DNA of 64,000 nt from Bradyrhizobium diazoefficiens (GTDB lineage: Bacteria; Pseudomonadota; Alphaproteobacteria; Rhizobiales; Xanthobacteraceae), in the NCBI RefSeq assembly GCF_016599855.1, contig NZ_CP067041.1:5394001-5458000 (forward strand), written 5' to 3'. A program made the position numbers and the translations under genes. Numbering within the stretch: the first letter of the stretch is position 1; the number at the start of each line of letters is the position of its first letter. The notes beneath the pieces were generated by a model. It was not told the DNA's origin, searched no databases, and was given only the letters and a program-made list of their open reading frames with translations. Shown piece by piece: positions 1-64,000 of the stretch.

Positions 1-313
1 GTAGTCAACGTTAGCAGGCTTTTCAACCGGAAAGCATGGATACGGTTTGATGCAAATGCCGCAAATCCCACGATTGCGCCACGAAAACGCATCCGCAGGG
101 TGTGCTGATGCGTTTTGGACCATGCAGAGTTGCAGAGACGACAGGCCTCATCCTAAGCCGCCTTCAGCCCGGACGCTTGATCCTCCTCAATCCGGGAAAA
201 CTCCGCGTCACCAGCCGACGACAGCCTTTGACGGAAGTCAAGGACTGGTCGCGTTCTCGATTTAAGGGTTACCCTGGATTGCGGCCGAACCGCTTGGCGC
301 CTTCATCTGCAAT
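1..313. other. left-edge intergenic stretch, no supported gene
   Basis: No convincing coding region is visible before the kinase gene at 314. A short + frame (about 102-329) has a stretch loosely like the end of a Crp/Fnr helix-turn-helix domain, but it overlaps the next gene and has no convincing start. I see no clear promoter, terminator or repeat. Confidence 0.4.
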
Positions 314-1873
314 ATGCCGGCAGGTATGACAGACAATTCTGCGACCCAAGAACGGATCTTCACGGCACTGACTGCTCATCCCGGCGTGAAGCGGATCGAT
401 ACGCACGCGGCTTCGGTCTTCCTCGACGGGACGCGCGCGCTGAAGATCAAGCGGGCTGTCAAGTATCCGTTTCTCGACTATTCGACACTCGAGAAGCGCA
501 AGGCAGCCTGCGAGGAGGAGATCAGAATCAACCGGCCGTTGGCGCCCCAAATCTACCACCGCGTCGTGGCGATCACAGAGGAGCCCGACGGATCGGTGAA
601 AATCGACGGCGGCGGCGGGCCGATCGAATATGCCGTCGACATGTTGCGCTTCGACGAGAATCGGACCCTGGATCATCTGGCAAACGCACGACAGTTCGAT
701 TCGGACCTTGCGTCGGCCATTGCCGACGCGATCGCAGCTTCGCACGCGGCAGCGGCCCCTACCGCCGGTGAGGGTTGGGCTTCCTCCATCCCTGCCCTGA
801 TCGAGGGCAACAGCAATGGTCTGCGGAACGGCAATCACTTTCCTGCCGCGGAGATCGAACGACTCGCGCAGGCCTCCCACGCGGCATTCCTGCGCACCCG
901 CCCCTTGCTGGAGGAGCGGGGCCGCGGAGGATTTGTGCGCCGTTGCCACGGCGACCTGCATCTTGCGAATATCGTGTTGATCGAGCAGCAGCCCGTACTG
1001 TTCGATGCGATCGAGTTCGACGCTCAAATAGCGACTGTCGACGTGCTCTACGATCTCGCGTTCACGCTCATGGACCTGTTGCGTCACGATCAGCTGCTCG
1101 CCGCAAATGTCGTCCTGAATCGGTATCTTGCCGCGACGCCGCCCGAAAATCTCGATGCGCTCGGCGCGCTGCCGCTGTTCATGTCGCTTCGCGCCGCGAT
1201 CCGCGCCCAGGTGGCGCTGGCACGGCTGAAGCCGCCGCATTCCAACGAGGCCGGCATTCTCGACGAAGCACGCCGCTATTTTGATCTTGCCCGGGCGTTG
1301 ATCACGCCTCCGGCTCCGCGCCTGATCGCGGTGGGCGGACTGTCGGGCACCGGCAAGACTGCTTTGGCGCGCGCGCTCGCGCCCACTGTCGCGCCACAGA
1401 CGGGCGCGATCGTGTTGCGCAGCGACGTCATCCGCAAGCAGATGTTCGGGGTCGCCGACACGGAGCGGCTGCCGCCATCCGCATACACGCCCGAGCTTGC
1501 GGAGCGGGTTTACGCGGCATTAGCCGAGCGCGCCCGGCGCGTGCTGGCTCAGGGACATTCGGCGATCGTTGACGGTGTGTTCGCTCGCGAATTTGAACGA
1601 GACGCATTCACCACGCTGGCAAGGGATTGCGACGTGCCTCTTGCAGGCCTCTTCCTCGTCGCGGACCTGCCGACCCGACAGGCACGAATCGGCGGCCGCC
1701 ATGGCGATGCATCCGACGCCACGCAAGAGGTTGCCGCGTTGCAAGAGCACTATAATATCGGCCATATCGGTTGGACGACAATCGATGCATCCGGGACGCA
1801 AGCGCAGACGCTCCAGAGCTGCCGGAACGCGATCGCTGAGGGCAGGCAAGGCAATCTGATTGGCGCGGGCTAG
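314..1873 (+). CDS. bifunctional aminoglycoside phosphotransferase-like / AAA_33 kinase protein
   Basis: This 519-residue protein fuses two phosphoryl-transfer folds. The N-terminal part resembles the APH/choline kinase fold, with the catalytic-loop motif HGDLHLANI near residue 212 followed by a DAIEFD metal-binding segment. The C-terminal part is a P-loop kinase with the Walker A motif GGLSGTGKT near residue 339. The architecture is common in proteobacteria but its substrate is unknown. ATG at 326 (MTDNSA) is an alternative start. The CHAD gene begins 1 base after the stop, so the two are probably co-transcribed. A cytoplasmic role is inferred because no signal or membrane segment is seen. 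Confidence 0.85.
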   Translation: MPAGMTDNSATQERIFTALTAHPGVKRIDTHAASVFLDGTRALKIKRAVKYPFLDYSTLEKRKAACEEEIRINRPLAPQIYHRVVAITEEPDGSVKIDGGGGPIEYAVDMLRFDENRTLDHLANARQFDSDLASAIADAIAASHAAAAPTAGEGWASSIPALIEGNSNGLRNGNHFPAAEIERLAQASHAAFLRTRPLLEERGRGGFVRRCHGDLHLANIVLIEQQPVLFDAIEFDAQIATVDVLYDLAFTLMDLLRHDQLLAANVVLNRYLAATPPENLDALGALPLFMSLRAAIRAQVALARLKPPHSNEAGILDEARRYFDLARALITPPAPRLIAVGGLSGTGKTALARALAPTVAPQTGAIVLRSDVIRKQMFGVADTERLPPSAYTPELAERVYAALAERARRVLAQGHSAIVDGVFAREFERDAFTTLARDCDVPLAGLFLVADLPTRQARIGGRHGDASDATQEVAALQEHYNIGHIGWTTIDASGTQAQTLQSCRNAIAEGRQGNLIGAG

Positions 1874-1874
1874 G

Positions 1875-2849
1875 ATGGCGCGACCCACCACGAGTTCGAG
1901 GGCGACCGGCCGCGCCAAGCCGCCGGCGAGCCGTACGCTGCCCGGCCGCCTCAGCCCCGGCATGGCCTGCGACACCGCCTTTCGGATCATCGCCCGCCGC
2001 CATCTCGCTGCCGTCCTCGCCGAGCATGAGGGCACTTGCCGTGGGGATCCGGACGCGCTGCATCAGATCCGAATCGCGCTGACCCATTTGCGGACCGCTA
2101 TTCGCTTCTTTGCGCCCATAGTCAACGATGCGCTCCGACCCAAAGTCTGGGCCGAGTTGAAATGGCTCAACAGCCAGCTCGGCATGGTGCGGGACCTTGA
2201 CGTGGCGATTGAACGCGTGGTCGCCGAGACCGGCGACGAGCTCGCCGTGATCGCCGAACTCCAGCATTGGGACGAAAAGCGCGCCGAAAGCCATCGCCTG
2301 CTCGCCCGCGCGCTGCAATCGGCGCGATATCGCCGCCTGGTCGAGCAGACCTCGAGCTGGATCGAGAGCGGCCCCTGGTCGACCCGGCGCAGCAAGGAGG
2401 CCATCAGGCTGCGCCGCTGCCCGCTCGCCGACCACGCGACGGCGCAACTGACCGATTGGGAAACGACTCTGCTCAGGAAGGCCCGGAAGCTGCCCAAGCT
2501 CGACGTCGAGAAACGGCACAGGCTGCGGATCCTCAACAAACGAGTGACCTATTCGATCGAGTCGCTGCAGGATCTGTTTGCCGACACGTTGCTGAGGAAG
2601 CAGAAGTCGATCCTCAAGCAATTGCGCAGGGCGCAAAAATCCCTCGGAAAGCTGAACGATGATGCGCGCGGTCAGACCCTGGCGGCATCCTTAAACGAGG
2701 CCGTCCCCGAGGCGCATATTCGCTTCCTCAACCGCAAGCGGGAGAAGAAGCTGCTGCGAACGGCTTCGGAAGCCTACCGCAAACTGGGGAAAGCCAAGCC
2801 GTTCCGCTCCTCAGACCTCGCGCCGAATGCGCAGCCCGAGGAGCGCTAG
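1875..2849 (+). CDS. CHAD domain-containing protein
   Basis: The 324-residue product has the conserved histidine/basic pattern of a CHAD domain (DALHQIRIALTHLRTAIRFF near residue 60, then LNSQLGMVRDLDV), and a second helical half with HRLRILNKRVTYSIE. CHAD domains are alpha-helical and bind polyphosphate through conserved basic residues. Here no CYTH triphosphatase domain is attached. An in-frame ATG at 1860 lies inside the upstream kinase gene; ATG at 1875 follows an AGG-containing stretch and is preferred. The tight spacing to the upstream phosphotransferase suggests a linked phosphate or nucleotide function, which is inference. Confidence 0.8.
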   Translation: MARPTTSSRATGRAKPPASRTLPGRLSPGMACDTAFRIIARRHLAAVLAEHEGTCRGDPDALHQIRIALTHLRTAIRFFAPIVNDALRPKVWAELKWLNSQLGMVRDLDVAIERVVAETGDELAVIAELQHWDEKRAESHRLLARALQSARYRRLVEQTSSWIESGPWSTRRSKEAIRLRRCPLADHATAQLTDWETTLLRKARKLPKLDVEKRHRLRILNKRVTYSIESLQDLFADTLLRKQKSILKQLRRAQKSLGKLNDDARGQTLAASLNEAVPEAHIRFLNRKREKKLLRTASEAYRKLGKAKPFRSSDLAPNAQPEER

Positions 2850-2903
2850 ATCAACGGGCGCGCCGATCACGCGAAAGCAAGCTGAGCGCGAGCGGTACGA
2901 TTT

Positions 2904-3365
2904 TCAGAGCGGGATGACAGCGGTGGCTTCGATCTCGACACGCGCCGCTTTCTCCACAAGACGGACGACCTGGACCAGCGCCATCGCGGGATAATGCGCA
3001 CCGAAGACCGTACGGTAGACCTTGCCGAGCTCCTTCAGATTCGTCTGGTATTCGTCCATGTCGACGACGTACCAGGTCAGACGCACCAGATGCTCGGGCC
3101 GCGCACCGGCCTCGGCAAGGATTTCCGCGATGTTGCTCAGCGTCTGGCGCACCTGCGCGACAAAGCCATCCGCGAGACGCTCCTCCGCATCCCAGCCGAT
3201 CACTCCGCCGGTGACGACGATCCGCCCTTCGGCAGCCATGCCGTTAGCATAGCCCTTGGGCATCGGCCAACTGGAGGGCTGGAGCACCTGCACCTTCGAG
3301 CGGGTCTCGTCATCGTCGGTCGGCAGCACCGCGAGCGGTGGGCCTTTCGGCGTCGTCATGGACAA
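2904..3365 (-). CDS. RidA family (YjgF/YER057c/UK114) protein
   Basis: A 153-residue RidA-fold protein with the family features GRIVVTGGVIGWD, a central helix region (QTLSNIAEILAEAG) and a C-terminal VEKAARVEIEATAVIPL segment. RidA proteins hydrolyse reactive enamines/imines to ketones plus ammonia. It sits 15 bp downstream of the aromatic CoA ligase gene on the same strand, so it is probably translated from the same transcript. In a 2-aminobenzoyl-CoA pathway it could help remove the amino group after ring reduction; this is inference. The TTG at 3365 is better placed relative to a GAGG sequence; ATG 3359 is an alternative. Confidence 0.85.
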   Translation of the reverse strand: MSMTTPKGPPLAVLPTDDDETRSKVQVLQPSSWPMPKGYANGMAAEGRIVVTGGVIGWDAEERLADGFVAQVRQTLSNIAEILAEAGARPEHLVRLTWYVVDMDEYQTNLKELGKVYRTVFGAHYPAMALVQVVRLVEKAARVEIEATAVIPL

Positions 3366-3380
3366 TTCGTGATCCTCATC

Positions 3381-5066
3381 TCATTCTGCCGCGACACCCG
3401 AGGACGCCGCCTGCGCCAATTGCCGCAAGGCGAAGCGTTTCAACTTGCCGGTCTCGGTCTTCGGCAGTTGCGTTACGAACTCGATCGCGCGCGGATATTT
3501 GTACGGCGCGATCTCGCGTTTGACATGCTCCTGCAAGTCGGCTGCGAGCTTTGCATCCGGCGTCACGCCAGGTGCGGCAATGACATAGGCCTTCACAATC
3601 ATCCCGCGCGCCTCGTCCGGCGCACCGATGACACCGCACTCAGCGACGGACGGATGCGTGAGCAGCGCGGCTTCCACATCCGTGCCAGCGATATTGTATC
3701 CGGATGACACGATCATGTCGTCGGAGCGCGACTGGTACCAGAAATAGCCGTCGCTATCCATGAGATAGGTATCGCCGCTGATGTTCCAGCCGTTCTGGAC
3801 ATATTTCCGCTGCCGCTCGTCGGCGAGATAGCGGCAGCCGGTCGGCCCGCGCACCGCGAGCTTGCCCATCGTGCCCGGCGGCAAATCATTGCCGTCATCG
3901 TCGACGATCTTCGCCTCATAGCCGGGCACGGGCTTGCCGGTCGCGCCTGGACGGATTTCGTCCTCGGTCGCGCTGATGAAGATGTGCAGCAGCTCGGTCG
4001 AGCCAATCCCGTCCATCAATTTGATACCGGTGGCCTTCAGCCAGGCATCGAATGTCGGCTTGGGCAGCGTCTCGCCGGCGGAGACGCATTTTCGCAGTGA
4101 GGAAATGTCATGGCCCGGCAGCTTACTGATCATGGCGCGATACGCGGTCGGTGCCGTGAAGCAGACTGTGGTTTTGTACTGCTCGATCGCCGACAGCATG
4201 TCGTCCGGCGTCGTCTTCTCCAGAACGACGAAGGAGGCGCCAATATGCATGGGGAACAGCACGCCGCCGAAACCGAATGTGAAAGCGAGCGGCGCGGAGC
4301 CGATGAAACGGTCCTTCTGTTCGGCCCGCAAGATGTTGCGCGCGTAGCCGTCGCACACAGCCAGCATGTCCCGGTGGAAATGCATGGTGCCCTTGGGATC
4401 GCCGGTCGTGCCCGACGTGAAGGCGATTAGGCAGATATCGTCAGCGGCGGTATCGATCGCCGCAAAGTCAGCGCTCGCATCGGCGATCAGTGCCTCGAGC
4501 GAGTCGGGAGCACCGTTGCCCCAATAGACCACGTGTTTGAGACCGGGCGCAGCCAGCTTCGCCTTCTCCATCTCATCCGAGAGTTTTCCGTCGCAGAGCG
4601 CGAGCGTGATCTCCGCTTTCTGGATCGGATAGGACAGCTCCTTGGCGCGCAGCAACGGCATCGTCGCCACGCAAATGCCGCCGGCCTTGATCACCGCAAG
4701 ATAAGTCGCAACCATCATCGGACTGTTGGCGGAGCGCAGCAGCACGCGTCCACCGGTGACGAGACCGAGCTTGCCGACGAGCACGCTGGCGATGCGGTTC
4801 ACCAGCGCCTGCAGTTCGCGGTAGGTGTAGCTGACGGCGGGACTGATGACGCAAGGCGCATCCCCGTGCCCTTGTTCGACCCAGCGATCGAGAAAATAGC
4901 TGACGCAGTTCAATCGCGGCGGATATTGCAGCTCCGGCCGCGTGAAGATGAACTCCGGCCAGAGCTCGGGCGGCGGCAGATGCTGCCGCGCGAACGTGTC
5001 GGCATGGGCGGTCGCAGCATTTGCGTCATGCGAGCCCGAGAATTGAACCTTGGCGGCGTTGGCCAT
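3381..5066 (-). CDS. benzoate/2-aminobenzoate-type CoA ligase (AMP-forming)
   Basis: A 561-residue adenylate-forming enzyme. The phosphate loop FTSGTTGDPKGT lies near residue 217, the GIGSTELLHIF motif near 350, the hinge SRSDDMIVSSGYNI near 460, and the catalytic lysine motif PKTETGKLKR near 543. The family activates an aromatic acid to its CoA thioester using ATP. Proximity of a fused aminobenzoyl-CoA monooxygenase/reductase and RidA makes 2-aminobenzoate the best substrate guess, with benzoate or salicylate as alternatives. The start has a strong AAAGGAG site. A near-perfect palindrome at 5119-5132 lies about 52 bp upstream, so control by the adjacent MarR gene is likely. Confidence 0.88.
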   Translation of the reverse strand: MANAAKVQFSGSHDANAATAHADTFARQHLPPPELWPEFIFTRPELQYPPRLNCVSYFLDRWVEQGHGDAPCVISPAVSYTYRELQALVNRIASVLVGKLGLVTGGRVLLRSANSPMMVATYLAVIKAGGICVATMPLLRAKELSYPIQKAEITLALCDGKLSDEMEKAKLAAPGLKHVVYWGNGAPDSLEALIADASADFAAIDTAADDICLIAFTSGTTGDPKGTMHFHRDMLAVCDGYARNILRAEQKDRFIGSAPLAFTFGFGGVLFPMHIGASFVVLEKTTPDDMLSAIEQYKTTVCFTAPTAYRAMISKLPGHDISSLRKCVSAGETLPKPTFDAWLKATGIKLMDGIGSTELLHIFISATEDEIRPGATGKPVPGYEAKIVDDDGNDLPPGTMGKLAVRGPTGCRYLADERQRKYVQNGWNISGDTYLMDSDGYFWYQSRSDDMIVSSGYNIAGTDVEAALLTHPSVAECGVIGAPDEARGMIVKAYVIAAPGVTPDAKLAADLQEHVKREIAPYKYPRAIEFVTQLPKTETGKLKRFALRQLAQAASSGVAAE

Positions 5067-5118
5067 CGCACGCTCCTTTGCGTATGGAAAGCACCCGGCA
5101 GCACTAACTGAGGAAACA

Positions 5119-5132
5119 TTTTAGGCTTAAAA
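5119..5132. promoter_or_regulatory. putative MarR operator, site 1 (upstream of the CoA ligase)
   Basis: TTTTAGGCTTAAAA is a 14-base near-palindrome between the MarR gene and the ligase gene it precedes on the minus strand. It matches five other sites in this cluster (5758, 5827, 11346, 13094, 13172). Operator function is inferred from position, symmetry and recurrence. Confidence 0.65.
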
Positions 5133-5214
5133 CAATTCGACGCAATAGCAGATTTTGGCATCCCAAGCGTTTTCGTGCGGCAAAAGGGGATTGGCGGCTG
5201 CCAGGCCGGCGGAC

Positions 5215-5706
5215 TTAAGGCCGGCGACGCGCGGCAGATTTCTGCGCCGAGGCCTTGGTCTTGGCCAGCAGCCGCATCAGTTCGCGCACGTCCTTCGGCG
5301 TCAAATCGGCGAAGAGATCGGCAATCCAGGTTTCGTGTTCCGCGGCCATCCTGCGAAACTCGGCGCGACCGAGCTTTGTGAGACGGATCACCTGGACGCG
5401 GCGGTCGGTCTCCGAGGTGCGGCGGTCGAGATGACCGGATTCCACCAAACGCTCGACCAGGCCGGTGACATTGCCGTTGGACACCATCATGCGCTTGGAG
5501 ACGTCCGACAGCGTCATGCCATCGGGCGCCTTGTCGAGTTGGGCCATCAGATCGAAACGGGGCAGCGTGACGTCAAAGCGCTGCCGCAGGCGGCCGCGGA
5601 CCTCGCCTTCGATCAACGTGGTGCAGGTGAGCAGACGCAGCCACAGCCGAAGCTCTTCGGCATGGTCCTCCGGCGTTTCGACTGCCTTGGTTTCAGAATC
5701 GAGCAT
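5215..5706 (-). CDS. MarR family transcriptional regulator
   Basis: A 163-residue protein with a MarR winged helix: LSDVSKRMMVSNGNVTGLVERL forms the recognition region and RTSETDRRVQVIRLT the wing with its typical D-R pair, flanked by dimerisation helices. MarR proteins commonly repress aromatic catabolism and are released by the aromatic acid or its CoA thioester. The gene lies between the ligase and a divergent binding-protein gene. Two operator-like sites (5758, 5827) lie in its upstream region and a third (5119) downstream, suggesting autoregulation and control of the whole 3-19 kb cluster. Confidence 0.9.
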   Translation of the reverse strand: MLDSETKAVETPEDHAEELRLWLRLLTCTTLIEGEVRGRLRQRFDVTLPRFDLMAQLDKAPDGMTLSDVSKRMMVSNGNVTGLVERLVESGHLDRRTSETDRRVQVIRLTKLGRAEFRRMAAEHETWIADLFADLTPKDVRELMRLLAKTKASAQKSAARRRP

Positions 5707-5757
5707 CTCGATCTAGTCATTTGCGGCCGGCACTGGCGCCGGCGGATTCCCACAATA

Positions 5758-5771
5758 TTTTCAGCTTCAAA
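5758..5771. promoter_or_regulatory. putative MarR operator, site 2 (upstream of marR)
   Basis: TTTTCAGCTTCAAA lies 51 bp upstream of the MarR start codon in the divergent region between marR and the binding-protein gene. It fits the six-site consensus with two changes in the half-sites. A role in autoregulation is inferred. Confidence 0.55.
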
Positions 5772-5826
5772 TAAATCCGGGCCGGCCGCAAGTCCAAAGC
5801 TGCAACAATCGACCGCACGTGAATTT

Positions 5827-5840
5827 CTTTAGGCTTCAAA
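5827..5840. promoter_or_regulatory. putative MarR operator, site 3 (marR / binding-protein divergent region)
   Basis: CTTTAGGCTTCAAA followed by TAATT. It is the second operator-like site in the 278 bp divergent region and lies about 144 bp upstream of the substrate-binding protein start. It is closely similar to site 2, 69 bp away. Confidence 0.55.
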
Positions 5841-5984
5841 TAATTGGCGCGCCGCTTGCATGCGCCGCCGTCCGCAAGATGGTGACGCCTTGAGGGTAGC
5901 TTGCCGCGAGTGCCGTCATCGGCATAAGCTCGGATCGGAGTACGTGGCTTGCAGAACGAGCCCTGATGTCGAGGGGGACAGATC

Positions 5985-7160
5985 ATGAAGACGCAACTGA
6001 CCTTGGCTGTGACTGCCTTGTTGCTCGGCACCGCAATGAGCCCTGCCTTTGCCCAGGAGAAGATCAAGCTCGGCGTGATCGTGACCCTGTCGGGACCTGC
6101 CGCCGCGCTTGGCCAGCAAGTTCGTGACGGCTTTGCGCTCGCGGTGAAGGATCTCGGCAGGAAGATGGGTGGCCGCGATGTCGAGGTTATCGTGGTCGAC
6201 GACGAACTGAAGCCCGACGCGGCCGTGACCAAGGTCAAGGGCCTGCTCGAGCGCGACAAGGTCGACTTCGTGGTCGGCCCGATCTTCTCCAACATCCTCC
6301 AGGCGATCCATCGGCCTGTCACGGAATCGAAGACCTTCCTGATCAGCCCCAATGCCGGCCCGTCGACTTTTGCCGGCAAGGACTGCAACCCGTTCTTTTA
6401 TGTGACGTCGTACCAGAACGACCAGGTGCACGAGATCCTCGGCAAGGTCGCGCAGGATCGCGGCTACAAGCGCATGTACCTGATGGTGCCGAACTACCAG
6501 GCCGGCAAGGACTCGGTCGCCGGCTTCAAGCTCGACTACAAGGGCGAGATCGTCGAAGAATCCTACATGCCGCTGAACACGCTGGACTTCCAGCCGGAAC
6601 TTTCCAAGATTTCGTCGCAGAAGCCGGATGCGGTGTTCACGTTCATGCCGGGCGGTCTCGGCGTCAACCTCGTCAAGCAGTACAAGCAGGCTGGTCTCGC
6701 CGACAGCATTCCGGTGCTCTCGGCCTTCACGGTGGATGAATCGACACTGCCGGCGCAGCAGGACGCGGCCGTCGGCATGTTCGGCGGCGCGAACTGGGCA
6801 CCCAATCTCGACAATTCCCAGAGCAAGAAGTTCGTCGCCGCCTATGAGGCCGCCTATAGCAGCGTGCCCGGGACCTATGCCATGCAAGGGTACGACGCGG
6901 CGATGCTGATCGACAGCGCGGTCAAAGGCGTAAAGGGTGATCTCTCCAACAAGGACGCCGTGGCAGCGGCCCTGAAGAAGGCGGACTTCACGTCCCTGCG
7001 CGGTTCGTTCAAGTTCAACACCAACGGCTATCCGATCCAGGATTTTTACCTGACAAAGGTCGCCAAGCGCCCGGACGGCAAATTCCAGACCGAGATCGTC
7101 CAGAAGGTCTTTGCGAATTACGGCGACCGCTACGCCAAGGACTGCAAGGCGGCGAACTGA
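5985..7160 (+). CDS. branched-chain amino acid/aromatic-type ABC substrate-binding protein
   Basis: A 391-residue periplasmic binding protein of the Leu/Ile/Val (Peripla_BP_6) class. It has a clear Sec signal peptide (about residues 1-23, ending SPAFAQ) and then the typical opening KIKLGVIVTLSGPAAALGQQVRDG. Relatives in aromatic clusters bind benzoate-like acids, so uptake of the cluster's substrate is inferred. No permease or ATPase genes of this class accompany it in the window, so it must share a transporter encoded elsewhere. A GAGGGGGA ribosome site precedes the ATG. Transcribed divergently from marR, with operator-like sites in between. Confidence 0.88.
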   Translation: MKTQLTLAVTALLLGTAMSPAFAQEKIKLGVIVTLSGPAAALGQQVRDGFALAVKDLGRKMGGRDVEVIVVDDELKPDAAVTKVKGLLERDKVDFVVGPIFSNILQAIHRPVTESKTFLISPNAGPSTFAGKDCNPFFYVTSYQNDQVHEILGKVAQDRGYKRMYLMVPNYQAGKDSVAGFKLDYKGEIVEESYMPLNTLDFQPELSKISSQKPDAVFTFMPGGLGVNLVKQYKQAGLADSIPVLSAFTVDESTLPAQQDAAVGMFGGANWAPNLDNSQSKKFVAAYEAAYSSVPGTYAMQGYDAAMLIDSAVKGVKGDLSNKDAVAAALKKADFTSLRGSFKFNTNGYPIQDFYLTKVAKRPDGKFQTEIVQKVFANYGDRYAKDCKAAN

Positions 7161-7188
7161 GGCCGCGTCGCGTTAAGGGAGGACTGCA

Positions 7189-7647
7189 ATGAAGAGCGAA
7201 ATCACCGGCATCACGCGGGCCAATGAAGGCATCCAGGGCATCTCCTGGAACATCCTCGGCCAGACCTATGTGCCGAAGAGCAATACCGAAAACAGCTTCT
7301 CCTGGCACGCCACGCTGCCGCCGGGCACATTCGTGCCGCCGCACATCCATCCCGACCAGGACGAGTATCTCTACATGCTGGAGGGCAAGCTCGACTTCAT
7401 GCTCGGCAATTCCGAGGCGCAGGCAACGCCGGGAGACCTCATCCGTCTGGGCATGGGTGTGCCGCACGGCATCTTCAACAAGTCGGACCAGACTGGCAAG
7501 GTGCTGTTCTGGGTCTCGCCGACCCGCAAGCTGTTCGACCTGTTCTGGGGCCTCCACAACATGAAGGAACAGAAGCCTGAGGACGTGGTGGCGATGGCGG
7601 CCGAGTTCAACATCCACTTCCTGCCGCCGCCGCCCGGCGCCGGCTAG
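7189..7647 (+). CDS. cupin domain-containing protein
   Basis: A 152-residue single-domain cupin. The first motif is PPHIHPDQDEYLYMLEGKLDF (histidines and glutamate in the usual metal-ligand spacing) and the second is GDLIRLGMGVPHGIFN. Cupins of this size include dioxygenases, isomerases and binding proteins, so the reaction is not assignable. It starts 28 bp after the binding-protein gene with a GGGAGG ribosome site, so the two form an operon and probably belong to the aromatic pathway. It converges on the flavin monooxygenase gene with only 8 bp between stops. Confidence 0.82.
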   Translation: MKSEITGITRANEGIQGISWNILGQTYVPKSNTENSFSWHATLPPGTFVPPHIHPDQDEYLYMLEGKLDFMLGNSEAQATPGDLIRLGMGVPHGIFNKSDQTGKVLFWVSPTRKLFDLFWGLHNMKEQKPEDVVAMAAEFNIHFLPPPPGAG

Positions 7648-7655
7648 CGGTCGTT

Positions 7656-8906
7656 TTAGGCCCGCACCGCCGCGAGCCCCGGTACCGCGGCGAAGCCAGC
7701 TTTGGTGGCATAGCCGCGGACGATGGCCTCGCGCTGGGAATAGCTCAGCACGTTGTCGACATTGTCGAACCCGTCGGGCGCCAGTTGCTCGACGGCGTCA
7801 ATGACGCCTTCGGGGCCGCCGCGGCGGTTGGAGCGGACGATATCGGCGGTCATCGGCAGCCGCTTCTTCTCGTACTGGATCAACGCCTGGCGCGGATGCT
7901 CGGCGCGCACCAGCGCGTCGGCAAGACAGCGCGCGTCGAGTATTGCCTGCGAAGCGCCATTGGAGCCAACCGGATACATGGGATGCGCGGCGTCGCCGAG
8001 CAGCGTGACGCGCCCCGATGACCAATACGGCAAGGGATCACGATCGCAGGTGGGATATTCGTAGAACTCGGGCGTCGCCGAAATCAGGCTCTTCACGTCG
8101 ATGTACGGCACGGAGAAGCGCGCGACATGCGGCATCAGCTCCTCGCGCCGGCCAGGCCGCGACCAGTCCTCTTTCCGCGGCGGCGGCGCATTGCCCTCAC
8201 CCACCCTCACCAGGACCGCCCAATTGGTCAGACGGCTCGCCGGGCTCGATCCCTCCGCGATCGGATAGACCACCACCTTGGCATTGAGGCCGCCAGCGAC
8301 GATCATCGACTTGCCGGTCAGGAACAGTGGCCAGTCACGCGCACCGCGCCACAGCATCAGGCCGTTCCAGCACGGCGGCCCCTCGTTCGGGAACAGCGTG
8401 TCGCGAACCCGCGAATGGATGCCGTCGGCGCCGATCAGGATATCGCCGCGCGCGGTGTGAATGTGCGCACCGGCACGATCGAAGAAATAGGCAGTGACAC
8501 CGCCTTCGTCCTGCGTGAACGCACCAAGCCGGCAGCCGGTGTGGATTGCATCTGCCCCGAGCCGCTCTTCGACAGCGCGATGGATGACGCTCTGAAGGCG
8601 GCCGCGATGAATCGAGAACTGCGGCACGTCATGGCCAGCGTCCACGCCGCGGGCTTCGCGCCAGACCTCCTGGCCATGCCGGTTGAGATAGTAGAGCTGG
8701 TCGGTACGGATCGCGACGTCGTCGAGCTTTTGCAGCAGGCCAAGGCTGGCAAGCTCGCGCATGGCATGCGGCAGCGTGTTGATACCGACGCCGAGCTCAC
8801 GGATCGTATCGGATTGCTCGAAAATCTCGCACCCGATGCCACGGGCCCGCAGCATCAGAGCCGTGGTGAGACCACCGATGCCACCACCGACGATAATCGC
8901 CTTCAT
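7656..8906 (-). CDS. FAD-dependent aromatic-ring monooxygenase (class A flavoprotein)
   Basis: A 416-residue single-component flavoprotein hydroxylase. The N-terminal dinucleotide motif is VGGGIGGLTTALMLRARG, the middle has the ILIGADGIHSRVRD (DG) motif, and GRVTLLGDAAHPMYPVGSNG is the second FAD motif. Members such as salicylate hydroxylase use NAD(P)H and oxygen on an aromatic ring. Substrate is unknown; the neighbourhood suggests an aromatic acid feeding the CoA pathway or an alternative route. ATG 8906 with GGAG upstream is preferred to the in-frame GTG 8921. It lies 53 bp downstream of the fused oxygenase/reductase gene on the same strand. Confidence 0.87.
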   Translation of the reverse strand: MKAIIVGGGIGGLTTALMLRARGIGCEIFEQSDTIRELGVGINTLPHAMRELASLGLLQKLDDVAIRTDQLYYLNRHGQEVWREARGVDAGHDVPQFSIHRGRLQSVIHRAVEERLGADAIHTGCRLGAFTQDEGGVTAYFFDRAGAHIHTARGDILIGADGIHSRVRDTLFPNEGPPCWNGLMLWRGARDWPLFLTGKSMIVAGGLNAKVVVYPIAEGSSPASRLTNWAVLVRVGEGNAPPPRKEDWSRPGRREELMPHVARFSVPYIDVKSLISATPEFYEYPTCDRDPLPYWSSGRVTLLGDAAHPMYPVGSNGASQAILDARCLADALVRAEHPRQALIQYEKKRLPMTADIVRSNRRGGPEGVIDAVEQLAPDGFDNVDNVLSYSQREAIVRGYATKAGFAAVPGLAAVRA

Positions 8907-8959
8907 CGCCCACAACTCCACTCAATACACAGGCAACGAGGTTAACGTTGCACGGGCGA

Positions 8960-11311
8960 TCACTCCGCCGCAAGCGGCTTTGTCGCCTCCGCCTTCAGCT
9001 CCGCTCGAGTCTTGGGCTTAGCCTTAATTCGCAACTCCTCGAGATCCTGCCGATCACGTTCGCTGTTGCGGAAAATCTGGTCCTTGCCGGGCAGGTATTG
9101 CGGCGGGCAGAACGCGTCACTTGCCCCGTACCAGGCAGCGGCTCTCATGGTGAAGAAGGGATCGACCAGATGCGGACGCCCGAGCGCGACGAGATCCGCC
9201 CGGCCGGCGGCCAAAATGGTGTTGGCTTGGTCTGCCGTCGTGATATTGCCGACGCACATGGTGGCCACGCGCGCCTCGTTGCGTACCTGGTCCGAGAACG
9301 GCGTCTGGAACATGCGCCCATAGACCGGCTGCGCGTCGCGCACAGTCTGCCCAGTAGAGACGTCGACGAGGTCAACGCCGGCCTCGGCGAACGCACGCGC
9401 AATGGCCACCGCGTCATCGCCGGTGATGCCGCCGTCGGCCCAGTCCGTCGCGGAAATACGCACCGACATCGGCTTGTGCTTCGGCCACACCGCCCGCAGC
9501 GCCTCAAAAATCTCTAGCGGGAAGCGCAGCCGATTTTCGAGCGAACCGCCATACTCGTCGGTGCGCGTATTAGTCAGCGGCGAGATGAAGCTCGCGAGCA
9601 GATAGCCATGGGCGCAGTGCAGCTCGAGCATATCGAAACCGCAACGCTCGCCGCGCTCGGCCGCCGCGACGAAACAATTCCTCACGGCGCTCATGCCGGC
9701 GCGGTCGAGCTCGCGCGGCACCTGGCTGTCGGGGAAATAGGGCAGCGGCGAAGCCGAGAACACCTCCCAGCCGCCCTCCTCCAGGGGACGATCCATGCCG
9801 TCCCACATCAATTTGGTCGCCCCCTTGCGGCCAGCGTGCCCGAGTTGCAGGCAGATTTTCGCAGCGGAGTTGCCATGGACGAAATCCACGATGCGCCGCC
9901 ATGACGCTTCCTGCTCATCGTTCCACAGCCCGGCGCAGCCGGGCGTGATACGGGCATCGCGACTGACGCAGGTCATCTCGGTAAAGATGAGGCCGGCGCC
10001 ACCGATCGCGCGCGAGCCGTAATGCACGAGGTGAAAGTCGGTCGGGACGCCCTCTTTCGCCGAATACATACACATCGGCGACACCACGGCGCGGTTGGCG
10101 ACCTCCATCTCGCGCAGGCGGAATGGCTGGAACAGCGGCACCATCGGCTTTTCGGTGCTCACGTCGAAGCCGTTGCTGCGCACTTGCCGGGCGAATGACT
10201 TCTCGACTTCCGCGACGAAATCGGGCGCGCGGAGCTTCAGATTATCATAGGTGATCGCCTTCGAGCGCGTCATCACGCCGAAAGCGAACTGCACGGGATC
10301 GAAATCCCAGAAGCGATCGACATGCTCGAACCAGACCAGCGAGACGTCAGCGGCGTGCTGGGTCTTCTCGACCTCCTCGCGGCGACCGTGCTCGTAAACA
10401 TCCAGCGCGGCATTGATGCTCGGTGCCTTCTGCATCGCCTCGGCCAGCGCGATCGCATCTTCCATCGCGAGCTTGGTGCCAGAGCCGATCGAGAAATGCG
10501 CGCTCGCCTTGGCGTCGCCGAGCAGGACCATGTTGCCCTTGACCCAGCGCCTGCTGCGGATCATCGGGAAATTGCGCCACATCGAACGGTTGGTGAGCAG
10601 CTTGTGCCCATCGAGGAACCAGCCGAAGATCTCGGCCATCCGGGCGGCGGACTGGGCCTCGTTGAGCCCCGTCAGGCCCGCGCGCTCGAACGTCTCCGGA
10701 TCAGTCTCGAAGATCCAGGTCGAGTGACCGGCCTCGTACTGATAGGCATGAGCGATGAACGGCCCCCACTCCGTCTCTTGAAAGATGAAGGTGAAGGCAT
10801 CGAGCGGCCTGGTCGAGCCCATCCAAGCAAATTTGTTGGTGCGAAGGTCGACTTCCGGTTCGAAGTGCTCGGAATATTTCTCGCGGAAACGGCTGTTGAC
10901 GCCATCGGCAAGCAGGATCAGGTCAGCCTCGGCAAAGCGCGACTCATCGTCGATATCCACTTCGAAATGCAGGCTGACGCCGAGCTCCCGCGCCCGCTCC
11001 TGCAGGATCAGGAGCAGTTTTTGCCGCGAGCAGCCGCAAAAGCCGTTGCCGCCGACCCGGTGCACCGTGCCGCGAAAGTGCACGGCGATGTCATCCCAAT
11101 AGGCGAACTCCTGGGTGATGCGGCGGTAGCTCGGAAGATCGTGCTTTTCAAAATTGTCGAGCGTGGCATCCGAGAACACCACGCCAAAGCCGAACGTGTC
11201 GTCAGCGCGATTTCGCTCATACACGCTGATGTCGGCCCTCGGGCGCTGCTTCTTCAGCAGGATCGCTGCGTAGAGACCCGCGGGTCCACCACCGATGATT
11301 GCGACTTTCAT
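8960..11311 (-). CDS. abmA: 2-aminobenzoyl-CoA monooxygenase/reductase-like fusion (FMO + Old Yellow Enzyme)
   Basis: A 783-residue fusion. Residues 1 to about 390 form an FAD monooxygenase ([11 protein letters not shown] at the N-terminus, [20 protein letters not shown] as the second FAD motif). From about 395 to 760 it is an Old Yellow Enzyme-type reductase ([13 protein letters not shown], then [25 protein letters not shown]). This architecture is known from Azoarcus 2-aminobenzoyl-CoA monooxygenase/reductase, which hydroxylates and then reduces the CoA-bound ring; a closely related family is annotated as salicylyl-CoA 5-hydroxylase. With the CoA ligase and RidA nearby, the aminobenzoyl-CoA role is favoured. 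GAGG precedes the ATG and an operator-like palindrome lies 35 bp upstream. Confidence 0.88.
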
Positions 11312-11345
11312 GGGAGCCTCGCCAATCTTCCCGGCAACGAAACTG

Positions 11346-11359
11346 TTTTAAGCCTAAAA
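11346..11359. promoter_or_regulatory. putative MarR operator, site 4 (upstream of the monooxygenase/reductase)
   Basis: TTTTAAGCCTAAAA followed by TAATTTG lies 35 bp upstream of the fusion-gene start. It is the reverse complement of site 1 (5119-5132), so these two are the same palindrome in opposite orientation. It is the clearest site of the set and marks a probable internal promoter. Confidence 0.65.
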
Positions 11360-11408
11360 TAATTTGTTGCAAGTCCCCATTTCAGGCCTTCCCGCAGGAA
11401 GGGGCCGC

Positions 11409-12245
11409 TCAGTCGCCCCTGAAGACCGGCTTGACCTTGTTGGCGAATGCCTCGAAAGCGCGCTCGAAGTCGGCCGTCGTCATGCACAGCGCTTGGGCAA
11501 CGGCCTCCGCTTCGATCGCTTCCTCCACCGACATCGCCCATTCCATCGCCAGCATGCGCTTGGTCATGGTGTTGCCGAAGGTCGGCCCTTCCGCGATCTG
11601 CTTGGCCAGCAGCTGCGCCTGGGCCAGCACCTGCTCCGGCGTGACGATGCGGCTGAAGAAGCCCCAGCGCTCGCCCTCCTCCGCGGTCATGAACCGGCCG
11701 GTGTAAAGAAGCTCGGAGGCGCGGGACTGACCGATGATCCTCGGTAGTATCGCGCAGGCGCCCATATCGCAGCCGGCAAGACCGACCTTGTTGAACAGGA
11801 ACGCCACCTTGGCCCCGCTCGCGGCGAGCCGCATGTCGGACGCCATGGCGATGATCGCGCCGGCACCGGCACAGATCCCCTCGACCGCGGCCACGATCGG
11901 CTGCGGGCAGGCCCGCATCGCCTTAACGAGGTCACCGGTCATGCGCGTGAATGCCGTTAGTCCCTTGGTGTCCATCTTCACGAGCGGGCCGATGATCTCG
12001 AACACGTCGCCGCCCGACGAGAAATTGCCGCCGGCACCGGTGACGACGATCGACTTGACCGCGTCGTCGAAGGCGCAAGCGCGGAAGAAATCCGTCAGTT
12101 CGCGGTAGCTCTCGAAGGTCAGCGGGTTCTTCCGCTCGGGACGGTTGAGCGTCACGGTGGCAACGCCATCGACCACGGCCAGCAGGAAGTGTTGCGGGGA
12201 ATAGTCCGCGAGCGGGAGGGTGACGGGATTGGCTGGTCTGCTCAT
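11409..12245 (-). CDS. enoyl-CoA hydratase/isomerase family protein
   Basis: A 278-residue crotonase. The oxyanion-hole segments are [12 protein letters not shown] near residue 76 and [21 protein letters not shown] near 120. Crotonases hydrate, isomerise or hydrolyse acyl-CoA thioesters. Here it would act on alicyclic or ring-opened CoA intermediates made by the monooxygenase/reductase. An AAGGAG site precedes the ATG. It lies in the same direction as the SDR upstream (43 bp gap) and the fusion gene downstream, so SDR-hydratase-monooxygenase/reductase could form one transcript with an additional internal promoter at site 4. Confidence 0.88.
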
Positions 12246-12288
12246 GCGATCTCCTTAGCTTCCTTGTTCCGCGCTGGCGCCACGCACG

Positions 12289-13050
12289 CTAGATTTCGCC
12301 GCCGGCGACCGCAATCGCCTGCCCCGTGACCGCACTGGCGTTCTCGCTGCACAACCAAAGCACGGCATTCGCCACTTCCTGCGGCGTGATCAGGCGCCCC
12401 TGCGGATTGTGCTTCGCAAGCTCGGCGATCGCCTGCTCGCGGGTTCGCCCGGTCTTCTTCATGATGTTCTCGATGCTCCCGGCCACGAGATCGGTATTGG
12501 TGAAGCCCGGGCACACCGCGTTCACAGTTACGTTGCTGCCGGCCATCTCCAGTGCAAGCGAACGCACGAGACCGAGCACCGCGTGCTTCGCCGCCGTGTA
12601 CGCGCTCACGTAAGCATAACCTTTGAGTCCGGCCGTCGATGCGATCGCAACGACGCGCCCATAGGGGCGGTCCTTCATCCCCGGCAGCACCGCGCTGATG
12701 GCATGGACGACGCCCATGAAATTGACGTCCATCATGCGTGCAAAAAGCGCGCTATCCGATTTTGCGAACGGCGCGGATTCGGCGCTGCCGGCATTGGCGA
12801 TCAGGATGTCGATGGGCTTTCGCGCATGCGCCTCAGTGATGGCTGCCTTCAGCGCATTCTCGTCCGAGACGTCGGCAACTGCTGCATAGTGCGCGGCGCC
12901 TGCGCTCACCGCCTCTTCGAGAGTAGCCGCGTTCCGGCCAAGCACAGTCAGGGTGGCGCCAGCGTCGACAAGGGACGCAGCGATGGCGCGGCCGATGCCG
13001 CGACCGCCACCGGTCACCAGCGCGTGCGGCGAATGCGGCAATCCGGACAT
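12289..13050 (-). CDS. short-chain dehydrogenase/reductase (3-hydroxyacyl-CoA dehydrogenase-type)
   Basis: A 253-residue classical SDR. The cofactor motif VTGGGRGIGRAIA is near residue 12, the NAG motif in ILIANAGSAES near 87, and the active-site serine with the YxxxK pair in SAYTAAKHAV near 155. The C-terminus ends VTGQAIAVAGGEI, typical of FabG-like enzymes. It probably oxidises a hydroxyacyl-CoA intermediate of the aromatic pathway, as in the known 2-aminobenzoate cluster, where a 3-hydroxyacyl-CoA dehydrogenase accompanies a hydratase. An operator-like site (13094) lies 43 bp upstream, making this the first gene of the minus-strand unit. Confidence 0.87.
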   Translation of the reverse strand: MSGLPHSPHALVTGGGRGIGRAIAASLVDAGATLTVLGRNAATLEEAVSAGAAHYAAVADVSDENALKAAITEAHARKPIDILIANAGSAESAPFAKSDSALFARMMDVNFMGVVHAISAVLPGMKDRPYGRVVAIASTAGLKGYAYVSAYTAAKHAVLGLVRSLALEMAGSNVTVNAVCPGFTNTDLVAGSIENIMKKTGRTREQAIAELAKHNPQGRLITPQEVANAVLWLCSENASAVTGQAIAVAGGEI

Positions 13051-13093
13051 GCGCTTGCTCCCTCAAGATCTGTTGATCGTTTCTCCGATATAT

Positions 13094-13107
13094 TTTAACC
13101 TTCAAAT
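13094..13107. promoter_or_regulatory. putative MarR operator, site 5 (upstream of the SDR)
   Basis: TTTTAACCTTCAAA followed by TTTTTG, 43 bp upstream of the SDR start codon on the minus strand. It shares the divergent region with site 6 (13172), giving one site for each diverging unit. Confidence 0.55.
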
Positions 13108-13171
13108 TTTTGCAACGACGACCCCCGATCGACCCGCGAACGTCATCGCGGAAGCGACGGCCTGAAAATTG

Positions 13172-13185
13172 CTTTAAGTATAAAA
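13172..13185. promoter_or_regulatory. putative MarR operator, site 6 (upstream of the hydrolase operon)
   Basis: CTTTAAGTATAAAA followed by TTATC lies 61 bp upstream of the GTG start of the alpha/beta hydrolase. It is the most diverged site at the centre of the palindrome but keeps both outer half-sites. Confidence 0.5.
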
Positions 13186-13246
13186 TTATCTCTTCCCATC
13201 CCCTGCAGGCCTGTTAGCATCACCTGACCAAGCAAAAGGATGTCGC

Positions 13247-14065
13247 GTGTCGCAGCCTGCGCCAATGATAACAAGGGACGGACGCTTCGCCTATGAAGCC
13301 GCAGGCGATCCGGGCGCAACACCCCTGATTTTCCTGCATGGGATCGGCGGCGCGGCGCGGGCCTGGCGGCAGCAGCTTGCCACATTCGGCAATCGTTTCC
13401 GCGCGATCGCGTGGGACATGCCGGGTTATGGCGGTTCGGCGCCGCTCTCCAGCGTCAGCATCGCTGCCATGGCCGATGCGCTTCAGCAGTTCATCGGGCA
13501 GATTGGTGCGAAAAGCCCCATTCTGGTCGGCCATTCGATCGGCGGCATGATCGTCCAGAAATGGCTGGCGCAATCGCCGAAATTCGCGCGCGCTGTCGTC
13601 CTCGCGCAGACCAGCCCGGCCTTCGGCAAGGCCGACGGCGACTGGCAGAAATCATTCATCGCGGCGCGGCTGGGCCCACTTGATCGCGGTGACACGATGA
13701 AGTCGCTGGCGCCTTCCCTGGTGAAGGAGCTGGTCGGCGACGATCCTGATCCCAAGGGAATGGAGCTTGCGCGTGAGTGCATGGCAAGCGTGCCCGAGGC
13801 AAGCTATCGCGCCATGATGCTGGCGTTGATTGGCTTTGATCAGCGCAGCACGCTCAAGGACATTTCAGTGCCGACGCTGCTGCTGTCCGGTTCCAAGGAC
13901 AATAACGCCCCGGCGCCAATGATGGCGAAGATGGCAACCTACATTCCTGCGGCTGAATATGTCGAACTCCCCGGCGTCGGCCATCTCGCCAACCTTGAAC
14001 GTCCCGATGCCTTCGACAAAGCTCTCGGCAGCTTCGTCGACTCCGTCGCCGCAAAACACGGGTGA
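13247..14065 (+). CDS. alpha/beta fold hydrolase
   Basis: A 272-residue alpha/beta hydrolase. It has the oxyanion segment FLHGIGGAARAWRQQL, the nucleophile elbow GHSIGG (serine near residue 96), and a C-terminal histidine in ELPGVGHLANLERPDAF. It may hydrolyse a ring-opening product or a CoA thioester in this pathway; the sequence alone does not say which. The GTG start is preferred because AAAAGGA lies 6 bases upstream; a nearby ATG at 13240 is in another frame. It leads a five-gene plus-strand operon (13247-18972) preceded by operator-like site 6. Confidence 0.87.
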   Translation: MSQPAPMITRDGRFAYEAAGDPGATPLIFLHGIGGAARAWRQQLATFGNRFRAIAWDMPGYGGSAPLSSVSIAAMADALQQFIGQIGAKSPILVGHSIGGMIVQKWLAQSPKFARAVVLAQTSPAFGKADGDWQKSFIAARLGPLDRGDTMKSLAPSLVKELVGDDPDPKGMELARECMASVPEASYRAMMLALIGFDQRSTLKDISVPTLLLSGSKDNNAPAPMMAKMATYIPAAEYVELPGVGHLANLERPDAFDKALGSFVDSVAAKHG

Positions 14066-14072
14066 CTGCGCG

Positions 14073-15362
14073 ATGACCATGCAAGTCAGCACGACTGTCG
14101 ACGCCACTGACAAGGTCCCGCTGGACCCGCCAATCTTCGATCCCGTGGCATTCCGCCTGAACGATGAGCAGGCTCGAATCATTGCGCGTGCGCGGGAGAT
14201 CGGTCAGAGCGTGTTCGCAGGTCGCGCCGCGACCTACGATCGCGAGGCGGTCTTCCCGACCGAGAATTATCGTGACCTGCATCGCGTCGGCCTGCTCGGC
14301 ATCGCTGTGCCGAAGAAGCACGGCGGGCTGGGCGCCAGCTACCAGACCTACGCCCTGGCCGCCGCAGAAATCGGCCGCTATTGCGGCGCGACCGCGCTGA
14401 CCTGGAACATGCATGTCTGCTCGACGCTATGGTCCGGGCCCCTGGCTGATGATCTCGATATGGACGAGGAGACCCGCGCGGAACACGAAAAGCGGCGGGC
14501 CGTCCACTACAAGCGCATCGTCGAGGACGGCGCGATCTATTCGCAGCCCTTCTCCGAGGGCGGCGCGGCGGCCGCGGGCGGCATTGCATTCGGCACGGAA
14601 GCAAAGCCCGTCGAAGCCGGCTGGATCGTCAATGGCAAGAAAATCTTTGCGTCGCTGTCTGGTCACGCGGACTACTACGGCGTGCTGTGCACCGAGATCG
14701 AAGAGGGCGGGAAGGCGTCGCGCCGCAATACGCTTTACCTCGCGATTCCCGCGAACTCGCAAGGCGTTTCCGTGGTCGGCGACTGGGATCCGCTCGGCAT
14801 GCGCGGCACGGTCTCGCGGACCCTGCTATTCAAGGATGTGTTCGTCCCGGACGAATCTGCGCTGATGCCGCGCGGCGTCTATTTCCAGGCCGCAATGCGC
14901 TGGCCCCACATGTTCCTGACGCTGTCGCCGACCTATATGGGCCTCGCGCAAGCCGCTTACGATTTCACGGTGCGCTATCTGCGAGGCGAAGTCCCCGGTA
15001 CGCCGCCGGTCAAGCGCCGGATGTATCCGACCAAGCAGATCGCGGTCGCGCAGATGCAGATCAAGCTTGAGCAGATCAAGGCAGTCTGGTTCCAGACCGT
15101 CACCGAGGCACGCGCCAATCCGAGCAAGGAGCAGGTGCTGCGCGCCTACGCCGCACAATACTCTGTCATGGAAGGCGCCAATGAACTCGCGGCGCTCGCG
15201 ATCCGCACCTGCGGCGGTCAGGCGATGCTTCGGTCGCTGCCGCTGGAGCGTATCTATCGCGACAGCCGCTGCGGCTCGCTGATGCTGCCCTGGACGGCCG
15301 AGCTCTGCCTCGACCGGATCGGGCGCGAGGCGCTGTACGAGGTCGGCGAAACGGACGATTGA
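14073..15362 (+). CDS. acyl-CoA dehydrogenase family protein
   Basis: A 429-residue flavoprotein with the acyl-CoA dehydrogenase order of domains: an N-terminal helical domain, a middle beta domain (IYSQPFSEGG, then GWIVNGKKIFASLSGHADYY) and a C-terminal four-helix domain (GLAQAAYDFTVRYL, then ANELAALAIRTCGG). It probably oxidises a CoA intermediate with FAD. The reading frame is open further upstream inside the hydrolase gene, but ATG 14073 lies just after the hydrolase stop and is preferred. Its TGA stop overlaps the TTG start of the next gene (TTGA), implying translational coupling. Confidence 0.87.
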   Translation: MTMQVSTTVDATDKVPLDPPIFDPVAFRLNDEQARIIARAREIGQSVFAGRAATYDREAVFPTENYRDLHRVGLLGIAVPKKHGGLGASYQTYALAAAEIGRYCGATALTWNMHVCSTLWSGPLADDLDMDEETRAEHEKRRAVHYKRIVEDGAIYSQPFSEGGAAAAGGIAFGTEAKPVEAGWIVNGKKIFASLSGHADYYGVLCTEIEEGGKASRRNTLYLAIPANSQGVSVVGDWDPLGMRGTVSRTLLFKDVFVPDESALMPRGVYFQAAMRWPHMFLTLSPTYMGLAQAAYDFTVRYLRGEVPGTPPVKRRMYPTKQIAVAQMQIKLEQIKAVWFQTVTEARANPSKEQVLRAYAAQYSVMEGANELAALAIRTCGGQAMLRSLPLERIYRDSRCGSLMLPWTAELCLDRIGREALYEVGETDD

Positions 15363-16891
15363 CGGTGGATCTCTGCAGTCTGATCGATCGCAACGCGGCG
15401 TTCGCGCCGGACAAGACGGCCATTGCCTTCGAAGGCGAACGCCTGAGCTACGCGGCGTTCGCCGACCGCATCGAACGGACCGCAACAGCCTTGAAGCAGG
15501 AGTTCGGCGTCAGCCGCGGTGACCGCGTCGCAATCCTGAGCCTGAACCGGCCAGACTATCTGGTCCTGCTCTATGCGTGTGCGCGGCTCGGCGCGATGCT
15601 GGTGCCGTTGAACTGGCGGCTCGCGGTCGCCGAGCAGCTATACATTCTCACCAATGCCGGCGCCAAGGTGTTGGTGCTTGAGCAGGCATTTGAGGGAGTT
15701 TTGTCCGAGCTTGCGCCGGGAACATCTGTTGCCGGGTTCGATTTTGCGCCACCGCGCGGCACGACTTTCGAAAGCGTGCTGGCGCGCAACGGGAGCAGCG
15801 GACGCAACCCGCACACCGATCTGTCCTGCCCGCTGCTCATCGTCTACACGTCAGGGACCACTGGCCGGCCGAAAGGTGCGGTGCTACGCCAGGAGGCGCT
15901 GTTCTGGAACGGCGTCATGAGCCAGCACATGCACAACATGACTTCTGACGATCATGTGCTGACGGTGTTGCCGTTCTTCCATGTCGGCGGGCTCAACATC
16001 CAGACGACCGCGGCGCTCCAGCTTGGTGCGACCGTCACGATCCATGCCCGTTTCACGCCGGACACGGCGCTCGCAGCCATTGAACGGGACCGACCGACCC
16101 TGACAGTCATGGTGCCGACGATCCTCCAAGCCGTCACCGAGCACCCCGCCTGGGCGACAACCGATCTGTCGTCGCTGAAAGCGGTCGCCACCGGGGCGAC
16201 CATCGTGCCGCCGCACCTGATCGATCGCTTTGTCGCGCGCGGCGTGCCGGTGCTCCAGGTTTACGGCTCGACGGAAACCTGCCCCATCGCAATCTACACC
16301 CGTCTCGGCGGCGATCTCTCGCGCACGGGATCAACCGGACTCGCCGGCCTGTGCTGCGATGCGATGGTGATCGACCAGGCCGGCAACAAGGTGCCGGCTG
16401 GCACGCCGGGCGAGATCGCGGTGCGCGGCCCCAACGTGTTCTTCGAATATTGGGGCAATGCGGATGCCACATGCGATGCGCTGCAGGACGGCTGGTATCG
16501 CACTGGCGATATCGGCCTGTGCGAGCCGGACGGCTACTTCTGGGTCCGCGACCGCAAGAAGAACATGATCATTTCCGGGGGCGAGAACGTCTATCCGGCC
16601 GAGGTCGAGCGAGTCCTGCTCGAACATCCAGACGTCAGAGAATGCGCCGTGATCGGCCGGCCAGACCCGCGCTGGGACGAAGTCCCCGTCGCCTATGTCA
16701 TCCGGCGATCCGGCTGCCGGCTCGAAGCGGAGGAGCTGAGAGCACACGTTCAGGCGCAGCTCGCCCGCTACAAGGTTCCGCGTGACATCGTTTTCGTCGC
16801 CGACCTGCCGCGCACGGCGCTTGGCAAGGTCCAGCATTTCCTGCTGAAGCAGCTTGATACGCAGTCGCGCGCGCAAGGAGAAGCATCTTGA
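15359..16891 (+). CDS. class I acyl/aryl-CoA ligase (AMP-forming)
   Basis: A 510-residue adenylate-forming ligase. The phosphate loop YTSGTTGRPKGA is near residue 163, YGSTETCPI near 302, the hinge DRKKNMIISGGENVYPAEVE near 398 and the catalytic lysine motif RTALGKVQH near 481. It differs clearly from the ligase at 3381, so the cluster has two CoA-activating enzymes. The substrate may be an aliphatic or alicyclic acid. It begins with TTG in a TTGA overlap with the preceding stop (GTG 15365 is an alternative), and its own stop overlaps the next TTG start in the same way. Confidence 0.87.
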   Translation: MTVDLCSLIDRNAAFAPDKTAIAFEGERLSYAAFADRIERTATALKQEFGVSRGDRVAILSLNRPDYLVLLYACARLGAMLVPLNWRLAVAEQLYILTNAGAKVLVLEQAFEGVLSELAPGTSVAGFDFAPPRGTTFESVLARNGSSGRNPHTDLSCPLLIVYTSGTTGRPKGAVLRQEALFWNGVMSQHMHNMTSDDHVLTVLPFFHVGGLNIQTTAALQLGATVTIHARFTPDTALAAIERDRPTLTVMVPTILQAVTEHPAWATTDLSSLKAVATGATIVPPHLIDRFVARGVPVLQVYGSTETCPIAIYTRLGGDLSRTGSTGLAGLCCDAMVIDQAGNKVPAGTPGEIAVRGPNVFFEYWGNADATCDALQDGWYRTGDIGLCEPDGYFWVRDRKKNMIISGGENVYPAEVERVLLEHPDVRECAVIGRPDPRWDEVPVAYVIRRSGCRLEAEELRAHVQAQLARYKVPRDIVFVADLPRTALGKVQHFLLKQLDTQSRAQGEAS

Positions 16892-17976
16892 AGATTGCGG
16901 TTCTGGGTGGGGGGAACGGCTCGTTCGCGGCCGCGGGCGATTTTGTGCTGTCGGGGCATGAGGTCCGGCTGTGGCGCCGCGATACCGAACAGGTCGAAGC
17001 ACATCGTGCAGCCGGCTCGCGCATCCTGGTGAAGGACCACAATGGCCAGCACGACGTGAACCTGGCGCTGGTGACTACCGACATCGCCGAAGCCGTTAGC
17101 GGTGTCGAGCTGATCTTGTGCCCCGCTCCCGCTTTCGCGCAACAAGACATCGCCCGGCGCCTCGCGCCACATCTGCGGGACGGCCAGGTCGTGTTTCTGC
17201 CGCCTGCGACGTTCGGCTCGATGATCTTCGCGCAGGCCGCGCGGGATGCCGGCAACCGCGCCAAGGCTAGCTTTGCCGAGACCGGGACGCTGCCTTGGCT
17301 CACTCGCAAGCACGGGCCGTTCGAGGTTGCGATCACGATCCGCGCCAAGCGGCTGCCGGTCGGCGTGTTCCCGCTCGATCAGGCACTACATGCGCTCGAG
17401 GTGATTGGACGCGCCTTCCCTGGCGTCATCGAGCCCTGCGGTGATGCGCTATCTGGCGCGCTGATGAATGCAGGCTGCATCATCCATCCACCGCTGATCG
17501 TGATGAACGCGGGCCCGATCGAGCATTTCGAGCGGTGGGACATCCACAAGGAGGGCACGCAAGCCGCAATCCGGCGCGTGACCGACGCCCTCGACGCCGA
17601 GCGGATCGCCGTGCGCGAGGCGCTTGGGTATGGCGCACCGCATTTTCCGCTTGCTCACCATTACGCCAAGGAAGGCGAGTCCTGGATGTATGGCCGTGGC
17701 TCACATGATCGCCTGACGGATTCCGGAGACTGGCGCGAGCGGATCGTGCTGACCGAGCACCGCTACATGCGCGAAGATCTGCGGCTCGGGCTATCGCTGC
17801 TGGTGTCCGCCGCTGGGCTGGCGGGCGTCGCCACGCCGCTCGCCAAGGCGTTCTTGGCCATCGGCGGTGCAATCTGCGGCGAGGAATTTACACAAGGCGG
17901 CCGAACGTTGGAGACGCTGGGGCTCGGCAAGCTTCACAAGCCCGAATTGCAGATGCTGCTTCGCAAAGGATTCTGA
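16888..17976 (+). CDS. opine (octopine/nopaline) dehydrogenase family oxidoreductase
   Basis: A 362-residue protein. It has an N-terminal Rossmann motif VLGGGNGSFAAAGDF and a C-terminal helical domain containing NAGCIIHPPLIVMNAG and FPLAHHYAKEGESWMYGRGSHDRL, as in octopine/nopaline dehydrogenases. The family forms or oxidises secondary amines linking an amino acid and an oxo acid. It is unexpected in a CoA catabolic operon; it could process an amino-containing intermediate, but that is inference. The TTG start follows an AAGGAG site and overlaps the ligase stop (TTGA). The next gene begins 3 bp after its stop. Confidence 0.85.
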   Translation: MKIAVLGGGNGSFAAAGDFVLSGHEVRLWRRDTEQVEAHRAAGSRILVKDHNGQHDVNLALVTTDIAEAVSGVELILCPAPAFAQQDIARRLAPHLRDGQVVFLPPATFGSMIFAQAARDAGNRAKASFAETGTLPWLTRKHGPFEVAITIRAKRLPVGVFPLDQALHALEVIGRAFPGVIEPCGDALSGALMNAGCIIHPPLIVMNAGPIEHFERWDIHKEGTQAAIRRVTDALDAERIAVREALGYGAPHFPLAHHYAKEGESWMYGRGSHDRLTDSGDWRERIVLTEHRYMREDLRLGLSLLVSAAGLAGVATPLAKAFLAIGGAICGEEFTQGGRTLETLGLGKLHKPELQMLLRKGF

Positions 17977-17979
17977 CCG

Positions 17980-18972
17980 ATGACCTCTCGCGCCAACATT
18001 GCGTGTCTGGGGGCCGGTCGCATGGGCCGCGGTATCGCCGTCGCGTTTGCCTATGCCGGGCACATGGTCACGATGATCGACATCAAGGCCCGTTCAGCGG
18101 AAGATTTTACGAAGCTGGAGGCGGACGCGCTTGGCGAGGTCAGGAAGACCTTTGCCAGCCTCTCGAAACTGGGGCTGCTGACCGACACCGACGTTGATCC
18201 GCTGATCGCGCGGGTTTCGGTGGTGCCGGCCAGCCAAAGCGGCGCCGCGTTGTCCGAAGCCGGAATGGTGTTCGAGGGCGTTCCTGAGGTCGTCGAGCTT
18301 AAGCGGGAGATTCTGGGGACTGCTTCAGGACAAGTCGGCCCTGAAACGATCATTGCCTCGACCACATCGACAATCCTCGTGGACGATCTCTGCGGCGCAA
18401 TCGTAAACCCTGGCCGCTTCCTTAACGTGCACTGGCTCAATCCGGCCTATCTGATCCCGTTGGTGGAAGTGTCGCCCGGCAAGGCCACTGATCCTGCCAT
18501 TATCGCCGAGGTTAAAGCTCTGCTCGAAAGCATCGGCAAAGTGCCGGTGGTCTGTGCAGCGACACCGGGCTTCATCGTTCCGCGCATCCAGGCGCTCGCA
18601 ATGAACGAAGCCGCGCGCATGGTCGAGGAAGGCGTTGCCAGCGCGGAGGAAATCGACAAGGCGATCCGTTACGGGTTCGGCTTCCGCTATGCCGTGCTCG
18701 GGCTGCTCGAATTCATCGATTGGGGCGGCGGGGACATTCTGTACTACGCCAGCCGCTATCTCGAAGGCGCGCTCGGCAGCGATCGCTATCGGGCACCGGA
18801 CGTCATTTCGCGCAATATGCATGAAGGCCGGATCGGCCTGCGAACAGGTGCGGGCTTCCTCGATTATTCAGGCCTCGATGTCGACGCCTATCATGCAAAA
18901 CGGCTTCAAGCCATGGTCGACCTGCTCCGGCACTTCGACCTGGCTCGCCCGCCAGTACTCGACCACAACTAG
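17980..18972 (+). CDS. 3-hydroxyacyl-CoA (3-hydroxybutyryl-CoA-type) dehydrogenase
   Basis: A 330-residue NAD-dependent dehydrogenase. It opens with the Rossmann motif LGAGRMGRGIAVAFAYAG, contains the NPAYLIPLVEV region of the family (usual form NPPxxxxLVEV), and has a C-terminal helical domain (GFIVPRIQALAMNEAARMVEEGVAS, then GLLEFIDWGGGD). It oxidises a 3-hydroxyacyl-CoA to the 3-oxo form. As last gene of the 13247-18972 operon it would work with the acyl-CoA dehydrogenase and crotonase in a beta-oxidation-like lower pathway. Its 3' end overlaps the convergent NicX-like gene by 4 bp. Confidence 0.87.
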   Translation: MTSRANIACLGAGRMGRGIAVAFAYAGHMVTMIDIKARSAEDFTKLEADALGEVRKTFASLSKLGLLTDTDVDPLIARVSVVPASQSGAALSEAGMVFEGVPEVVELKREILGTASGQVGPETIIASTTSTILVDDLCGAIVNPGRFLNVHWLNPAYLIPLVEVSPGKATDPAIIAEVKALLESIGKVPVVCAATPGFIVPRIQALAMNEAARMVEEGVASAEEIDKAIRYGFGFRYAVLGLLEFIDWGGGDILYYASRYLEGALGSDRYRAPDVISRNMHEGRIGLRTGAGFLDYSGLDVDAYHAKRLQAMVDLLRHFDLARPPVLDHN

Positions 18973-20015
18973 CCAAAGACGTCCTGGAGGACGCCTTCCC
19001 GCACCACCGCAACGCCATCGAGTTCGATGGTCGTTCCCATCATCGGCAGGTCGAAATGACCTGCTGTATAGCGGCCGGCGAATTCGTTAGCACCGGTCGA
19101 GAACAGGAAATTGCCCGGGACAGCTCGAATCTCTGTGCCGTTGGTGTCGCGCTGATCGTACATCGAGAGCGCCTCGTAGCGCGCAGCGGGGTTCATGCCG
19201 AAACCGACATGCGACACGGCATAGGCCTCCCGATCGCCCCACGCGGCGAGATAGGCGCGCATCATCGCTGCGTCCGTCCCCTCACCTTCAAGCTCGACGA
19301 CATAGTCGTCCTTCAGGGTCATCCTCACCGGCGATGTCAGGTAGCGCTTGAACGTGAGATTGATATCCCCCGGCGCCATCACCAGCGTGCCGTTGATCGT
19401 TCCGCTCTTGGGGAAGCTGACGACGATGCCGCCCGGCCAATGCGCCAGCGTGCCCGGCTTGTCGGTCCAGCCCCACACGCCGACCGTAGACGCTCCGACC
19501 ATGTCCACATCAAGTGCTGTGCCGGCCTTCGAGGTGACCCGCATCCGCTTGGTCCCGCGCAACATCTTCGCCGCCGCCCGAACGCGCTTCTCCAGCGCGA
19601 GATCCGGCACCATCCGCTCCAGCGCCTCGGGATGCTCGTTGGAGACCACCAGAATGCGCGCGCCGGCCTTCAGGATCTCGGGCGTTTCCACCGCATGCAT
19701 CAGGCCTTCGATAGTACAATCCACCACGAAGCCAGCTTGCTGAAGCGCAGTGATGACCGGGCCGAGCCGCTGGATCGCTTCGCTGGCACCGGTCGAGCGA
19801 ACCGGAACGATGTTGCGGTTGCGCGGCGTCGGCATGATGACGTGAAACGGCTTCGCACCCATTCGCAGCAGGGCCAGCTCCGCCACATGCACATTCAGCG
19901 CGCGCGACTGGGTTTCCGAGAGGATCGCCGCGGTATCGCCGGCCTTGACGGCGCATCGCTCAAAAATTTCGCAGAACGCGTCGATCCATTTTGCCTCGAT
20001 GCGGTCAGCCAGCAT
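18969..20015 (-). CDS. NicX-like metal-dependent dioxygenase / M29 aminopeptidase-fold protein
   Basis: A 348-residue protein of the aminopeptidase-M29-like fold that includes 2,5-dihydroxypyridine 5,6-dioxygenase (NicX). Metal ligands reported for NicX are, as I recall, His265, His318 and Asp320. Here His269 (AVSHVGFG) and His320/Asp322 (TAGHFDLP) have nearly the same spacing, and length matches (about 350). This supports an Fe(II) extradiol-type ring-cleavage enzyme acting on a dihydroxylated N-heterocycle or similar ring, although some relatives are annotated as leucyl aminopeptidases. It is the last gene of a minus-strand unit containing an ABC importer, 36 bp downstream of the second permease. 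Confidence 0.78.
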   Translation of the reverse strand: MLADRIEAKWIDAFCEIFERCAVKAGDTAAILSETQSRALNVHVAELALLRMGAKPFHVIMPTPRNRNIVPVRSTGASEAIQRLGPVITALQQAGFVVDCTIEGLMHAVETPEILKAGARILVVSNEHPEALERMVPDLALEKRVRAAAKMLRGTKRMRVTSKAGTALDVDMVGASTVGVWGWTDKPGTLAHWPGGIVVSFPKSGTINGTLVMAPGDINLTFKRYLTSPVRMTLKDDYVVELEGEGTDAAMMRAYLAAWGDREAYAVSHVGFGMNPAARYEALSMYDQRDTNGTEIRAVPGNFLFSTGANEFAGRYTAGHFDLPMMGTTIELDGVAVVREGVLQDVFG

Positions 20016-20051
20016 GGTTCACTCCCGGTCTTCTGGTTCTTGTTCGTCAGC

Positions 20052-20819
20052 TCACGCCTCGCGGAAGCCCCGCAAGAGGTACGACCGCACAGCGCCCAAC
20101 AAGGCATTCAGGATCAGCCCTAACAGCGAGATCGTGATCAAGGGTACGAACATGTCGACCGCCTGAAACGTGCGGGCCGCCGTGACCAGCGCATGTCCCA
20201 AGCCGTCCGTCGATGTGATCATCTCGGCCAGAAACACCACGATACAGGAAATGACAAGGCCGATCCGACAGCCGGTCAGGATCGACGGCATCGCTGCAGG
20301 CAAGACGACCTTGAACAGGATTTCATAGCGCGGCGTTCCCGCCGCCATCGCCGACCAGATCAGCTTTTGCTCCACCGTCGAAGCCCCATAGTAGGTGGAG
20401 AGCAGAATGGGAAAGAGAGCGTCCGCGGTCACCAGCGTGATCTTCGATCCGTGGCCGAAGCCAAGTAGCAACAACAGCGCCGGATAGAGCGCGACCTTCG
20501 GCAATGGCGCCAGCACCCGCACAATTGGACGAACGATGGCGTTAACAGCGGGACTGGCAGCAGCTGCGATGCCGATGGTCACGCCAAGTACGACCGCGAT
20601 CGCGAAGCCGGCGAACAACCGGATCAAGGTCGCCGCGATTTCCTGCTGAAACGTCCATGTCACGAGTTGCTGGAGCAGCCGGCTGAAGACGACACCCGGC
20701 GGCGGCAGCAAAACCGTAGGCGCGAAGCCGAACGATACCAAGCCTTGCCACACCGCGATCACCAGCACGATTGGGGCAAGGCCAAGGACGACATTTGCTG
20801 AGAGAGAACGTGGCATCAT
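20052..20819 (-). CDS. ABC transporter permease, NitT/TauT (SsuC) family
   Basis: A 255-residue inner-membrane permease of the BPD_transp_1 type. It has about six hydrophobic segments and the EAA-like loop (SAMAAGTPRYEILFKVVLPAAMPSILTGCRIGL) that contacts the ATPase. Two consecutive ATG codons open it, in an ATGA overlap with the stop of the upstream permease, so the pair is translationally coupled. This is one of two different permeases, implying a heterodimeric channel. With the ATPase (21598) and the binding protein (24342) it forms a complete importer, probably for the substrate of the adjoining dioxygenase pathway. Confidence 0.87.
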   Translation of the reverse strand: MMPRSLSANVVLGLAPIVLVIAVWQGLVSFGFAPTVLLPPPGVVFSRLLQQLVTWTFQQEIAATLIRLFAGFAIAVVLGVTIGIAAAASPAVNAIVRPIVRVLAPLPKVALYPALLLLLGFGHGSKITLVTADALFPILLSTYYGASTVEQKLIWSAMAAGTPRYEILFKVVLPAAMPSILTGCRIGLVISCIVVFLAEMITSTDGLGHALVTAARTFQAVDMFVPLITISLLGLILNALLGAVRSYLLRGFREA

Positions 20820-21601
20820 GAGAAGCTCAGCGGCATGTCGAACTGCGGTTCAGACCAGCGCACGAGCCTTGCACGGATGCGTTCGAAGACCGCATCGAGA
20901 CTGATGCCCATGGCGCCGACGATGATGATCATCGCATAAACCGTGTCATATTGCCCCATGTCGAGCGCATTGAAGAGGATGTTTCCGGCTCCCGACTGGC
21001 GAGCGATCATCTCGCTGGTGATCATGGTGATCAGCGCCAGCACCAGGCCGGTACGGCAGCCCGTCAAAATCTCCGGAAGAGCGGCAGGCAACACGATCCG
21101 AACCAGGCGCTGCAGTGGCGACAGCCCCATCGCCGCGCCAGACCACAGCATCTTCTCCTCGACAGCCTTGGCACCTTCAAAGCTATGATAGATCACGGGC
21201 AGGCTGACGCCGAGGAAGATCACCAGCATCTTCGTGATGTCACCAACGCCGAGCCACAGCATGATGATCGGCATCAGCGCCGCCTTCGGCACCGGGTAGA
21301 TCACCATCAGCAGCGGGTTGAAGAACGCTGCGACTGCCCGGCTACGGCCCATCAACAGTCCCAGCGGAATCGAAACCAGCACCGCGATGCCGAACCCGAC
21401 TGCCATGCGGCGGAGGGAGGCCACGATGTTGATCAGAGATTCCTTGTCACCGAGGATATCCGGGATCGCGCGGATCGCTTCGATCGCCGTTGGAAAGCTG
21501 TCGTTCTTCAGGGCCAGTGAGGCGACCTGCCACACCGCCAACAGTCCAATGCAGGCCAGCACCGGGGCACCGTGTCTGGTCAAAGCGGCTGGCGAGGTCA
21601 T
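20816..21601 (-). CDS. ABC transporter permease, NitT/TauT (SsuC) family
   Basis: A 261-residue permease paralogous to its downstream neighbour. The N-terminal hydrophobic segment (LACIGLLAVWQVASLAL) is followed by the family signature around SGAAMGLSPLQRLVRIVLPAALPEILTGCRTGL. The start overlaps the stop of the ATPase gene (ATGA) and its stop overlaps the next permease start, so ATPase-permease-permease form a tightly coupled trio. Nitrate, sulfonate, thiamine-precursor and aromatic-acid importers all use this architecture; the substrate cannot be fixed from the permease. Confidence 0.87.
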   Translation of the reverse strand: MTSPAALTRHGAPVLACIGLLAVWQVASLALKNDSFPTAIEAIRAIPDILGDKESLINIVASLRRMAVGFGIAVLVSIPLGLLMGRSRAVAAFFNPLLMVIYPVPKAALMPIIMLWLGVGDITKMLVIFLGVSLPVIYHSFEGAKAVEEKMLWSGAAMGLSPLQRLVRIVLPAALPEILTGCRTGLVLALITMITSEMIARQSGAGNILFNALDMGQYDTVYAMIIIVGAMGISLDAVFERIRARLVRWSEPQFDMPLSFS

Positions 21602-22443
21602 GACGGTGATCCGCTCTCATCGACCTCATCGAACATGCGCTCGATGTCGACGACGTATTTCTGGTAGCGCGGATCGAGCAACAGCTCGGTGCGCCGCCGC
21701 GGCCGCGGCAAGTCGATATCGATGACTTCCCGGATGCGGCCGGGAGATTTCGACATCATCACGACCTTGTCCGACAGGAACACGGCTTCGTCGACAGAGT
21801 GGGTGACGAACAGCACCGTCTTCCGGTCACGCTCCCAGATATTAAGGAGATCGTTCTGGAGGCGCGTCCGGGTGTGCGCATCGAGCGCACCGAACGGCTC
21901 GTCCATCAACAGGACTTCGGGATGGTAGGCGAGCGTCCGGGCCAGCGCGACGCGCTGCTTCATGCCGCCCGACAGCTCCTTGGGATAGAAGTTCTCGTAA
22001 CCCTTTAGGCCGACCATTTCGATAAGAGCGCGGCTCTGCGCTTCTGCCTCCGTGGTTCGCACGCCCTGCTGTCGCGGCCCATATATCACGTTGCCCAGCA
22101 CGGTCTTCCACGGAAATAGCGCGAACTCCTGGAACACCGGCCCGCGATCCGGCCCCGGCCCTGTGATCGCCTGTCCCTTCATCTTGGCTGCGCCGCTGGT
22201 TGGACTGACAAACCCTCCGACGATGTAAAGCAGGGTCGACTTGCCACAGCCGGACGGACCGAGGATTGAGACGAACGCCCTCTCCTCGATCGTCAAGGAG
22301 ATGTCCGATAATGCCAAATGATCCTTGCGCGCCGAGGTCTGGAAGACCTGCGAGACGCGGTTTATCTCGATGATCGCGGAAGCCGGCTTTGGTGACGTCA
22401 CCGGTCTCACCCATTCGCTCGATCTCGAACGCACTACCTTCAT
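21598..22443 (-). CDS. ABC transporter ATP-binding protein, NitT/TauT (SsuB) family
   Basis: A 281-residue ATPase. Walker A is LGPSGCGKST, the Q-loop PVFQEFALFPWKTV, the signature YPKELSGGMKQRVALARTL, Walker B EVLLMDEPFGALD, and the switch histidine is in VLFVTHSVDEAV. It energises the two downstream permeases. ATG 22443 is chosen; an in-frame TTG at 22470 would add nine residues. It lies 125 bp downstream of the dehydratase gene on the same strand. Confidence 0.88.
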   Translation of the reverse strand: MKVVRSRSSEWVRPVTSPKPASAIIEINRVSQVFQTSARKDHLALSDISLTIEERAFVSILGPSGCGKSTLLYIVGGFVSPTSGAAKMKGQAITGPGPDRGPVFQEFALFPWKTVLGNVIYGPRQQGVRTTEAEAQSRALIEMVGLKGYENFYPKELSGGMKQRVALARTLAYHPEVLLMDEPFGALDAHTRTRLQNDLLNIWERDRKTVLFVTHSVDEAVFLSDKVVMMSKSPGRIREVIDIDLPRPRRRTELLLDPRYQKYVVDIERMFDEVDESGSPS

Positions 22444-22568
22444 CCCATCTCTCGCTTCACTCACGCGCAAATGTCACGCAACTGATACGCTGAATGTCCT
22501 CCATCAGCAGCACGAGCTTAGCAAGAAACCTGCCAAACAGGTCACCATTTTCGTACGCGCGCGACTTC

Positions 22569-24263
22569 TCAGTCGAACCACGGCCATTCCGCCGGCCCCT
22601 CATGCGTGACCGCTCCACCCGGCGCCTGGCCGACCAGTCGTGCATATTTTGCGAGCGCACCAGCGCGATGACGTGGGGGCCGTTGCTTCCATTCGCGCCG
22701 GCGCGCAGCGAGTTCCTGGTCGTTGACCAGCAGATCCATCCGACGACCGGCAGCATCAATCCGGATCTTGTCGCCATCGCCGACGAGCGCCAGCGGCCCA
22801 CCAACAAACGCTTCCGGAGATACATAGCCGATGCACATGCCGCGCGTGGCACCAGAGAACCGGCCATCCGTGATCAGGGCCACCTTCTCGCCCATGCCCT
22901 GGCCATAGATCAGCGCGGTGACGCCGAGCATCTCGCGCATGCCTGGACCGCCGACCGGCCCTTCGTTGCGGATCACGAGCACCTCACCCGCCTTGTAAGT
23001 GCGATCACGAACCGCTTTGACACAGGCTTCCTCGTCTTCGAAGACGCGGGCCACCCCTTCAAAGAACTGGCCCTTCAAACCCGCAATCTTGATCACCGCG
23101 CCATCCGGACAGAGGTTGCCCTTCAGGACAGCAACACCGCCGTCAGGCATGATGGGCGAGCGGGCCGGATAAACCACCTCGCCGTCGGGCGCCTTTGCCG
23201 CGCCATATTCTTCCGCGAGCGTGCGACCCGTGATGGTCAGGCAGCTGCCATCGATATGCCCGCCCTGGATCAATTCGCGGATCACAACGGCCGCACCACC
23301 GATGTCGTAGACATCCTTCGCCGTGTACTTGCCGCCCGGCCGCAGGTTTCCGATCAGCGGCGTCCTGGCAAACACTTCACCGACATCATCGATCGTGAAC
23401 GCAATGCCGGCCTCGTTCGCGATCGCCGGAAGATGCAGCGCGGCGTTAGTCGAACCGCCCGTTGCGGCAACGATCGCCGCGCCGTTCTCCAGGGATTTTC
23501 GCGTCACGATGTCGCGCGGCAGCGGCCCACCTCGTTCGAGCATCTCCATGATCAGGCGTCCCGCGCGACGCGAGATCTGCGCGCGCTCGGCATAGACTCC
23601 GGGCACCATCGACACGTTCGGAATGGTGAGGCCCATCGCCTCCGATACCATCCCCATCGTGTTCGCGGTGAACTGGCCGGCGCAAGCACCGATGGTCGGC
23701 AGGCAGGCGCGCTCGATCCGCTCGAGCGTCGCAGCATCAATCTCGCCCGTCATGAAGCTGCCGACGGCCTCATAGGAGTCGAGAACGGTCAGCGTCCGCC
23801 CATCCACGTGCCCCGGCAGCGAACTGCCGCCATAGATGAAGATGGAAGGCACGTTGCAACGAACCATTCCCATCATCACGCCCGGAAGCGTCTTGTCGCA
23901 TCCGCCGTATCCGATCAGCGCATCGTAGGCGAGACCATGGACGACGGCCTCGATAGAGTCGGCGATCAGTTCGCGCGAAAACAGGGAGAACTTCATCCCC
24001 TCATGATTCATGCTGATGCCGTCGGAGACTGAGACGGTCGAGAATTCGCGCGGCGTGCCGCCGGCCTCCTCGATGCCGGTCTTGGCCGCAGCCACTTGGA
24101 AGTCGTGAGTCATGTTGCAGGGCGTCTGCTCGCCCTTCATGCTGACAACGCCCACCATCGGCTTGGCGATGGCGGTGTCGTCCAACCCCATCGCGCGCAT
24201 GAAGGCACGGTGTGGGGCCCGGTCGAGGCCGTCAGTCGTTATCCGTGATCGCAACTTCTTCAT
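22569..24263 (-). CDS. IlvD/Edd family dehydratase
   Basis: A 564-residue Fe-S dehydratase of the dihydroxy-acid/sugar-acid family. Cluster cysteines are suggested by [23 protein letters not shown] and [15 protein letters not shown]. Further family motifs are [14 protein letters not shown] and [15 protein letters not shown]. It is shorter than E. coli IlvD (about 616) and nearer the size of pentonate dehydratases. Its place between the importer's binding protein and its ATPase suggests dehydration of a hydroxy-acid intermediate in this catabolic pathway rather than valine synthesis; that is inference. ATG 24263 is preferred to TTG 24284. Confidence 0.85.
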
Positions 24264-24341
24264 GCTTGCATCATCTTCATGCAACGTCCCGCGCGTGGGC
24301 GGGACATTGCGACCTCGTTGATCCAGCGAACGACCTAACTG

Positions 24342-25325
24342 TTATTGTAGCGGCGCGACGATCGTCGGATGCTTGAACTGCGCCACATCCAGTTTCGGCA
24401 GCATTCCCGTGTCCGCGTAGATGTCGAGCATCTTCTGGATCGCAGGGAAATTCGGTGCCGCACCGGGATCCCGGCCGAAATCATTATCCTTGAGCAGATA
24501 GGTATCGAGCACGGAAACGGGCGCCTTCAGCACTTCCGACACAACCTTCAGAGTCTCTTCGCGGTTTGCCAGCGCCTTCTTCATGCCCGACGTGATGTCG
24601 CGGACATAGGCCTTCACCAGCTCCGGGTTCTTGTCGACGAAATCGGCACGGCAGGCTTCCAGGATGTGCACGATGTTCGGCATGACCTGCGACAGCGAGA
24701 AGAGTTTGCGTGTGCCACCCTTGGCCTCCGCGCGTGCCGCGAACGGCTGGTTCATGTTGACCGCATCGACCCGGCCTTGGCGCAGGGCATCTTCGGAGAC
24801 GGCAAAGCCGACCTCAACCAGTTTGATGTCCTTGGCGGGATGGACGCCGTTCTGCTTCAAGAGCAAATTGAATGGGCCTTGCGTGCCGCCGCCGATCACG
24901 GAAATGCCGACCGTCTTGCCTTTGAGATCTGCAATCGTCTTGATCGGCGAGTTATCCATGACCGCCCAGTAGACCGAGAAGCCACCGGGCTTCTCGAAAA
25001 CGTGCTGGGCCACGATGTAGGCCTTGAGATTGCCGCCGACCACGCCGTTGGCAAGCGACAGCGGCGCCTGCGTCGCGCAATCCAGTGCGCCGGCCGCCAA
25101 GGCCTGCGTCATCGGCGCGGTGCCCTGGAATTGGGTCCACTCGATCTTGTAGGTCTTGCCGATAGCGGGAAATTCGGCCGGCCTGCGCATCATCCAGTAT
25201 TTGGATTCCTCGGCCGGGATGGTCCAGCCCACGCGGATCGTCTGCTGCGCCCGTGAAGGGCTTACGCCCGCGATCATGGTCGCCACAGCCCCTATTGCCA
25301 GCATCCACCTCGAAATTGCCCGCAT
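24342..25325 (-). CDS. ABC transporter substrate-binding protein, NitT/TauT (SsuA) family
   Basis: A 327-residue periplasmic protein. A signal peptide (RWMLAIGAVATMIAGVSPSRAQQ) is followed by TIRVGWTIPAEESKYWMMRRP and the NMT1/SsuA fold, including TIADLKGKTVGISVIGGGTQG. It captures the ligand for the two permeases and ATPase downstream. The frame stays open far upstream of 25325, but that part is antisense to the dehydrogenase at 25503; ATG 25325 fits the signal peptide. It is probably the first gene of the unit SBP-dehydratase-ATPase-permease-permease-NicX-like. The 177 bp region shared with the divergent gene at 25503 should hold the promoters. Confidence 0.87.
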   Translation of the reverse strand: MRAISRWMLAIGAVATMIAGVSPSRAQQTIRVGWTIPAEESKYWMMRRPAEFPAIGKTYKIEWTQFQGTAPMTQALAAGALDCATQAPLSLANGVVGGNLKAYIVAQHVFEKPGGFSVYWAVMDNSPIKTIADLKGKTVGISVIGGGTQGPFNLLLKQNGVHPAKDIKLVEVGFAVSEDALRQGRVDAVNMNQPFAARAEAKGGTRKLFSLSQVMPNIVHILEACRADFVDKNPELVKAYVRDITSGMKKALANREETLKVVSEVLKAPVSVLDTYLLKDNDFGRDPGAAPNFPAIQKMLDIYADTGMLPKLDVAQFKHPTIVAPLQ

Positions 25326-25502
25326 CGTGCCCACTCCGTTGCTCCGGCGCCGACCGACGCCACCCAAACCCGCCAGCCCAAATGTTTCATGGTTCAAACA
25401 CTCAGGCAAGCCATGCATGCCGCCCCGGTTTCGCTGCGAGATGCGTTGTGTATGGTGGGCAGCGGTCGCGCGGCGCTGCGCCGCGACAGAAGGAGGCAAC
25501 CT

Positions 25503-26438
25503 ATGGCTGATGCGAGCAAGGCAAACCCGCAAGGCGTCGAGAAGCTCGGCTATCTGGGCCTTGGATTGATGGGGACACCGATGACCCGGCGCCTGCTCAA
25601 GGCCGGTTATCGCGTCACCGTCTGGAACCGTTCGGAGGGCAAAGTCGCTCCGCTCGTCGAGGCGGGCGCCAAGCGCGCAAGCGCGCCGCGTGACCTGTTG
25701 GCGAGTTCGGACATCGTCTTCATGTGCGTGACCGATGCCGCGGCCGTCGAAGAGGTGATTTTCGGGCCGGAAGGTCTTGCAGCCGCTCCTGGCGCAGGCA
25801 AGCTCGTGGTCGATTTCTCGTCGATCCATCCCGACGCTGCACGCGAGTTCGCGACGCGATTGAAGGCGGCGAATGGCGCAAGCTGGATCGATGCGCCCGT
25901 GTCCGGCGGCACCAAGGGCGCCGAAGAAGGCACGCTTGCCATCATGGCCGGCGGAACAGCCGATGATATCGAGAGGGTGCGGCCTTATGTGCTCGCCATG
26001 GCGCGCAGATTCACTCACATGGGTCCAATCGGCGCTGGCCAGACCACGAAGCTCTGCAACCAGGTGATCGTCGGATGTGCGATGGCCGTCCTTGCGGAGG
26101 CAACGCGTCTTGCCTCCAATGCAGGAATCGATGCTGGCCGGCTCCCCGAAGCACTCGCCGGCGGCTTTGCGGATTCGATCCCGCTTCAGCTCTTCGTGCC
26201 GCGCATGGTCCAGGGCATCCACTCGCCGCCGCTCGGCCACATCGCAACGATGCTGAAGGATCTCGACACGGTCGCCGACGTCGCCCAGGCGACGTCAACG
26301 CCAGTGCCGATGGCAACCCTCGCGGGACAGATCTTCAGGCTGGCCAAGGCTGCACGCGGGGCAGACGCGGACGCTTTGGAGATTTACAAGCTCTCGGCAC
26401 CGACCGCTGAACTGACGAGCGCCCTTGAATCGTCTTAG
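25503..26438 (+). CDS. NAD(P)-dependent beta-hydroxyacid dehydrogenase (HIBADH/GarR type)
   Basis: A 311-residue dehydrogenase. The Rossmann motif GYLGLGLMGTPMTRRLL is near residue 16, the substrate motif DAPVSGGTKGAEEGTLAIMAG near 131, and the catalytic lysine is in GQTTKLCNQV near 180. The family oxidises 3-hydroxyisobutyrate or reduces tartronate semialdehyde and similar acids. It is divergent from the binding-protein operon and convergent with the flavin reductase (4 bp overlap of ends), inside the second catabolic cluster. A very strong AGAAGGAGG site precedes ATG 25503; the frame is open further upstream but without such a site. Confidence 0.88.
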   Translation: MADASKANPQGVEKLGYLGLGLMGTPMTRRLLKAGYRVTVWNRSEGKVAPLVEAGAKRASAPRDLLASSDIVFMCVTDAAAVEEVIFGPEGLAAAPGAGKLVVDFSSIHPDAAREFATRLKAANGASWIDAPVSGGTKGAEEGTLAIMAGGTADDIERVRPYVLAMARRFTHMGPIGAGQTTKLCNQVIVGCAMAVLAEATRLASNAGIDAGRLPEALAGGFADSIPLQLFVPRMVQGIHSPPLGHIATMLKDLDTVADVAQATSTPVPMATLAGQIFRLAKAARGADADALEIYKLSAPTAELTSALESS

Positions 26439-26998
26439 GGCGACTTCTTGCGCTCGTCTTCGGACAGAAACCGGCCATATGTCCCTCGCGCAAACAGCAG
26501 CGGCTCTTTTGCTGTGTAGGCATAGGCCTCGACCGCACCGAGAAAGATCACGTGATCGCCGCCATAATAGCGATTGACGGACCGGCACTGAAAATTGGCT
26601 ACGCTCTCGGCAAGCACCGGCGCGTTGCCAAGGCCCGGCGTCCAGTCTACGCCAGCGAACTTGTCCTCCGACGATTTTGCGAACTTGTTTGCAAGCGCCT
26701 GCTGCGAGGTACCCAGCACATGGACCGTGAAATGGCTGGCGTTCTGAAACACGGTCAGACTCGATGAATAGCCTCCGAGGCTCCAGAGCACCAGGGGAGG
26801 ATTTAGGGAGACCGACGCAAACGAATTGCAGGTGATGCCATACGGCTTTCCATCAGCAGCAATAGCTGTGATGATCGTGACGCCCGTTCCGTAAGTGCCG
26901 AGGGCGTTACGAAAATCACGTGGATCAATCTGCGAGCTGTCGCTCGCGAACTCATTGGCCGGATCAGGTGAGGCCGGCTGCTTTGGCAGATCATTCAT
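26435..26998 (-). CDS. flavin reductase family protein (HpaC-type)
   Basis: A 187-residue FMN-binding split-barrel protein. It carries FRNALGTYGTGVTIITAIAADGKPYGITCNSFASVSLNPPLVLWSL, the hallmark of the reductase component of two-component flavin monooxygenases. It would supply reduced FMN/FAD using NAD(P)H to the oxygenase encoded 9 bp upstream on the same strand (27008). The pairing and spacing make the partnership very likely. Its stop overlaps the convergent dehydrogenase gene. Confidence 0.88.
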   Translation of the reverse strand: MNDLPKQPASPDPANEFASDSSQIDPRDFRNALGTYGTGVTIITAIAADGKPYGITCNSFASVSLNPPLVLWSLGGYSSSLTVFQNASHFTVHVLGTSQQALANKFAKSSEDKFAGVDWTPGLGNAPVLAESVANFQCRSVNRYYGGDHVIFLGAVEAYAYTAKEPLLFARGTYGRFLSEDERKKSP

Positions 26999-27007
26999 CA
27001 GCCGGCC

Positions 27008-28237
27008 TCACAAAGTGAGATTCTCGGACGGCAGGCCGAGTGCCACGCGTCCATAGTTGGTCCCGGCTGCATCGAAATTGAATGCGAGGTGCGAATTGAT
27101 CGCGTGTGCATCGCGGAACTGCCGCTGCAGCACGCCGGTGGTGAACAGGCCGCGCGCCCCGCTCGCCGCAAATAGCATCGAGACGGCATCCGTGCACAGA
27201 TTGACCGAGAACGCTCCGTCACGCCGATATCTGGTCTTGATCGCCATGTCAGGCGTGCGGCCGCGGCGCGCGTGGTCCATGGCCTCGATACAGGCCGAGC
27301 GCATGATGAGGCGCGCAGCATCGATCTTGGCAGAGGCCTCCGCGATCTTGATTTGCGTGCTTTGGAAGTCGCTCAGCTTGGCACGGTTGTACGTCGATAT
27401 GCGGTGACGCGCGACCTCCGCATAGTCGTCCAGGCATGCCTGCGCGTTCCCGAGCGCGACGCCGGAGAGAACATAGGGAAACAGCGAGAACACGGGCAGC
27501 GCATACAGCGGATTGGGGTTCACGTTGCTGCCGGGCGTTGCGCCTCCTGCAAGATCACCCACGGCGACCGTCATATGCTCGGGTACAAAGGCGTCTCTGA
27601 CTTCGACATCCGACGACCCGGTGCCGCGCAACCCCGCGACGTTCCAGGTATCGAGGATCTTGTAGTCGGCCTTGGGCAATAGGAAGATCCGGTATTCGAT
27701 ACCGTCAGCTTCGTCGTCGGACGAGACGACGCTTGCCAGCATGTTCCACGCGCAGGAGCCGACCCCCGACGAGAACGGCCAGCTTCCACGCAAGCGGTAT
27801 CCGCTCTCGACCTTGCTGGCGCGGCCGGCGGGGAAGATGAATGATGACGCGATCAGCACGTCGGGGTCTCGGCCCCAGACCAGGTCCTGCGCGCGCTGCT
27901 CGAACATGGCGAGCATCCAGTGGTGGCTCGCCAGATTGGCCAGATTCCAGGCCACCGATGCGTCGGCCCGTCCGAGCAACTCGGCGCAATCGATCAGGGC
28001 GACGTAATCAAGCTCGGCGCCGCCGATTCGCTTCGGCTGAAGCATCCGGAACAGGCCGGCATCGTGCAAGTCCCGTTCGGTCTCCGGCGGCAGGTGCCGC
28101 AGCTCCTCAGTGCGAGCCGCGCGTTCGCACAATTGCGGCAGGAGCGACCGGGCCTTGGCAATCATCGTCGCATAGGCTCGTTCGCCCGAGTCCACCGCTA
28201 TCGATTGCCCCTTACTCGGCTCTTGACCAGGCGCCAT
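27008..28237 (-). CDS. two-component flavin monooxygenase, oxygenase subunit (HsaA/DszC-like, acyl-CoA dehydrogenase fold)
   Basis: A 409-residue protein of the acyl-CoA dehydrogenase fold: N-terminal LPPETERDLHDAGLFRMLQPKRIGG, middle SGYRLRGSWPFSSGVGSCAWNMLAS, and a C-terminal helical domain of the Acyl-CoA_dh_2 type (SGVALGNAQACLDDYAEVA, then GARGLFTTGVLQRQFRD). With a flavin reductase next door, it belongs to group D oxygenases that hydroxylate aromatic or sulfur/nitrogen compounds with free reduced flavin. It could hydroxylate the ring that the NicX-like enzyme then cleaves; this is inference. ATG 28237 (MAPGQEP) is chosen over upstream in-frame sequence that lacks family similarity. Confidence 0.85.
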   Translation of the reverse strand: MAPGQEPSKGQSIAVDSGERAYATMIAKARSLLPQLCERAARTEELRHLPPETERDLHDAGLFRMLQPKRIGGAELDYVALIDCAELLGRADASVAWNLANLASHHWMLAMFEQRAQDLVWGRDPDVLIASSFIFPAGRASKVESGYRLRGSWPFSSGVGSCAWNMLASVVSSDDEADGIEYRIFLLPKADYKILDTWNVAGLRGTGSSDVEVRDAFVPEHMTVAVGDLAGGATPGSNVNPNPLYALPVFSLFPYVLSGVALGNAQACLDDYAEVARHRISTYNRAKLSDFQSTQIKIAEASAKIDAARLIMRSACIEAMDHARRGRTPDMAIKTRYRRDGAFSVNLCTDAVSMLFAASGARGLFTTGVLQRQFRDAHAINSHLAFNFDAAGTNYGRVALGLPSENLTL

Positions 28238-28301
28238 TCGTGTCCCTCGCTCTTGTGTATTTATGCGGCGGGAACCCTTCCAAATCAAGCTCGTGCAGCA
28301 C

Positions 28302-29570
28302 TCAGCCCGATGGCACGGCCTTGCGCAGCCCGAAGGCCCCTTTCTCGGCCAAAGCCGTAATCCGATTCTCGTCGTAACCAAGCGTCTCACGCATGACGCT
28401 TTCGGTATGCTCGCCCAGCAGTGGCGCAGCCACGGGATCAATCGCCGCCGTCAGGCTCATGTTGATCGGCGGCTCGATGTTCGGCACCCACTGTGCCGTG
28501 CGATGCGGGATCCGGCTCAAGCGCGCGCGTTCGCGTGCTTCGGGCGCATTGAATCCCTCCGCGACGGTCCGGAGATAGCCGACCGGGATATTGGCCAGCT
28601 TCATCTTCGCCATCCAGTTCTCCAGCGTGTCGCTCGCGAACACCTCCGCAATGGCCGCACGCAGGAGCTCTTTGTTCTCGGAGCGCGCCTTGCGCGTGGC
28701 GAACTGCGGCTCGTTGATAAGATCCGGGCGGTTCATCACCTCGACCACCAGCCGCCGATACAGCCGATCGTTGGCGCAGGCCATGTAGAGCGGCCCATCG
28801 GATGCCTCGTACACGCCGACGGTCGGAGACCCGCTCGGCGAATTGCCAAACCGGCCGGGGTTTTCGCCGTTGATCAGGTAAGCCATGCCGTAGAAGCCGG
28901 TCATTCCCATGGCGACGTCGAACAAGGCGACCTCGACATGCTGGCCGCGGCCGAGCCGATCCCGCACCAACAGCGCCATCAGGATGGCATTGCAGGCTGA
29001 CATCCCCGTTGCCATGTCGACAATCGGCGGTCCGGTACGAACCGCGGGACCATCGGCGAATCCGTTGAGCGACATGAAGCCGCTCTCGGCTTGCGTGATG
29101 GGATCAAAGCCGGGGCGCGAGGCGAACGGTCCGGTGCGTCCGTAAGCGGAGATCGAGCAATAGACCAGCCGCGGGTTCAGCGGCGCGACGGCCTCGTAGT
29201 CGAGGCCGAACTTCTTCATGACCCCGCTGGAAAAGTTCTCCACGACCACGTCCGCCTTGCGGATCAGATCCCGCGCGATCTCGCGCGCCTCCGGCACAGT
29301 GAGGTCGAGCGCGATGCCGGTTTTGTTGCGGTTCAGACTGAGATAGGCCGCGCTTTCGCCGCCGATCTCGGCATGCTCATAGGCGCGCGTGTCGTCGCCG
29401 CCATCAGGGTTTTCGATCTTGATGACGCGCGCACCGAAATCGGCGAGCGTTTGCGTGCAGGCGGGACCTGCGACCACACGCGTGAAATCGATGACCAAGA
29501 GACCATCAAGTGCGGACGGTCCTCCCGCCGCCCGCGAGGGTCGTTCCGGCAATTGAGGCTTGATGGACAT
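28302..29570 (-). CDS. CaiB/BaiF family CoA-transferase
   Basis: A 422-residue family III CoA-transferase. The N-terminal region GLLVIDFTRVVAGPACTQTLADFGARVIKIENPDGGDDTR contains the conserved motif, and the catalytic aspartate is expected in GPPIVDMATGMSACNA (near residue 182). The enzyme moves CoA between organic acids, giving an ATP-free way of making a thioester. It lies 64 bp upstream of the flavin oxygenase on the same strand, so CoA-transferase-oxygenase-reductase may be one operon. The monooxygenase substrate might therefore be CoA-bound, as in the first cluster. ATG 29570 (MSIKPQ) is chosen. Confidence 0.87.
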   Translation of the reverse strand: MSIKPQLPERPSRAAGGPSALDGLLVIDFTRVVAGPACTQTLADFGARVIKIENPDGGDDTRAYEHAEIGGESAAYLSLNRNKTGIALDLTVPEAREIARDLIRKADVVVENFSSGVMKKFGLDYEAVAPLNPRLVYCSISAYGRTGPFASRPGFDPITQAESGFMSLNGFADGPAVRTGPPIVDMATGMSACNAILMALLVRDRLGRGQHVEVALFDVAMGMTGFYGMAYLINGENPGRFGNSPSGSPTVGVYEASDGPLYMACANDRLYRRLVVEVMNRPDLINEPQFATRKARSENKELLRAAIAEVFASDTLENWMAKMKLANIPVGYLRTVAEGFNAPEARERARLSRIPHRTAQWVPNIEPPINMSLTAAIDPVAAPLLGEHTESVMRETLGYDENRITALAEKGAFGLRKAVPSG

Positions 29571-29796
29571 CCCTTGGACTCCCTTACATCGGCTTGTGCT
29601 CGCCGAATTTCCTGCAAGCGAACTTAAAGCCCGGCCGAGCCGACCGCGCAAGGGCTTCAGGCACAATACTTCAATACGCAAAAAGGACGCGGCAGCGGTC
29701 AAGCTGCCGGGTCCTCGGGCATTCGAGAAGGGGCTGCACTTGCGTCGGCGCACGCCATACGGCGTTGCCCCGTTCCGCACCACGGGAGAACCCTGC

Positions 29797-30237
29797 TCAG
29801 CGAAGCGACCTTCGCCAATAGAGCGTGTGCGACCAGGCCCAGGGCATCTCGGGTTCGTAGAGCCGATAGCCCGCCTTGATGAAATTATTCGCAGAGACAA
29901 GATTGTCCGTCGTATCGGATACGATACCATCCCATCCTAAGCGCCGCCCTCGCGCTTCGACCGCCCGCATCAGCCTGAGCTGAAGTCCCATGCCCCAGTG
30001 CCGCTGCAAAACTCCGACTCTGGAGAAGTAGCCGCTATTGCGCGCATAGGTGGACGGCACGACGCCTGCAAAGGCGACCGCATCATCGCCGTGATAGGCG
30101 AGCCACCACGTTCCGAGATCGAACCGCGGCATCGTCGCGGCATCGAAGAACGTCAATCGATGCAGATCCGCCAAGGTATCCGCAACGTCATCCTCGAACG
30201 CATCGACGATACGAATTCTGTACATGGAATGACTCAT
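29797..30237 (-). CDS. GNAT family N-acetyltransferase
   Basis: A 146-residue acetyltransferase. It has the acetyl-CoA-binding region YFSRVGVLQRHWGMGLQLRLMRAVEARGRRLGWDGIVSDT, with the Q/RxxGxG/A-like loop as RHWGMG, and a C-terminal NFIKAGYRLYEPE. The acceptor substrate is unknown. It lies between the catabolic cluster and the prophage remnant and shows no operon link. ATG 30225 is an alternative start. Confidence 0.82.
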   Translation of the reverse strand: MSHSMYRIRIVDAFEDDVADTLADLHRLTFFDAATMPRFDLGTWWLAYHGDDAVAFAGVVPSTYARNSGYFSRVGVLQRHWGMGLQLRLMRAVEARGRRLGWDGIVSDTTDNLVSANNFIKAGYRLYEPEMPWAWSHTLYWRRSLR

Positions 30238-30290
30238 TGGAGCGAAACGATCTCGATCACTTATGCGGTGGCATCATCGTCACGAGAAGC

Positions 30291-31253
30291 TCACTTGCTC
30301 AACACAACCTTCACGCCAAGCCAGACCGCCCCCATCAGGCCAGTCGCGATCACCGTAATTACAGCTTTAAAGGTGTAGCTCTGCGCCTGCTCCACGCTCT
30401 TTCGCCACCGCCGAAGGTGCTGGAAATCGGCCCTCATTTCGTTTCCCACCCACTGCACGATCCAGATCGTGAAGGCATCCGCCGCAGCACCGGCGCCGCC
30501 GATATCGATGAAGGCGCGCAGCGGCAGCAACGGATCCGCTGATACTTTTCCGATCCGCCCCTGCGCGCGTGCTTCCGACAGCAGTGCGGCGAAATAGGCG
30601 CCCTCGAAGGCGCGCGCATATTCGCCTTCCCAGATATGATCGTAGCGCTCCGGATAGAGCTTCTGGTCGAGCAGCCGTTCCTCCTCCAGCACATCCGGAA
30701 ACCAGGGATTGTCGCGCCAGTTGGCTTTCACGACGAGAGCTCCCTCCGGCCGGCGTCCGCGCAAGAAATCGTCGATCGCGTCGCTCTTGCGACGTGGATT
30801 CCAACTCGCCCACAATTCGGAGTCCTTTGCGCGGATCGTCGGCCGCAGCAGCGCGAGGCTGCGCGCACTCAAGCTTTGCGCCTCGTCGATCCAGGCGATG
30901 CGAAATCCTTCCAATGACTTTATCGAATCGGCCGTGTGATCCTGAAGCCCGCGGAAGATGATGAGCCCGTCACCGGGCGTTTCGATCTTGTCGCTGAAGG
31001 GCTTGAAGCCGTGGCCGAGACCGAGACTTGCGATCTTGCTCTCGATCAGCCGCTTCGACGATTGCGCCAGCGTCCGCTGCGCCTCGCGGATGCACACCGC
31101 GAGCGTGCCGCGCTCAGCCTGGCAAGTCTCGACCAGGAGCTCGCCGAAGAAATGCGATTTGCCCGAGCCGCGTCCGCCGTATACGCCCTTGTAGCGCGCG
31201 GGCTTCAGCAACGGCTCGAAGATCTTGGCCGTCGGAATCTTCAGGGTCGACAT
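30291..31253 (-). pseudogene. phage terminase large subunit, truncated and fused to a foreign membrane tail
   Basis: Residues 1 to about 273 are the N-terminal two-thirds of a PBSX-type terminase large subunit: Walker A GGRGSGKS (26-33), Walker B IAWIDEAQ (119-126), and the first nuclease aspartate in FIDIGG (D250). After VQWVGNEM the family resemblance stops and a short tail follows with a single membrane segment (AVITVIATGLMGAVWLGV). Such tails end small phage membrane proteins. The rest of the nuclease domain (another roughly 150 residues in relatives) is missing. The simplest reading is a deletion joining two phage genes near 30430, leaving a remnant that cannot package DNA. The start overlaps the upstream stop (ATGA). 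Confidence 0.75.
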
Positions 31254-31450
31254 CAGGACCGCGGAGTTACGCGGCTGAGAACTCGCGCGCGCGAGTGATC
31301 GAGGGCTTCCGGCTCAATCTCGCGCGGGGTCTCGATCGTTGCGCTCGCTTCGGGCTGGTCCGATAATGCATCGCGCATCCAGCGAGGCCACTCGATCGTG
31401 TTCGGCAGGCTCGGCACCGATCGCGGGCTGGGAGGGACTTTGTTGGTCAT
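31253..31450 (-). CDS. small hypothetical phage-associated protein
   Basis: A 65-residue proline- and charge-rich protein (MTNKVPPSPRSVPSLPNTIE at the start) with no recognised domain. Its stop codon overlaps the terminase start in an ATGA arrangement, and a probable small-subunit gene lies 59 bp upstream, so it belongs to the prophage remnant. The in-frame region upstream of ATG 31450 has no ribosome site as good as the one implied here. Function unknown. Confidence 0.5.
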   Translation of the reverse strand: MTNKVPPSPRSVPSLPNTIEWPRWMRDALSDQPEASATIETPREIEPEALDHSRARVLSRVTPRS

Positions 31451-31509
31451 GGCGATTTGTTCTCCAGGGTTGTAGCTGGCGAGGTGTCGAAGATGGCTTG
31501 GTCTTCGAT

Positions 31510-31836
31510 TCACTCGACAGCCTGGCCGGAGGCGTTTCGCGGATGCACGATGACGCGTTCGATGCGATGAATCAGCTCAATCGACCCTTCGCTGTCGATC
31601 GGCTGAACGGGCTTGCCCCAGCCGCGGTCGAGGATCGCGTTTGCAGCAGCAATCCGCGCAATGGCTGGCGCCTCCGGATCGCGCATAATCAGAACGAGCA
31701 CGTTGATCGCGGTGCTGGTGTGATCGCGGGCCAATGACTTGATTTCGGTCAGGCTCCGTAGCTTGACGTACCTTCCGCTACGCCTCACGAGGGACGGCAC
31801 AGCCGCAACGAGGTTCTCTTTCTTCACCTTTGCCAA
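31510..31836 (-). CDS. probable phage terminase small subunit-like protein
   Basis: A 108-residue protein starting at TTG (AKVKKENL). Its middle, DPEAPAIARIAAANAILDRGWGKPVQP, is a helical segment common in terminase small-subunit-like and other phage DNA-packaging proteins of rhizobial prophages. Position directly upstream of the large-subunit remnant fits. The frame is open upstream to 32094, but that part overlaps the 27-residue ORF and lacks family similarity. Assignment rests on context and this motif, so it is moderate. Confidence 0.5.
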   Translation of the reverse strand: MAKVKKENLVAAVPSLVRRSGRYVKLRSLTEIKSLARDHTSTAINVLVLIMRDPEAPAIARIAAANAILDRGWGKPVQPIDSEGSIELIHRIERVIVHPRNASGQAVE

Positions 31837-31907
31837 TTCGCGATTCCTTCCCACAGCACGATTGCAACGAGTCCCGAGAGCGCGAGCGATAACAGATATG
31901 CGGTCAC
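31824..31907 (-). CDS. 27-residue single-span membrane peptide gene
   Basis: A GTG-initiated ORF encoding VTAYLLSLALSGLVAIVLW followed by EGIANWQR: one transmembrane helix with a short polar end. A strong GGAGGA sequence lies 4-5 bases before the GTG, and its 3' end overlaps the TTG start of the terminase small-subunit-like gene. These features suggest a translated, coupled phage leader or membrane peptide (holin-like or unknown). No longer reading frame explains the ribosome site. Function is not known. Confidence 0.5.
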   Translation of the reverse strand: MTAYLLSLALSGLVAIVLWEGIANWQR

Positions 31908-32158
31908 CGTTCCTCCACACGAAGAAAAATGCGCGGCAGATCGCGTCACGAAGCGCGATCGTTTCGGGCGCGAACCCTATCTCCGCTTCCGGAGACCGCA
32001 GCGGCGCGCGCAAGGCTCGCGCCGCAAGACCGGCACGTTCGCGCGTGCACGGCCAACAATGGTTCGGACGGCGGCGCGCTGATCGGCGCTGCATGAACGC
32101 GTTTCAACGAGGGCGAGGCCGCAATGCGCGGGGCGCCGTCCGATCTCGAAATCGAAAC

Positions 32159-32246
32159 GAAAAAACCCGCAGCGGATGCTTCCGCGCGGGCGAACCAAAC
32201 TCGTCTCGATGATGTCATTCTGCCGGTGTTTTGCCCGACGTGTCAA
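32159..32246 (+). repeat. hairpin-plus-tail repeat, copy A
   Basis: An AAAAACCCGC...GCGGGC hairpin followed by a conserved tail ending TTTTGCCCGACGTGTCAA. Same orientation as five other copies (32262, 33388, 36718, 38777, 39317). Only about 15 bp separate it from copy B. Confidence 0.75.
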
Positions 32247-32261
32247 AGCCTATGTTGAAAG

Positions 32262-32346
32262 AAAAAGCCCGCTGCGGAATGCTCCGTGCGGGCTGAACCA
32301 AAATTTCGATGATGCCACTCTGCCAGTGTTTTGCCCGACGTGTCAA
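32262..32346 (+). repeat. hairpin-plus-tail repeat, copy B
   Basis: AAAAAGCCCGC...GCGGGCT hairpin, then a tail containing TTTCGATGATGCCACTCTG and CAGTGTTTTGCCCGACG. It is nearly identical in the tail to copies C and F. Confidence 0.8.
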
Positions 32347-32520
32347 ACGAATGAATCGGCGGAGCGTGCGGAGTCAACATCAGGTCCGGTATCAGACTAG
32401 AACCGGTCTCTGCCCGATCGCGCCTAGCTCGTCTGCTATGGGCCAATAACGGAAGTGGCAGCAACCGACAGGGCGCGATTAGAGCATACCAGCCTAACCG
32501 GTAAACGGATCGCCCTGCAC

Positions 32521-33153
32521 TCAGTGTATGTTTGAACTGTTGGGTCTCACTGCGCTGAACATTACAAGAAATACCAGCACCATAAAGATTGTTCCCGGAA
32601 GCAAGATTGCAGTGCCGTCTTCTACGGCAAGCTTATGCATCAAGGATATACGAAAACCTGATACTGTCGCCCGGGATGTAAGCAGCACGGCAAGCGCGTC
32701 AACGCCCATCAAGATGAAAATCCGCTTCGCCCAGCGCCTTCGCTCTTTGTAATACAACTCCTTGTCAAGCGCGTACTCACTCAGTGCGTTGCACAAGGCC
32801 GCCAACCCTTCCGGTCGAATGATAACTGAGCAACAGGCGATCACTGCCGCCATGATCCCTAAACTGAACTTTACGAGCAGAAAAATTATCGAGATAGCTG
32901 CCACGGACGTCTCTTCTGAGCATCCCGTCACTGTGTAGCGAAGCAACTCGTCCGAAAAGAGCGGCGATGCAATCGCGCCGAACGGCCGAATTGCACAGGC
33001 AAACAGACCGAGAGGAGTCGTTGGCGAGATTTGCCAAATCACGTCCAAAACTACGCAACCAATGTACGAGTTCGTGACCATGAGTCGTGCCGGCTTTGCA
33101 ACAATGCGTCTACTCAGTCGATCCAGTTCGTTAGTGGTGATCGCGGCCGTCAT
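32521..33153 (-). CDS. hypothetical multi-pass membrane protein
   Basis: A 210-residue protein with about four to five hydrophobic segments (IGCVVLDVIWQI; AISIIFLLVKFSLGIMAAVI; IFILMGVDALAVLL; ILLPGTIFMVLVFLVMFSAV) and a charged loop KELYYKERRRWAKR. No family is recognised. Base composition is visibly AT-richer than the flanking metabolic genes, and repeat copies lie on both sides, consistent with acquired DNA. ATG 33153 (MTAAITT) is chosen; in-frame starts further upstream (to 33201) are possible. Confidence 0.55.
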   Translation of the reverse strand: MTAAITTNELDRLSRRIVAKPARLMVTNSYIGCVVLDVIWQISPTTPLGLFACAIRPFGAIASPLFSDELLRYTVTGCSEETSVAAISIIFLLVKFSLGIMAAVIACCSVIIRPEGLAALCNALSEYALDKELYYKERRRWAKRIFILMGVDALAVLLTSRATVSGFRISLMHKLAVEDGTAILLPGTIFMVLVFLVMFSAVRPNSSNIH

Positions 33154-33387
33154 TGCTCTCACTTGCCGCTCTCGGGAACGCATCATCGGCTCGCGCACCA
33201 AACGCCGCGCTTTCGGCCTGTTCGTTATCTAGGTTGTAAAAGAGCTATTGATCAACTCTTAATCCGCGGAATGCTCAATTTTCGATGAAAAGAGTCGACT
33301 TCCGGTTCGGGTCACAAGCTGACCTCAAGCATCGACTGTGAAACGTCTGCTGAAGGTGCCGCAGACGACATCCAGGATTGGATAAAT

Positions 33388-33472
33388 AAAAGCCCGCCGC
33401 GGATTGCTCCGCGCGGGTTGAACCAAACTTTTCGATGATGCCATTCTGCCAGTGTTTTGCCCGACGGGTCAA
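33388..33472 (+). repeat. hairpin-plus-tail repeat, copy C
   Basis: AAGCCCGCCGCGG...CCGCGCGGGTT hairpin, then the tail with TTTTCGATGATGCCATTCTG and CAGTGTTTTGCCCGACGGG. It is the best-preserved representative of the family. Confidence 0.8.
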
Positions 33473-33602
33473 CTTCTTTCTGAGGATAAACCGAAGGGGC
33501 TCCGGCGCGCGACGGGGGAATCGCTGCGCCGGAGCCGCCACTTGAGCCGGCCAATCGGCGGTATGCCGGCACGAGACCAAGGGGGCATGAAGCTGAAGGT
33601 TC

Positions 33603-33797
33603 CTAACGCTCCTTCCGTCCAAGCCTGCGCTCGACTTTCTTCCGGCTGGCGCCCACCTTCTTGACGGCCTTCTTCACCGCCGACGCGGACTTGCGCGTCT
33701 TCTTTGCCTCGTAACGCACTTCATAGTCCTGCCCGCCCGCCACGCGCGCACGATCCTGCTTGCGACCGCGAGCGGTCTGCTTCTTCGCTGTTGCCAT
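33603..33797 (-). CDS. small basic DUF3606-like protein
   Basis: A 64-residue, very lysine/arginine-rich protein. Its C-terminal half (VKKAVKKVGASRKKVERRL) matches the helical pattern of DUF3606 proteins, which are short, abundant in rhizobia and of unknown function. An AAGGAG site precedes ATG 33797. A second member of the family lies at 42560. It is transcribed away from the divergent DNA ligase gene at 33932; a nucleic-acid-related role is suggested only by its charge. Confidence 0.6.
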   Translation of the reverse strand: MATAKKQTARGRKQDRARVAGGQDYEVRYEAKKTRKSASAVKKAVKKVGASRKKVERRLGRKER

Positions 33798-33931
33798 GTT
33801 AAGTCTCCTTGCACGACCAAAACGCAAGAAGATTCAGTTGGTTCCGTTTGACCTTCGAGATCGGCTTGATGCTGGGAACGAATGTCGCTGCAAAGATTCG
33901 AATCAAAGTGTGAGTTGCGTGGAGTTCGCCA

Positions 33932-34852
33932 GTGGCGTTGCGGCGTGAAAAGCGCAAGACGATCGGTGTCAAGGCGCCCTACCCGGGCTTCATCGAGCCG
34001 GTGCTGGCCGAGGAGGTCGACCGCGTCCCGCGCGGCGAGCGCTGGATTCACGAGATCAAATACGACGGCTACCGCGCCCAGCTCCACCTCGCGAACAAGG
34101 ACATCAGGATCTTCACCCGCAACGGCTTGGACTGGACAAGGCAATTCGCAAAGGTCGCGCACGACGCCGATCTGGTCAACGCCAAATCAGCCATCATCGA
34201 CGGCGAGATCGTAGTGCCAGGCGAGGGCGGAAAGACCGACTTTGCAACCCTGCAAAACAGCCTCAAGGGGAACTCCAGCAATATCGGCATGATCGCATTC
34301 GATCTGCTTTATCTCGACGGCCGCGACCTGCGCCGCGTGCCATTGCTCGAGCGCAAGGCCGCGCTGAAGGATCTGCTTACCGGTACGCAGATTGCCTATA
34401 GCGAGCACTTCAAGGTAGACGGCGCCGAGCTGTTCCGGCGCGTCTGCGCCGGCGAGCTCGAGGGGGTGGTCTCCAAGATTGCCGATTCACCCTATGGCGG
34501 CTTGCGCGGCAAATACTGGGTCAAGACGACCTGCGCGCACCGCGAGACGCTGGCGATCGGCGGCTTCAAGATCAAGAACAACCGCTTCGATGGCATCTAT
34601 GTCGGCCGGCAGCAGGGCGACAAGCTGCTCTATGCCGGCAAGGTCGAGCACGGTTTTGAGGACGCCGCCGTGGAAGACCTGCAACGCCGCCTGCAGACGC
34701 TGGTCCGCAAAACACAGCCCTTCGCCAAGCGCATTCCCAACAAAGCCATCTGGGTCGAGCCCCGCCTCAATGCCGAGATCGAGTACCGCGCCAAATCCGC
34801 CAACGGCCACCTGCGACATCCCTTCTTCAAGGGGCTTCGCGAGGATCTGTAG
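33932..34852 (+). CDS. ATP-dependent DNA ligase (LigC/LigD ligase-domain type)
   Basis: A 306-residue ligase made only of the adenylation and OB domains. The nucleophile motif I is EIKYDGYR (Lys43), followed by motif III-like DGEIVVP and motif IV/V regions ELEGVVSKI and RGKYWVKTT. It lacks the polymerase and phosphoesterase modules of full LigD. Family members seal nicks or breaks with ATP and cooperate with Ku in end joining; no Ku gene is in the window. The GTG start follows GGAG. A small cysteine-rich gene begins at the base after its stop. Confidence 0.87.
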   Translation: MALRREKRKTIGVKAPYPGFIEPVLAEEVDRVPRGERWIHEIKYDGYRAQLHLANKDIRIFTRNGLDWTRQFAKVAHDADLVNAKSAIIDGEIVVPGEGGKTDFATLQNSLKGNSSNIGMIAFDLLYLDGRDLRRVPLLERKAALKDLLTGTQIAYSEHFKVDGAELFRRVCAGELEGVVSKIADSPYGGLRGKYWVKTTCAHRETLAIGGFKIKNNRFDGIYVGRQQGDKLLYAGKVEHGFEDAAVEDLQRRLQTLVRKTQPFAKRIPNKAIWVEPRLNAEIEYRAKSANGHLRHPFFKGLREDL

Positions 34853-35050
34853 ATGAAGTTTTGCGCCGTGTGCGACAACACGCGATGGGTTTGCGAAAAC
34901 CACCCGGACCGACTTTGGTTTGGGCCTCGCGCCTCCAGATGCGGCGCTGGGGAGCCATGCCACTTCTGCAATCACGCGGATGAGTCTCATCCGCCCGAGA
35001 TGCCCTCAGGCTTTCGCGCAGATCGTATAGAGGATGATGATGAATCGTAG
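34853..35050 (+). CDS. small cysteine-rich (putative zinc-binding) protein
   Basis: A 65-residue protein with CAVC, a later C-G-GEPCHFCNH cluster and an acidic end (EDDDES). The Cys/His spacing suggests a zinc-binding fold. The ATG abuts the ligase stop codon, so the two are translated together. Similar small proteins are common in Bradyrhizobium-type genomes (recalled, not checked). Function unknown; an accessory role to the ligase is speculation. Confidence 0.6.
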   Translation: MKFCAVCDNTRWVCENHPDRLWFGPRASRCGAGEPCHFCNHADESHPPEMPSGFRADRIEDDDES

Positions 35051-35061
35051 CGAGGTCGGTC

Positions 35062-35286
35062 ATGAAGGAAGACAGCAACTCACAAGTGATCGAGGCACTG
35101 GCATCTTACGATTCGGCGATGACAGCAGCATTCCAAGTGCTGATCCACTGCCTACAAAGCAACGGAGCCCTAGGGGTTGGACAGTATCAAGAAGAGCTGG
35201 CGCGGTATCTGGCGATCACGAAAGACAAGTCTGGTCCAGTCAAGACAGCGATTCTCGAAGAGCTGCGAGAGTCGTTGCTCCCGTGA
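35062..35286 (+). CDS. hypothetical protein
   Basis: A 74-residue, helical, cytoplasmic-looking protein (VIEALASYDSAMTAAFQVLIH near the N-terminus) without a recognised domain. It lies 11 bp after the cysteine-rich gene, and its TGA stop overlaps the GTG start of the next small gene (GTGA), so it is part of the 33932-35489 operon. Confidence 0.5.
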   Translation: MKEDSNSQVIEALASYDSAMTAAFQVLIHCLQSNGALGVGQYQEELARYLAITKDKSGPVKTAILEELRESLLP

Positions 35287-35489
35287 GCAGAATGCTTGTT
35301 TACTGCGCTCGCAATTGTAACACCGAGGTCGAGACGGAAGTCAGAGACCTCGGGTGCGGAGCCGGAGAAATTCGCTGCCTGGAATGCGGCGGTGATGGCA
35401 ATTGGGGCAAGTTCGCGCCTGAGATTGTGGGACCAGAGTGCGCCTGCATTGATTGCAAGGGGACAGGCCGCCAGTTGGTCAGCATTTGA
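35283..35489 (+). CDS. small DnaJ-type zinc-finger-like protein
   Basis: A 68-residue protein with two CxxCxGxG-like repeats (CLECGGDGN and CIDCKGTGR) plus additional cysteines, resembling half of the DnaJ cysteine-rich domain. It starts at GTG 35283 in a GTGA overlap with the previous stop; ATG 35292 is an alternative. The rest of the long frame running upstream is noncoding in this frame. Probably zinc-binding; role unknown. It is the fourth gene in line from the DNA ligase. Confidence 0.55.
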   Translation: MSRMLVYCARNCNTEVETEVRDLGCGAGEIRCLECGGDGNWGKFAPEIVGPECACIDCKGTGRQLVSI

Positions 35490-35592
35490 TAAGCCGTTTT
35501 CCACACCCACCAAAGCCAGTATCGCCCACACGGCCGACACCGCTAGTAATCGATTATTTGCTAACGTCGCTGCGATTTGGCTTGATGTTCAG

Positions 35593-36006
35593 ATGTCCAC
35601 GAAATCGCGCCATTATCTTTACGGAACCCAAATCCAGATTTCGGCTGAACAAGCCGTAAGCGCGCGTAAGGAAGCCGACAAGCTCGCCTGCGTGGCGTGG
35701 AATTACCGGATGCTCGGTTACAAAGGTCCGGCTCAGCCGTCGCCAACCATCGGCGACGCCATCAATGCCGGCTTCCTTTACCTGGAGGTTCGATGCCTCG
35801 GATGCGATACCAATCAAACCGTGGCTCTCGACATTATTCGACGTCCGAAGACAACCCCCGTTCACGAACTCGAACGCTATATGCGGTGCAAGGACTGCTC
35901 GCAGGTGCGCGGCTATTCGTACAAGCGAAGCGCACTTGTGGCGCTAAGGCCGACCAAGATTTCAGCCGATCATCCCGCATCCTACTGGTGGCCCGGCGAG
36001 CGCTAG
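35593..36006 (+). CDS. hypothetical zinc-ribbon protein
   Basis: A 137-residue protein whose C-terminal half has two cysteine pairs, VRCLGCDT and MRCKDCSQ, about 37 residues apart, typical of a zinc ribbon. The N-terminal part (ARKEADKLACVAWNYRMLGYKGPAQPSPTIGDAI) has no known domain. ATG 35593 is chosen because the upstream in-frame sequence overlaps the preceding gene in another frame. The stop is 15 bp before the SRAP gene, so co-expression is possible. Confidence 0.6.
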   Translation: MSTKSRHYLYGTQIQISAEQAVSARKEADKLACVAWNYRMLGYKGPAQPSPTIGDAINAGFLYLEVRCLGCDTNQTVALDIIRRPKTTPVHELERYMRCKDCSQVRGYSYKRSALVALRPTKISADHPASYWWPGER

Positions 36007-36021
36007 GAAATTAATTCAACC

Positions 36022-36699
36022 ATGTGCAATCTCTATTCGATCACCACCAATCAGGCTGCCATCGCCGATCTCTTCCGCGTCGTCCGCCGCTACGAAGGCA
36101 ACCTCGCGCCGATGCCGGGCGTGTTTCCGGATTACCCGGCGCCAGTCATTCGCGATGCAGGCAATGGCGAACGCGAGATGGTGATGATGCGCTGGGGCAT
36201 GCCGCCGCCCCCGCGCACCGGCGGCCCGCCGGTGACCAACATTCGCAACACGTCGTCGCCGCACTGGCGCGCCTGGCTCAAGCCGGAGCACCGGTGCCTT
36301 GTGCCGGTAAACAGCTTTGCGGAATACGCGCCGGAGCCGAACCCGGAGACAAAGAAGAAGGACATCGTGTGGTTCGCGCTCGCGGAGTCGCGACCGCTGT
36401 TTGCGTTCGCCGGCATCTGGACCACGTTCAACGGCGATCGTGGGACGAAGTCGAAGCCCGTGCCGGGGCGGCATCAGGTTTATGGGTTTCTCACAACGAT
36501 GCCGAATGCAGTCGTCGAGCCGGTTCATCCGAAGGCGATGCCGGTGATCCTGACGACTGACGAAGAGCGCGACATGTGGTTGCGAGCGCCGTGGGATGAG
36601 GCAAAAGCGCTTCAGCGGCCGCTGCCTGATGAAGGATTGAAAATCGTAGCGCGCGGCGCCGACAAAGAAGACGCGGGAGAAAACCGCTCGCCTCCCTGA
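36022..36699 (+). CDS. SOS response-associated peptidase family protein (YedK/HMCES, SRAP)
   Basis: A 225-residue SRAP protein. The essential Cys2 (MCNLYS) is present, with the conserved Asn (N73, in NIRNTS), Glu101 (FAEY) and His169 (HPKAMP) in the right order and spacing. SRAP proteins form a stable thiazolidine link through Cys2 to abasic sites in single-stranded DNA, shielding them. Together with the stand-alone DNA ligase 1.2 kb upstream, it gives this region a DNA-repair flavour. The N-R-N-T version of the usual N-A-R motif is slightly unusual. Confidence 0.87.
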
Positions 36700-36717
36700 G
36701 CCGAAGCAACCTGCAGA

Positions 36718-36790
36718 GCAAAGCCCGGAATCCGTCTGGCTTTTTCGATTTTCCGATGACGCCACTCTGACCGTGCTTTTCCCGATCAAA
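36718..36790 (+). repeat. hairpin-plus-tail repeat, copy D (degraded)
   Basis: Recognisable as AAAGCCCGG...TTTTTCGATTTTCCGATGACGCCACTCTG and a decayed tail TTTTCCCGATCAA. It lacks several bases of the conserved GTTTTGCCCGACG block. Confidence 0.55.
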
Positions 36791-36929
36791 AGACGAAGTT
36801 GGGGTATGCGCGTAGCTTCTTCTGAACTAAACGCAAGCCACTGGAGATTAATTTTAATTTTTATCTCTTGATTTATCTCCGACGCTTTGCGATAAGGGGC
36901 GCCAGATGGCCGTAGGAGGGCCGGGAACG

Positions 36930-37685
36930 ATGGCAAAGGTTCGCAGCCCTAACTATCCGATGCTTGATCTTGGTGCTGCTTTGCAGGCTGCACGCAAGGC
37001 CTACGCGAATGACCATCGCAATAAGATGTCCCGCATTGTGCTGGCAAAACACCTCGGACACGACAGCTTGAGCGGTCCCGCGCTTGGCAAAATCGGCGCA
37101 CTACGTGCCTATGGTCTGATCGACGGCAATGCTGACGAAATTCGTATCACTAACGAGGCTGTGCACGCCCTAGAGGCCCCAGAGGGCTCCGCAGAGCGAG
37201 CAACCGCCATTTCGCAACTGGCTCTACGCCCCAAGCTTTTCCAAGACATCCGAAAGGATTTCTTGGGGACCGTGAGTCCAGACAACCTTCGCTTTTGGCT
37301 TATTAAACGGGACTTTGTACCGGAGGCCGCAGAGAAAGCTGCCAAGACTTATCTGGCTACTATGCGGCTTGTCGATGGGGGTGCTCAAGCGTACAATTCT
37401 GGGGATGAACCTGAGAAACAGGAAACCCCTTCAATGAACTCCTCCGCTCAAACGCCCTTGAAGGACCTCCTAGACAGACCGGCCTCTTCTTTCAAAGCGC
37501 CTTCGATGTTGCAGGAGGTTTTCAATCTGGACGAAGGCCCGGTGACACTGACGTTTCCAGCATCTCTATCGGCGGATAGCTATGAGGATTTGAAGGATCA
37601 TTTGGATTTGTTTTTGCGGAAGGCGAAGCGCCAAGCCGATAAGGCTGCGGCTGAGCGATATGGGCGCAATCCAGACGAGGAATGA
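36930..37685 (+). CDS. uncharacterised protein, winged-helix-like N-terminus
   Basis: A 251-residue protein. The first 130 residues (YPMLDLGAALQAARKAYANDHRNKMSRIVLAKHLG, LGKIGALRAYGLIDG, RITNEAVHALEAPEG) look like a helical/winged-helix unit of the kind seen in DUF5343-type proteins. The C-terminus (LTFPASLSADSYEDLKDHLDLFLRKAKRQ) resembles a short tail shared with other regulators. No function is known. GGAGGG precedes ATG 36930; ATG 36906 is possible. Codon use is AT-richer than in the metabolic genes. The next unknown gene follows at 37792. Confidence 0.65.
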   Translation: MAKVRSPNYPMLDLGAALQAARKAYANDHRNKMSRIVLAKHLGHDSLSGPALGKIGALRAYGLIDGNADEIRITNEAVHALEAPEGSAERATAISQLALRPKLFQDIRKDFLGTVSPDNLRFWLIKRDFVPEAAEKAAKTYLATMRLVDGGAQAYNSGDEPEKQETPSMNSSAQTPLKDLLDRPASSFKAPSMLQEVFNLDEGPVTLTFPASLSADSYEDLKDHLDLFLRKAKRQADKAAAERYGRNPDEE

Positions 37686-37791
37686 GAGGCCGGCTAGATG
37701 GCGGTCTCAAGTTCTAACGAACAGTTAATAGACTAAGGTTCATTCTTCCTAAAGGTAGTGATGTGCGCGACCTGCTAGTTTCAGGGGTGAC

Positions 37792-38337
37792 TTGTTGTCG
37801 GGTTTTGGGAAAAAGAGAATTGCGGGGGTCGAATACGATCTAGACCACTTGGATCCGTTCACAATGGAAGTGAAGGCCAAGGGGGATGACGCACCGCCAT
37901 ACACCGTGCGGGTCAGTTTTGGCTTCCATTGTTTCACCCGGGAAATCACACCAGAAGATGCCCCGGACCTCCACATGGTTCATGGCAAGGAGAAGCGGTG
38001 CTTCTGCCATGACCGCTACAAGCTCTCAAAGGAACTGGCGGATATGATCCGCTATGCCGCCGCTGGAAGGGCTTATTTTGGCGACAAGGGGAATTTCCTG
38101 ATCGTCGAGATGCCAGACCAGGGAAACGCCCCGTATGTCGCATTTTTCGACGTCGAGAAAGCCAAGAAATCAGACGGGTTTGATGGTGCGATGTTCGTAA
38201 CCAGTGCCCATCTAAGACCAAGACTTCCGGACAAATTACCAGCCGTCAGCTTTGTTACGGTAGTAGACTACCGCATAAATGGGAGGGAGCTTAAGCGACC
38301 TCCACCCAGAAACGTCATAGCTCAGAAAAGAAAATAG
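37792..38337 (+). CDS. uncharacterised conserved protein with Cys/His motif
   Basis: A 181-residue protein with HLDPFTMEVKAKGDD near the start, FGFHCFTREI, and GKEKRCFCHDRYKLSKEL. I recall the family only as uncharacterised proteins carried in accessory DNA. The start appears to be TTG 37792; no ATG fits. It stops inside the arm of a perfect terminator hairpin. It lies 106 bp after the unknown gene at 36930 and may share its transcript. Composition is AT-richer than the surroundings, suggesting transfer. Confidence 0.6.
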   Translation: MLSGFGKKRIAGVEYDLDHLDPFTMEVKAKGDDAPPYTVRVSFGFHCFTREITPEDAPDLHMVHGKEKRCFCHDRYKLSKELADMIRYAAAGRAYFGDKGNFLIVEMPDQGNAPYVAFFDVEKAKKSDGFDGAMFVTSAHLRPRLPDKLPAVSFVTVVDYRINGRELKRPPPRNVIAQKRK

Positions 38338-38355
38338 CCCCCGCAGGGGCTATTT
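38332..38355 (+). terminator. intrinsic terminator-like hairpin
   Basis: AAATAGCCCC and GGGGCTATTT form a perfect 10 bp stem around the loop CGCA. The stem overlaps the TAG stop of the preceding gene and ends in TTT. Confidence 0.75.
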
Positions 38356-38776
38356 CCGAGGGCCGAAATTCGTTCCAGAAGAACCCTCTGTGCGAGATAC
38401 TCACCTTACGTCCACGAACCGTGGAGCCTCCTTTCGGTAGGCGGAGCCGCTGTTTTTCACCGCTATCAGCGACCGTACACACAACTAACATCGCTCATCG
38501 ATGGTTTCAAGAAACTTAAAGGCCTTAACTTTTAGAAACCATAACAGCGTCCCAACATCGCTATTTTTAGCGCTAAACCAACAAAATCACCCGCAATGGC
38601 TATCTTATACCGCTGTACAGAACTTCCCGGGACTGTACGGCGAGGCGAATGCTTGCAGGGACCTGCAAAATTACCCGGCGAGGTAATGCCTATGTGAGTC
38701 ACACAAGACCACCTCAACAGAGCCAAGGTATTTTTTTACCGTTAGCTAGGCTCCAGAGATTAGCTAGGCTACAGAG
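38356..38776. other. AT-rich noncoding stretch with several inverted repeats
   Basis: No gene is supported here. Visible structures include CCACG-aac-CGTGG and GCCTCC-tttc-GGTAGGC hairpins at about 38413-38440, and a longer imperfect palindrome with arms ATGGTTTC (38501-38508) and GAAACCAT (38535-38542). An 18 bp tandem duplication lies next to repeat copy E. It could hold a structured RNA or a recombination remnant; I cannot assign it. Confidence 0.4.
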
Positions 38777-38777
38777 A
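38742..38777. repeat. two-copy 18 bp tandem duplication
   Basis: TTAGCTAGGCTCCAGAGA followed directly by TTAGCTAGGCTACAGAGA (one mismatch), immediately left of hairpin-tail repeat copy E. Confidence 0.75.
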
Positions 38778-38870
38778 AAAGCCGGCGGCGGATTGCCTCC
38801 GCAACGGGCGCAACCTGAATTTCGATTTTCCGATGATGCCATTCTGCCAGTGTTTTGCCCGACGGGTCAA
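38777..38870 (+). repeat. hairpin-plus-tail repeat, copy E
   Basis: An AAAAGCCGGCGGCGG...CAACGGGC arm region, longer than in other copies, and an intact tail with CGATGATGCCATTCTGCCAG and TGTTTTGCCCGACGGGTCAA. Confidence 0.75.
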
Positions 38871-38911
38871 GCTCATTTTTGATAAACCGAACCTAGCCTA
38901 TTGCAAATGAA

Positions 38912-39287
38912 CTACGGTCCGCCGCGCAGCCGGCTCGGCCACCCCACCCGCACCAACGTCTCATCCGGATCGGAGATCGAAAATTCGTACATTCCCCACG
39001 GCTTGTCCTCGGGCGATTGCTGGAATTCGCGCGCCGCAGCGTCGACATCCTCGAGGTAGAGATAGAGCCCGAACGGGTTTTGGCCCGGCGTCAGCCAGCC
39101 CTCGACCGCGTCGGTCAGATGCAGATATCCGCCCTTGCCGTTCGACAGCATGCGATAGGTGTCCGCCTCGCCCGGCGCAGGCCTTTCGCTGTCCGGGCGC
39201 GCAAAGCCCAGCCCTGTTGTAGAACCGCTCCGAGGCGTCGAGGTCGTTGCACGGCAGGATCGCGACCAGGGCACCGGACGGGCTCAT
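38912..39287 (-). pseudogene. VOC family (glyoxalase/bleomycin resistance-like) protein, frameshifted
   Basis: Two overlapping minus frames together give one complete VOC protein of about 125 residues. The first is MSPSGALVAILPCNDLDASERFYN and the second continues GFARPDSERPAPGEADTYRML...WGMYEFSISDPDETLVRVGWPSR. One extra G in the GGG run (plus-strand CCC at 39212-39214) breaks the frame; removing it gives the natural FYNRLGFARPD. A sequencing error would look the same. The intact gene would encode a single-domain metal-binding protein of unknown substrate. Confidence 0.75.
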
Positions 39288-39316
39288 GCGTGCACTCCGA
39301 TGAGGACGGCGGCATC

Positions 39317-39401
39317 AAAAAGCCCGCAGCGGATGTTCCGCGCGGGCTGATCCGAACTTTTCGATGATGCCATTGTGCCCCTGTTTTGCCCGACGTGTCA
39401 A
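39317..39401 (+). repeat. hairpin-plus-tail repeat, copy F
   Basis: AAAAAGCCCGCAGCGG...CCGCGCGGGCT hairpin, then CTTTTCGATGATGCCATTGTG and CTGTTTTGCCCGACGTGTCAA. It is the last and rightmost clear copy. Confidence 0.8.
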
Positions 39402-39449
39402 ACGAACGATCGGGCACGCCTGCGCGTTGCCCGATCAGGAGGATCGGCC

Positions 39450-39647
39450 ATGACATCCAACCTCACACCCAAAAGGTCGCGAGAACTGCCGGCTCGAAAG
39501 CCGCGCGTCGACATCGAGCGCGAGACGCAGCAGGCTGTGATCGACGACGCGCCCGAAACGGGAAAGGAGGATCGCGATCTCGTTCACGGCGACGGCGGAA
39601 CGATCGACCTTCCCAACAAACCCGGCGATTTGTCGAAGGACGATTAG
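39450..39647 (+). CDS. hypothetical small acidic protein
   Basis: A 65-residue hydrophilic protein (MTSNLTPKRSRELPARKPRV start, then acidic, ending KPGDLSKDD), probably disordered. A CAGGAGGA site precedes ATG 39450. No domain recognised. It stands alone between repeat copy F and the flavoprotein gene. Confidence 0.5.
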   Translation: MTSNLTPKRSRELPARKPRVDIERETQQAVIDDAPETGKEDRDLVHGDGGTIDLPNKPGDLSKDD

Positions 39648-39805
39648 GCCGCCGGAGCGCGGGTCTTTGCCTGCCGTCGCGCGAAGCCGGCCAACGGAAG
39701 AAGTGCCCTCCTCCCAGCTCAATATGTGGTGCGCAACGGGCTTGCTTCAAGCTCCCGGCCCCGGTGTACACCCCCGCGCCTCACAACCAGCCGAGGGGTC
39801 ACCCC

Positions 39806-41329
39806 ATGCCTGTCCTGCTTCCGATGTCACGCTCGCGCGCCCGCGCCTCGCAAACCCGCCCCGGAAAGGCGGCCCACCATGCCGTCGTGATCGCCGGCGG
39901 CGGCCCGACCGGATTGATGCTGGCGGCGGAGCTGGCGCTCGCGAAAGCCGACGTCGCCATCGTCGAGCGCCGCGCCAGCCAGAACCTCACGGGCACGCGG
40001 GCCGGCGGCCTGCACGCGCGCAGCATCGAGATCCTCGATCAGCGCGGCGTCGCCGATCGCTTCCTGCGCGAAGGCAAGGTCACCCAACTCGCAGGCTTCG
40101 CCTGGACGCGGCTCGACATCAGCGATCTCCCTACAAGGCACGCTTACGGACTGGCCCTGCGGCAGAGCCACATCGAACGCATTTTGGCCGATTGGGTCGA
40201 GGAGCTCGCCGTCCCGGTCTATCGGGGCCGCGAGGTGACAGGTTTCGCGCAGGACGAAGCCGGCGTCGACATCGCGCTCTCCAGCGGCGAGATCTTGCGC
40301 TCGGATTACCTCGCCGGTTGCGACGGCGGCCGCAGTCTGGTGCGCAAGACGGCCGGCATCGAATTTGCCGGCACAGGCCCGACGCTCAGCAACCTCATGG
40401 CCGAAGTCGAGATGCGCGAGGCGCCGGCGTGGGGGCTGCGTCACGATGCTCTCGGCTTTCACGGCCTCAGCAAAACGGAGAACGGCCGCGTGCTGGCCGT
40501 GATGACGGAAGCGACGCTCGAGCGCACCGACGAACCAACTTTAAGCGATCTCAGCGATGCGCTGATCGCCGTGTACGGCACCGACTTCGCCGTTCACAGC
40601 CCGTCCTGGATCTCCCGTTTCACCGATGCGGCACGGCAGGCCGTTTCGTATCGTAGCGGACGCGTGCTGCTCGCCGGCGACGCAGCGCATATCCACCACT
40701 CGGTCGGCGGACAGGGTCTCAACACCGGCTTGCAGGATGCCGTCAATCTCGGCTGGAAGCTGGCACAGGTGGTCAAGGGCATTGCGCCCGTCAACCTGCT
40801 CGACACCTACCATGCCGAACGCCATGGCGTTGCCGCGCGCGTGCTGCGCAACACCAGGGCGCAAATCGCCCTGCTCCGCCGTGATGACGACGGCCGCAGG
40901 GCCGCGCGCGAGGTGGTGTCCGAGCTGCTCGCGATGGACGAGCCGCGCAGGCGCTATGGCGCGATGATGAGCGGGCTCGACATCCGCTACGATCTCGGCG
41001 AGGGCCATCCGTTGCTCGGCCGCCGCATGCCAGATCTGGCGTTGACAGTCGAGGGCTGCCCCATGCGGCTGTTCAAGCTGCTGCATGATGCGCGGGGCGT
41101 GCTGCTCAATTTCGGCGACCCCGACGGTGTGGACATCTCGCCCTGGGCCGATCGTATCACACGCATCGATGCCGATACCGACGACGCATGGGAGCTTCCG
41201 GCCACCGGAGAGGTCACCAAGCCTGCAGCCGTGCTGGTGCGGCCCGATGGGCATGTGGCGTGGGTGGGGCATGAGAGCCAGGGCGGACTTGCGGAGGCGC
41301 TGACGATTTGGTTCGGAGCAGCCCGCTGA
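39806..41329 (+). CDS. FAD-dependent monooxygenase (phenol hydroxylase/rifampicin-monooxygenase type)
   Basis: A 507-residue class A flavoprotein. GGGPTGLMLAAELALAKADVAIVERR is near residue 31, the DG motif is in YLAGCDGGRSLVRKTAG near 170, and GRVLLAGDAAHIHHSVGGQGLNTGLQDAVNLGWKL near 285. A C-terminal thioredoxin-like domain ends with VLVRPDGHVAWVG, as in PheA/TfdB/Rox enzymes. It hydroxylates an aromatic or polyketide substrate with NAD(P)H. ATG 39806 after GAGGGG is chosen; the frame is open upstream but that part lacks similarity. A terminator follows at 41364. Confidence 0.87.
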   Translation: MPVLLPMSRSRARASQTRPGKAAHHAVVIAGGGPTGLMLAAELALAKADVAIVERRASQNLTGTRAGGLHARSIEILDQRGVADRFLREGKVTQLAGFAWTRLDISDLPTRHAYGLALRQSHIERILADWVEELAVPVYRGREVTGFAQDEAGVDIALSSGEILRSDYLAGCDGGRSLVRKTAGIEFAGTGPTLSNLMAEVEMREAPAWGLRHDALGFHGLSKTENGRVLAVMTEATLERTDEPTLSDLSDALIAVYGTDFAVHSPSWISRFTDAARQAVSYRSGRVLLAGDAAHIHHSVGGQGLNTGLQDAVNLGWKLAQVVKGIAPVNLLDTYHAERHGVAARVLRNTRAQIALLRRDDDGRRAAREVVSELLAMDEPRRRYGAMMSGLDIRYDLGEGHPLLGRRMPDLALTVEGCPMRLFKLLHDARGVLLNFGDPDGVDISPWADRITRIDADTDDAWELPATGEVTKPAAVLVRPDGHVAWVGHESQGGLAEALTIWFGAAR

Positions 41330-41363
41330 AGCGCAGGATGGTCGAGGCGCTGGAGCAACAAAC

Positions 41364-41387
41364 AAGCCCGCGGCACTCCGCGGGTTT
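41364..41387 (+). terminator. intrinsic terminator-like hairpin
   Basis: CCCGCGG-cact-CCGCGGG, a perfect 7 bp GC stem flanked by AAG on the left and TTT on the right, 35 bp after the flavoprotein stop. Confidence 0.65.
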
Positions 41388-41454
41388 GCGCGACACAGGT
41401 CGGCGGAACTCTCGAGGCCGAGCGTGCGTTCCTTCGCCGAAGGAATGACAGGCC

Positions 41455-41799
41455 ATGAGCGAGACCGTGTTGGTTGTTGACGATGACCCGGCCGTTCGCG
41501 ACATTGTCGCGGGCATGCTGGAAGAGCTGGGTTGCGAGGTCGTCAACGCGCAGAGCGGGCCGGAAGCGCTCGATCTGCTCAAGCAGAACGAGCTCATCTC
41601 GATCCTGATCACCGACATCAACATGCCGGGCATGGACGGCCATGAGCTGGCAGAACTCGCGAAGCGCGTCCGCCCGAATCTCAGAATTCTTCAGCTCTCG
41701 GGCCGCGAGCCGCGCCGCGGCGGCCTGCCGATGATCCGAAAGCCGTTTTCGCTCGAGGACCTCAGGAATACGATGATGCGAACCACCGGCGTTTGCTGA
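41455..41799 (+). CDS. single-domain response regulator (CheY-like receiver)
   Basis: A 114-residue receiver domain. The acidic pocket is D9-D10-D11, the phosphoacceptor D54 is in ILITDINMPGMDG, the switch S82 is in LQLSGRE and the conserved K96 in MIRKPF. There is no output domain, so it probably acts by protein interaction in a phosphorelay. No histidine kinase is adjacent. It follows the terminator at 41364. Confidence 0.88.
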   Translation: MSETVLVVDDDPAVRDIVAGMLEELGCEVVNAQSGPEALDLLKQNELISILITDINMPGMDGHELAELAKRVRPNLRILQLSGREPRRGGLPMIRKPFSLEDLRNTMMRTTGVC

Positions 41800-41816
41800 G
41801 CGTTCGCAACCCGCAG

Positions 41817-42074
41817 CTACGCCGCTTGCTGCGACGCCGCCGCCCGCGCGAGCCGGGCCTCCAGCAAGGCGATCGAGGTTCGCAGATTGTCCCGGCGCGC
41901 CCGCAAATTGAGGGCCAGCATGGAATAGGTGGGACTGTCGGGGTCGGCATTCCCGGCCTTGCGCTCCTCCTCGGCAATGTCGCTCTCCAGCATCTGGATC
42001 CGCCAGTGCAGGTCGGAGATCAGAACGTGGAGCTGCAAGGACGCGGTCGCTTCGAAACGGGACATTGACTGCAT
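41817..42074 (-). CDS. hypothetical coiled-coil protein
   Basis: An 85-residue helical protein, predicted coiled coil over most of its length (LQLHVLISDLHWRIQMLESDIAEEERKAG, then LNLRARRDNLRTSIALLEARLARAA). A GAGGCG sequence precedes the ATG at a suitable distance. Convergent with the receiver gene, 17 bp apart. No known function. Confidence 0.55.
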   Translation of the reverse strand: MQSMSRFEATASLQLHVLISDLHWRIQMLESDIAEEERKAGNADPDSPTYSMLALNLRARRDNLRTSIALLEARLARAAASQQAA

Positions 42075-42296
42075 GTGATCGCCTCAATCTGAAACGGCCC
42101 GATGGGCCGGACGGGAATTAAGACGTGTTGGAGCAAGAGAGATGCCAGCTCTTGCCGTGCCGTCTTTGTGTTGCCGGCCACGGCGCAGGTTCAATCCAAC
42201 AGATCAAACTTTAATTGAATGCAACGAAGCGGATTCGGTGGAATGAAATCTCGCCGCTCCATGCTGGCACATGTCCGTTATCGAATGAGGGAGCCA

Positions 42297-42482
42297 ATGT
42301 ACTACGTCGCCGCTGCGTTGCTCGGGCTTTCTGGATTGTTCTACTCGGCGGGCCGCCACGAGCTCGGCTCGCTCGGCGTTGACGTGTGCAGTTATGGCGG
42401 TACCTTCTGCGACAGCCCGTCGATCGTCTTGACCGGCGCGGCGCTCGCCGCCGCCTGGGGCATGTTCGTCAGCATCAAGTAG
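42297..42482 (+). CDS. small membrane protein
   Basis: A 61-residue protein with two hydrophobic segments (YYVAAALLGLSGLFYSAG and IVLTGAALAAAWGMFV) separated by a loop containing CSYGGTFCD, whose two cysteines could form a disulfide in the periplasm. A GAGGGAG site precedes ATG 42297. Comparable small proteins recur in Bradyrhizobium-type genomes (recalled). A terminator-like hairpin follows. Confidence 0.6.
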   Translation: MYYVAAALLGLSGLFYSAGRHELGSLGVDVCSYGGTFCDSPSIVLTGAALAAAWGMFVSIK

Positions 42483-42486
42483 GACA

Positions 42487-42515
42487 AAAGCCCGGCGTCC
42501 ACCCGAGGCCGGGTT
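42487..42515 (+). terminator. terminator-like hairpin
   Basis: AAGCCCGGC and GCCGGGTT form an 8-9 bp imperfect stem just after the small membrane protein gene. There is little U-tract, so efficiency is uncertain. Confidence 0.45.
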
Positions 42516-42559
42516 CGCGCCGCGTAATTCGCGGCGTTCGCTACGTGCAGCAGACCGGC

Positions 42560-42733
42560 TCACACAGCCAGCTCCTTGCGCACGGCAGCTGCCGAATTGC
42601 CGACCTTCTCGACAGCCTGTTGCAATTCTTCCCGGGAGACGCCGAGCGCGTGGGTCCAGGACTTGACCTCGCAGGCCTCGTCCATATTGATCTTGCTGCG
42701 ATCCGGCCGTTCGCGCTTCGTCAGATGGTCCAT
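42560..42733 (-). CDS. DUF3606 domain-containing protein
   Basis: A 57-residue protein (DRSKINMDEACEVKSWTHAL, then GVSREELQQAVEKVGNSAAAVRKEL) that matches the DUF3606 pattern well. These small helical proteins of unknown function are very common in rhizobia. GGAGGAG precedes ATG 42733. It is a clearer member than the basic paralogue at 33603. The frame is open far upstream but this is antisense to the Nramp gene. Confidence 0.75.
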   Translation of the reverse strand: MDHLTKRERPDRSKINMDEACEVKSWTHALGVSREELQQAVEKVGNSAAAVRKELAV

Positions 42734-43006
42734 CGCTATCTCCTCCTCACGACAGAACAACGCCACGATGCGCCCGCCGTTCCGAAGCGGGCGGGCGGTG
42801 TGAAGCCTGGTGCAGGAGAAACGTGCTTCGGAAAAAGGCATGCCCGACAAAATAACGTAGCGGGGAAGACCCACCTTGGATGTGGTGGCTTGGACTTGAT
42901 AAATGTTAGCGCGGAGGCGTCGCGCTGCAGAGGAAGGCCTCGTACGCGAGGAAGGGGGAACGCCGCACGCTGGCCGGCCATGGAACTTTCCGGCTATGAT
43001 GGCGCT

Positions 43007-44362
43007 TGAACCTTCAATTCGCAATTTCCGGAAGGTCAGTCCCTGTCGAACCGATCCAAACATGAAGCGTCCAGGCACGACAAGGTCGTTGCGCCGGTCG
43101 GACCGGCACAGACGCTGTTGCGGCGGCTGGGGCCGGGCCTGATCACGGGGGCGGCCGACGACGATCCGTCGGGAATCGCCACCTATTCCCAAGCCGGCGC
43201 GCAGTTCGGCTACGGCCTGCTCTGGACGGTGTTTCTGACCACGCCCTTCATGATCGCGATTCAGCTCGTCAGCGCGCAGATCGGCCGGGTCACCGGCAAG
43301 GGGCTTGCAGCCAACGTGATGAGGCTCGCGCCGCGCTGGCTGGTGCTGGGGCTCGTGGCACTGCTCGTTGCCGCCAATACCTTCAATATCGCCGCCGACA
43401 TTGCCGCCATGGCCGAGGCGCTCTCGCTCGTCATCGGCGGGCTCAACCACGAGCATGCGCTGATCTTCGCGGCCGGCTCGACCCTGCTCCAGGTCTTCCT
43501 GCCCTATCGCCGCTATGCACCGGTGTTGAAATTCCTGACATTGACGCTGTTCGCCTATGTCGCGACCGCCTTTACCGTGGACATTCCGTGGAGCACCGCG
43601 CTGCTTGCCACAGTATGGCCCAAGGCGACCGTCAACGCCGATTATTTCATGATGGTGGTCGCGGTCCTCGGCACCACTATCAGCCCCTATCTCTTTTTTT
43701 GGCAAGCCTCCCAGGAGGTCGAGGAGATGAACCTTGGCAAGCGCGACAGGCCGCTACGCGAGGAGACACGACACGACGGCGATCCGGAACTCACGCGCAT
43801 CAAAATCGACACGACTCTCGGCATGCTGCTGTCGAACGGCATCGCCTTCTTCATCATTCTGACGACCGCCTCAGTGCTGAATGCCAACGGCGTCACCAAC
43901 ATCAGTTCGGCCACCCAGGCGGCCGAGGCGCTGCGGCCGCTCGCGGGCGACTTTACCTTCGTGCTGTTTGCGCTCGGCATCATCGGCACGGGCCTTTTGG
44001 CGATCCCGGTGCTGGCAGGCTCGGCGGCTTATGGCGTTGCGGAAGTTTTCGGCTGGCGCGCGACGCTGGAGGCCAAGCCTGAGAAGGCGGTCGGCTTTTA
44101 CACCATCATCGCCGCGGCAACCATCATCGGCTTCGGACTTGGCTTCACCGGGATCGACTCCATCCATATGCTGGTGTGGAGCGCTGTGATCAACGGCATC
44201 GTCGCCGTCCCTATCATGGCGATGATGATGATGATCGTCTCGAACGAAACGATCATGGGGCGCTTCAAGGCCCGATCACAGCTCGTCGCACTGGGATGGC
44301 TCGGCACTGCACTGATGGCGCTCGCCGTCCTCGCTTTGCTCGGCTCGTCCGTGATCGGCTGA
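43007..44362 (+). CDS. Nramp family divalent metal transporter
   Basis: An integral membrane protein with the Nramp TM1 motif in GADDDPSGIATYSQAGAQFG (the DPSG variant of the canonical DPG) and about ten to eleven hydrophobic segments. The TM6 region reads GIIGTGLLAIPVLAGSAAY, where many Nramps have MPH, so substrate choice may differ from classical Mn/Fe carriers. Start is uncertain: TTG 43118 gives 414 residues, but the frame is coding-like upstream (NRSKHEASRHDKVVAPVGPA) to TTG 43007, which I prefer. The 273 bp before it hold no gene. Confidence 0.8.
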
Positions 44363-44528
44363 GGCGAAGGGAACGCCGCCAGGCCGGCGACAGCGTCGCA
44401 GAGATTTGCGAAGCGATGGCGTGTGCGGGCTTCACGCCGATCCATCCTTAGCCTAGCAATTGTGGCTGGGCCCGGGCTTGCGACCGGGCCACAAAAGCAA
44501 CAACGCCCGGCCGGGCACAGGGAGCGAC

Positions 44529-45743
44529 ATGACAAAATCATCAAAAGCAACAAATCTCGAAATCCTCGCCTGCGACGCCGGCTGGAGGAACTATCACTTC
44601 GTCAAGGTGACGACCGAAGACGGCATCATTGGCTGGAGCGAGTTTGACGAGGGCTTTGGCTCGCCCGGCGTCGGCGCCGCGATCCAACGGCTGTCCGCCC
44701 GCGTGATCGGGCAGAACGTCTTTCAGCATGAGCGCGTCCATGCCGAGCTATTCGCGGCCACGCGCCCTGCCGCCGGTGGCGTGGTTGCGCAGGCGCTCGG
44801 CGCGATCGAAAATGCGTTGCTCGATGCGAAGGCGAAGTGTCTCGGCGTCCCCTGCTACGAGCTTCTCGGCGGCAAGATCCGCGACCGCGTCCGGGTGTAC
44901 TGGTCGCATTGCGCGACGTGGCGGATCAATCATTCCTCCTGGTACACGGCGCCGATCGAAAATCTCGACGGCGTCAAGGCGATGGGCCGCGAGGTCCGCG
45001 AGAAAAAATTCACCGCGCTCAAGACCAACATCTTCTCTTATGACGACGGTAGGCCGACCGGCTGGCGCCCCGGCTTCGGTTCACCATTCCTCCCCGAGAT
45101 CAATGTCGACCGCAAGAACCTGCGCGACCTGCGCATGCATCTTGAGGCCATCCGCGACGGGGCCGGCCCCGATATGGACATCCTCCTCGACTGCAACTTC
45201 AACGCCAAGACCGAAGGTTATCTGAAGATCCTGCGCGCGATTGCCGACCTCGACATGTTCTGGATCGAGATCGACAGCTTCAACCCGGAAGCGCTCGGCT
45301 ATATCCGAAGGCAGAGCCCGCACGCGATCTCCTCCTGCGAGACGCTGCTGGGTTTGCGCGAATTCCTGCCCTATTTCCACGAGCAGGCGACGGACGTGGC
45401 GATCATCGACACACCCTGGAATGGTGTGTGGCAGGCGATGAAGATTGCCTCGGCCGCCGATGCCTTCGAGGTCAACGTCGCGCCGCACAATTTCTACGGC
45501 CATCTCTGCTCGATGATGAATGCGCATTTCTGCGCGGCGGTGCCGAACCTGCGCATCATGGAGATCGACATCGATCGCCTCGCGTGGGACCGCGAGCTAT
45601 TCACGCATGAACCGGAGATCCAGAACGGTCATCTGATCATTCCGGACCGTCCGGGCTGGGGCACCGAGCCGAACGAGGAAGCCCTTCGTGCCCATCCGCC
45701 GAAGACGACCGCCGGGCTCCTCAACTACGGGCGCAAGGGCTGA
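44529..45743 (+). CDS. mandelate racemase/muconate-lactonizing (enolase superfamily) enzyme
   Basis: A 404-residue enolase-superfamily protein. The N-terminal capping domain (GIIGWSEFDEGFGSPGVGAAI) is followed by a TIM-barrel domain with candidate metal ligands in ILLDCNFNAK, FWIEIDSFN and SSCETLLGLREF, and a histidine in VNVAPHNFYGHL. The superfamily removes a proton next to a carboxylate; many members dehydrate sugar acids. The substrate is not deducible. ATG 44529 with AGGGAG is chosen; upstream in-frame sequence (from 44460) is noncoding-like. No obvious operon partners. Confidence 0.85.
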   Translation: MTKSSKATNLEILACDAGWRNYHFVKVTTEDGIIGWSEFDEGFGSPGVGAAIQRLSARVIGQNVFQHERVHAELFAATRPAAGGVVAQALGAIENALLDAKAKCLGVPCYELLGGKIRDRVRVYWSHCATWRINHSSWYTAPIENLDGVKAMGREVREKKFTALKTNIFSYDDGRPTGWRPGFGSPFLPEINVDRKNLRDLRMHLEAIRDGAGPDMDILLDCNFNAKTEGYLKILRAIADLDMFWIEIDSFNPEALGYIRRQSPHAISSCETLLGLREFLPYFHEQATDVAIIDTPWNGVWQAMKIASAADAFEVNVAPHNFYGHLCSMMNAHFCAAVPNLRIMEIDIDRLAWDRELFTHEPEIQNGHLIIPDRPGWGTEPNEEALRAHPPKTTAGLLNYGRKG

Positions 45744-45746
45744 CGC

Positions 45747-46043
45747 TTATGGCGTCACCGGGTTGACGGTCGGGGAGGTCTTCGGCCCCGGCCGTTCCGG
45801 CTCGATCGGCGATTTTGGTTCGGTCGGAAGCACCTTGGCACCGGCCGCCCGAGCGGCTTCGCCCGTGGTTGCGTACATCGCGACATGAGCTGGCTGCGTT
45901 TTGGCGCGGTTCCAGGGGCCGTGATCAACGATCAGCATCGCAGCAATGGTCACGCCGGCCACAATAAGCGCGATCACGCCGGGGTGGCGAAGCGCTGAGG
46001 ATATAGAGTTTGCGAACCGGTGAGTTGCCGTCGAAAGGCTCAT
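45747..46043 (-). CDS. hypothetical single-span membrane protein
   Basis: A 98-residue protein with one transmembrane helix near residues 22-40 (VIALIVAGVTIAAMLIV) and a proline-rich C-terminal tail (TEPKSPIEPERPGPKTSP). Convergent with the enolase-superfamily gene, 3 bp apart. No domain recognised; the tail is probably periplasmic or disordered. Confidence 0.6.
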   Translation of the reverse strand: MSLSTATHRFANSISSALRHPGVIALIVAGVTIAAMLIVDHGPWNRAKTQPAHVAMYATTGEAARAAGAKVLPTEPKSPIEPERPGPKTSPTVNPVTP

Positions 46044-46118
46044 AACTTTTCCTCTCGCAGATTAATCCAAACGCGGCCGGCGAGTTCCGGTTCCGATGAC
46101 CGACGCCGCCCGCCCGCG

Positions 46119-47096
46119 TCACTCGCCCGGCGAGATCGCGTTGCTGGGCGTCGGCCGGTCGGTGATCTGCTGGCCGAACAGGCTGCCGATCAATTCGACC
46201 GCGGTGCGTGCAGTGCGGCCGCGCTCATCCAGGAACGGATTGAGCTCGACGATGTCGACCGATCCCACCACGCCGGAATCGTGCAGCAATTCCATGATCA
46301 GATGCGCTTCACGATAGGTCGCCCCTCCCGGCACCGTGGTTCCGACGCCCGGGGCGACGGAAGGATCGAGAAAATCAACATCGAAGCTGACATGCAGCAC
46401 GCCGTTGCTTGCCTTGACGCGCTCGATGACGCGCCGGATCAGCACAGCTACGCCGAATTCGTCGATCTGGCGCATGTCGACAACCCTGATCCGGCGTGCA
46501 CGCATCAGCTCCTTTTCGAGCTTGTCGATCGATCGCGCGCCAAACAGGTCAAGCCTGTCGGGATCGATGGAGGCGCGAGGATCATCACCCAGAAGGCCAT
46601 CGAGGCCGGCCTCTCCGCAGAGGAACGCGGCCGACATGCCGTGCATATTGGCTGTGATCGTCGTCTCCGGCGTGTTGTAGTCGGCATGGGCGTCGAGCCA
46701 GAGCACGAACAGCTCGCGTCCGCGCTCCTGCCAATGTCGCGCCATCGCATTGACCGACCCCATCGACAGCGTGTGATCGCCGCCGAGGAAGATGGGCAGA
46801 GCGCCGGTCTGCGCGATCTCATACCCGCGACGACTGAGCACGCGCGTCCAGCGCTGGATTTCGCGGTAGTGATTGGCCTTCTGCGGCGGCCTGTCGGCGA
46901 GATCCCCGACCTTCGCGACGGAGAGGTCGCCGTAGTCGACGACCTCGAAATCCAGGCTTTCGAGCAGGGTTGCAAGGCCGGCAGTCCGCAGCGCCGCAGG
47001 GCCCATCAAGGTGCCGCGCTGCGAAGCGCCCATATCGATGGGCGCGCCCAGCAATGCAATGCGCCGGGCTCGATCCGCGATGATTCGATCGGTCAC
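46119..47096 (-). CDS. rocF: arginase
   Basis: A 325-residue ureohydrolase with all three Mn-binding motifs: GGDHTLSMG near residue 104, DAHADYNTPETT near 133 and SFDVDFLDP near 240, plus the arginase-type HGMS and a GGATYREAHL segment. It hydrolyses arginine to ornithine and urea. The HGM and DAHADxNTP pattern favours arginase over agmatinase. It stands alone on the minus strand. Confidence 0.88.
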   Translation of the reverse strand: MTDRIIADRARRIALLGAPIDMGASQRGTLMGPAALRTAGLATLLESLDFEVVDYGDLSVAKVGDLADRPPQKANHYREIQRWTRVLSRRGYEIAQTGALPIFLGGDHTLSMGSVNAMARHWQERGRELFVLWLDAHADYNTPETTITANMHGMSAAFLCGEAGLDGLLGDDPRASIDPDRLDLFGARSIDKLEKELMRARRIRVVDMRQIDEFGVAVLIRRVIERVKASNGVLHVSFDVDFLDPSVAPGVGTTVPGGATYREAHLIMELLHDSGVVGSVDIVELNPFLDERGRTARTAVELIGSLFGQQITDRPTPSNAISPGE

Positions 47097-47341
47097 GGCA
47101 ATCTCCCGAGATCAGCAAGGCTGCAACAGCGTAACAGAGATTCGCACCCGGCGTTTCACCGAGGAGCCGGAACAAATTCCCGCGCGCCGCATTTCCACTG
47201 CAAGGCCGGCACCCGCCGTTCCAAGACGGCGCCTGTCGCGGATAGCCAAAGGTCTCCGGGCCCGCTGTTCAAAACGAGCGCACGCGCGGATAGCCAAAGG
47301 TGCCGGCCTCAGTTGCTTCGTCAGATCTGGAGATCGCGAGC

Positions 47342-47602
47342 TTGAGCACGGACATACCGCAGTCCAATCCCCAGCCCGGCATGGCCGAGCGCACCATCGA
47401 TGCGGCGACCGACGCCTCCCACGCCATCGGCGAGGTCGCTGGAGGTTTACGTGCCGCCGTCGACCGCCTCACTTACGCGATCGATGAAGCGCGAAAACCC
47501 GGACGGCCGCTCTCGACACTGGCGGCGATCACGCGCGAAGCGCCCCTGGCGAGCCTGTTCATCGCTTTCCTCTTTGGCGTAGCGGTTGCGCGCCGGCGCT
47601 GA
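47342..47602 (+). CDS. hypothetical ElaB/DUF883-like membrane-anchored protein
   Basis: An 86-residue protein with a helical hydrophilic body (MAERTIDAATDASHAIGEVAGGLRAAVDRLTYAIDEA) and a C-terminal hydrophobic segment ending in a basic patch (LASLFIAFLFGVAVARRR). This is the general plan of the ElaB/YqjD tail-anchored family, which can bind ribosomes; similarity is by architecture only. TTG 47342 with GGAG upstream is chosen; GTG 47300 is possible. Two 17 bp direct repeats lie just upstream. Confidence 0.6.
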   Translation: MSTDIPQSNPQPGMAERTIDAATDASHAIGEVAGGLRAAVDRLTYAIDEARKPGRPLSTLAAITREAPLASLFIAFLFGVAVARRR

Positions 47603-47610
47603 CGGTCAGC

Positions 47611-50397
47611 TCAGGCGGCGCTGACAGCTTCGAGCTTGGCCGGCAGAAATTGCTTCTCGAACGCCTGGGCAGGCATCGGACGGCCGAAGAAATAGCCCTG
47701 CCCTTCCTCGCATCCCATGCTGACCAGGGAGTCCGCCGTGGCGCGGTTCTCGATGCCTTCGGCAACGACCGTCAGGCCGAGCTGCTTGCTGAGGCCGATG
47801 GTCGAGCCGACGATCGCGGCGTCGTCGGAATCCGCGAGCAGGTCGAGCACGAACGAGCGGTCGATCTTGAGCCCGTCAAGCGGAAACTTCTTCAGATAGC
47901 TCAGGCTTGCATAGCCCGTTCCGAAATCGTCGAACAGGATGCGGACACCGAGCTCCTGAATCCGCTTAAACATGTCGAGCACCCGGCTCTCGTCGTGCAG
48001 CAGGATGTCCTCGGTGACTTCGATCTCGAGCAGCGAGGGAGTAAGCCCCGTCGTCTTGAGCAACCCGGCAACCGAATGAGCGAGATCGCCGGAGTGGAGT
48101 TGCGATGGCGAGAGGTTGATTGCAACGCGCACAGCATTGCCCGACAACTCCCACGCGCGCGCTTGTCGGCCGGCGGTCTCCATCACCCAGTTCGCGATCC
48201 GCTCGGACAGTGCCGAGGTGTTGACCACGGGCATGAACTCTCCGGGCGAGAGGTACCCGCGCACCGGGTGCCGCCAACGGATCAGCGCTTCGGCTCCGAC
48301 CAAACCGCCATCGATCAGGCGAACCTGGGGTTGATAGAACAGTTCGAACTCACCGCGGTCCGCGGCAAGCGCCAATTCGCTCTCCAGTGTCAGCCGGTTC
48401 TCCAGCTCTTGCCTGATCGTGCTCTCGAATATCACGTGGCCGCCACGCCGCGTCAGCTTTGCCTTGCTCAGCGCAAGATGGCCATTGCTCAGGAGATCGT
48501 CGGCGGTATGCCCGCCTTCCGGATAGACGGCAACGCCGATGCTGATCCTGACCCTGTGCTGGCGCGAGCCCGTTGCGAGCGGCGCCTCGAACACGCGCGC
48601 AATTCGCTCGGCGAGTGCGGTCATCGTCTCGCCGGCGCCCGCGCAATCCAGCGCAATCGCAAACTCGTCACCGCTAAGCCGGGCGACGACCGCCTTGCTA
48701 CCGGCTTCGATCCGCAGGCGCTCGGCCACCGCCCGCAGCACGAGGTCGCCGGCTGAGTGTCCAAGCATGTCGTTGATCTGCTGAAAACCGTCGAGGCCAA
48801 GCACGAGCAACGCGACCTCGGACGGCCGCCGCTCCACGGCAGCGATCAGACCGGCGAGACCGGCATGCAGCGTGTTGCGGTTGGCAAGACCCGTCAGCAC
48901 ATCATACTCGGCAAGATATCTGACACGTTCGGCCTCGCGCTTGCGAACGGAAATGTCGCGCAGGATCGCGCCATATTGGAAGCCGTCCGTTCCTTGCCAA
49001 CCCGAGAAGCTCGCCTCGACCGGAAAGGTCTCGCCATTCTTGCGCCGACCTTCGAACTCGACGACGACGGCGCCGCCGGGGACCAGCAGCGCCTCACGCG
49101 CGGCGTCGCGCATGGCGAAGGTCTTTGTGCCGGCTTCCGCCGGCATCGCGCAAAGCGTTTCGAACGGGCGACCGATCATCTCGGTCGGCATATAGCCGAA
49201 GATCGCGCTCGCGCCGGGATTCCAGACCGTGATCCGGTGATCCTCGTCGGTGCAGACCAAACCATCGCCGAGCGCCATCGCGATGCGGTGAAAGCGGCTT
49301 TCGGCGATACGTCCCAGCAGGCTACGGAAATCGATCTCGTCCAGCGCGATCGCCGTCAGATAGGCGACGATCGCAATGTGGAACAGCGACGTGTCGATGA
49401 TGAACGGCCAATGCTCCTGCACAAGGATCGCAGTCAGTTCGATGCCTATTCCGGCAGCGATCAGGATCGCGACGCGGACACCCGGTGCGACACGGCGCCA
49501 TGAACACATCATCAGCAGGCAGATCATGCCGAGGCCGCCGATCATGCCGGCATCAGACGTACAGCGCAGCATCCGGTTCTGAAGGACCGATTCTGCCGCC
49601 AGGGCCTGGAGCACGGGCCCCGCGACGGTGCGACCGTTTGGGACACTGAACCGGTCGCCGAGTTCGAGCGCCGTGGCGCCGACAATGACCTTCTTGTCCC
49701 TCAGCTTGCCAAGCGCCGTGGCATCACCTCGCAGCACGTCGACATAGGAAACAATTGGAATAGATGCCGCTCGAATGCTGAAATCGATCAGGAAGGGCAG
49801 CCGCCGATTGACGTTCTGTCCTGCCAGCACGACGGCCATCGACGGTATCTGGGCATCGCCGAGCTTCTCGCCGACCGGGTAGCGGCGAACGAGCCCATCG
49901 GAAGCGACTGCGACATTGACGACGGCCGGCCACGATTGATTGCCGAAGGGCTTCAGGGGACGATTGATGTGAACCGCGCCACCATTTGGCGTCGGCTGCT
50001 TGAAGGACGGCAGGATCGTCGAGCCACCGACCTCCCGAAGCGCGGTGAGGAAGGCCTCGTCGGAGGCCGGATCCGAGGGCGTGCTGAAATCGATGTCGAA
50101 AGCCACGTCATGCGCGCCGGCAGCCTCGAGCCTGTGCAACAGGTCGGCGTGCAGGCGGCGCGGCCAGGGCCACACCCCGATCTGATCGATCGAGGGGGCA
50201 TCGATCGCCACCACGACGACGTTGCCGCTGGCGGAACGCGATTCCCAGGCGAAGCGGAGATCCGTAAGCGCGTTGCGAAGCGCGCCGTGCCACCCGGTGG
50301 AGAGCACGACCGCCAGCGCGATCACGACAAGAATATGCGGCCGATAGCGTTTCACCCGATCCTCCCGCGCGCGCTCGCTTCTGCGGGCGCGCCCCAT
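47611..50397 (-). CDS. CHASE2-PAS-GGDEF-EAL cyclic-di-GMP signalling protein
   Basis: A 928-residue sensor: N-terminal membrane helix, extracytoplasmic CHASE2 domain (NVVVVAIDAPSIDQIGVWPWPRRLHADLLHRLEAAGA), further membrane helices around residues 290-350, a PAS domain (NPGASAIFGYMPTEMIG), a GGDEF domain with the variant VARLSGDEFAIAL, and an EAL domain (GAEALIRWRHP, DDFGTGYASLSYLKKFPLDGLKIDRSFV, VAEGIE). The EAL residues look intact, so phosphodiesterase activity is likely; SGDEF leaves cyclase activity uncertain. It lies 20 bp downstream of the FecR-domain gene; CHASE2 proteins and FecR-domain proteins frequently occur together. Confidence 0.88.
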   Translation of the reverse strand: MGRARRSERAREDRVKRYRPHILVVIALAVVLSTGWHGALRNALTDLRFAWESRSASGNVVVVAIDAPSIDQIGVWPWPRRLHADLLHRLEAAGAHDVAFDIDFSTPSDPASDEAFLTALREVGGSTILPSFKQPTPNGGAVHINRPLKPFGNQSWPAVVNVAVASDGLVRRYPVGEKLGDAQIPSMAVVLAGQNVNRRLPFLIDFSIRAASIPIVSYVDVLRGDATALGKLRDKKVIVGATALELGDRFSVPNGRTVAGPVLQALAAESVLQNRMLRCTSDAGMIGGLGMICLLMMCSWRRVAPGVRVAILIAAGIGIELTAILVQEHWPFIIDTSLFHIAIVAYLTAIALDEIDFRSLLGRIAESRFHRIAMALGDGLVCTDEDHRITVWNPGASAIFGYMPTEMIGRPFETLCAMPAEAGTKTFAMRDAAREALLVPGGAVVVEFEGRRKNGETFPVEASFSGWQGTDGFQYGAILRDISVRKREAERVRYLAEYDVLTGLANRNTLHAGLAGLIAAVERRPSEVALLVLGLDGFQQINDMLGHSAGDLVLRAVAERLRIEAGSKAVVARLSGDEFAIALDCAGAGETMTALAERIARVFEAPLATGSRQHRVRISIGVAVYPEGGHTADDLLSNGHLALSKAKLTRRGGHVIFESTIRQELENRLTLESELALAADRGEFELFYQPQVRLIDGGLVGAEALIRWRHPVRGYLSPGEFMPVVNTSALSERIANWVMETAGRQARAWELSGNAVRVAINLSPSQLHSGDLAHSVAGLLKTTGLTPSLLEIEVTEDILLHDESRVLDMFKRIQELGVRILFDDFGTGYASLSYLKKFPLDGLKIDRSFVLDLLADSDDAAIVGSTIGLSKQLGLTVVAEGIENRATADSLVSMGCEEGQGYFFGRPMPAQAFEKQFLPAKLEAVSAA

Positions 50398-50417
50398 CGT
50401 CCCCCAAAGAAATCGCC

Positions 50418-51647
50418 CTAGTGTCCGTGACCATTCCCGTGGCCATTGCCGTTGCTGCCGTTCCCACCGCCATTTCCGTTGCCGTTACCGTTGTTTCCTT
50501 TGCCGTTACCGGTGGCGCCGCTGCTGCCGTTCCCGCCGTTGCCATTGCCGTCGGTCTTATTTCCGCTGCCGTTGCTGCCGCTGGAATTATCGCTGGTCGC
50601 ACCAGCGGTGGTCGCAACAGGGGTTGTTGCACTTGATGACGTCGATGAGGCACTGGCCCCGGATCCACTGCTGCTCACGGTGACCGTCGTGACGATCGAG
50701 CTGTTGGTCGCAGTGGTCGTGGTGCTCGACTTGCTATCGCTCCACACCGTCTCGGTGCTGGCGTTCGCGTTGCGCACGTGCCCGGCTGGGACGGCATCAC
50801 GGGCGAGCCCATGGGTGACCTTGTGGAAGTTCAGCTTGACCTCGCCAAGCGAGCTCGAGATGCGCTCCATGCCAGCCTTGGGCGGGTGAGCTCCGATTGC
50901 CTGGCGCGATGGCGCCGGCGCGCCAGCCGTCTTGATGCCATTGCCGATCGGTCCCAGCGCATGGATCGAATGGCCGTTCGCCGCGTTGCGCGGCGCCGAC
51001 AGACCCGACTTCGGCACGGGGATGCGCTCGATCGTCGATGCGCGCGGCTTACCTTGCTCGATCGGATTGAGCGTACCGGAACCGCTCAGGCTGAGACCGG
51101 GCTTGCCGTGCTCGAAGGCGGTGGCCACCTGTCCCGGCATCACCTGGGCGATCTGGCCGGTCTTGAAATCGGAGACCTCGACCTGCCCGCGGAGCACACC
51201 AACCTTGGTGCTGCCTGCACCCACCGTGACGCTGAAATGCGTTCCCTTGACCACGGCGGCGAGATAGGGCGTCTCGACCTCGAAATGCTTGACGTTGCGC
51301 TTCTCGACCTCGAGCAGGATCGAACCCGCCTGCTGGATGATGGTGGTCGAAAGTCCCTCCTTCTTCTCGGCCGGCACGCCGACCACCGAGTTGGGAGAGA
51401 TCAAAATCGTCTCCTCGCCACGAACGAGCAGCACGCGGCCGTTACGCCCGGTGCGAATGGTATCGCCCGGCTTCAGCGTCTCTTCCTGGTTCAACGACAC
51501 CTGCTGTGCGCCATTGGTGGCGAGCCAGACCTCGCCCGATGACTTGCTGACCAACCAGACGCCGTCATCCGCAGCGGATGCACGGGACGCCGTTCCCAGG
51601 ACAAGCGCTGCCATCAAGGCGCACCGCATTCCAATTCGGACAAGCAT
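50418..51647 (-). CDS. secreted FecR-domain protein with low-complexity Ser/Thr and Asn/Gly tail
   Basis: A 409-residue protein: signal peptide (about residues 1-25, ending SRASA), then a FecR domain (LKPGDTIRTGRNGRVLLVRGEETILISPNSVVG, then YLAAVVKGTHFSVTV). A long linker follows, then a Ser/Thr-rich stretch and a tail of Asn-Gly repeats ending GNGHGNGHGH. The tail looks like an extended surface or wall-exposed segment. It lies between the cyclic-di-GMP protein gene (20 bp downstream) and a divergent TpsB transporter gene. ATG 51647 gives a good signal peptide; an in-frame start at 51698 would bury it. Confidence 0.82.
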   Translation of the reverse strand: MLVRIGMRCALMAALVLGTASRASAADDGVWLVSKSSGEVWLATNGAQQVSLNQEETLKPGDTIRTGRNGRVLLVRGEETILISPNSVVGVPAEKKEGLSTTIIQQAGSILLEVEKRNVKHFEVETPYLAAVVKGTHFSVTVGAGSTKVGVLRGQVEVSDFKTGQIAQVMPGQVATAFEHGKPGLSLSGSGTLNPIEQGKPRASTIERIPVPKSGLSAPRNAANGHSIHALGPIGNGIKTAGAPAPSRQAIGAHPPKAGMERISSSLGEVKLNFHKVTHGLARDAVPAGHVRNANASTETVWSDSKSSTTTTATNSSIVTTVTVSSSGSGASASSTSSSATTPVATTAGATSDNSSGSNGSGNKTDGNGNGGNGSSGATGNGKGNNGNGNGNGGGNGSNGNGHGNGHGH

Positions 51648-51777
51648 GATGACCCCCCAGCGTGAGCTACTGCGAGCCTGATGCGTATCCGAAATCACTC
51701 AAGATTAGCTTAGCAGCAACCCGGGAGTCCGGCGGGCGCGTTAACCAATCGTTGACCATAAAAAACTATGAAAAATC

Positions 51778-53574
51778 ATGAGACTACCAACTTCTTACCG
51801 TCGCCTGGAGATTTCTCCGTCAAACTACGGAGAACGATACGCGCGTGGCGCGGCCGGACGGTATCTCGCTGCCGCGCTCGTTCTGCTCGGACCGACATTT
51901 GCGAGCATCCCGCCGGCCCTCGCTCAACAGGCGCACCAGCCAGGGTTCGATCCCCGCCAGCCGGAGAAGTATTTTGAAAACCAAACCGGGCAGGAATCCT
52001 TGAGCCGGCTTTCGGTCAAGCTGCCCTCGATCGCCCAACCCAATACCGGCGGGGATACCGGGCCGCAGTTCGTGCTCCGCGGCATCAACGTCAGCGGCGC
52101 CCACGCCATCCCCCAAGATCGCATCGCCGCGATTTACCAGCCCTATCTCGGTAAGAAGGTTTCGCAAGCCGACCTCGCCACGATCGTCGGTGCGATCAGC
52201 GACCTCTACCGCGCGCAGGGTTTCCATCTCAGCCGGGCAATCGTGCCGCCGCAGGACATCGCCGACGGTCGTGTCCGAATCCAGGTGATCGAAGGCGCCA
52301 TCGTCGAGGCGGAGCTGAAGGGCGAAGGTGCCGAGCAGTTCGGCGTCAGGCCAATGCTCGGACCGGTTCTGGCCGAGCAGCCGTCACGCCTGGCAACGCT
52401 CGAACGCCAGCTCTTCCTCGTCAACGGCAGGCCGGGTGTTCGGGTCACCGATACCGCGCTAGAGGAGATCGGCGGTGCGACCGGTCGCTTCCGCCTCACG
52501 GTCTATTTGAAGACCTGGCATGTCTTCACCTCGTTCGGTCTGGACAATCTCGGCTCCTCGTCGGTCGGTCCGTGGCAGACCTACGTAACGGGTGCCTTCA
52601 ACTCCTATCTCACGCCCGGTGACGCGCTCGCCGTCCACCTGTCGACCATTGCCAATGATCCGCGCGAGCTCGGCTTCGGGCGGCTGTCTTATGACACGCC
52701 GGTCGGAGTCGATGGCGTGCGCCTGGGTGCATCCGTCCTCTATAGCGCGGTCCGGCCCGGCGATGCCCGTCGGCTCGACAGCGACATCAGCACGACCGAA
52801 GCGTTCGAGCTGCGTGCCAGCGTCGTCCCGCTACAGTCGCAGTCCTCCTCATTGACCCTGACCGCGGCGATGACCTTCAGCAACGTGTCGGGGCATGATC
52901 TTTACGGCCCCTGGTACAACGATCACATCAGGACTGCGAGCCTGACTGCCGATTACCGGCTCCAGGATCGCTTCGGCGGCACCAACTACGCGACAATGAC
53001 CTATCGCCAGGGCCTCGACGTCTTCGGCGCCTCGCATTTCGACGACGATCTGTTGTCGCGCGATGGCGCGTCCTCGAATTTCTCGGTGCTGAACTTCTGG
53101 TTCACGCGGTACCAGACCCTGAACGACGCATGGTCGCTCAAGCTGTCTGCGGCAAGCCAGACCGCGTCGCGGCCGCTGTTCACCTCGCAGCAATTTTATC
53201 TCGGCGGCGCAGCCTTCGGCCGGGGCTATGGTGCGGCCGAGATCAGCGGCGACAACGGTCTTGCCGGCTCGCTCGAGCTGCGGTTCGATCAGAAGCTCAA
53301 TTTCCGCTACTGGAGCGGCTACCAGCTCTACGCCTTCGGCGACGCCGGCGCGGTCTGGAACGACGGCTACCGGCTGAGCGATGGCCTGGCACTGAGCTCG
53401 GCCGGTGCCGGCGTACGGTTCTTCCTGCCGCACGATCTCCGGGCAGATTTCGGTGTGGCCGTCCCCTTGAGCTACCGGGCGCCGGACAATCAGCGCCGCA
53501 GCCCGCGGTTCCTGTTCACGCTGTCGAGCGCCTTCAGGCTTTGCCCCGAGCGCGGCAGAGGCGGCTGCCTCTAA
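51778..53574 (+). CDS. ShlB/FhaC-family outer-membrane transporter (TpsB)
   Basis: A 598-residue two-partner-secretion pore. An extended N-terminus ends with a signal peptide (AAALVLLGPTFASIPPALAQ). POTRA domains follow (VLRGINVSGAHAIPQDRIAAIYQPYLGKKVSQADLATIV, then VRIQVIEGAIVEAELKG), and then a beta-barrel whose conserved loop motif appears as GRGYGAAEISGD. TpsB proteins export a large TpsA exoprotein. No TpsA gene is in the window, so the cargo is elsewhere or is the divergent FecR protein; both are guesses. The 130 bp divergent region probably contains both promoters. Confidence 0.87.
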   Translation: MRLPTSYRRLEISPSNYGERYARGAAGRYLAAALVLLGPTFASIPPALAQQAHQPGFDPRQPEKYFENQTGQESLSRLSVKLPSIAQPNTGGDTGPQFVLRGINVSGAHAIPQDRIAAIYQPYLGKKVSQADLATIVGAISDLYRAQGFHLSRAIVPPQDIADGRVRIQVIEGAIVEAELKGEGAEQFGVRPMLGPVLAEQPSRLATLERQLFLVNGRPGVRVTDTALEEIGGATGRFRLTVYLKTWHVFTSFGLDNLGSSSVGPWQTYVTGAFNSYLTPGDALAVHLSTIANDPRELGFGRLSYDTPVGVDGVRLGASVLYSAVRPGDARRLDSDISTTEAFELRASVVPLQSQSSSLTLTAAMTFSNVSGHDLYGPWYNDHIRTASLTADYRLQDRFGGTNYATMTYRQGLDVFGASHFDDDLLSRDGASSNFSVLNFWFTRYQTLNDAWSLKLSAASQTASRPLFTSQQFYLGGAAFGRGYGAAEISGDNGLAGSLELRFDQKLNFRYWSGYQLYAFGDAGAVWNDGYRLSDGLALSSAGAGVRFFLPHDLRADFGVAVPLSYRAPDNQRRSPRFLFTLSSAFRLCPERGRGGCL

Positions 53575-53717
53575 CGACACGGGCCTTCGCCTCGATGCGG
53601 CCCTTTTGCGGCCGTCCTCACAGACTTGCCTAAATTTAATCCCGTAACGTGCTCACGATCGCTCGATCCGGAGGGTTTCAATAGCCATGTTCAGTCAAAA
53701 GTGATTGAGACGGAACC

Positions 53718-54548
53718 ATGAAGAGGGTGTTTGCAATTCTTGCCTTTCTCTGCGTCCTTGCGGCGGGCCAATACGTAGTCGTCAGCAAATTTGCGATCCG
53801 TCACGAGATGCTGTCCTTGTTCGATGCCGCGCGTCAGCGGCCGATCTCGGTCGACCTCGCCGTGCGGCGCGACTACGAAACCAAGGCCAATCTCGGCCTC
53901 TGGAAGCTTCCGGTCGCCATCATCAGCAATGGCAACACCGTCAAGGCCACCGAGTATTCCTTCCTCGCTAACGTGCTTGCCGCGCGCGGCTATCTCGTCG
54001 CCAGCATCCAACAGGATCTGCCGACCGACCCGCCCCTGATGACCCATGTTGGCCAACCATATGTCGGCCGGCGCCAGGTCTACATGCGGTGCGAAGCCAA
54101 CATCCTCTTCGTGCTGAACACGTTGAAGGGACGACAGGAAAATGCCGACTACGACCACATCACGCTGGTTGGTCATTCCAACGGCGGCGACGTCTCCATG
54201 TATGTCGCCAAGCAGCATCCCGAGCTTGTGTCGAAGGTGATCACGCTCGACAATCTGAGGGTGCCCTTCGTCCTCAACCCCCGCATGAAGATCCTCTCGT
54301 TCCGCTCCAAGGATCCGCATTTCGTGACCGACCCCGGCGTGCTGCCGACGCCGGAAGAGGCCAAAGCGCGCGGCATCGACATCATCCATACCGGTGCGCA
54401 GCACACCGAGATGAGCGATCGCGGTCCCGACTCGGTCAAGGAGAAGATCCAGGCGACCCTTGACCGCTTCCTGCGGGACAGCGCTAGCAGCGCGCTGGCG
54501 CCGGCCGATACGACCAGCCCGATGATCATGAACCCCGGCGACTACTAG
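53718..54548 (+). CDS. exported or membrane-anchored alpha/beta hydrolase
   Basis: A 276-residue protein. An N-terminal signal/anchor (FAILAFLCVLAAGQYVVV) is followed by an alpha/beta hydrolase fold with the elbow VGHSNGGDVSMYVAKQ (Ser near residue 154) and a late histidine in GAQHTEMSD. No lid domain is obvious. The substrate is unknown; esterase or lipase-like activity in the periplasm is plausible. It is separated by about 140 bp from the TpsB gene and has no clear partner. Confidence 0.8.
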   Translation: MKRVFAILAFLCVLAAGQYVVVSKFAIRHEMLSLFDAARQRPISVDLAVRRDYETKANLGLWKLPVAIISNGNTVKATEYSFLANVLAARGYLVASIQQDLPTDPPLMTHVGQPYVGRRQVYMRCEANILFVLNTLKGRQENADYDHITLVGHSNGGDVSMYVAKQHPELVSKVITLDNLRVPFVLNPRMKILSFRSKDPHFVTDPGVLPTPEEAKARGIDIIHTGAQHTEMSDRGPDSVKEKIQATLDRFLRDSASSALAPADTTSPMIMNPGDY

Positions 54549-54686
54549 CCGGGGCACTTTGCGGCAGAGCAATGTTTCTCGATGCCGGCCACGATGGAAG
54601 GGCCATCGTGGACCTGCACCCGAATTGAAATGCGCATCACGCCATTGCGCAAGACCAATTCGGAAGCAGACGGCGGCGCCGCCAAA

Positions 54687-55028
54687 TCAGGACTTGCCCT
54701 TGCCCGGCTGCATGAAGTTGCCGGTCATCTGGCGCATGTGATCGCCGGCATTGGTGAACTGGCTGCGCAGGAACTCGGACTGGATCTGCATGGCTTCCTG
54801 AAGATCAGTCGCGTGAACCAGCTTGCGGGCATGTTCGAACGCGGCCTTCATGTTCTGCTCGGTGAAGGCCAAGGCCTGCTTGGACACGTCCGCGCTCGCT
54901 CCGGGAACGGACGACATCGATTTTGTGGCAGCATCGAAAAACATGCCGAATGCCCTCTCCGCCTGGTCGATCGTTTTTTCGGCCAGGTCGCGCAGTTCTT
55001 CCGGTACTTCGAGCTTCGGTTCGATCAT
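54687..55028 (-). CDS. phasin family protein
   Basis: A 113-residue protein of the Phasin_2 type, helical throughout: LRDLAEKTIDQAERAFGMFFDAATKSM, then ALAFTEQNMKAAFEHARKLVHATDLQEAMQIQSEFLRSQFT. Phasins coat polyhydroxyalkanoate granules or bind membranes. GGGAGG precedes ATG 55028. No PHA synthase or depolymerase is nearby in the window. Confidence 0.88.
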   Translation of the reverse strand: MIEPKLEVPEELRDLAEKTIDQAERAFGMFFDAATKSMSSVPGASADVSKQALAFTEQNMKAAFEHARKLVHATDLQEAMQIQSEFLRSQFTNAGDHMRQMTGNFMQPGKGKS

Positions 55029-55172
55029 GGTCGCACTCCTCCCGTTTTCCCGACTGATTATCACATTTGTTGCACCGCCTTCCAGCGGCCAAGCCCCCGC
55101 AGCAGCCGCCCGCCTGACGGCCTGCCTCAGGCCTGAAGATGGACAAGGCGTAGTGTCGGCGCGCAGCCGGGC

Positions 55173-55358
55173 TCAAGACAAGGGATGTTCGGGGAGGGTT
55201 TCGTCGGTGACGAGGTCTTCAACAAGCTTGATGACCTCGAAGCGCTGGCGGGGGGCGAGCTTGAGAAAGGCGCGCAGCAGGCGGAGACTCTCGACGGTAC
55301 CGTTCGCGGGTGCGCCGAGCTTGAGATGCAGTTCAGCCGCGAAATTGAGGTTTTTCAT
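55173..55358 (-). CDS. small hypothetical protein
   Basis: A 61-residue helical protein (MKNLNFAAELHLKLGAPANG start, then APRQRFEVIKLVEDLVTDE). A weak AGGTG site precedes the ATG. No known domain. Composition and codon use look genuine, but confidence rests mainly on that. Confidence 0.5.
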   Translation of the reverse strand: MKNLNFAAELHLKLGAPANGTVESLRLLRAFLKLAPRQRFEVIKLVEDLVTDETLPEHPLS

Positions 55359-55687
55359 CTCGCACCTATGACAGGACTCGGCTCTTCGGGGGCGGACATC
55401 GGAGGCCCGATCAAGGACCGGACACCGTCACCAAGCGCCTTGGCGACGACGATTCTTGGTCGGACACCCCAACGTCTGGCACGCTGAGCTACGCATCGAA
55501 ACGGGCTCGGCCTGACCCGATAAGTTGTAATTATGGCAAGGAACAACCAATCGGGCAAGCGAAACCGTAAGACTTAGCGATGCTTCATCGATACGTGCCA
55601 CGGCAATTCCGGATAACAGGAATAAGCGCCGCCGTCACCCACCTGCGTCAACAAGCAGCATCAGTGACCATACCGCCCTGGTCGCTG
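55359..55687. other. intergenic stretch, no supported gene
   Basis: Only very short frames are present, including a 14-codon basic peptide frame at 55534. Nothing with a ribosome site plus family resemblance is seen, and no clear repeat or terminator. Confidence 0.4.
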
Positions 55688-55930
55688 TCAACTAGACCAG
55701 CGTTTCACCTTCTTTCTCGCGTGAAAGGAGATCTCCCCGGACTTCAGGATCACCGTCTTACCCAGCAGCCGCGCAAGGTCTGCATCGTCAGGCTTACGAT
55801 GCGGATCGGCCCACGGCGCCACCACGGCCGCCGTCAATGTCCAGCTTCCGACATAGAAGGAATCGGCGGCCGTGGCGGGGCTGGCCACGCCGAGGAATGC
55901 GAACAAGCAAGCAAAGCTGGCGAATTTCAT
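55688..55930 (-). pseudogene. truncated secreted protein
   Basis: An 80-residue reading frame: signal peptide (MKFASFACLFAFLGVASPAT, cleavage near AA-D) followed by DSFYVGSWTLTAAVVAPWADPHRKPDDADLARLLGKTV. As I recall, related exported rhizobial proteins continue for roughly another hundred residues after LLGKT; here the frame ends in an unrelated basic tail (FHARKKVKRWSS). A 3' truncation or frameshift is therefore likely, but this depends on memory of relatives. The signal peptide and GGAGG-like region upstream suggest it was once expressed. Confidence 0.5.
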
Positions 55931-56203
55931 CCGGAGGATCCCCTTGATCACCCCGTTTGGACTCCCTCTCCGCATCGTTGTTCATCATTGCCATCATTTC
56001 TCGGGCCTTGAACCGTTGTTCAAGATCACGCGACCAAGCGGTTGCGAAACGGCCACGCGAATCACGGGGCGCCATGGCTGATGGACTGTTTGATTCGGGC
56101 GCACGTCAGCACCAAAGGACTTTCTCGCTGCGATCTCATCAAGAGCGCCGCGGTTGCGCTTCTTACCCTCTCGATACAAGGCGCATGGGCGCAGGAGACC
56201 AGG

Positions 56204-56555
56204 ATGAACCTGTTCAAGATCATCACCATCAAGGACGAAATCGTCGTTGAATTATCGGCGGAGGAGTTGCACGCGCTCGGCGGCACCGATGCGAGCGCAG
56301 TTGCGCACGCGCTCGCGCAGAAGGGCGATCTCACGGTCTGGCAGTAACGTGCATCGCGGCCCGAGCGGCGAATTGCACCAGGCGCCGACCGCCAAAATCG
56401 GGCTCTTGGCCAACGCCTCGCTCCGCGTCGAGCCCTACACCACGCCCTACCAGATCATGTCGCATCCATGCGATGCGACGGAGGCTGCCGGCGACGAAAG
56501 CCGCCGGCAGCCTCTTCAGCGGCGCTGCGCCGATGTGTCCGTCGCAAAGCCGTAG
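56204..56555 (+). pseudogene. small conserved protein, frameshifted
   Basis: The first half (MNLFKIITIKDEIVVELSAE... ending GDLTVWQ) stops at TAA 56345-56347. The adjoining frame continues naturally as NVHRGPSGELHQAPTAKIGLLANASLRVEPYTTP. Deleting the T at 56345 joins them as TVWQNVHRGPSGE. I recall intact single-frame relatives in Bradyrhizobium. An upstream in-frame extension from 56042 contains a signal-like stretch (LIKSAAVALLTLSIQGAWAQ), so a secreted 47-residue product remains possible. A sequencing error cannot be excluded. Confidence 0.6.
56481..56514. terminator. strong hairpin, possible bidirectional terminator
   Basis: GAGGCTGCCGGC and GCCGGCAGCCTC form a perfect 12 bp stem around a 10-base loop. 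It lies between the frameshifted gene (+) and the 3' end of the gene at 56516 (-). There is no long U-tract on either side. Confidence 0.55.
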
Positions 56556-57079
56556 ACCAGCGCCAGCCGGTCAAGGCATTCGCGAAAACGCCGGGCGAAA
56601 TAGTCGTTCCAGCGCTGGGTGCGGACGGCGCGTCGCTGCCCAATCTGTTCCATGGTCAGCCCAAGCACCAGGACGTCATGCACAAGCGCGGCACCGTCGA
56701 TGCCAAGCTCGCGCTCGACCCGGTTGAGCCGCAATACGGCTTGGCGCTGACTCTCGGTCAAGAGCTCGCGGGAGCGCGTGCCGTCGACATATTCGCGGGT
56801 CGGATCCATGGCCTGAGGGCCCCGCTCCGCCTTCTCCCAGTCATTCTGATAGGCGCGGCCACCTCGGTATTGCGCATCGTCGATCTGGCGGTGCGCATGC
56901 AGCCGGCCGAGCGGATCGTTGCGAATCGACCGCATGGCCACGATCTTCTCGTCCGGATCGAGCGCGAGGGGGTTATCGATCTCGACTTCTGCCAATTCTG
57001 CATTGAATGGTAGATCGCGCGATCGCCGGTCGTGAAGCCCGGTCAATTTGTAGGATGTGTTGCGTCTGGCACGTGCCAC
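56516..57079 (-). CDS. DUF6456-like / phage-associated hypothetical protein
   Basis: A 187-residue hydrophilic protein starting at GTG with AAGGAG upstream. Features are an N-terminal basic stretch (MARARRNTSYKLTGLHDRRS), DPLGRLHAHRQIDDAQYRGGRAYQNDWE, and a helix-rich C-terminus (LRLNRVERELGIDGAALVHDVLVLGLTMEQIGQ) that resembles a DNA-binding helix pair. I recall the family from rhizobial genomes and prophages without function. It lies downstream of the broken GcrA homologue on the same strand (48 bp). Confidence 0.6.
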   Translation of the reverse strand: MARARRNTSYKLTGLHDRRSRDLPFNAELAEVEIDNPLALDPDEKIVAMRSIRNDPLGRLHAHRQIDDAQYRGGRAYQNDWEKAERGPQAMDPTREYVDGTRSRELLTESQRQAVLRLNRVERELGIDGAALVHDVLVLGLTMEQIGQRRAVRTQRWNDYFARRFRECLDRLALVYGFATDTSAQRR

Positions 57080-57127
57080 TCGGAGACTCCTTGCGAACTG
57101 GGATGAGAGGGGACACTGGCGCGCCGG

Positions 57128-57659
57128 TCAGGCGGCGGAGACCAACCTCAGCACCACGGCACCGGCGGTACGGCCGGATGCGGCTCCAGGACCGCGGGTC
57201 AGGTGCGCATGCGGCGCGCAATAGCTCGAGCCGGGCTGGCGCGGGTGACCGCAGAAGCTGATCTCCTCCCCCTCTTCGTCACCGCCATAGGGATAGCGGC
57301 AATCGCCTTGCTCGAGCTCGACCAGCGCGATCAGGCGCGGCCGGACGCCGACGCAGCGCAATTTGACCGGATTGGCCGGCTTCAATGCCGATGGGGCGGC
57401 AGGTTCAGGCCGGGTCGCGCAACACTCGGCGGCGTGAGCAGACAGGGCTCGCCCGGCAAGGACGGCACGATTGATGGACAAGTCACCCGTTCGGGCGCTG
57501 CGAGCCCGAGCCGCTTGGCGCGACCGACCACCGCATTGCGCGTGTAAGCCGTTCCAACCTTGCGTTAATCTCCCTTCCGATCTCCGCATATGACAATCCC
57601 CTAAAAAAATAGTCGCGAAGCGCGTCGGAATGCTCCGACGACCAATGGCCCGGTTCCAT
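57128..57659 (-). pseudogene. GcrA cell-cycle regulator homologue with two frameshifts
   Basis: Three minus frames must be joined to read a full GcrA-type protein. The N-terminus is MEPGHWSSEHSDALRDYFFR and SYAEIGREINAR; a frame change near 57553 gives TRNAVVGRAKRLGLAAPERV; another near 57405-57440 gives EPAAPSALKPANPVKLRCVG, ending FCGHPRQPGSSYCAPH. The TRNAV(V/I)G helix and the C-terminal cysteine/histidine end are typical of GcrA, which binds sigma70 and methylated promoters. GcrA is usually important for growth, so this is probably a decayed paralogue. Errors in the sequence are an alternative explanation. Confidence 0.75.
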
Positions 57660-57711
57660 GCTGCTATCCTGTGATGCGCCCCGATCGCACGATCCGAAGG
57701 CGAAGCACACA

Positions 57712-57726
57712 TTCCGCTATTCCGAA
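57712..57726. promoter_or_regulatory. putative operator of the S24 regulator, site 1
   Basis: TTCCGCTATTCCGAA, one of four 15-base TTCCG...GAA-type sites around the regulator gene at 57823. It lies in the region divergent to the broken GcrA gene. Confidence 0.55.
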
Positions 57727-57768
57727 CAGGAAGTCAACTGAGAATTCTGATATTCATAATTGCATCAA

Positions 57769-57783
57769 TTCCGAATTTCGGAT
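57769..57783. promoter_or_regulatory. putative operator of the S24 regulator, site 2
   Basis: TTCCGAATTTCGGAT, a near-perfect inverted repeat (TCCGAA/TTCGGA) 39 bp upstream of the regulator start codon; position suits autorepression. Confidence 0.6.
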
Positions 57784-57822
57784 TATAAGAGGCATGAGCC
57801 ATTGGCAATCGAGGGAATCACC

Positions 57823-58431
57823 ATGTTGGACGTTGCGATGATCGAGCGGGGCCTGGAGAAGACGGGCAAGAGCAAGGGCGGGTTGGCGGCGGCGATGGGC
57901 GTTCGCCCGGGCGCGGTGTCGGAAATCCTCGGCGGCGAACGCCTAGTGAAGGCCTCGGAAATCATTCCGATCATGGAATATCTTGAGCTGAATCTCGCAC
58001 CGATCATGGGCCGCGTTGGCGCCGGCGCCGTGATCGAGCCGGATTTCGAGCAGGTTCCGCCGGAGGGGCTGGGCGACATCGCACTGCCCTTCCCGATCAT
58101 GGAAGAGACCATCGCCTTCGAGATCGTCGGCGATTCGATGCTGCCCAAATACGAAAGCGGCGACGTGATCGTGGTCTACAAGGACCAGCGCCACCCACTG
58201 TCGACCTTCTACGGCGAAGAGGCCGTGGTCCGGCTCAAGACCGGTGAACGCTATTTGAAGACCATCGAGCGGGGCAAAACGCCCTCCGTTGTCAATCTCA
58301 ACAGCTTCAACGCGAAGCCGATCGTCGGCGTCAAGCTCGACTGGGTTGGTGAGATCTGCCTCTCCATGCCCAAGGGTCAGCTCGAGCGGCTGCGCGCCAA
58401 GTCGGCCCGGCCCCGCAAGAAGGGCCGGTAA
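57823..58431 (+). CDS. XRE-family regulator with S24 (LexA/CI-like) C-terminal domain
   Basis: A 203-residue protein. The N-terminal helix-turn-helix (KSKGGLAAAMGVRPGAVSEILGGERLVKASEI, residues 16-48) is followed by an S24 domain with the catalytic serine in VGDSMLPKYESGDVIVV (S105) and a candidate lysine in RYLKTI (K146). The linker RVGAGAVIEPD contains an Ala-Gly pair like the self-cleavage sites of CI-type repressors. It is probably a damage- or stress-responsive repressor. Four similar 15-base sites flank it (57712, 57769, 58441, 58472), the last overlapping the promoter of the next gene. ATG 57823 is chosen; earlier in-frame starts read through site 2. Confidence 0.87.
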   Translation: MLDVAMIERGLEKTGKSKGGLAAAMGVRPGAVSEILGGERLVKASEIIPIMEYLELNLAPIMGRVGAGAVIEPDFEQVPPEGLGDIALPFPIMEETIAFEIVGDSMLPKYESGDVIVVYKDQRHPLSTFYGEEAVVRLKTGERYLKTIERGKTPSVVNLNSFNAKPIVGVKLDWVGEICLSMPKGQLERLRAKSARPRKKGR

Positions 58432-58440
58432 AGCGCCGAT

Positions 58441-58455
58441 TTCCGATTTTTGGAA
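58441..58455. promoter_or_regulatory. putative operator of the S24 regulator, site 3
   Basis: TTCCGATTTTTGGAA, a symmetric TTCC...GGAA 15-mer starting 10 bp after the regulator stop and just upstream of the -35 box at 58463. Confidence 0.6.
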
Positions 58456-58462
58456 GTCAGGC

Positions 58463-58491
58463 TTGACATAATTCCGCTTTTCAGAAATACT
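58463..58491 (+). promoter_or_regulatory. sigma70-type promoter for the gene at 58534
   Basis: TTGACA (58463-58468), a 17-base spacer, then AATACT (58486-58491). This is close to the sigma70 consensus and places the start of transcription near 58498, about 36 bases before ATG 58534. Operator-like sites 3 and 4 flank and overlap it. Confidence 0.65.
58472..58486. promoter_or_regulatory. putative operator of the S24 regulator, site 4 (inside the promoter spacer)
   Basis: TTCCGCTTTTCAGAA occupies the spacer between the -35 and -10 boxes of the 58463 promoter. A protein bound there would block RNA polymerase. Confidence 0.6.
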
Positions 58492-58533
58492 CTGCCGCGC
58501 ATCCGGCGATTGGGTGCGCGGCAGGATCGCTCC

Positions 58534-58809
58534 ATGCAGTATTTCGTCGTGATGATCGACTATGGGCGGCGCGGTCGTGAGGCCATCGTCGATCCCGAGA
58601 TCACCAGGCGCGAGATCATCTCCCGCGTCACCTCAGGCGAGTACCAGAACATCTCGTTCATCCACGAAATCGCGAAGAATTCGGTCGAGGACGTGACCGA
58701 AGCTATTCTGGCTGAGGCCGCTCTTCCTCAGATTCCGCCTGAAGATGTCGACCTCCAGGCGACCCGCCACGATCACGTCCGCGACCTGCGCAAGCACGAG
58801 CGGACGTGA
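58534..58809 (+). CDS. small conserved hypothetical protein
   Basis: A 91-residue protein (MQYFVVMIDYGRRGREAIVD start, then ITRREIISRVTSGEYQNISFIHEIAKNSVEDVTEAILAEA) with mixed alpha/beta character and a charged end. No known domain. It has its own consensus-like promoter overlapped by the S24 operator motif, so it is probably a target of that regulator. The reading frame is open to 58450, but ATG 58534 is the first start downstream of the promoter. Confidence 0.65.
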   Translation: MQYFVVMIDYGRRGREAIVDPEITRREIISRVTSGEYQNISFIHEIAKNSVEDVTEAILAEAALPQIPPEDVDLQATRHDHVRDLRKHERT

Positions 58810-58850
58810 CGCAGGCTTGAGCGGCTTGCGCCACCGTCCCCAGCGGGCGA

Positions 58851-59825
58851 TCACACCGTGAGCACGGTCGATCCCGTGGTCTTGCGCGCGGCGAGATCGG
58901 CATGCGCCTTGGCGGCGTCCTTCAGCGCATAGGTCTGGTGCACCTCGATCTTGACCGCGCCGGACTTCACGACCTCGAACAGCTCGTTCGCCATCGCGAC
59001 CAAGTTTTCGCGCTTGGCCGCGTAGGTGAACAGCGTCGGGCGGGTCACGTAGAGCGAGCCCTTCTGGGCGAGCAGGCCGAGATTGAGCGGCTCGACCGCG
59101 CCGGAGGACGCACCGAACAGCGCTGCGACGCCAAGCGGCGCGAGGCAGTCCAGCGACTTCAGGAACGTGTCCTTGCCGACGGAATCATAGACCACCGGCA
59201 CCTTCTTGCCGCCGGTGATCTCGTCGACGCGCTTCACGAAATCCTCGCGGGTGTAGATGATGACGTGATCGCAGCCATGCGCCTTAGCGAGCTTGGCCTT
59301 CTCGTCACTGCTCACCGTGCCAATCACGGTCGCGCCCAGATGTTTAGCCCACTGGCTCAGAATCGACCCAACGCCGCCGGCCGCCGCGTGCAGCAGGATG
59401 GTGTCGCCGGCCTTCACACGATAGGTCTGCCGGATCAGATATTGCGTGGTCAGCCCCTTCAGCATCATCGCAGCGGCAGTCTTGTCGTCGACGCCGTCAG
59501 GCAGTTTCAACAGCCGGTCGGCGGGGATCAGCCGCGCCTCGGAATAGGCGCCGAGCGGCGAAGCGCCATAGGCGACGCGATCGCCCGGCTTCAGATCGGT
59601 GACGCCGGGCCCGACCTCCTCGACGACACCAGCCGCCTCGCTGCCGAGCCCGCTCGGCAATTGCGCCGGATACACACCGGAGCGGTTGTAGATGTCGACG
59701 AAGTTGAGACCGACGGCGGTGTGGCGGATACGTGCCTCGCCCGGTCCAGGCTTGCCGACGCTGACCTGTTCCCACACCAGAACTTCCGGACCGCCTGTTT
59801 TGTGAAAACGAATGGCATGCGTCAT
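58851..59825 (-). CDS. zinc-independent quinone oxidoreductase (QorA type)
   Basis: A 324-residue medium-chain reductase without the zinc-ligand pattern. It opens AIRFHKTGGPEVLVWEQVSVGKPGPGEARIRHTAVGLNFVDIYNRSG; the NADPH-binding motif is in LLHAAAGGVGSILSQWAKHLGATVIGTVSSDEKAKLA, with VYDSVGKDTFLKSLDCL near the substrate site. It reduces quinones by one electron with NADPH. Stands alone; the 225 bp upstream hold no recognised gene, only a possible degraded hairpin-tail repeat near 59975-60020. Confidence 0.88.
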   Translation of the reverse strand: MTHAIRFHKTGGPEVLVWEQVSVGKPGPGEARIRHTAVGLNFVDIYNRSGVYPAQLPSGLGSEAAGVVEEVGPGVTDLKPGDRVAYGASPLGAYSEARLIPADRLLKLPDGVDDKTAAAMMLKGLTTQYLIRQTYRVKAGDTILLHAAAGGVGSILSQWAKHLGATVIGTVSSDEKAKLAKAHGCDHVIIYTREDFVKRVDEITGGKKVPVVYDSVGKDTFLKSLDCLAPLGVAALFGASSGAVEPLNLGLLAQKGSLYVTRPTLFTYAAKRENLVAMANELFEVVKSGAVKIEVHQTYALKDAAKAHADLAARKTTGSTVLTV

Positions 59826-60050
59826 GGGGTTGCTCCCTTATCGTTGCAGTGAAGGTCCGCGGAAAGCGGATCAGCCTGTGAAATAGACATTTGATCCGCC
59901 CGTTACAGTACGGAGACGTAACAAGAATGTCACAGCGAACGACAAACCCTCACCGTTCCGCCTCTGTTCGAAAGAGTTGATGACGCCATCTACGCGTCCG
60001 GCAGTAGCTTTTGCCCGGGGTTTGATGGTCGCCTGCGAAGGAGAGCCGAG

Positions 60051-60287
60051 ATGCCAGCCTATGTACAGCATCATCAGGATGTCGAAATCGCGCCTGTGAT
60101 TTGCCCGACATGCATGGGGTTCCTGCCGATGTATGTGCGCGAGGTTGAACCCCACTGGAGCCTTGCCAAGATCGACTTCGTCTATGAATGCGCCGATTGC
60201 GGCGCCGAAGTCAGGCGAACCCTCCGAGAGGGCGAGGTGCGCCGGCACCGACCGCACGATCGGCCGCCGCGTAAGTATTTGCGCTGA
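60051..60287 (+). CDS. small zinc-ribbon-like hypothetical protein
   Basis: A 78-residue protein with CPTCMGF and CADCGAE cysteine pairs about 30 residues apart and a basic C-terminus (RRHRPHDRPPRKYLR). This is a zinc-ribbon arrangement that might bind nucleic acid. AAGGAG precedes ATG 60051. No operon partner is obvious; the MoxR gene starts 110 bp later. Confidence 0.65.
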   Translation: MPAYVQHHQDVEIAPVICPTCMGFLPMYVREVEPHWSLAKIDFVYECADCGAEVRRTLREGEVRRHRPHDRPPRKYLR

Positions 60288-60397
60288 ACGGAAAAAGCGG
60301 CCGTCAGCGCGGATCAGGCTGTCCCAAACGAGGCTTGTCCTTTGCCGGGAACGCAGGCAGAACAAGCCTCAAGCAAGAGCTTTGGGAGCGTCGTTTC

Positions 60398-61345
60398 GTG
60401 GCTGATCAGAAGCCCTCGACTTCGATCGAGGCAGTGGAGAGCGGCCTCGCCGCGCAGGGCTACATCGCGAGCCGGCAGATCGCGACCGCCGTTTATTTGT
60501 CGCAACAGATCGAGAAGCCGATCCTGGTCGAGGGCCCAGCGGGCGTTGGCAAGACCGAGCTTGCCAAGGCGATCGCCGCCTGGCGCGGCATGAAGATGAT
60601 CCGCCTGCAGTGCTATGAAGGCCTCGACGAAGCCAAGGCGCTCTATGAATGGAAATACGCCAAGCAGCTGCTCTACACGCAAATCCTAAAGGACAAGCTG
60701 GGCGAAGTCCTCGGCGGCGCACAGACGCTGCACGCCGCACTCGGCCAGCTCCACGATTTCGGCGACGTGTTCTTCTCCAAGGAATTCGTTGAGCCGCGGC
60801 CGCTGCTCCAGGCGCTGGAGCAGCCGGGCGGCTGCGTGCTGCTGATCGATGAGATCGACAAGTCGGACGCGGAATTCGAATCGCTGCTGCTGGAGATCCT
60901 CTCGGACTTCCAAGTCACGATTCCCGAGTTCGGCACCGTCTCGGCGATCACGCCGCCGACGGTGATCCTTACCTCCAACAGCGAGCGCGATCTCGGCGAC
61001 GCCCTGAAGCGGCGCTGCCTGCATCTGCATATCGGCTTTCCCGAGCAGCGGCTGGAGGAACGCATCGTCGAGAGCCGCGTGCCCGGCATCTCGCAGGCGC
61101 TGCGCCGGCAGATGGTCGGCTTCATCCACGAGGTCCGGTCGCTTGACCTGAAGAAGCTGCCCTCGGTCAGCGAGACCATCGATTGGGCGCGTGTGCTGGT
61201 GCTGCTTCAGGCTTCCGAGCTCGACACCGAGATCGTCAAGGACACGCTCAACGTGCTCCTGAAATACGAAGCCGACATCGAGGCGGCTCAGCCCCAGATC
61301 ACGACTTTCATCGCCAAGGCAGCACGATCCAACGTCTTCGGTTGA
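60398..61345 (+). CDS. MoxR/CoxD-type AAA+ ATPase
   Basis: A 315-residue AAA+ ATPase. Walker A is EGPAGVGKTELAKAIA, Walker B CVLLIDEIDKSDAEFE, sensor 1 PTVILTSNSERDLGDALKRRC. The MoxR group acts as a chaperone in cofactor or complex assembly; CoxD serves CO dehydrogenase-type molybdenum enzymes. The VWA (CoxE-like) gene begins 5 bp downstream, the usual partner. GTG 60398 after GGGAG is chosen; the frame is open to 60335. Confidence 0.87.
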   Translation: MADQKPSTSIEAVESGLAAQGYIASRQIATAVYLSQQIEKPILVEGPAGVGKTELAKAIAAWRGMKMIRLQCYEGLDEAKALYEWKYAKQLLYTQILKDKLGEVLGGAQTLHAALGQLHDFGDVFFSKEFVEPRPLLQALEQPGGCVLLIDEIDKSDAEFESLLLEILSDFQVTIPEFGTVSAITPPTVILTSNSERDLGDALKRRCLHLHIGFPEQRLEERIVESRVPGISQALRRQMVGFIHEVRSLDLKKLPSVSETIDWARVLVLLQASELDTEIVKDTLNVLLKYEADIEAAQPQITTFIAKAARSNVFG

Positions 61346-61350
61346 CGCCA

Positions 61351-62727
61351 ATGCGCCAGAATCTTCATCGTTTCTTCCGGGCAGCGCGGGGCGCAGGCGT
61401 CCACGTCTCGCCCGCCGAGAGCATCGATGCGATGCGCGCAGTCGCGCAGGTCGGCATCACGGACCGCGCCATCCTGCGCGATGCGCTGCTGCTGACGCTC
61501 GCCAAGTCGCAGGATGAGAAGCTCGCGCTCGGCGGCTGCTTCGATCTGTTCTTCAGCCAGCCCGAGCCGCGGCAGGATCAGCCTGAGGCCGACTATGAAG
61601 ACAATGCCTCGCAGGGCTCGGATCAGTCGCCCCCATCCGGCTCGGCCAGCGAAGCGGGAGAAGGCCAACCTGTGGAATTGGGCTCGCTTGCCCAGATGCT
61701 GCTGTCGCAGGATCGCAACGCGATTGCTGCTGCGATCGCCAGCGCCTCGGGTGCGGCATCGCTGTCCGACATCCGCTACTCGACCCAGCGCGGTATTTTC
61801 TCCAGCCGCATCCTCGACGCGATGGGTCTCCAGCGCCTGCGCGACGATGTCGACGAACTGACTGCGACGAACCCAACCCTGGCCGAACGCCTGCGCGCTG
61901 CTCTCGATGCCCTGCGTGAAGCCGTGCGTGACACCGTCTCGCAGGGGCTTGCGCTCTATGCCCGTGAGGAGGCCGAAAACCTTCGCAACGAAATTTTGCG
62001 CAATGCGCCCCTTGCCCGGATCGAGCGGCGCCAGGTCGCGGAGATGCGCGCCCTCATCCGCCAGATCGCGCGCCGCCTGCGTGAGCGCTATTCGAAACCT
62101 CGCAAGCGTCAGCGCCGCGGTCATCTTGACGTGCGCCGCACGCTTCGCCGCAACGCCGCCTGGGGCGGCATCCCCTTCCTCACCGCATGGAAGCGCAAGC
62201 ACCGCGATCGGCCAAAGATCGTCGCCCTGTGCGACGTCTCCGGCTCAGTTGCGCAGGTCTCGGACTTCTTCCTGCTCTTGATCCATTCTCTGCATGAGGT
62301 CGTGGACGACGTCCGCTCCTTCGCATTCTCCTCGCACCTGATCGAGGTCAGCGAGATCCTGGAGAAGAAGTCGCCCGAGGAGGCGATGGCTGAGATCATG
62401 TCCAAGGTCGGCTTCGGCTCGTCCGACTACGGCTCTTCGCTGGTCGATTTCGAAAAAGATTTCATGAGCACGCTGACGCCGCAGACCACGGTGATCGTGC
62501 TGGGCGATGCCCGCAGCAACAATCTCGACCCGCGCGCCGACATCCTGCGTCGAATCTCCGAACGCTCGAAGCGGCTGGTCTGGCTCAATCCCGAGGGGCG
62601 GCTCGCGTGGGGCTTTGGCGATTCCGAGATGCCGCGTTACGCGACCTTTTGCAGCGTGGTCCGGCAATGCGCCACTGCGCAGCAGCTCGAGCGCGCGGTG
62701 TCCGACATCGTGGCGACTTACCAGTAG
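61351..62727 (+). CDS. VWA domain-containing protein (CoxE-like)
   Basis: A 458-residue protein with an N-terminal helical region (RQNLHRFFRAARGAGVHVSPAESIDAMRAV), a long charged middle with an Arg-rich stretch (RRLRERYSKPRKRQRRGHLD), and a C-terminal von Willebrand A domain whose MIDAS motif is CDVSGSVAQVSDF (DxSxS). It probably works with the upstream MoxR ATPase as a metal-dependent assembly factor. No molybdenum hydroxylase genes are in the window, so the client is elsewhere. ATG 61351 is chosen; upstream in-frame sequence is antisense-like. Confidence 0.87.
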   Translation: MRQNLHRFFRAARGAGVHVSPAESIDAMRAVAQVGITDRAILRDALLLTLAKSQDEKLALGGCFDLFFSQPEPRQDQPEADYEDNASQGSDQSPPSGSASEAGEGQPVELGSLAQMLLSQDRNAIAAAIASASGAASLSDIRYSTQRGIFSSRILDAMGLQRLRDDVDELTATNPTLAERLRAALDALREAVRDTVSQGLALYAREEAENLRNEILRNAPLARIERRQVAEMRALIRQIARRLRERYSKPRKRQRRGHLDVRRTLRRNAAWGGIPFLTAWKRKHRDRPKIVALCDVSGSVAQVSDFFLLLIHSLHEVVDDVRSFAFSSHLIEVSEILEKKSPEEAMAEIMSKVGFGSSDYGSSLVDFEKDFMSTLTPQTTVIVLGDARSNNLDPRADILRRISERSKRLVWLNPEGRLAWGFGDSEMPRYATFCSVVRQCATAQQLERAVSDIVATYQ

Positions 62728-62750
62728 GCCCCTAAAACCCACGGCTGACG

Positions 62751-62933
62751 TCAGCTCCGTGCAAACTCCGCCTGGGCGACATTGCACTCGCGAAAGTGAT
62801 AGGCAATTTCGTCGAACGCGCGCTGCTCCCATTCCTGGGCTTACGCGAGCCAGAAAACCCGACGCTCCAAATCGAGCGCGGCGCGCTCCCGGCACAGGGA
62901 TTCCTGACTGCGAATTTCCACCAGCCTGTTCAT
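62751..62933 (-). pseudogene. small hypothetical gene interrupted by an in-frame stop
   Basis: Reading from ATG 62933: MNRLVEIRSQESLCRERAAL, then DLERRVFWLA, a TAA stop at 62843-62841, then in the same frame AQEWEQRAFDEIAYHFREC and NVAQAEFARS to TGA 62753-62751. A single G-to-T change (GAA to TAA) would explain it, since W-L-A-E-A-Q is a natural helix. The helical, charged pattern on both sides of the stop is continuous. Confidence 0.55.
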
Positions 62934-63303
62934 GCGCTCACACTCCTTGTGGTGTGAAGCCATTCCCGGCGAATCAGCGTAGCAGACTCACAAACCTTGC
63001 GTCACATTTCTATGTATGTCGCAATGCATCTATGTATGTCGCAATGCAGAATTGGACAGCAGCGCTTCCCATGCACCGCGTTAGCCGCGCTGCAACATCA
63101 ACTGAAGATCATCAATTAGTGATCGCTGACCGCGGACGATCGTCGCATCCGAACGATCTTAACCATTGTGGCGCAACAGAGTGCGGCAATTCGTGAAGAG
63201 AATTTTTAAACAGCCCACCGAATTCCCGACTCATTGTCGTCGCACGGTCTTCATGCAGCGCCGCTAACAGGGGCGCGCGAACGTGACTATCGCTTGAGGC
63301 AAC
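62934..63303. other. intergenic stretch with a 20 bp tandem duplication
   Basis: No gene is supported. It contains a perfect two-copy 20 bp tandem repeat (63009-63048) and AT-richer sequence around 63100-63220, possibly the promoter region of the gene at 63304. Confidence 0.45.
63009..63048. repeat. perfect 20 bp tandem duplication
   Basis: TCTATGTATGTCGCAATGCA occurs twice in direct succession (63009-63028 and 63029-63048) in intergenic DNA. Confidence 0.85.
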
Positions 63304-63525
63304 ATGAACAACGATTTCGATTTCGATCTTTCACCGGACCAATGGGAAGCACTGAAGGCGCTTCGCAACCCGCTGTCGAACGGTCGCCTCTCGAAGTCTT
63401 ATCTGCTCGAGAGTCTGGTCAAGCTTGGCCTCGTTGTGATCGGTGATGGCGCGCCTGCGATCACCGACACCGGCCGCAAGGTATTGGTGCGCGGATCGTG
63501 CCGATTGCTGGACCTCGCGGCCTGA
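63304..63525 (+). CDS. small conserved hypothetical protein (winged-helix-like)
   Basis: A 73-residue protein (LSPDQWEALKALRNPLSNGR, LSKSYLLESLVKLGLVVIGDGAPAITDTGRKVL) whose helix-helix-wing outline resembles a small winged helix, with a short LTDTGR-like wing typical of transcription or phage regulators. GAGG precedes the ATG. It converges on the permease gene at 63534, 8 bp away. Function unknown. Confidence 0.65.
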   Translation: MNNDFDFDLSPDQWEALKALRNPLSNGRLSKSYLLESLVKLGLVVIGDGAPAITDTGRKVLVRGSCRLLDLAA

Positions 63526-63533
63526 CGTACGCG

Positions 63534-64000
63534 TCAAAAGATCTGCGCGATCACGATCGCGTATGCGACGAATACGACCCCGAGTCCCCACACCATCGCC
63601 GGAATCTGCGACCGCCGGCCGACTGCCACTTCCAGGGCGATGTAGCTCAGCGTGCCGAGCGCCATTCCGTTGATGAGATTATTGGTCAGCACGGTGACCA
63701 GCAACGTCAGCACGATCGGAACTGCGTTGGCGAGATCGGTCATGTCGATGCGGGCAAGCCCTTGCATCATGAGCACGCCGACGAGCACCAGTGCGGGCGC
63801 GGTCGCTTGCGGCGGGATGATGACGAAGATCGGCCAGAAGAACAGCGCAAGGAAGAAGAATCCCGCGACAGTCAACGAGGTCAGTCCGGTGCGGCCGCCG
63901 GCCTGCACACCGGTGATGGATTCGATATAGGCCGTAACGACGGAGGTTCCGAGCAACGGTCCGACGATTGAAGCCGTCGCATCTGTCGCAAATGCCGCGG
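63534..64000 (-). CDS. NCS2/AzgA-type purine permease, C-terminal part (runs off right edge)
   Basis: The visible 155 residues are the C-terminal part of a nucleobase transporter: FATDATASIVGPLLGTSVVTAYIESITGVQAGGRTGLTSLTVAGFFF matches the AzgA-like family motif around TAYIES-G-..GGRTGL, followed by several membrane helices (FVIIPPQATAPALVLVGVLMM; IVLTLLVTVLTNNLINGMALG; AMVWGLGVVFVAYAIVIAQ). These transporters import adenine, guanine or hypoxanthine by proton symport. The start codon lies outside the window. Confidence 0.87.
   Translation of the reverse strand, partial: AAFATDATASIVGPLLGTSVVTAYIESITGVQAGGRTGLTSLTVAGFFFLALFFWPIFVIIPPQATAPALVLVGVLMMQGLARIDMTDLANAVPIVLTLLVTVLTNNLINGMALGTLSYIALEVAVGRRSQIPAMVWGLGVVFVAYAIVIAQIF

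Follow-up and report, generated by a model that had tools for sequence, protein, structure and literature searches.

The question raised by this locus is whether a palindrome repeated through an aromatic-CoA gene cluster of Bradyrhizobium diazoefficiens is the operator of the MarR-family protein encoded there and, if so, how far the regulon reaches. The window, meaning the whole stretch of DNA that was analysed, comprises 64,000 nt of the forward strand (GCF_016599855.1, NZ_CP067041.1, positions 5,394,001-5,458,000). The regulator itself (5215..5706, minus strand) carries the winged-helix domain of the MarR family (PF12802 at 47.2 bits, cut-off 27; PF01047 at 39.2 bits, cut-off 24.6), its nearest solved chain is 3boq, and its recognition helix, MVSNGNVTGL, is largely conserved in relatives.

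Gaps and strands suggest that the cluster is read as six units, one of which is marR. The lig1-ridA unit on the minus strand pairs an aryl-CoA ligase that is probably a 2-aminobenzoate-CoA ligase (lig1, 3381..5066; TIGR02262 at 387 bits, cut-off 375.25) with a RidA-type protein 15 bp behind it (2904..3365; PF01042). The best solved relative of lig1 is the anthranilate-CoA ligase 4wv3, at 352 bits, with benzoate-CoA ligase at 272. On the plus strand, the sbp-cupin unit encodes an ABC-type substrate-binding protein (5985..7160), which resembles TIGR03407 far below its cut-off, and a cupin protein (7189..7647) with a weak TIGR04366 match, also below cut-off. The mor-fmo unit (minus) holds an FAD monooxygenase (7656..8921; PRK07538 above cut-off) and a monooxygenase-OYE fusion of the 2-aminobenzoyl-CoA monooxygenase/reductase type (8960..11311; PRK08255 at 1140.7 bits, cut-off 1078), one half VioD-like and the other OYE-like, for which the NCBI model name is salicylyl-CoA 5-hydroxylase/oxidoreductase. 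A flavin monooxygenase fused to an OYE-type reductase is what marks the 2-aminobenzoyl-CoA pathway of the Azoarcus evansii type. The sdr-ech unit (minus) consists of a short-chain dehydrogenase (12289..13050), which matches SDR families with none of the best 25 matches listed above its own cut-off, and an enoyl-CoA hydratase family protein (11409..12245; PRK08258 above cut-off). The last unit, abh-acad-lig2-odh-hcdh (13247..18972, plus), encodes a hydrolase, an acyl-CoA dehydrogenase, a second ligase, an octopine-DH-like enzyme and a 3-hydroxyacyl-CoA dehydrogenase, and is tightly spaced, with 4-base overlaps at 15359-15362 and 16888-16891 and 3 bases between 17976 and 17980.

An earlier, sequence-only reading had placed one palindrome ahead of each of these units, an arrangement that agrees with the gene gaps and strands. 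All six sites are present, one of them a base away from the position first given (13093, not 13094), and those at 5119 and 11346 are, as claimed, exact reverse complements. The TAATT tail that it described also exists, but as the outer arm of a longer element, a 24-bp dyad of about AATTATTTTAAGCTTAAAATAATT that occurs in a single copy ahead of each unit. Allowing at most 3 mismatches, TTTTARGCYTAAAA finds 7 matches across the 64 kb of the window, where 100 dinucleotide shuffles put the expectation at 0.82 and never exceeded 4. The seven have no mismatch at 5119 and 11346, two at 5758, 5827 and 13093, and three at 13172 and at 38565, the last of which is absent from the earlier list. A symmetric 24-bp matrix sets the six sites (30-39 bits) apart from the next place, 25385, at 19.0 bits. 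In a leave-one-out test no non-site position of the window outscored the omitted site, whichever of the six was left out. The six 24-mers hold 6-9 of 12 possible dyad pairs (six at 13172, seven at 5758), against means of 3.2 for random window 24-mers and 3.6 for AT-rich ones.

Alignment with related sequences showed the operators to be unequally conserved. The most conserved lies at 13167..13190 ahead of operon 13247-18972 (24-bp identity to the window 0.992, rank 2 of 205 windows), followed by that at 5114..5137 ahead of lig1-ridA (0.985 over 80 aligned sequences, rank 8 of 158), which has a conserved TTGC upstream. The operator of the SDR/enoyl-CoA hydratase unit (13088..13111; 0.953, rank 25 of 205) sits between TTGCAA and TATATC, that of the binding-protein/cupin unit lies upstream at 5822..5845 (0.943, rank 27 of 288), and that of the monooxygenase/reductase unit at 11341..11364 (0.927 over 63 sequences, rank 12 of 108). 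The least conserved is the one ahead of marR (5753..5776; 0.878, rank 64 of 288), where autoregulation is putative. A palindromic operator near its own and its target promoters, as expected of a MarR-family protein, can be recognised from sequence alone. TTGC boxes are conserved at the lig1, mor and sdr promoters, which fits a repressor role; a generic sigma-70 scan detected no promoter at the sites.

The scan of the whole genome, in which the reading of these sites would have suffered had random DNA matched equally often, left it standing. Profile R1 was built from 33 sites, those of the window and of relatives' clusters, with kynurenine sites and sites of a paralogous MarR excluded. Over the whole 7.10-Mb genome it returned 20 rows at E<=10, representing 11 distinct places (150 of 239 first-look candidates were scored), of which the monooxygenase/reductase operator scored highest. 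These 11 are the six window sites, three in the cluster of the paralogous MarR, one ahead of a kynurenine operon and one between araC and cupin genes; neither 25385 nor 38565 is on the list. Shorter consensus strings discriminated less well. With 1 mismatch, YTTTARGCYTMAAA gave 16 strand-wise matches against 11 for its reversed control, a poor probe, and the other places that it found (L125-L129) reached at most 10.8 bits on the 24-bp matrix and were dropped as noise. With 3 mismatches, AWNNNYTTWANGCNTWAARNNNWT matched at 106 places and its control at 161 (rows listed in part), and just the rows with 0-2 mismatches were taken from it, amounting to 11 places; of the three new ones, L175 (12.8 bits) and L179 (5.3 bits) were rejected and L180 (24.5 bits) was retained.

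Conservation in other genomes supported the assignment of the sites to the MarR protein. Of 198 family genomes, 100 have the MarR and 71 of these the motif, which was found in 2 of the 98 without it; leaving out the 22 genomes from which training sites had been taken, the counts were 53 of 78 and 2 of 98 (Fisher 4e-23). Such Fisher values overstate independence, since species share ancestry, and the motif travels with the marR-carrying cluster. The remaining 29 of the 100 MarR-positive family genomes had no motif at E<=0.05 under stricter filters. Of 146 genomes sampled in the genus, 141 have the MarR. The sites stay ahead of the cluster units despite rearrangement of gene order and the motif tracks MarR across genomes, so that the regulon first proposed for MarR 5215-5706, operon 13247-18972 included, appears to hold.

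Given their setting in AT-rich DNA between genes and their contact with -35/-10-like boxes, the sites might be supposed merely to look alike as promoter cores, which we regard as extremely improbable. In 40 family loci (7 of the same genus), 106 matches of at least 22 bits were found, 95 of them less than 300 bp ahead of a mapped gene of the cluster and none within such a gene, against a mean of 0.125 (maximum 1) for 40 column-permuted matrices that kept the composition and the dyad symmetry. The control was less clean in 80 Bradyrhizobium loci, where 454 matches of at least 22 bits stood against a permuted mean of 12.8 and at least one permutation reached 349. Also against promoter cores are the excess of dyad pairs over AT-rich controls, with at least 7 of 12 in five of the six sites, and the linked functions of all 11 genomic places.

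The regulon claimed at first was right in its members but too small, reaching beyond the window to the kynurenine and araC/cupin sites. The operator ahead of the tryptophan-to-anthranilate (kynurenine) operon, elsewhere on the chromosome, scores 22.3 bits, weaker than in most relatives. A kyn site of at least 19 bits accompanies 34 of 38 KynA loci, the four lacking it all belonging to other genera, and it is missing at 3 of 22 loci in a separate survey of kyn neighbourhoods; kyn genes lie beside marR or lig1 at 15 of 22 loci. In some related genomes kyn and araC/cupin genes lie inside the marR cluster, each set with its own copy of the site. MarR would be a bystander if the sites were bound by a different regulator, for instance the AraC-type protein L180:424-1476, and araC does stand in or beside the cluster with an adjoining site at all 14 loci that hold araC and the second cupin. 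In this genome, however, araC is about 450 kb from the cluster, and the motif follows MarR across the family. AraC sites are usually direct repeats, whereas the element here is a dyad, and such a role for AraC seems very unlikely.

The window MarR (MarR1) remains the favoured binder. A second MarR has the same type of operator. This paralog, MarR2 (G000:C1:3047831-3048334), lies in a cluster where the dyad recurs three times (37.4, 26.4 and 26.1 bits), and the two recognition helices are alike (MVSNGNVTGL and MVSAGNLTPI). MarR2 has a match in 43 genomes of the genus, our own included, and 27 of the best 30 loci have an adjoining site of at least 22 bits, the others scoring 21.7, 13.2 and 13.2; in other genera, where the MarR has 40-53% identity, 13 of 17 loci have a site of at least 17 bits. 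The operators may therefore belong to a MarR subfamily as a group, with MarR1 and MarR2 binding each other's sites and the six sites under two repressors, a reading to which we give a little less than an even chance. The central four bases differ in frequency and could separate the two proteins: AGCC is commonest in the first cluster, AGCT at kyn, and AGCA and AGTA at MarR2, yet AGTA occurs in the first cluster too. No sampled genome of the genus carries MarR2 without MarR1, so the specificity of MarR2 is not isolated there. Somewhat more tentative is the proposal that one operator serves two paralogous repressors and joins the 2-aminobenzoyl-CoA pathway both to the conversion of tryptophan into anthranilate and to a second, related CoA cluster.

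Taken together, MarR 5215-5706 is very probably the repressor of 2-aminobenzoyl-CoA catabolism, acting through the six operators and also controlling the tryptophan-to-anthranilate genes; binding by this protein and repression are what we infer from the sites. Without inducer, a MarR dimer would occupy the 24-bp dyad within the promoter, blocking transcription of the units that take up 2-aminobenzoate (anthranilate), activate it with CoA, dearomatise it and degrade it by beta-oxidation, as well as of marR itself. On arrival and activation of anthranilate, 2-aminobenzoyl-CoA or anthranilate, one of which is probably the effector, would release the repressor, and the operator ahead of kyn would place tryptophan-to-anthranilate conversion under the same switch. 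The substrate of the cluster is more likely anthranilate than benzoate, because of the nearest solved relative of lig1 and the kyn linkage, the latter indirectly favouring 2-aminobenzoyl-CoA. Kynurenine was put aside as effector, with KynA (E<=1e-60) in 11 of 149 family genomes and MarR (E<=1e-30) in 100 of 198, samples and thresholds that differ.

The outcome is a precise operator, a predicted regulon of 11 places, a likely substrate and a predicted tie between tryptophan breakdown and the CoA-dependent anthranilate route. Were 2-aminobenzoyl-CoA the inducer, an intermediate of the pathway would itself open the genes that make its precursor, a positive loop draining plant- or peptide-derived tryptophan into anthranilate catabolism. 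The switch may also matter for how auxin is turned over at roots, since B. japonicum reportedly converts this plant hormone into anthranilate (PMC9613470).

Among the matches listed in the open-licence literature, no MarR operator for 2-aminobenzoyl-CoA genes, no MarR-controlled kyn operon and neither the operator, the kyn link nor the shared operator was found. The 2-aminobenzoyl-CoA pathway of Azoarcus evansii runs, as proposed here, from a 2-aminobenzoate-CoA ligase through a monooxygenase/reductase to beta-oxidation, but the available portion of its description mentions no regulator, operator or kyn link (PMC4539516). KynR of Pseudomonas aeruginosa, which controls the kynurenine pathway, is of the Lrp/AsnC family (PMC4938989, in part), whereas kyn here bears a MarR-type dyad common to the anthranilate-CoA pathway. 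The MarR proteins IadR and IadR2 regulate auxin catabolism ending in anthranilate, known in B. japonicum; IadR binds auxin, and for IadR2 the accessible parts of the sources identify no ligand or DNA site (PMC9613470, PMC11630574). A MarR encoded by a Rieske dioxygenase in L239/L240 was considered as a candidate IadR2; the ORF L239:7737-8240, which is not its frame, had no family or solved-structure match. Aromatic-CoA pathways under MarR control are known. BadR of R. palustris and Aromatoleum sp. CIB represses a CoA-dependent pathway for ring acids, as proposed for the window MarR, with an acyl-CoA intermediate as effector in CIB; it differs, as far as the source at hand goes, in substrate and in its operator, CAAN4TTG, a string that occurs here in two of the six sites (5827 and 13093) and off the dyad centre (PMC9795900). 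CouR of Rhodococcus jostii RHA1, named in none of 44 solved-chain matches to the window MarR, serves the p-hydroxycinnamate pathway, but it too, according to the part of the report available, is a MarR repressor released by an aryl-CoA from an operator that overlaps promoter boxes (PMC4737184), in likeness to what is proposed here.

The sequence-only reading had described six palindromic sites in the window, and these were confirmed as exceeding what chance gives; when the 14-bp core was lengthened by five bases on each side, the information content rose from 19.0 to 29.7 bits. Its placement of one site ahead of each of six transcription units agrees with the gene gaps, from which these units are predicted. 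By coordinates, the core lies about 50 bp from the start codon for both the ligase (lig1) and marR, 35 bp for the monooxygenase (mor), and about 40, 60 and 145 bp for the SDR (sdr), the hydrolase (abh) and the binding protein (sbp), respectively. The last, at 5985-7160, is of the ABC importer kind, with no permease or ATPase gene behind it in its unit. The best further matrix match in the window (25385-25398, 19.0 bits) sits where an ORF begins (25389), with a binding-protein-like ORF nearby on the opposite strand, and is absent from the genome-wide profile list (R1, E≤10).

Four intergenic regions with their gene edges were aligned (80, 80, 63 and 77 sequences, the window counted in), and the 24-bp identity to the window was 0.878-0.992 at the six sites against region means of 0.78-0.83. 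By identity among all 24-bp windows, the sites ranked 8 of 158 (5119), 64 of 288 (5758), 27 of 288 (5827), 12 of 108 (11346), 25 of 205 (13093) and 2 of 205 (13172), so that conservation of 5758 is moderate only. Promoter-like boxes read by eye, with a conserved TTGC, were found at lig1 (TTGCgt-16-TAAAAT), mor (TTGCaa-16-TAAAAC) and sdr (TTGCAA-17-TATATC), where a consensus promoter scan did not detect them; the other three sites had no box pair as clear by eye. At lig1, mor and sdr the operator occupies the spacer and extends to the -10-like box, a position that fits a steric repressor.

A genome-wide scan of the sort that the earlier reading had proposed, run with profile R1 on the single 7.10-Mb contig (the window spans its positions 5394001-5458000), returned 20 rows at E≤10, representing 11 places: the six window sites (contig positions 5399113, 5399753, 5399821, 5405340, 5407087 and 5407167), three in a paralog cluster (3040182, 3040371 and 3048554), one at a kynurenine (kyn) operon (3550513) and one between an AraC-type gene and a cupin gene (5856944). 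The search scored 150 of 239 first-look candidates, and a weak site could be overlooked. Best E-values for the four weakest places (5407167, 3040371, kyn and araC/cupin) were 0.77-1.1, so that their support comes from comparison with relatives, not from score.

Among 146 genomes of the genus, MarR1, the window's MarR (E≤1e-50), was found in 141 and the motif (E≤0.05) in 140, the motif being present in 139 of the 141 with MarR1 versus one of the five without (Fisher 4e-6); that one, G212, is an 89%-complete assembly of about 720 contigs. Across 198 family genomes (MarR at E≤1e-30) the motif occurred in 71 of 100 with MarR versus two of 98 without, both 80-81% complete (G020 and G054), and outside the genus in 60 of 89 with MarR; all these figures are weaker than they look because ancestry is shared and marR is linked to the sites. 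Gene order differs widely among 40 family loci, seven of them from the same genus, but 39 carry one or more sites of ≥22 bits, with sites ahead of mor, sdr, marR, sbp, lig1 and abh; there were 106 such matches, against a mean of 0.125 for permuted control matrices. Of 80 Bradyrhizobium loci, 79 had such a site, and 454 matches stood against a permuted mean of 12.8, with at least one permutation reaching 349 in these closely related loci. The 80 best named loci kept from 403 relatives have a MarR identity of 96-100% and belong to Bradyrhizobium except for one record labelled Frankia, so that the host is probably a Bradyrhizobium-like alphaproteobacterium. A record labelled 'Frankia sp. RB7' (L036) holds part of the cluster and a MarR 98-99% identical to that of the window, and looks like a Bradyrhizobium assembly with a wrong label. 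A second marR copy (98%) was seen in Bradyrhizobium sp. Ghvi (L086); around it no cluster genes mapped except a weak SDR match, and there was no site of ≥18 bits. With more distant MarR proteins from other genera (40-53% identity), 13 of 17 loci had a site of ≥17 bits, and L241, L244, L250 and L251 had none.

The kyn site lies 69 bp ahead of an alpha/beta-hydrolase gene, followed by genes for tryptophan 2,3-dioxygenase (TIGR03036) and kynureninase (TIGR01814), both above cut-off. The hydrolase matches the NCBI 'hormone-sensitive lipase' model; from its gene position we infer a kynurenine formamidase. Sites of ≥19 bits were present in 34 of 38 KynA loci (11 family matches, and 27 more out of the 30 genomes nearest to the window's among 111 in the genus with a match). 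Twenty-two of 28 KynA places at ≤71% identity were examined: the kyn genes adjoin marR or lig1 in 15 and lig2-odh-hcdh in one further place (L277), and 19 have a ≥17-bit site at kyn (exceptions L258, L259 and L277). Loci dispersed in the window's genome are thus a single locus in a number of relatives. The site at 5856944 scores 24.5 bits, yet has only 5 of 12 dyad pairs; the AraC-type gene beside it matches PF14525 and PF12833, and a 25-26-bit site accompanies araC and a second cupin in all 14 loci holding both among the examined KynA places.

The paralog cluster (L123, 3040000-3056000) encodes MarR2, 52% identical over the matched part, in a second CoA-pathway cluster; ligase, acyl-CoA dehydrogenase, thiolase and RidA-like genes lie there, and the same operator occurs three times. 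No monooxygenase-OYE fusion gene was found in L123. In genome G064 MarR2's neighbour is a second such fusion (L238:7053-9371; PRK08255, 1343 bits). Sites adjoining relatives of MarR2 share the dyad with different preferred centres (≥22 bits in 27 of 30), and cross-regulation between the two MarR proteins is plausible. In L239 (G122) and L240 (G105) a MarR of 45-49% identity lies near a Rieske-type ORF, and L239 also encodes the small subunit of a ring hydroxylase as well as an SDR; these could be anthranilate dioxygenase or auxin loci.

The ligase, nearest to anthranilate-CoA ligase, the monooxygenase, of the 2-aminobenzoyl-CoA/salicylyl-CoA fusion type, and the kyn linkage together point to 2-aminobenzoate as the probable substrate. 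Few family genomes carry KynA (11 of 149), whereas MarR is common among them (100 of 198), so the inducer should exist also in genomes without kyn, and should be anthranilate or its CoA ester. This definition of the operator was not found in the literature searched. By analogy with BadR and CouR we lean towards the CoA ester as the first-choice effector; the prediction of a MarR/operator system is solid and places it in a known kind of system, to which the operon for converting tryptophan to anthranilate and a second MarR whose operator is of the same type would be unexpected, predicted extensions.
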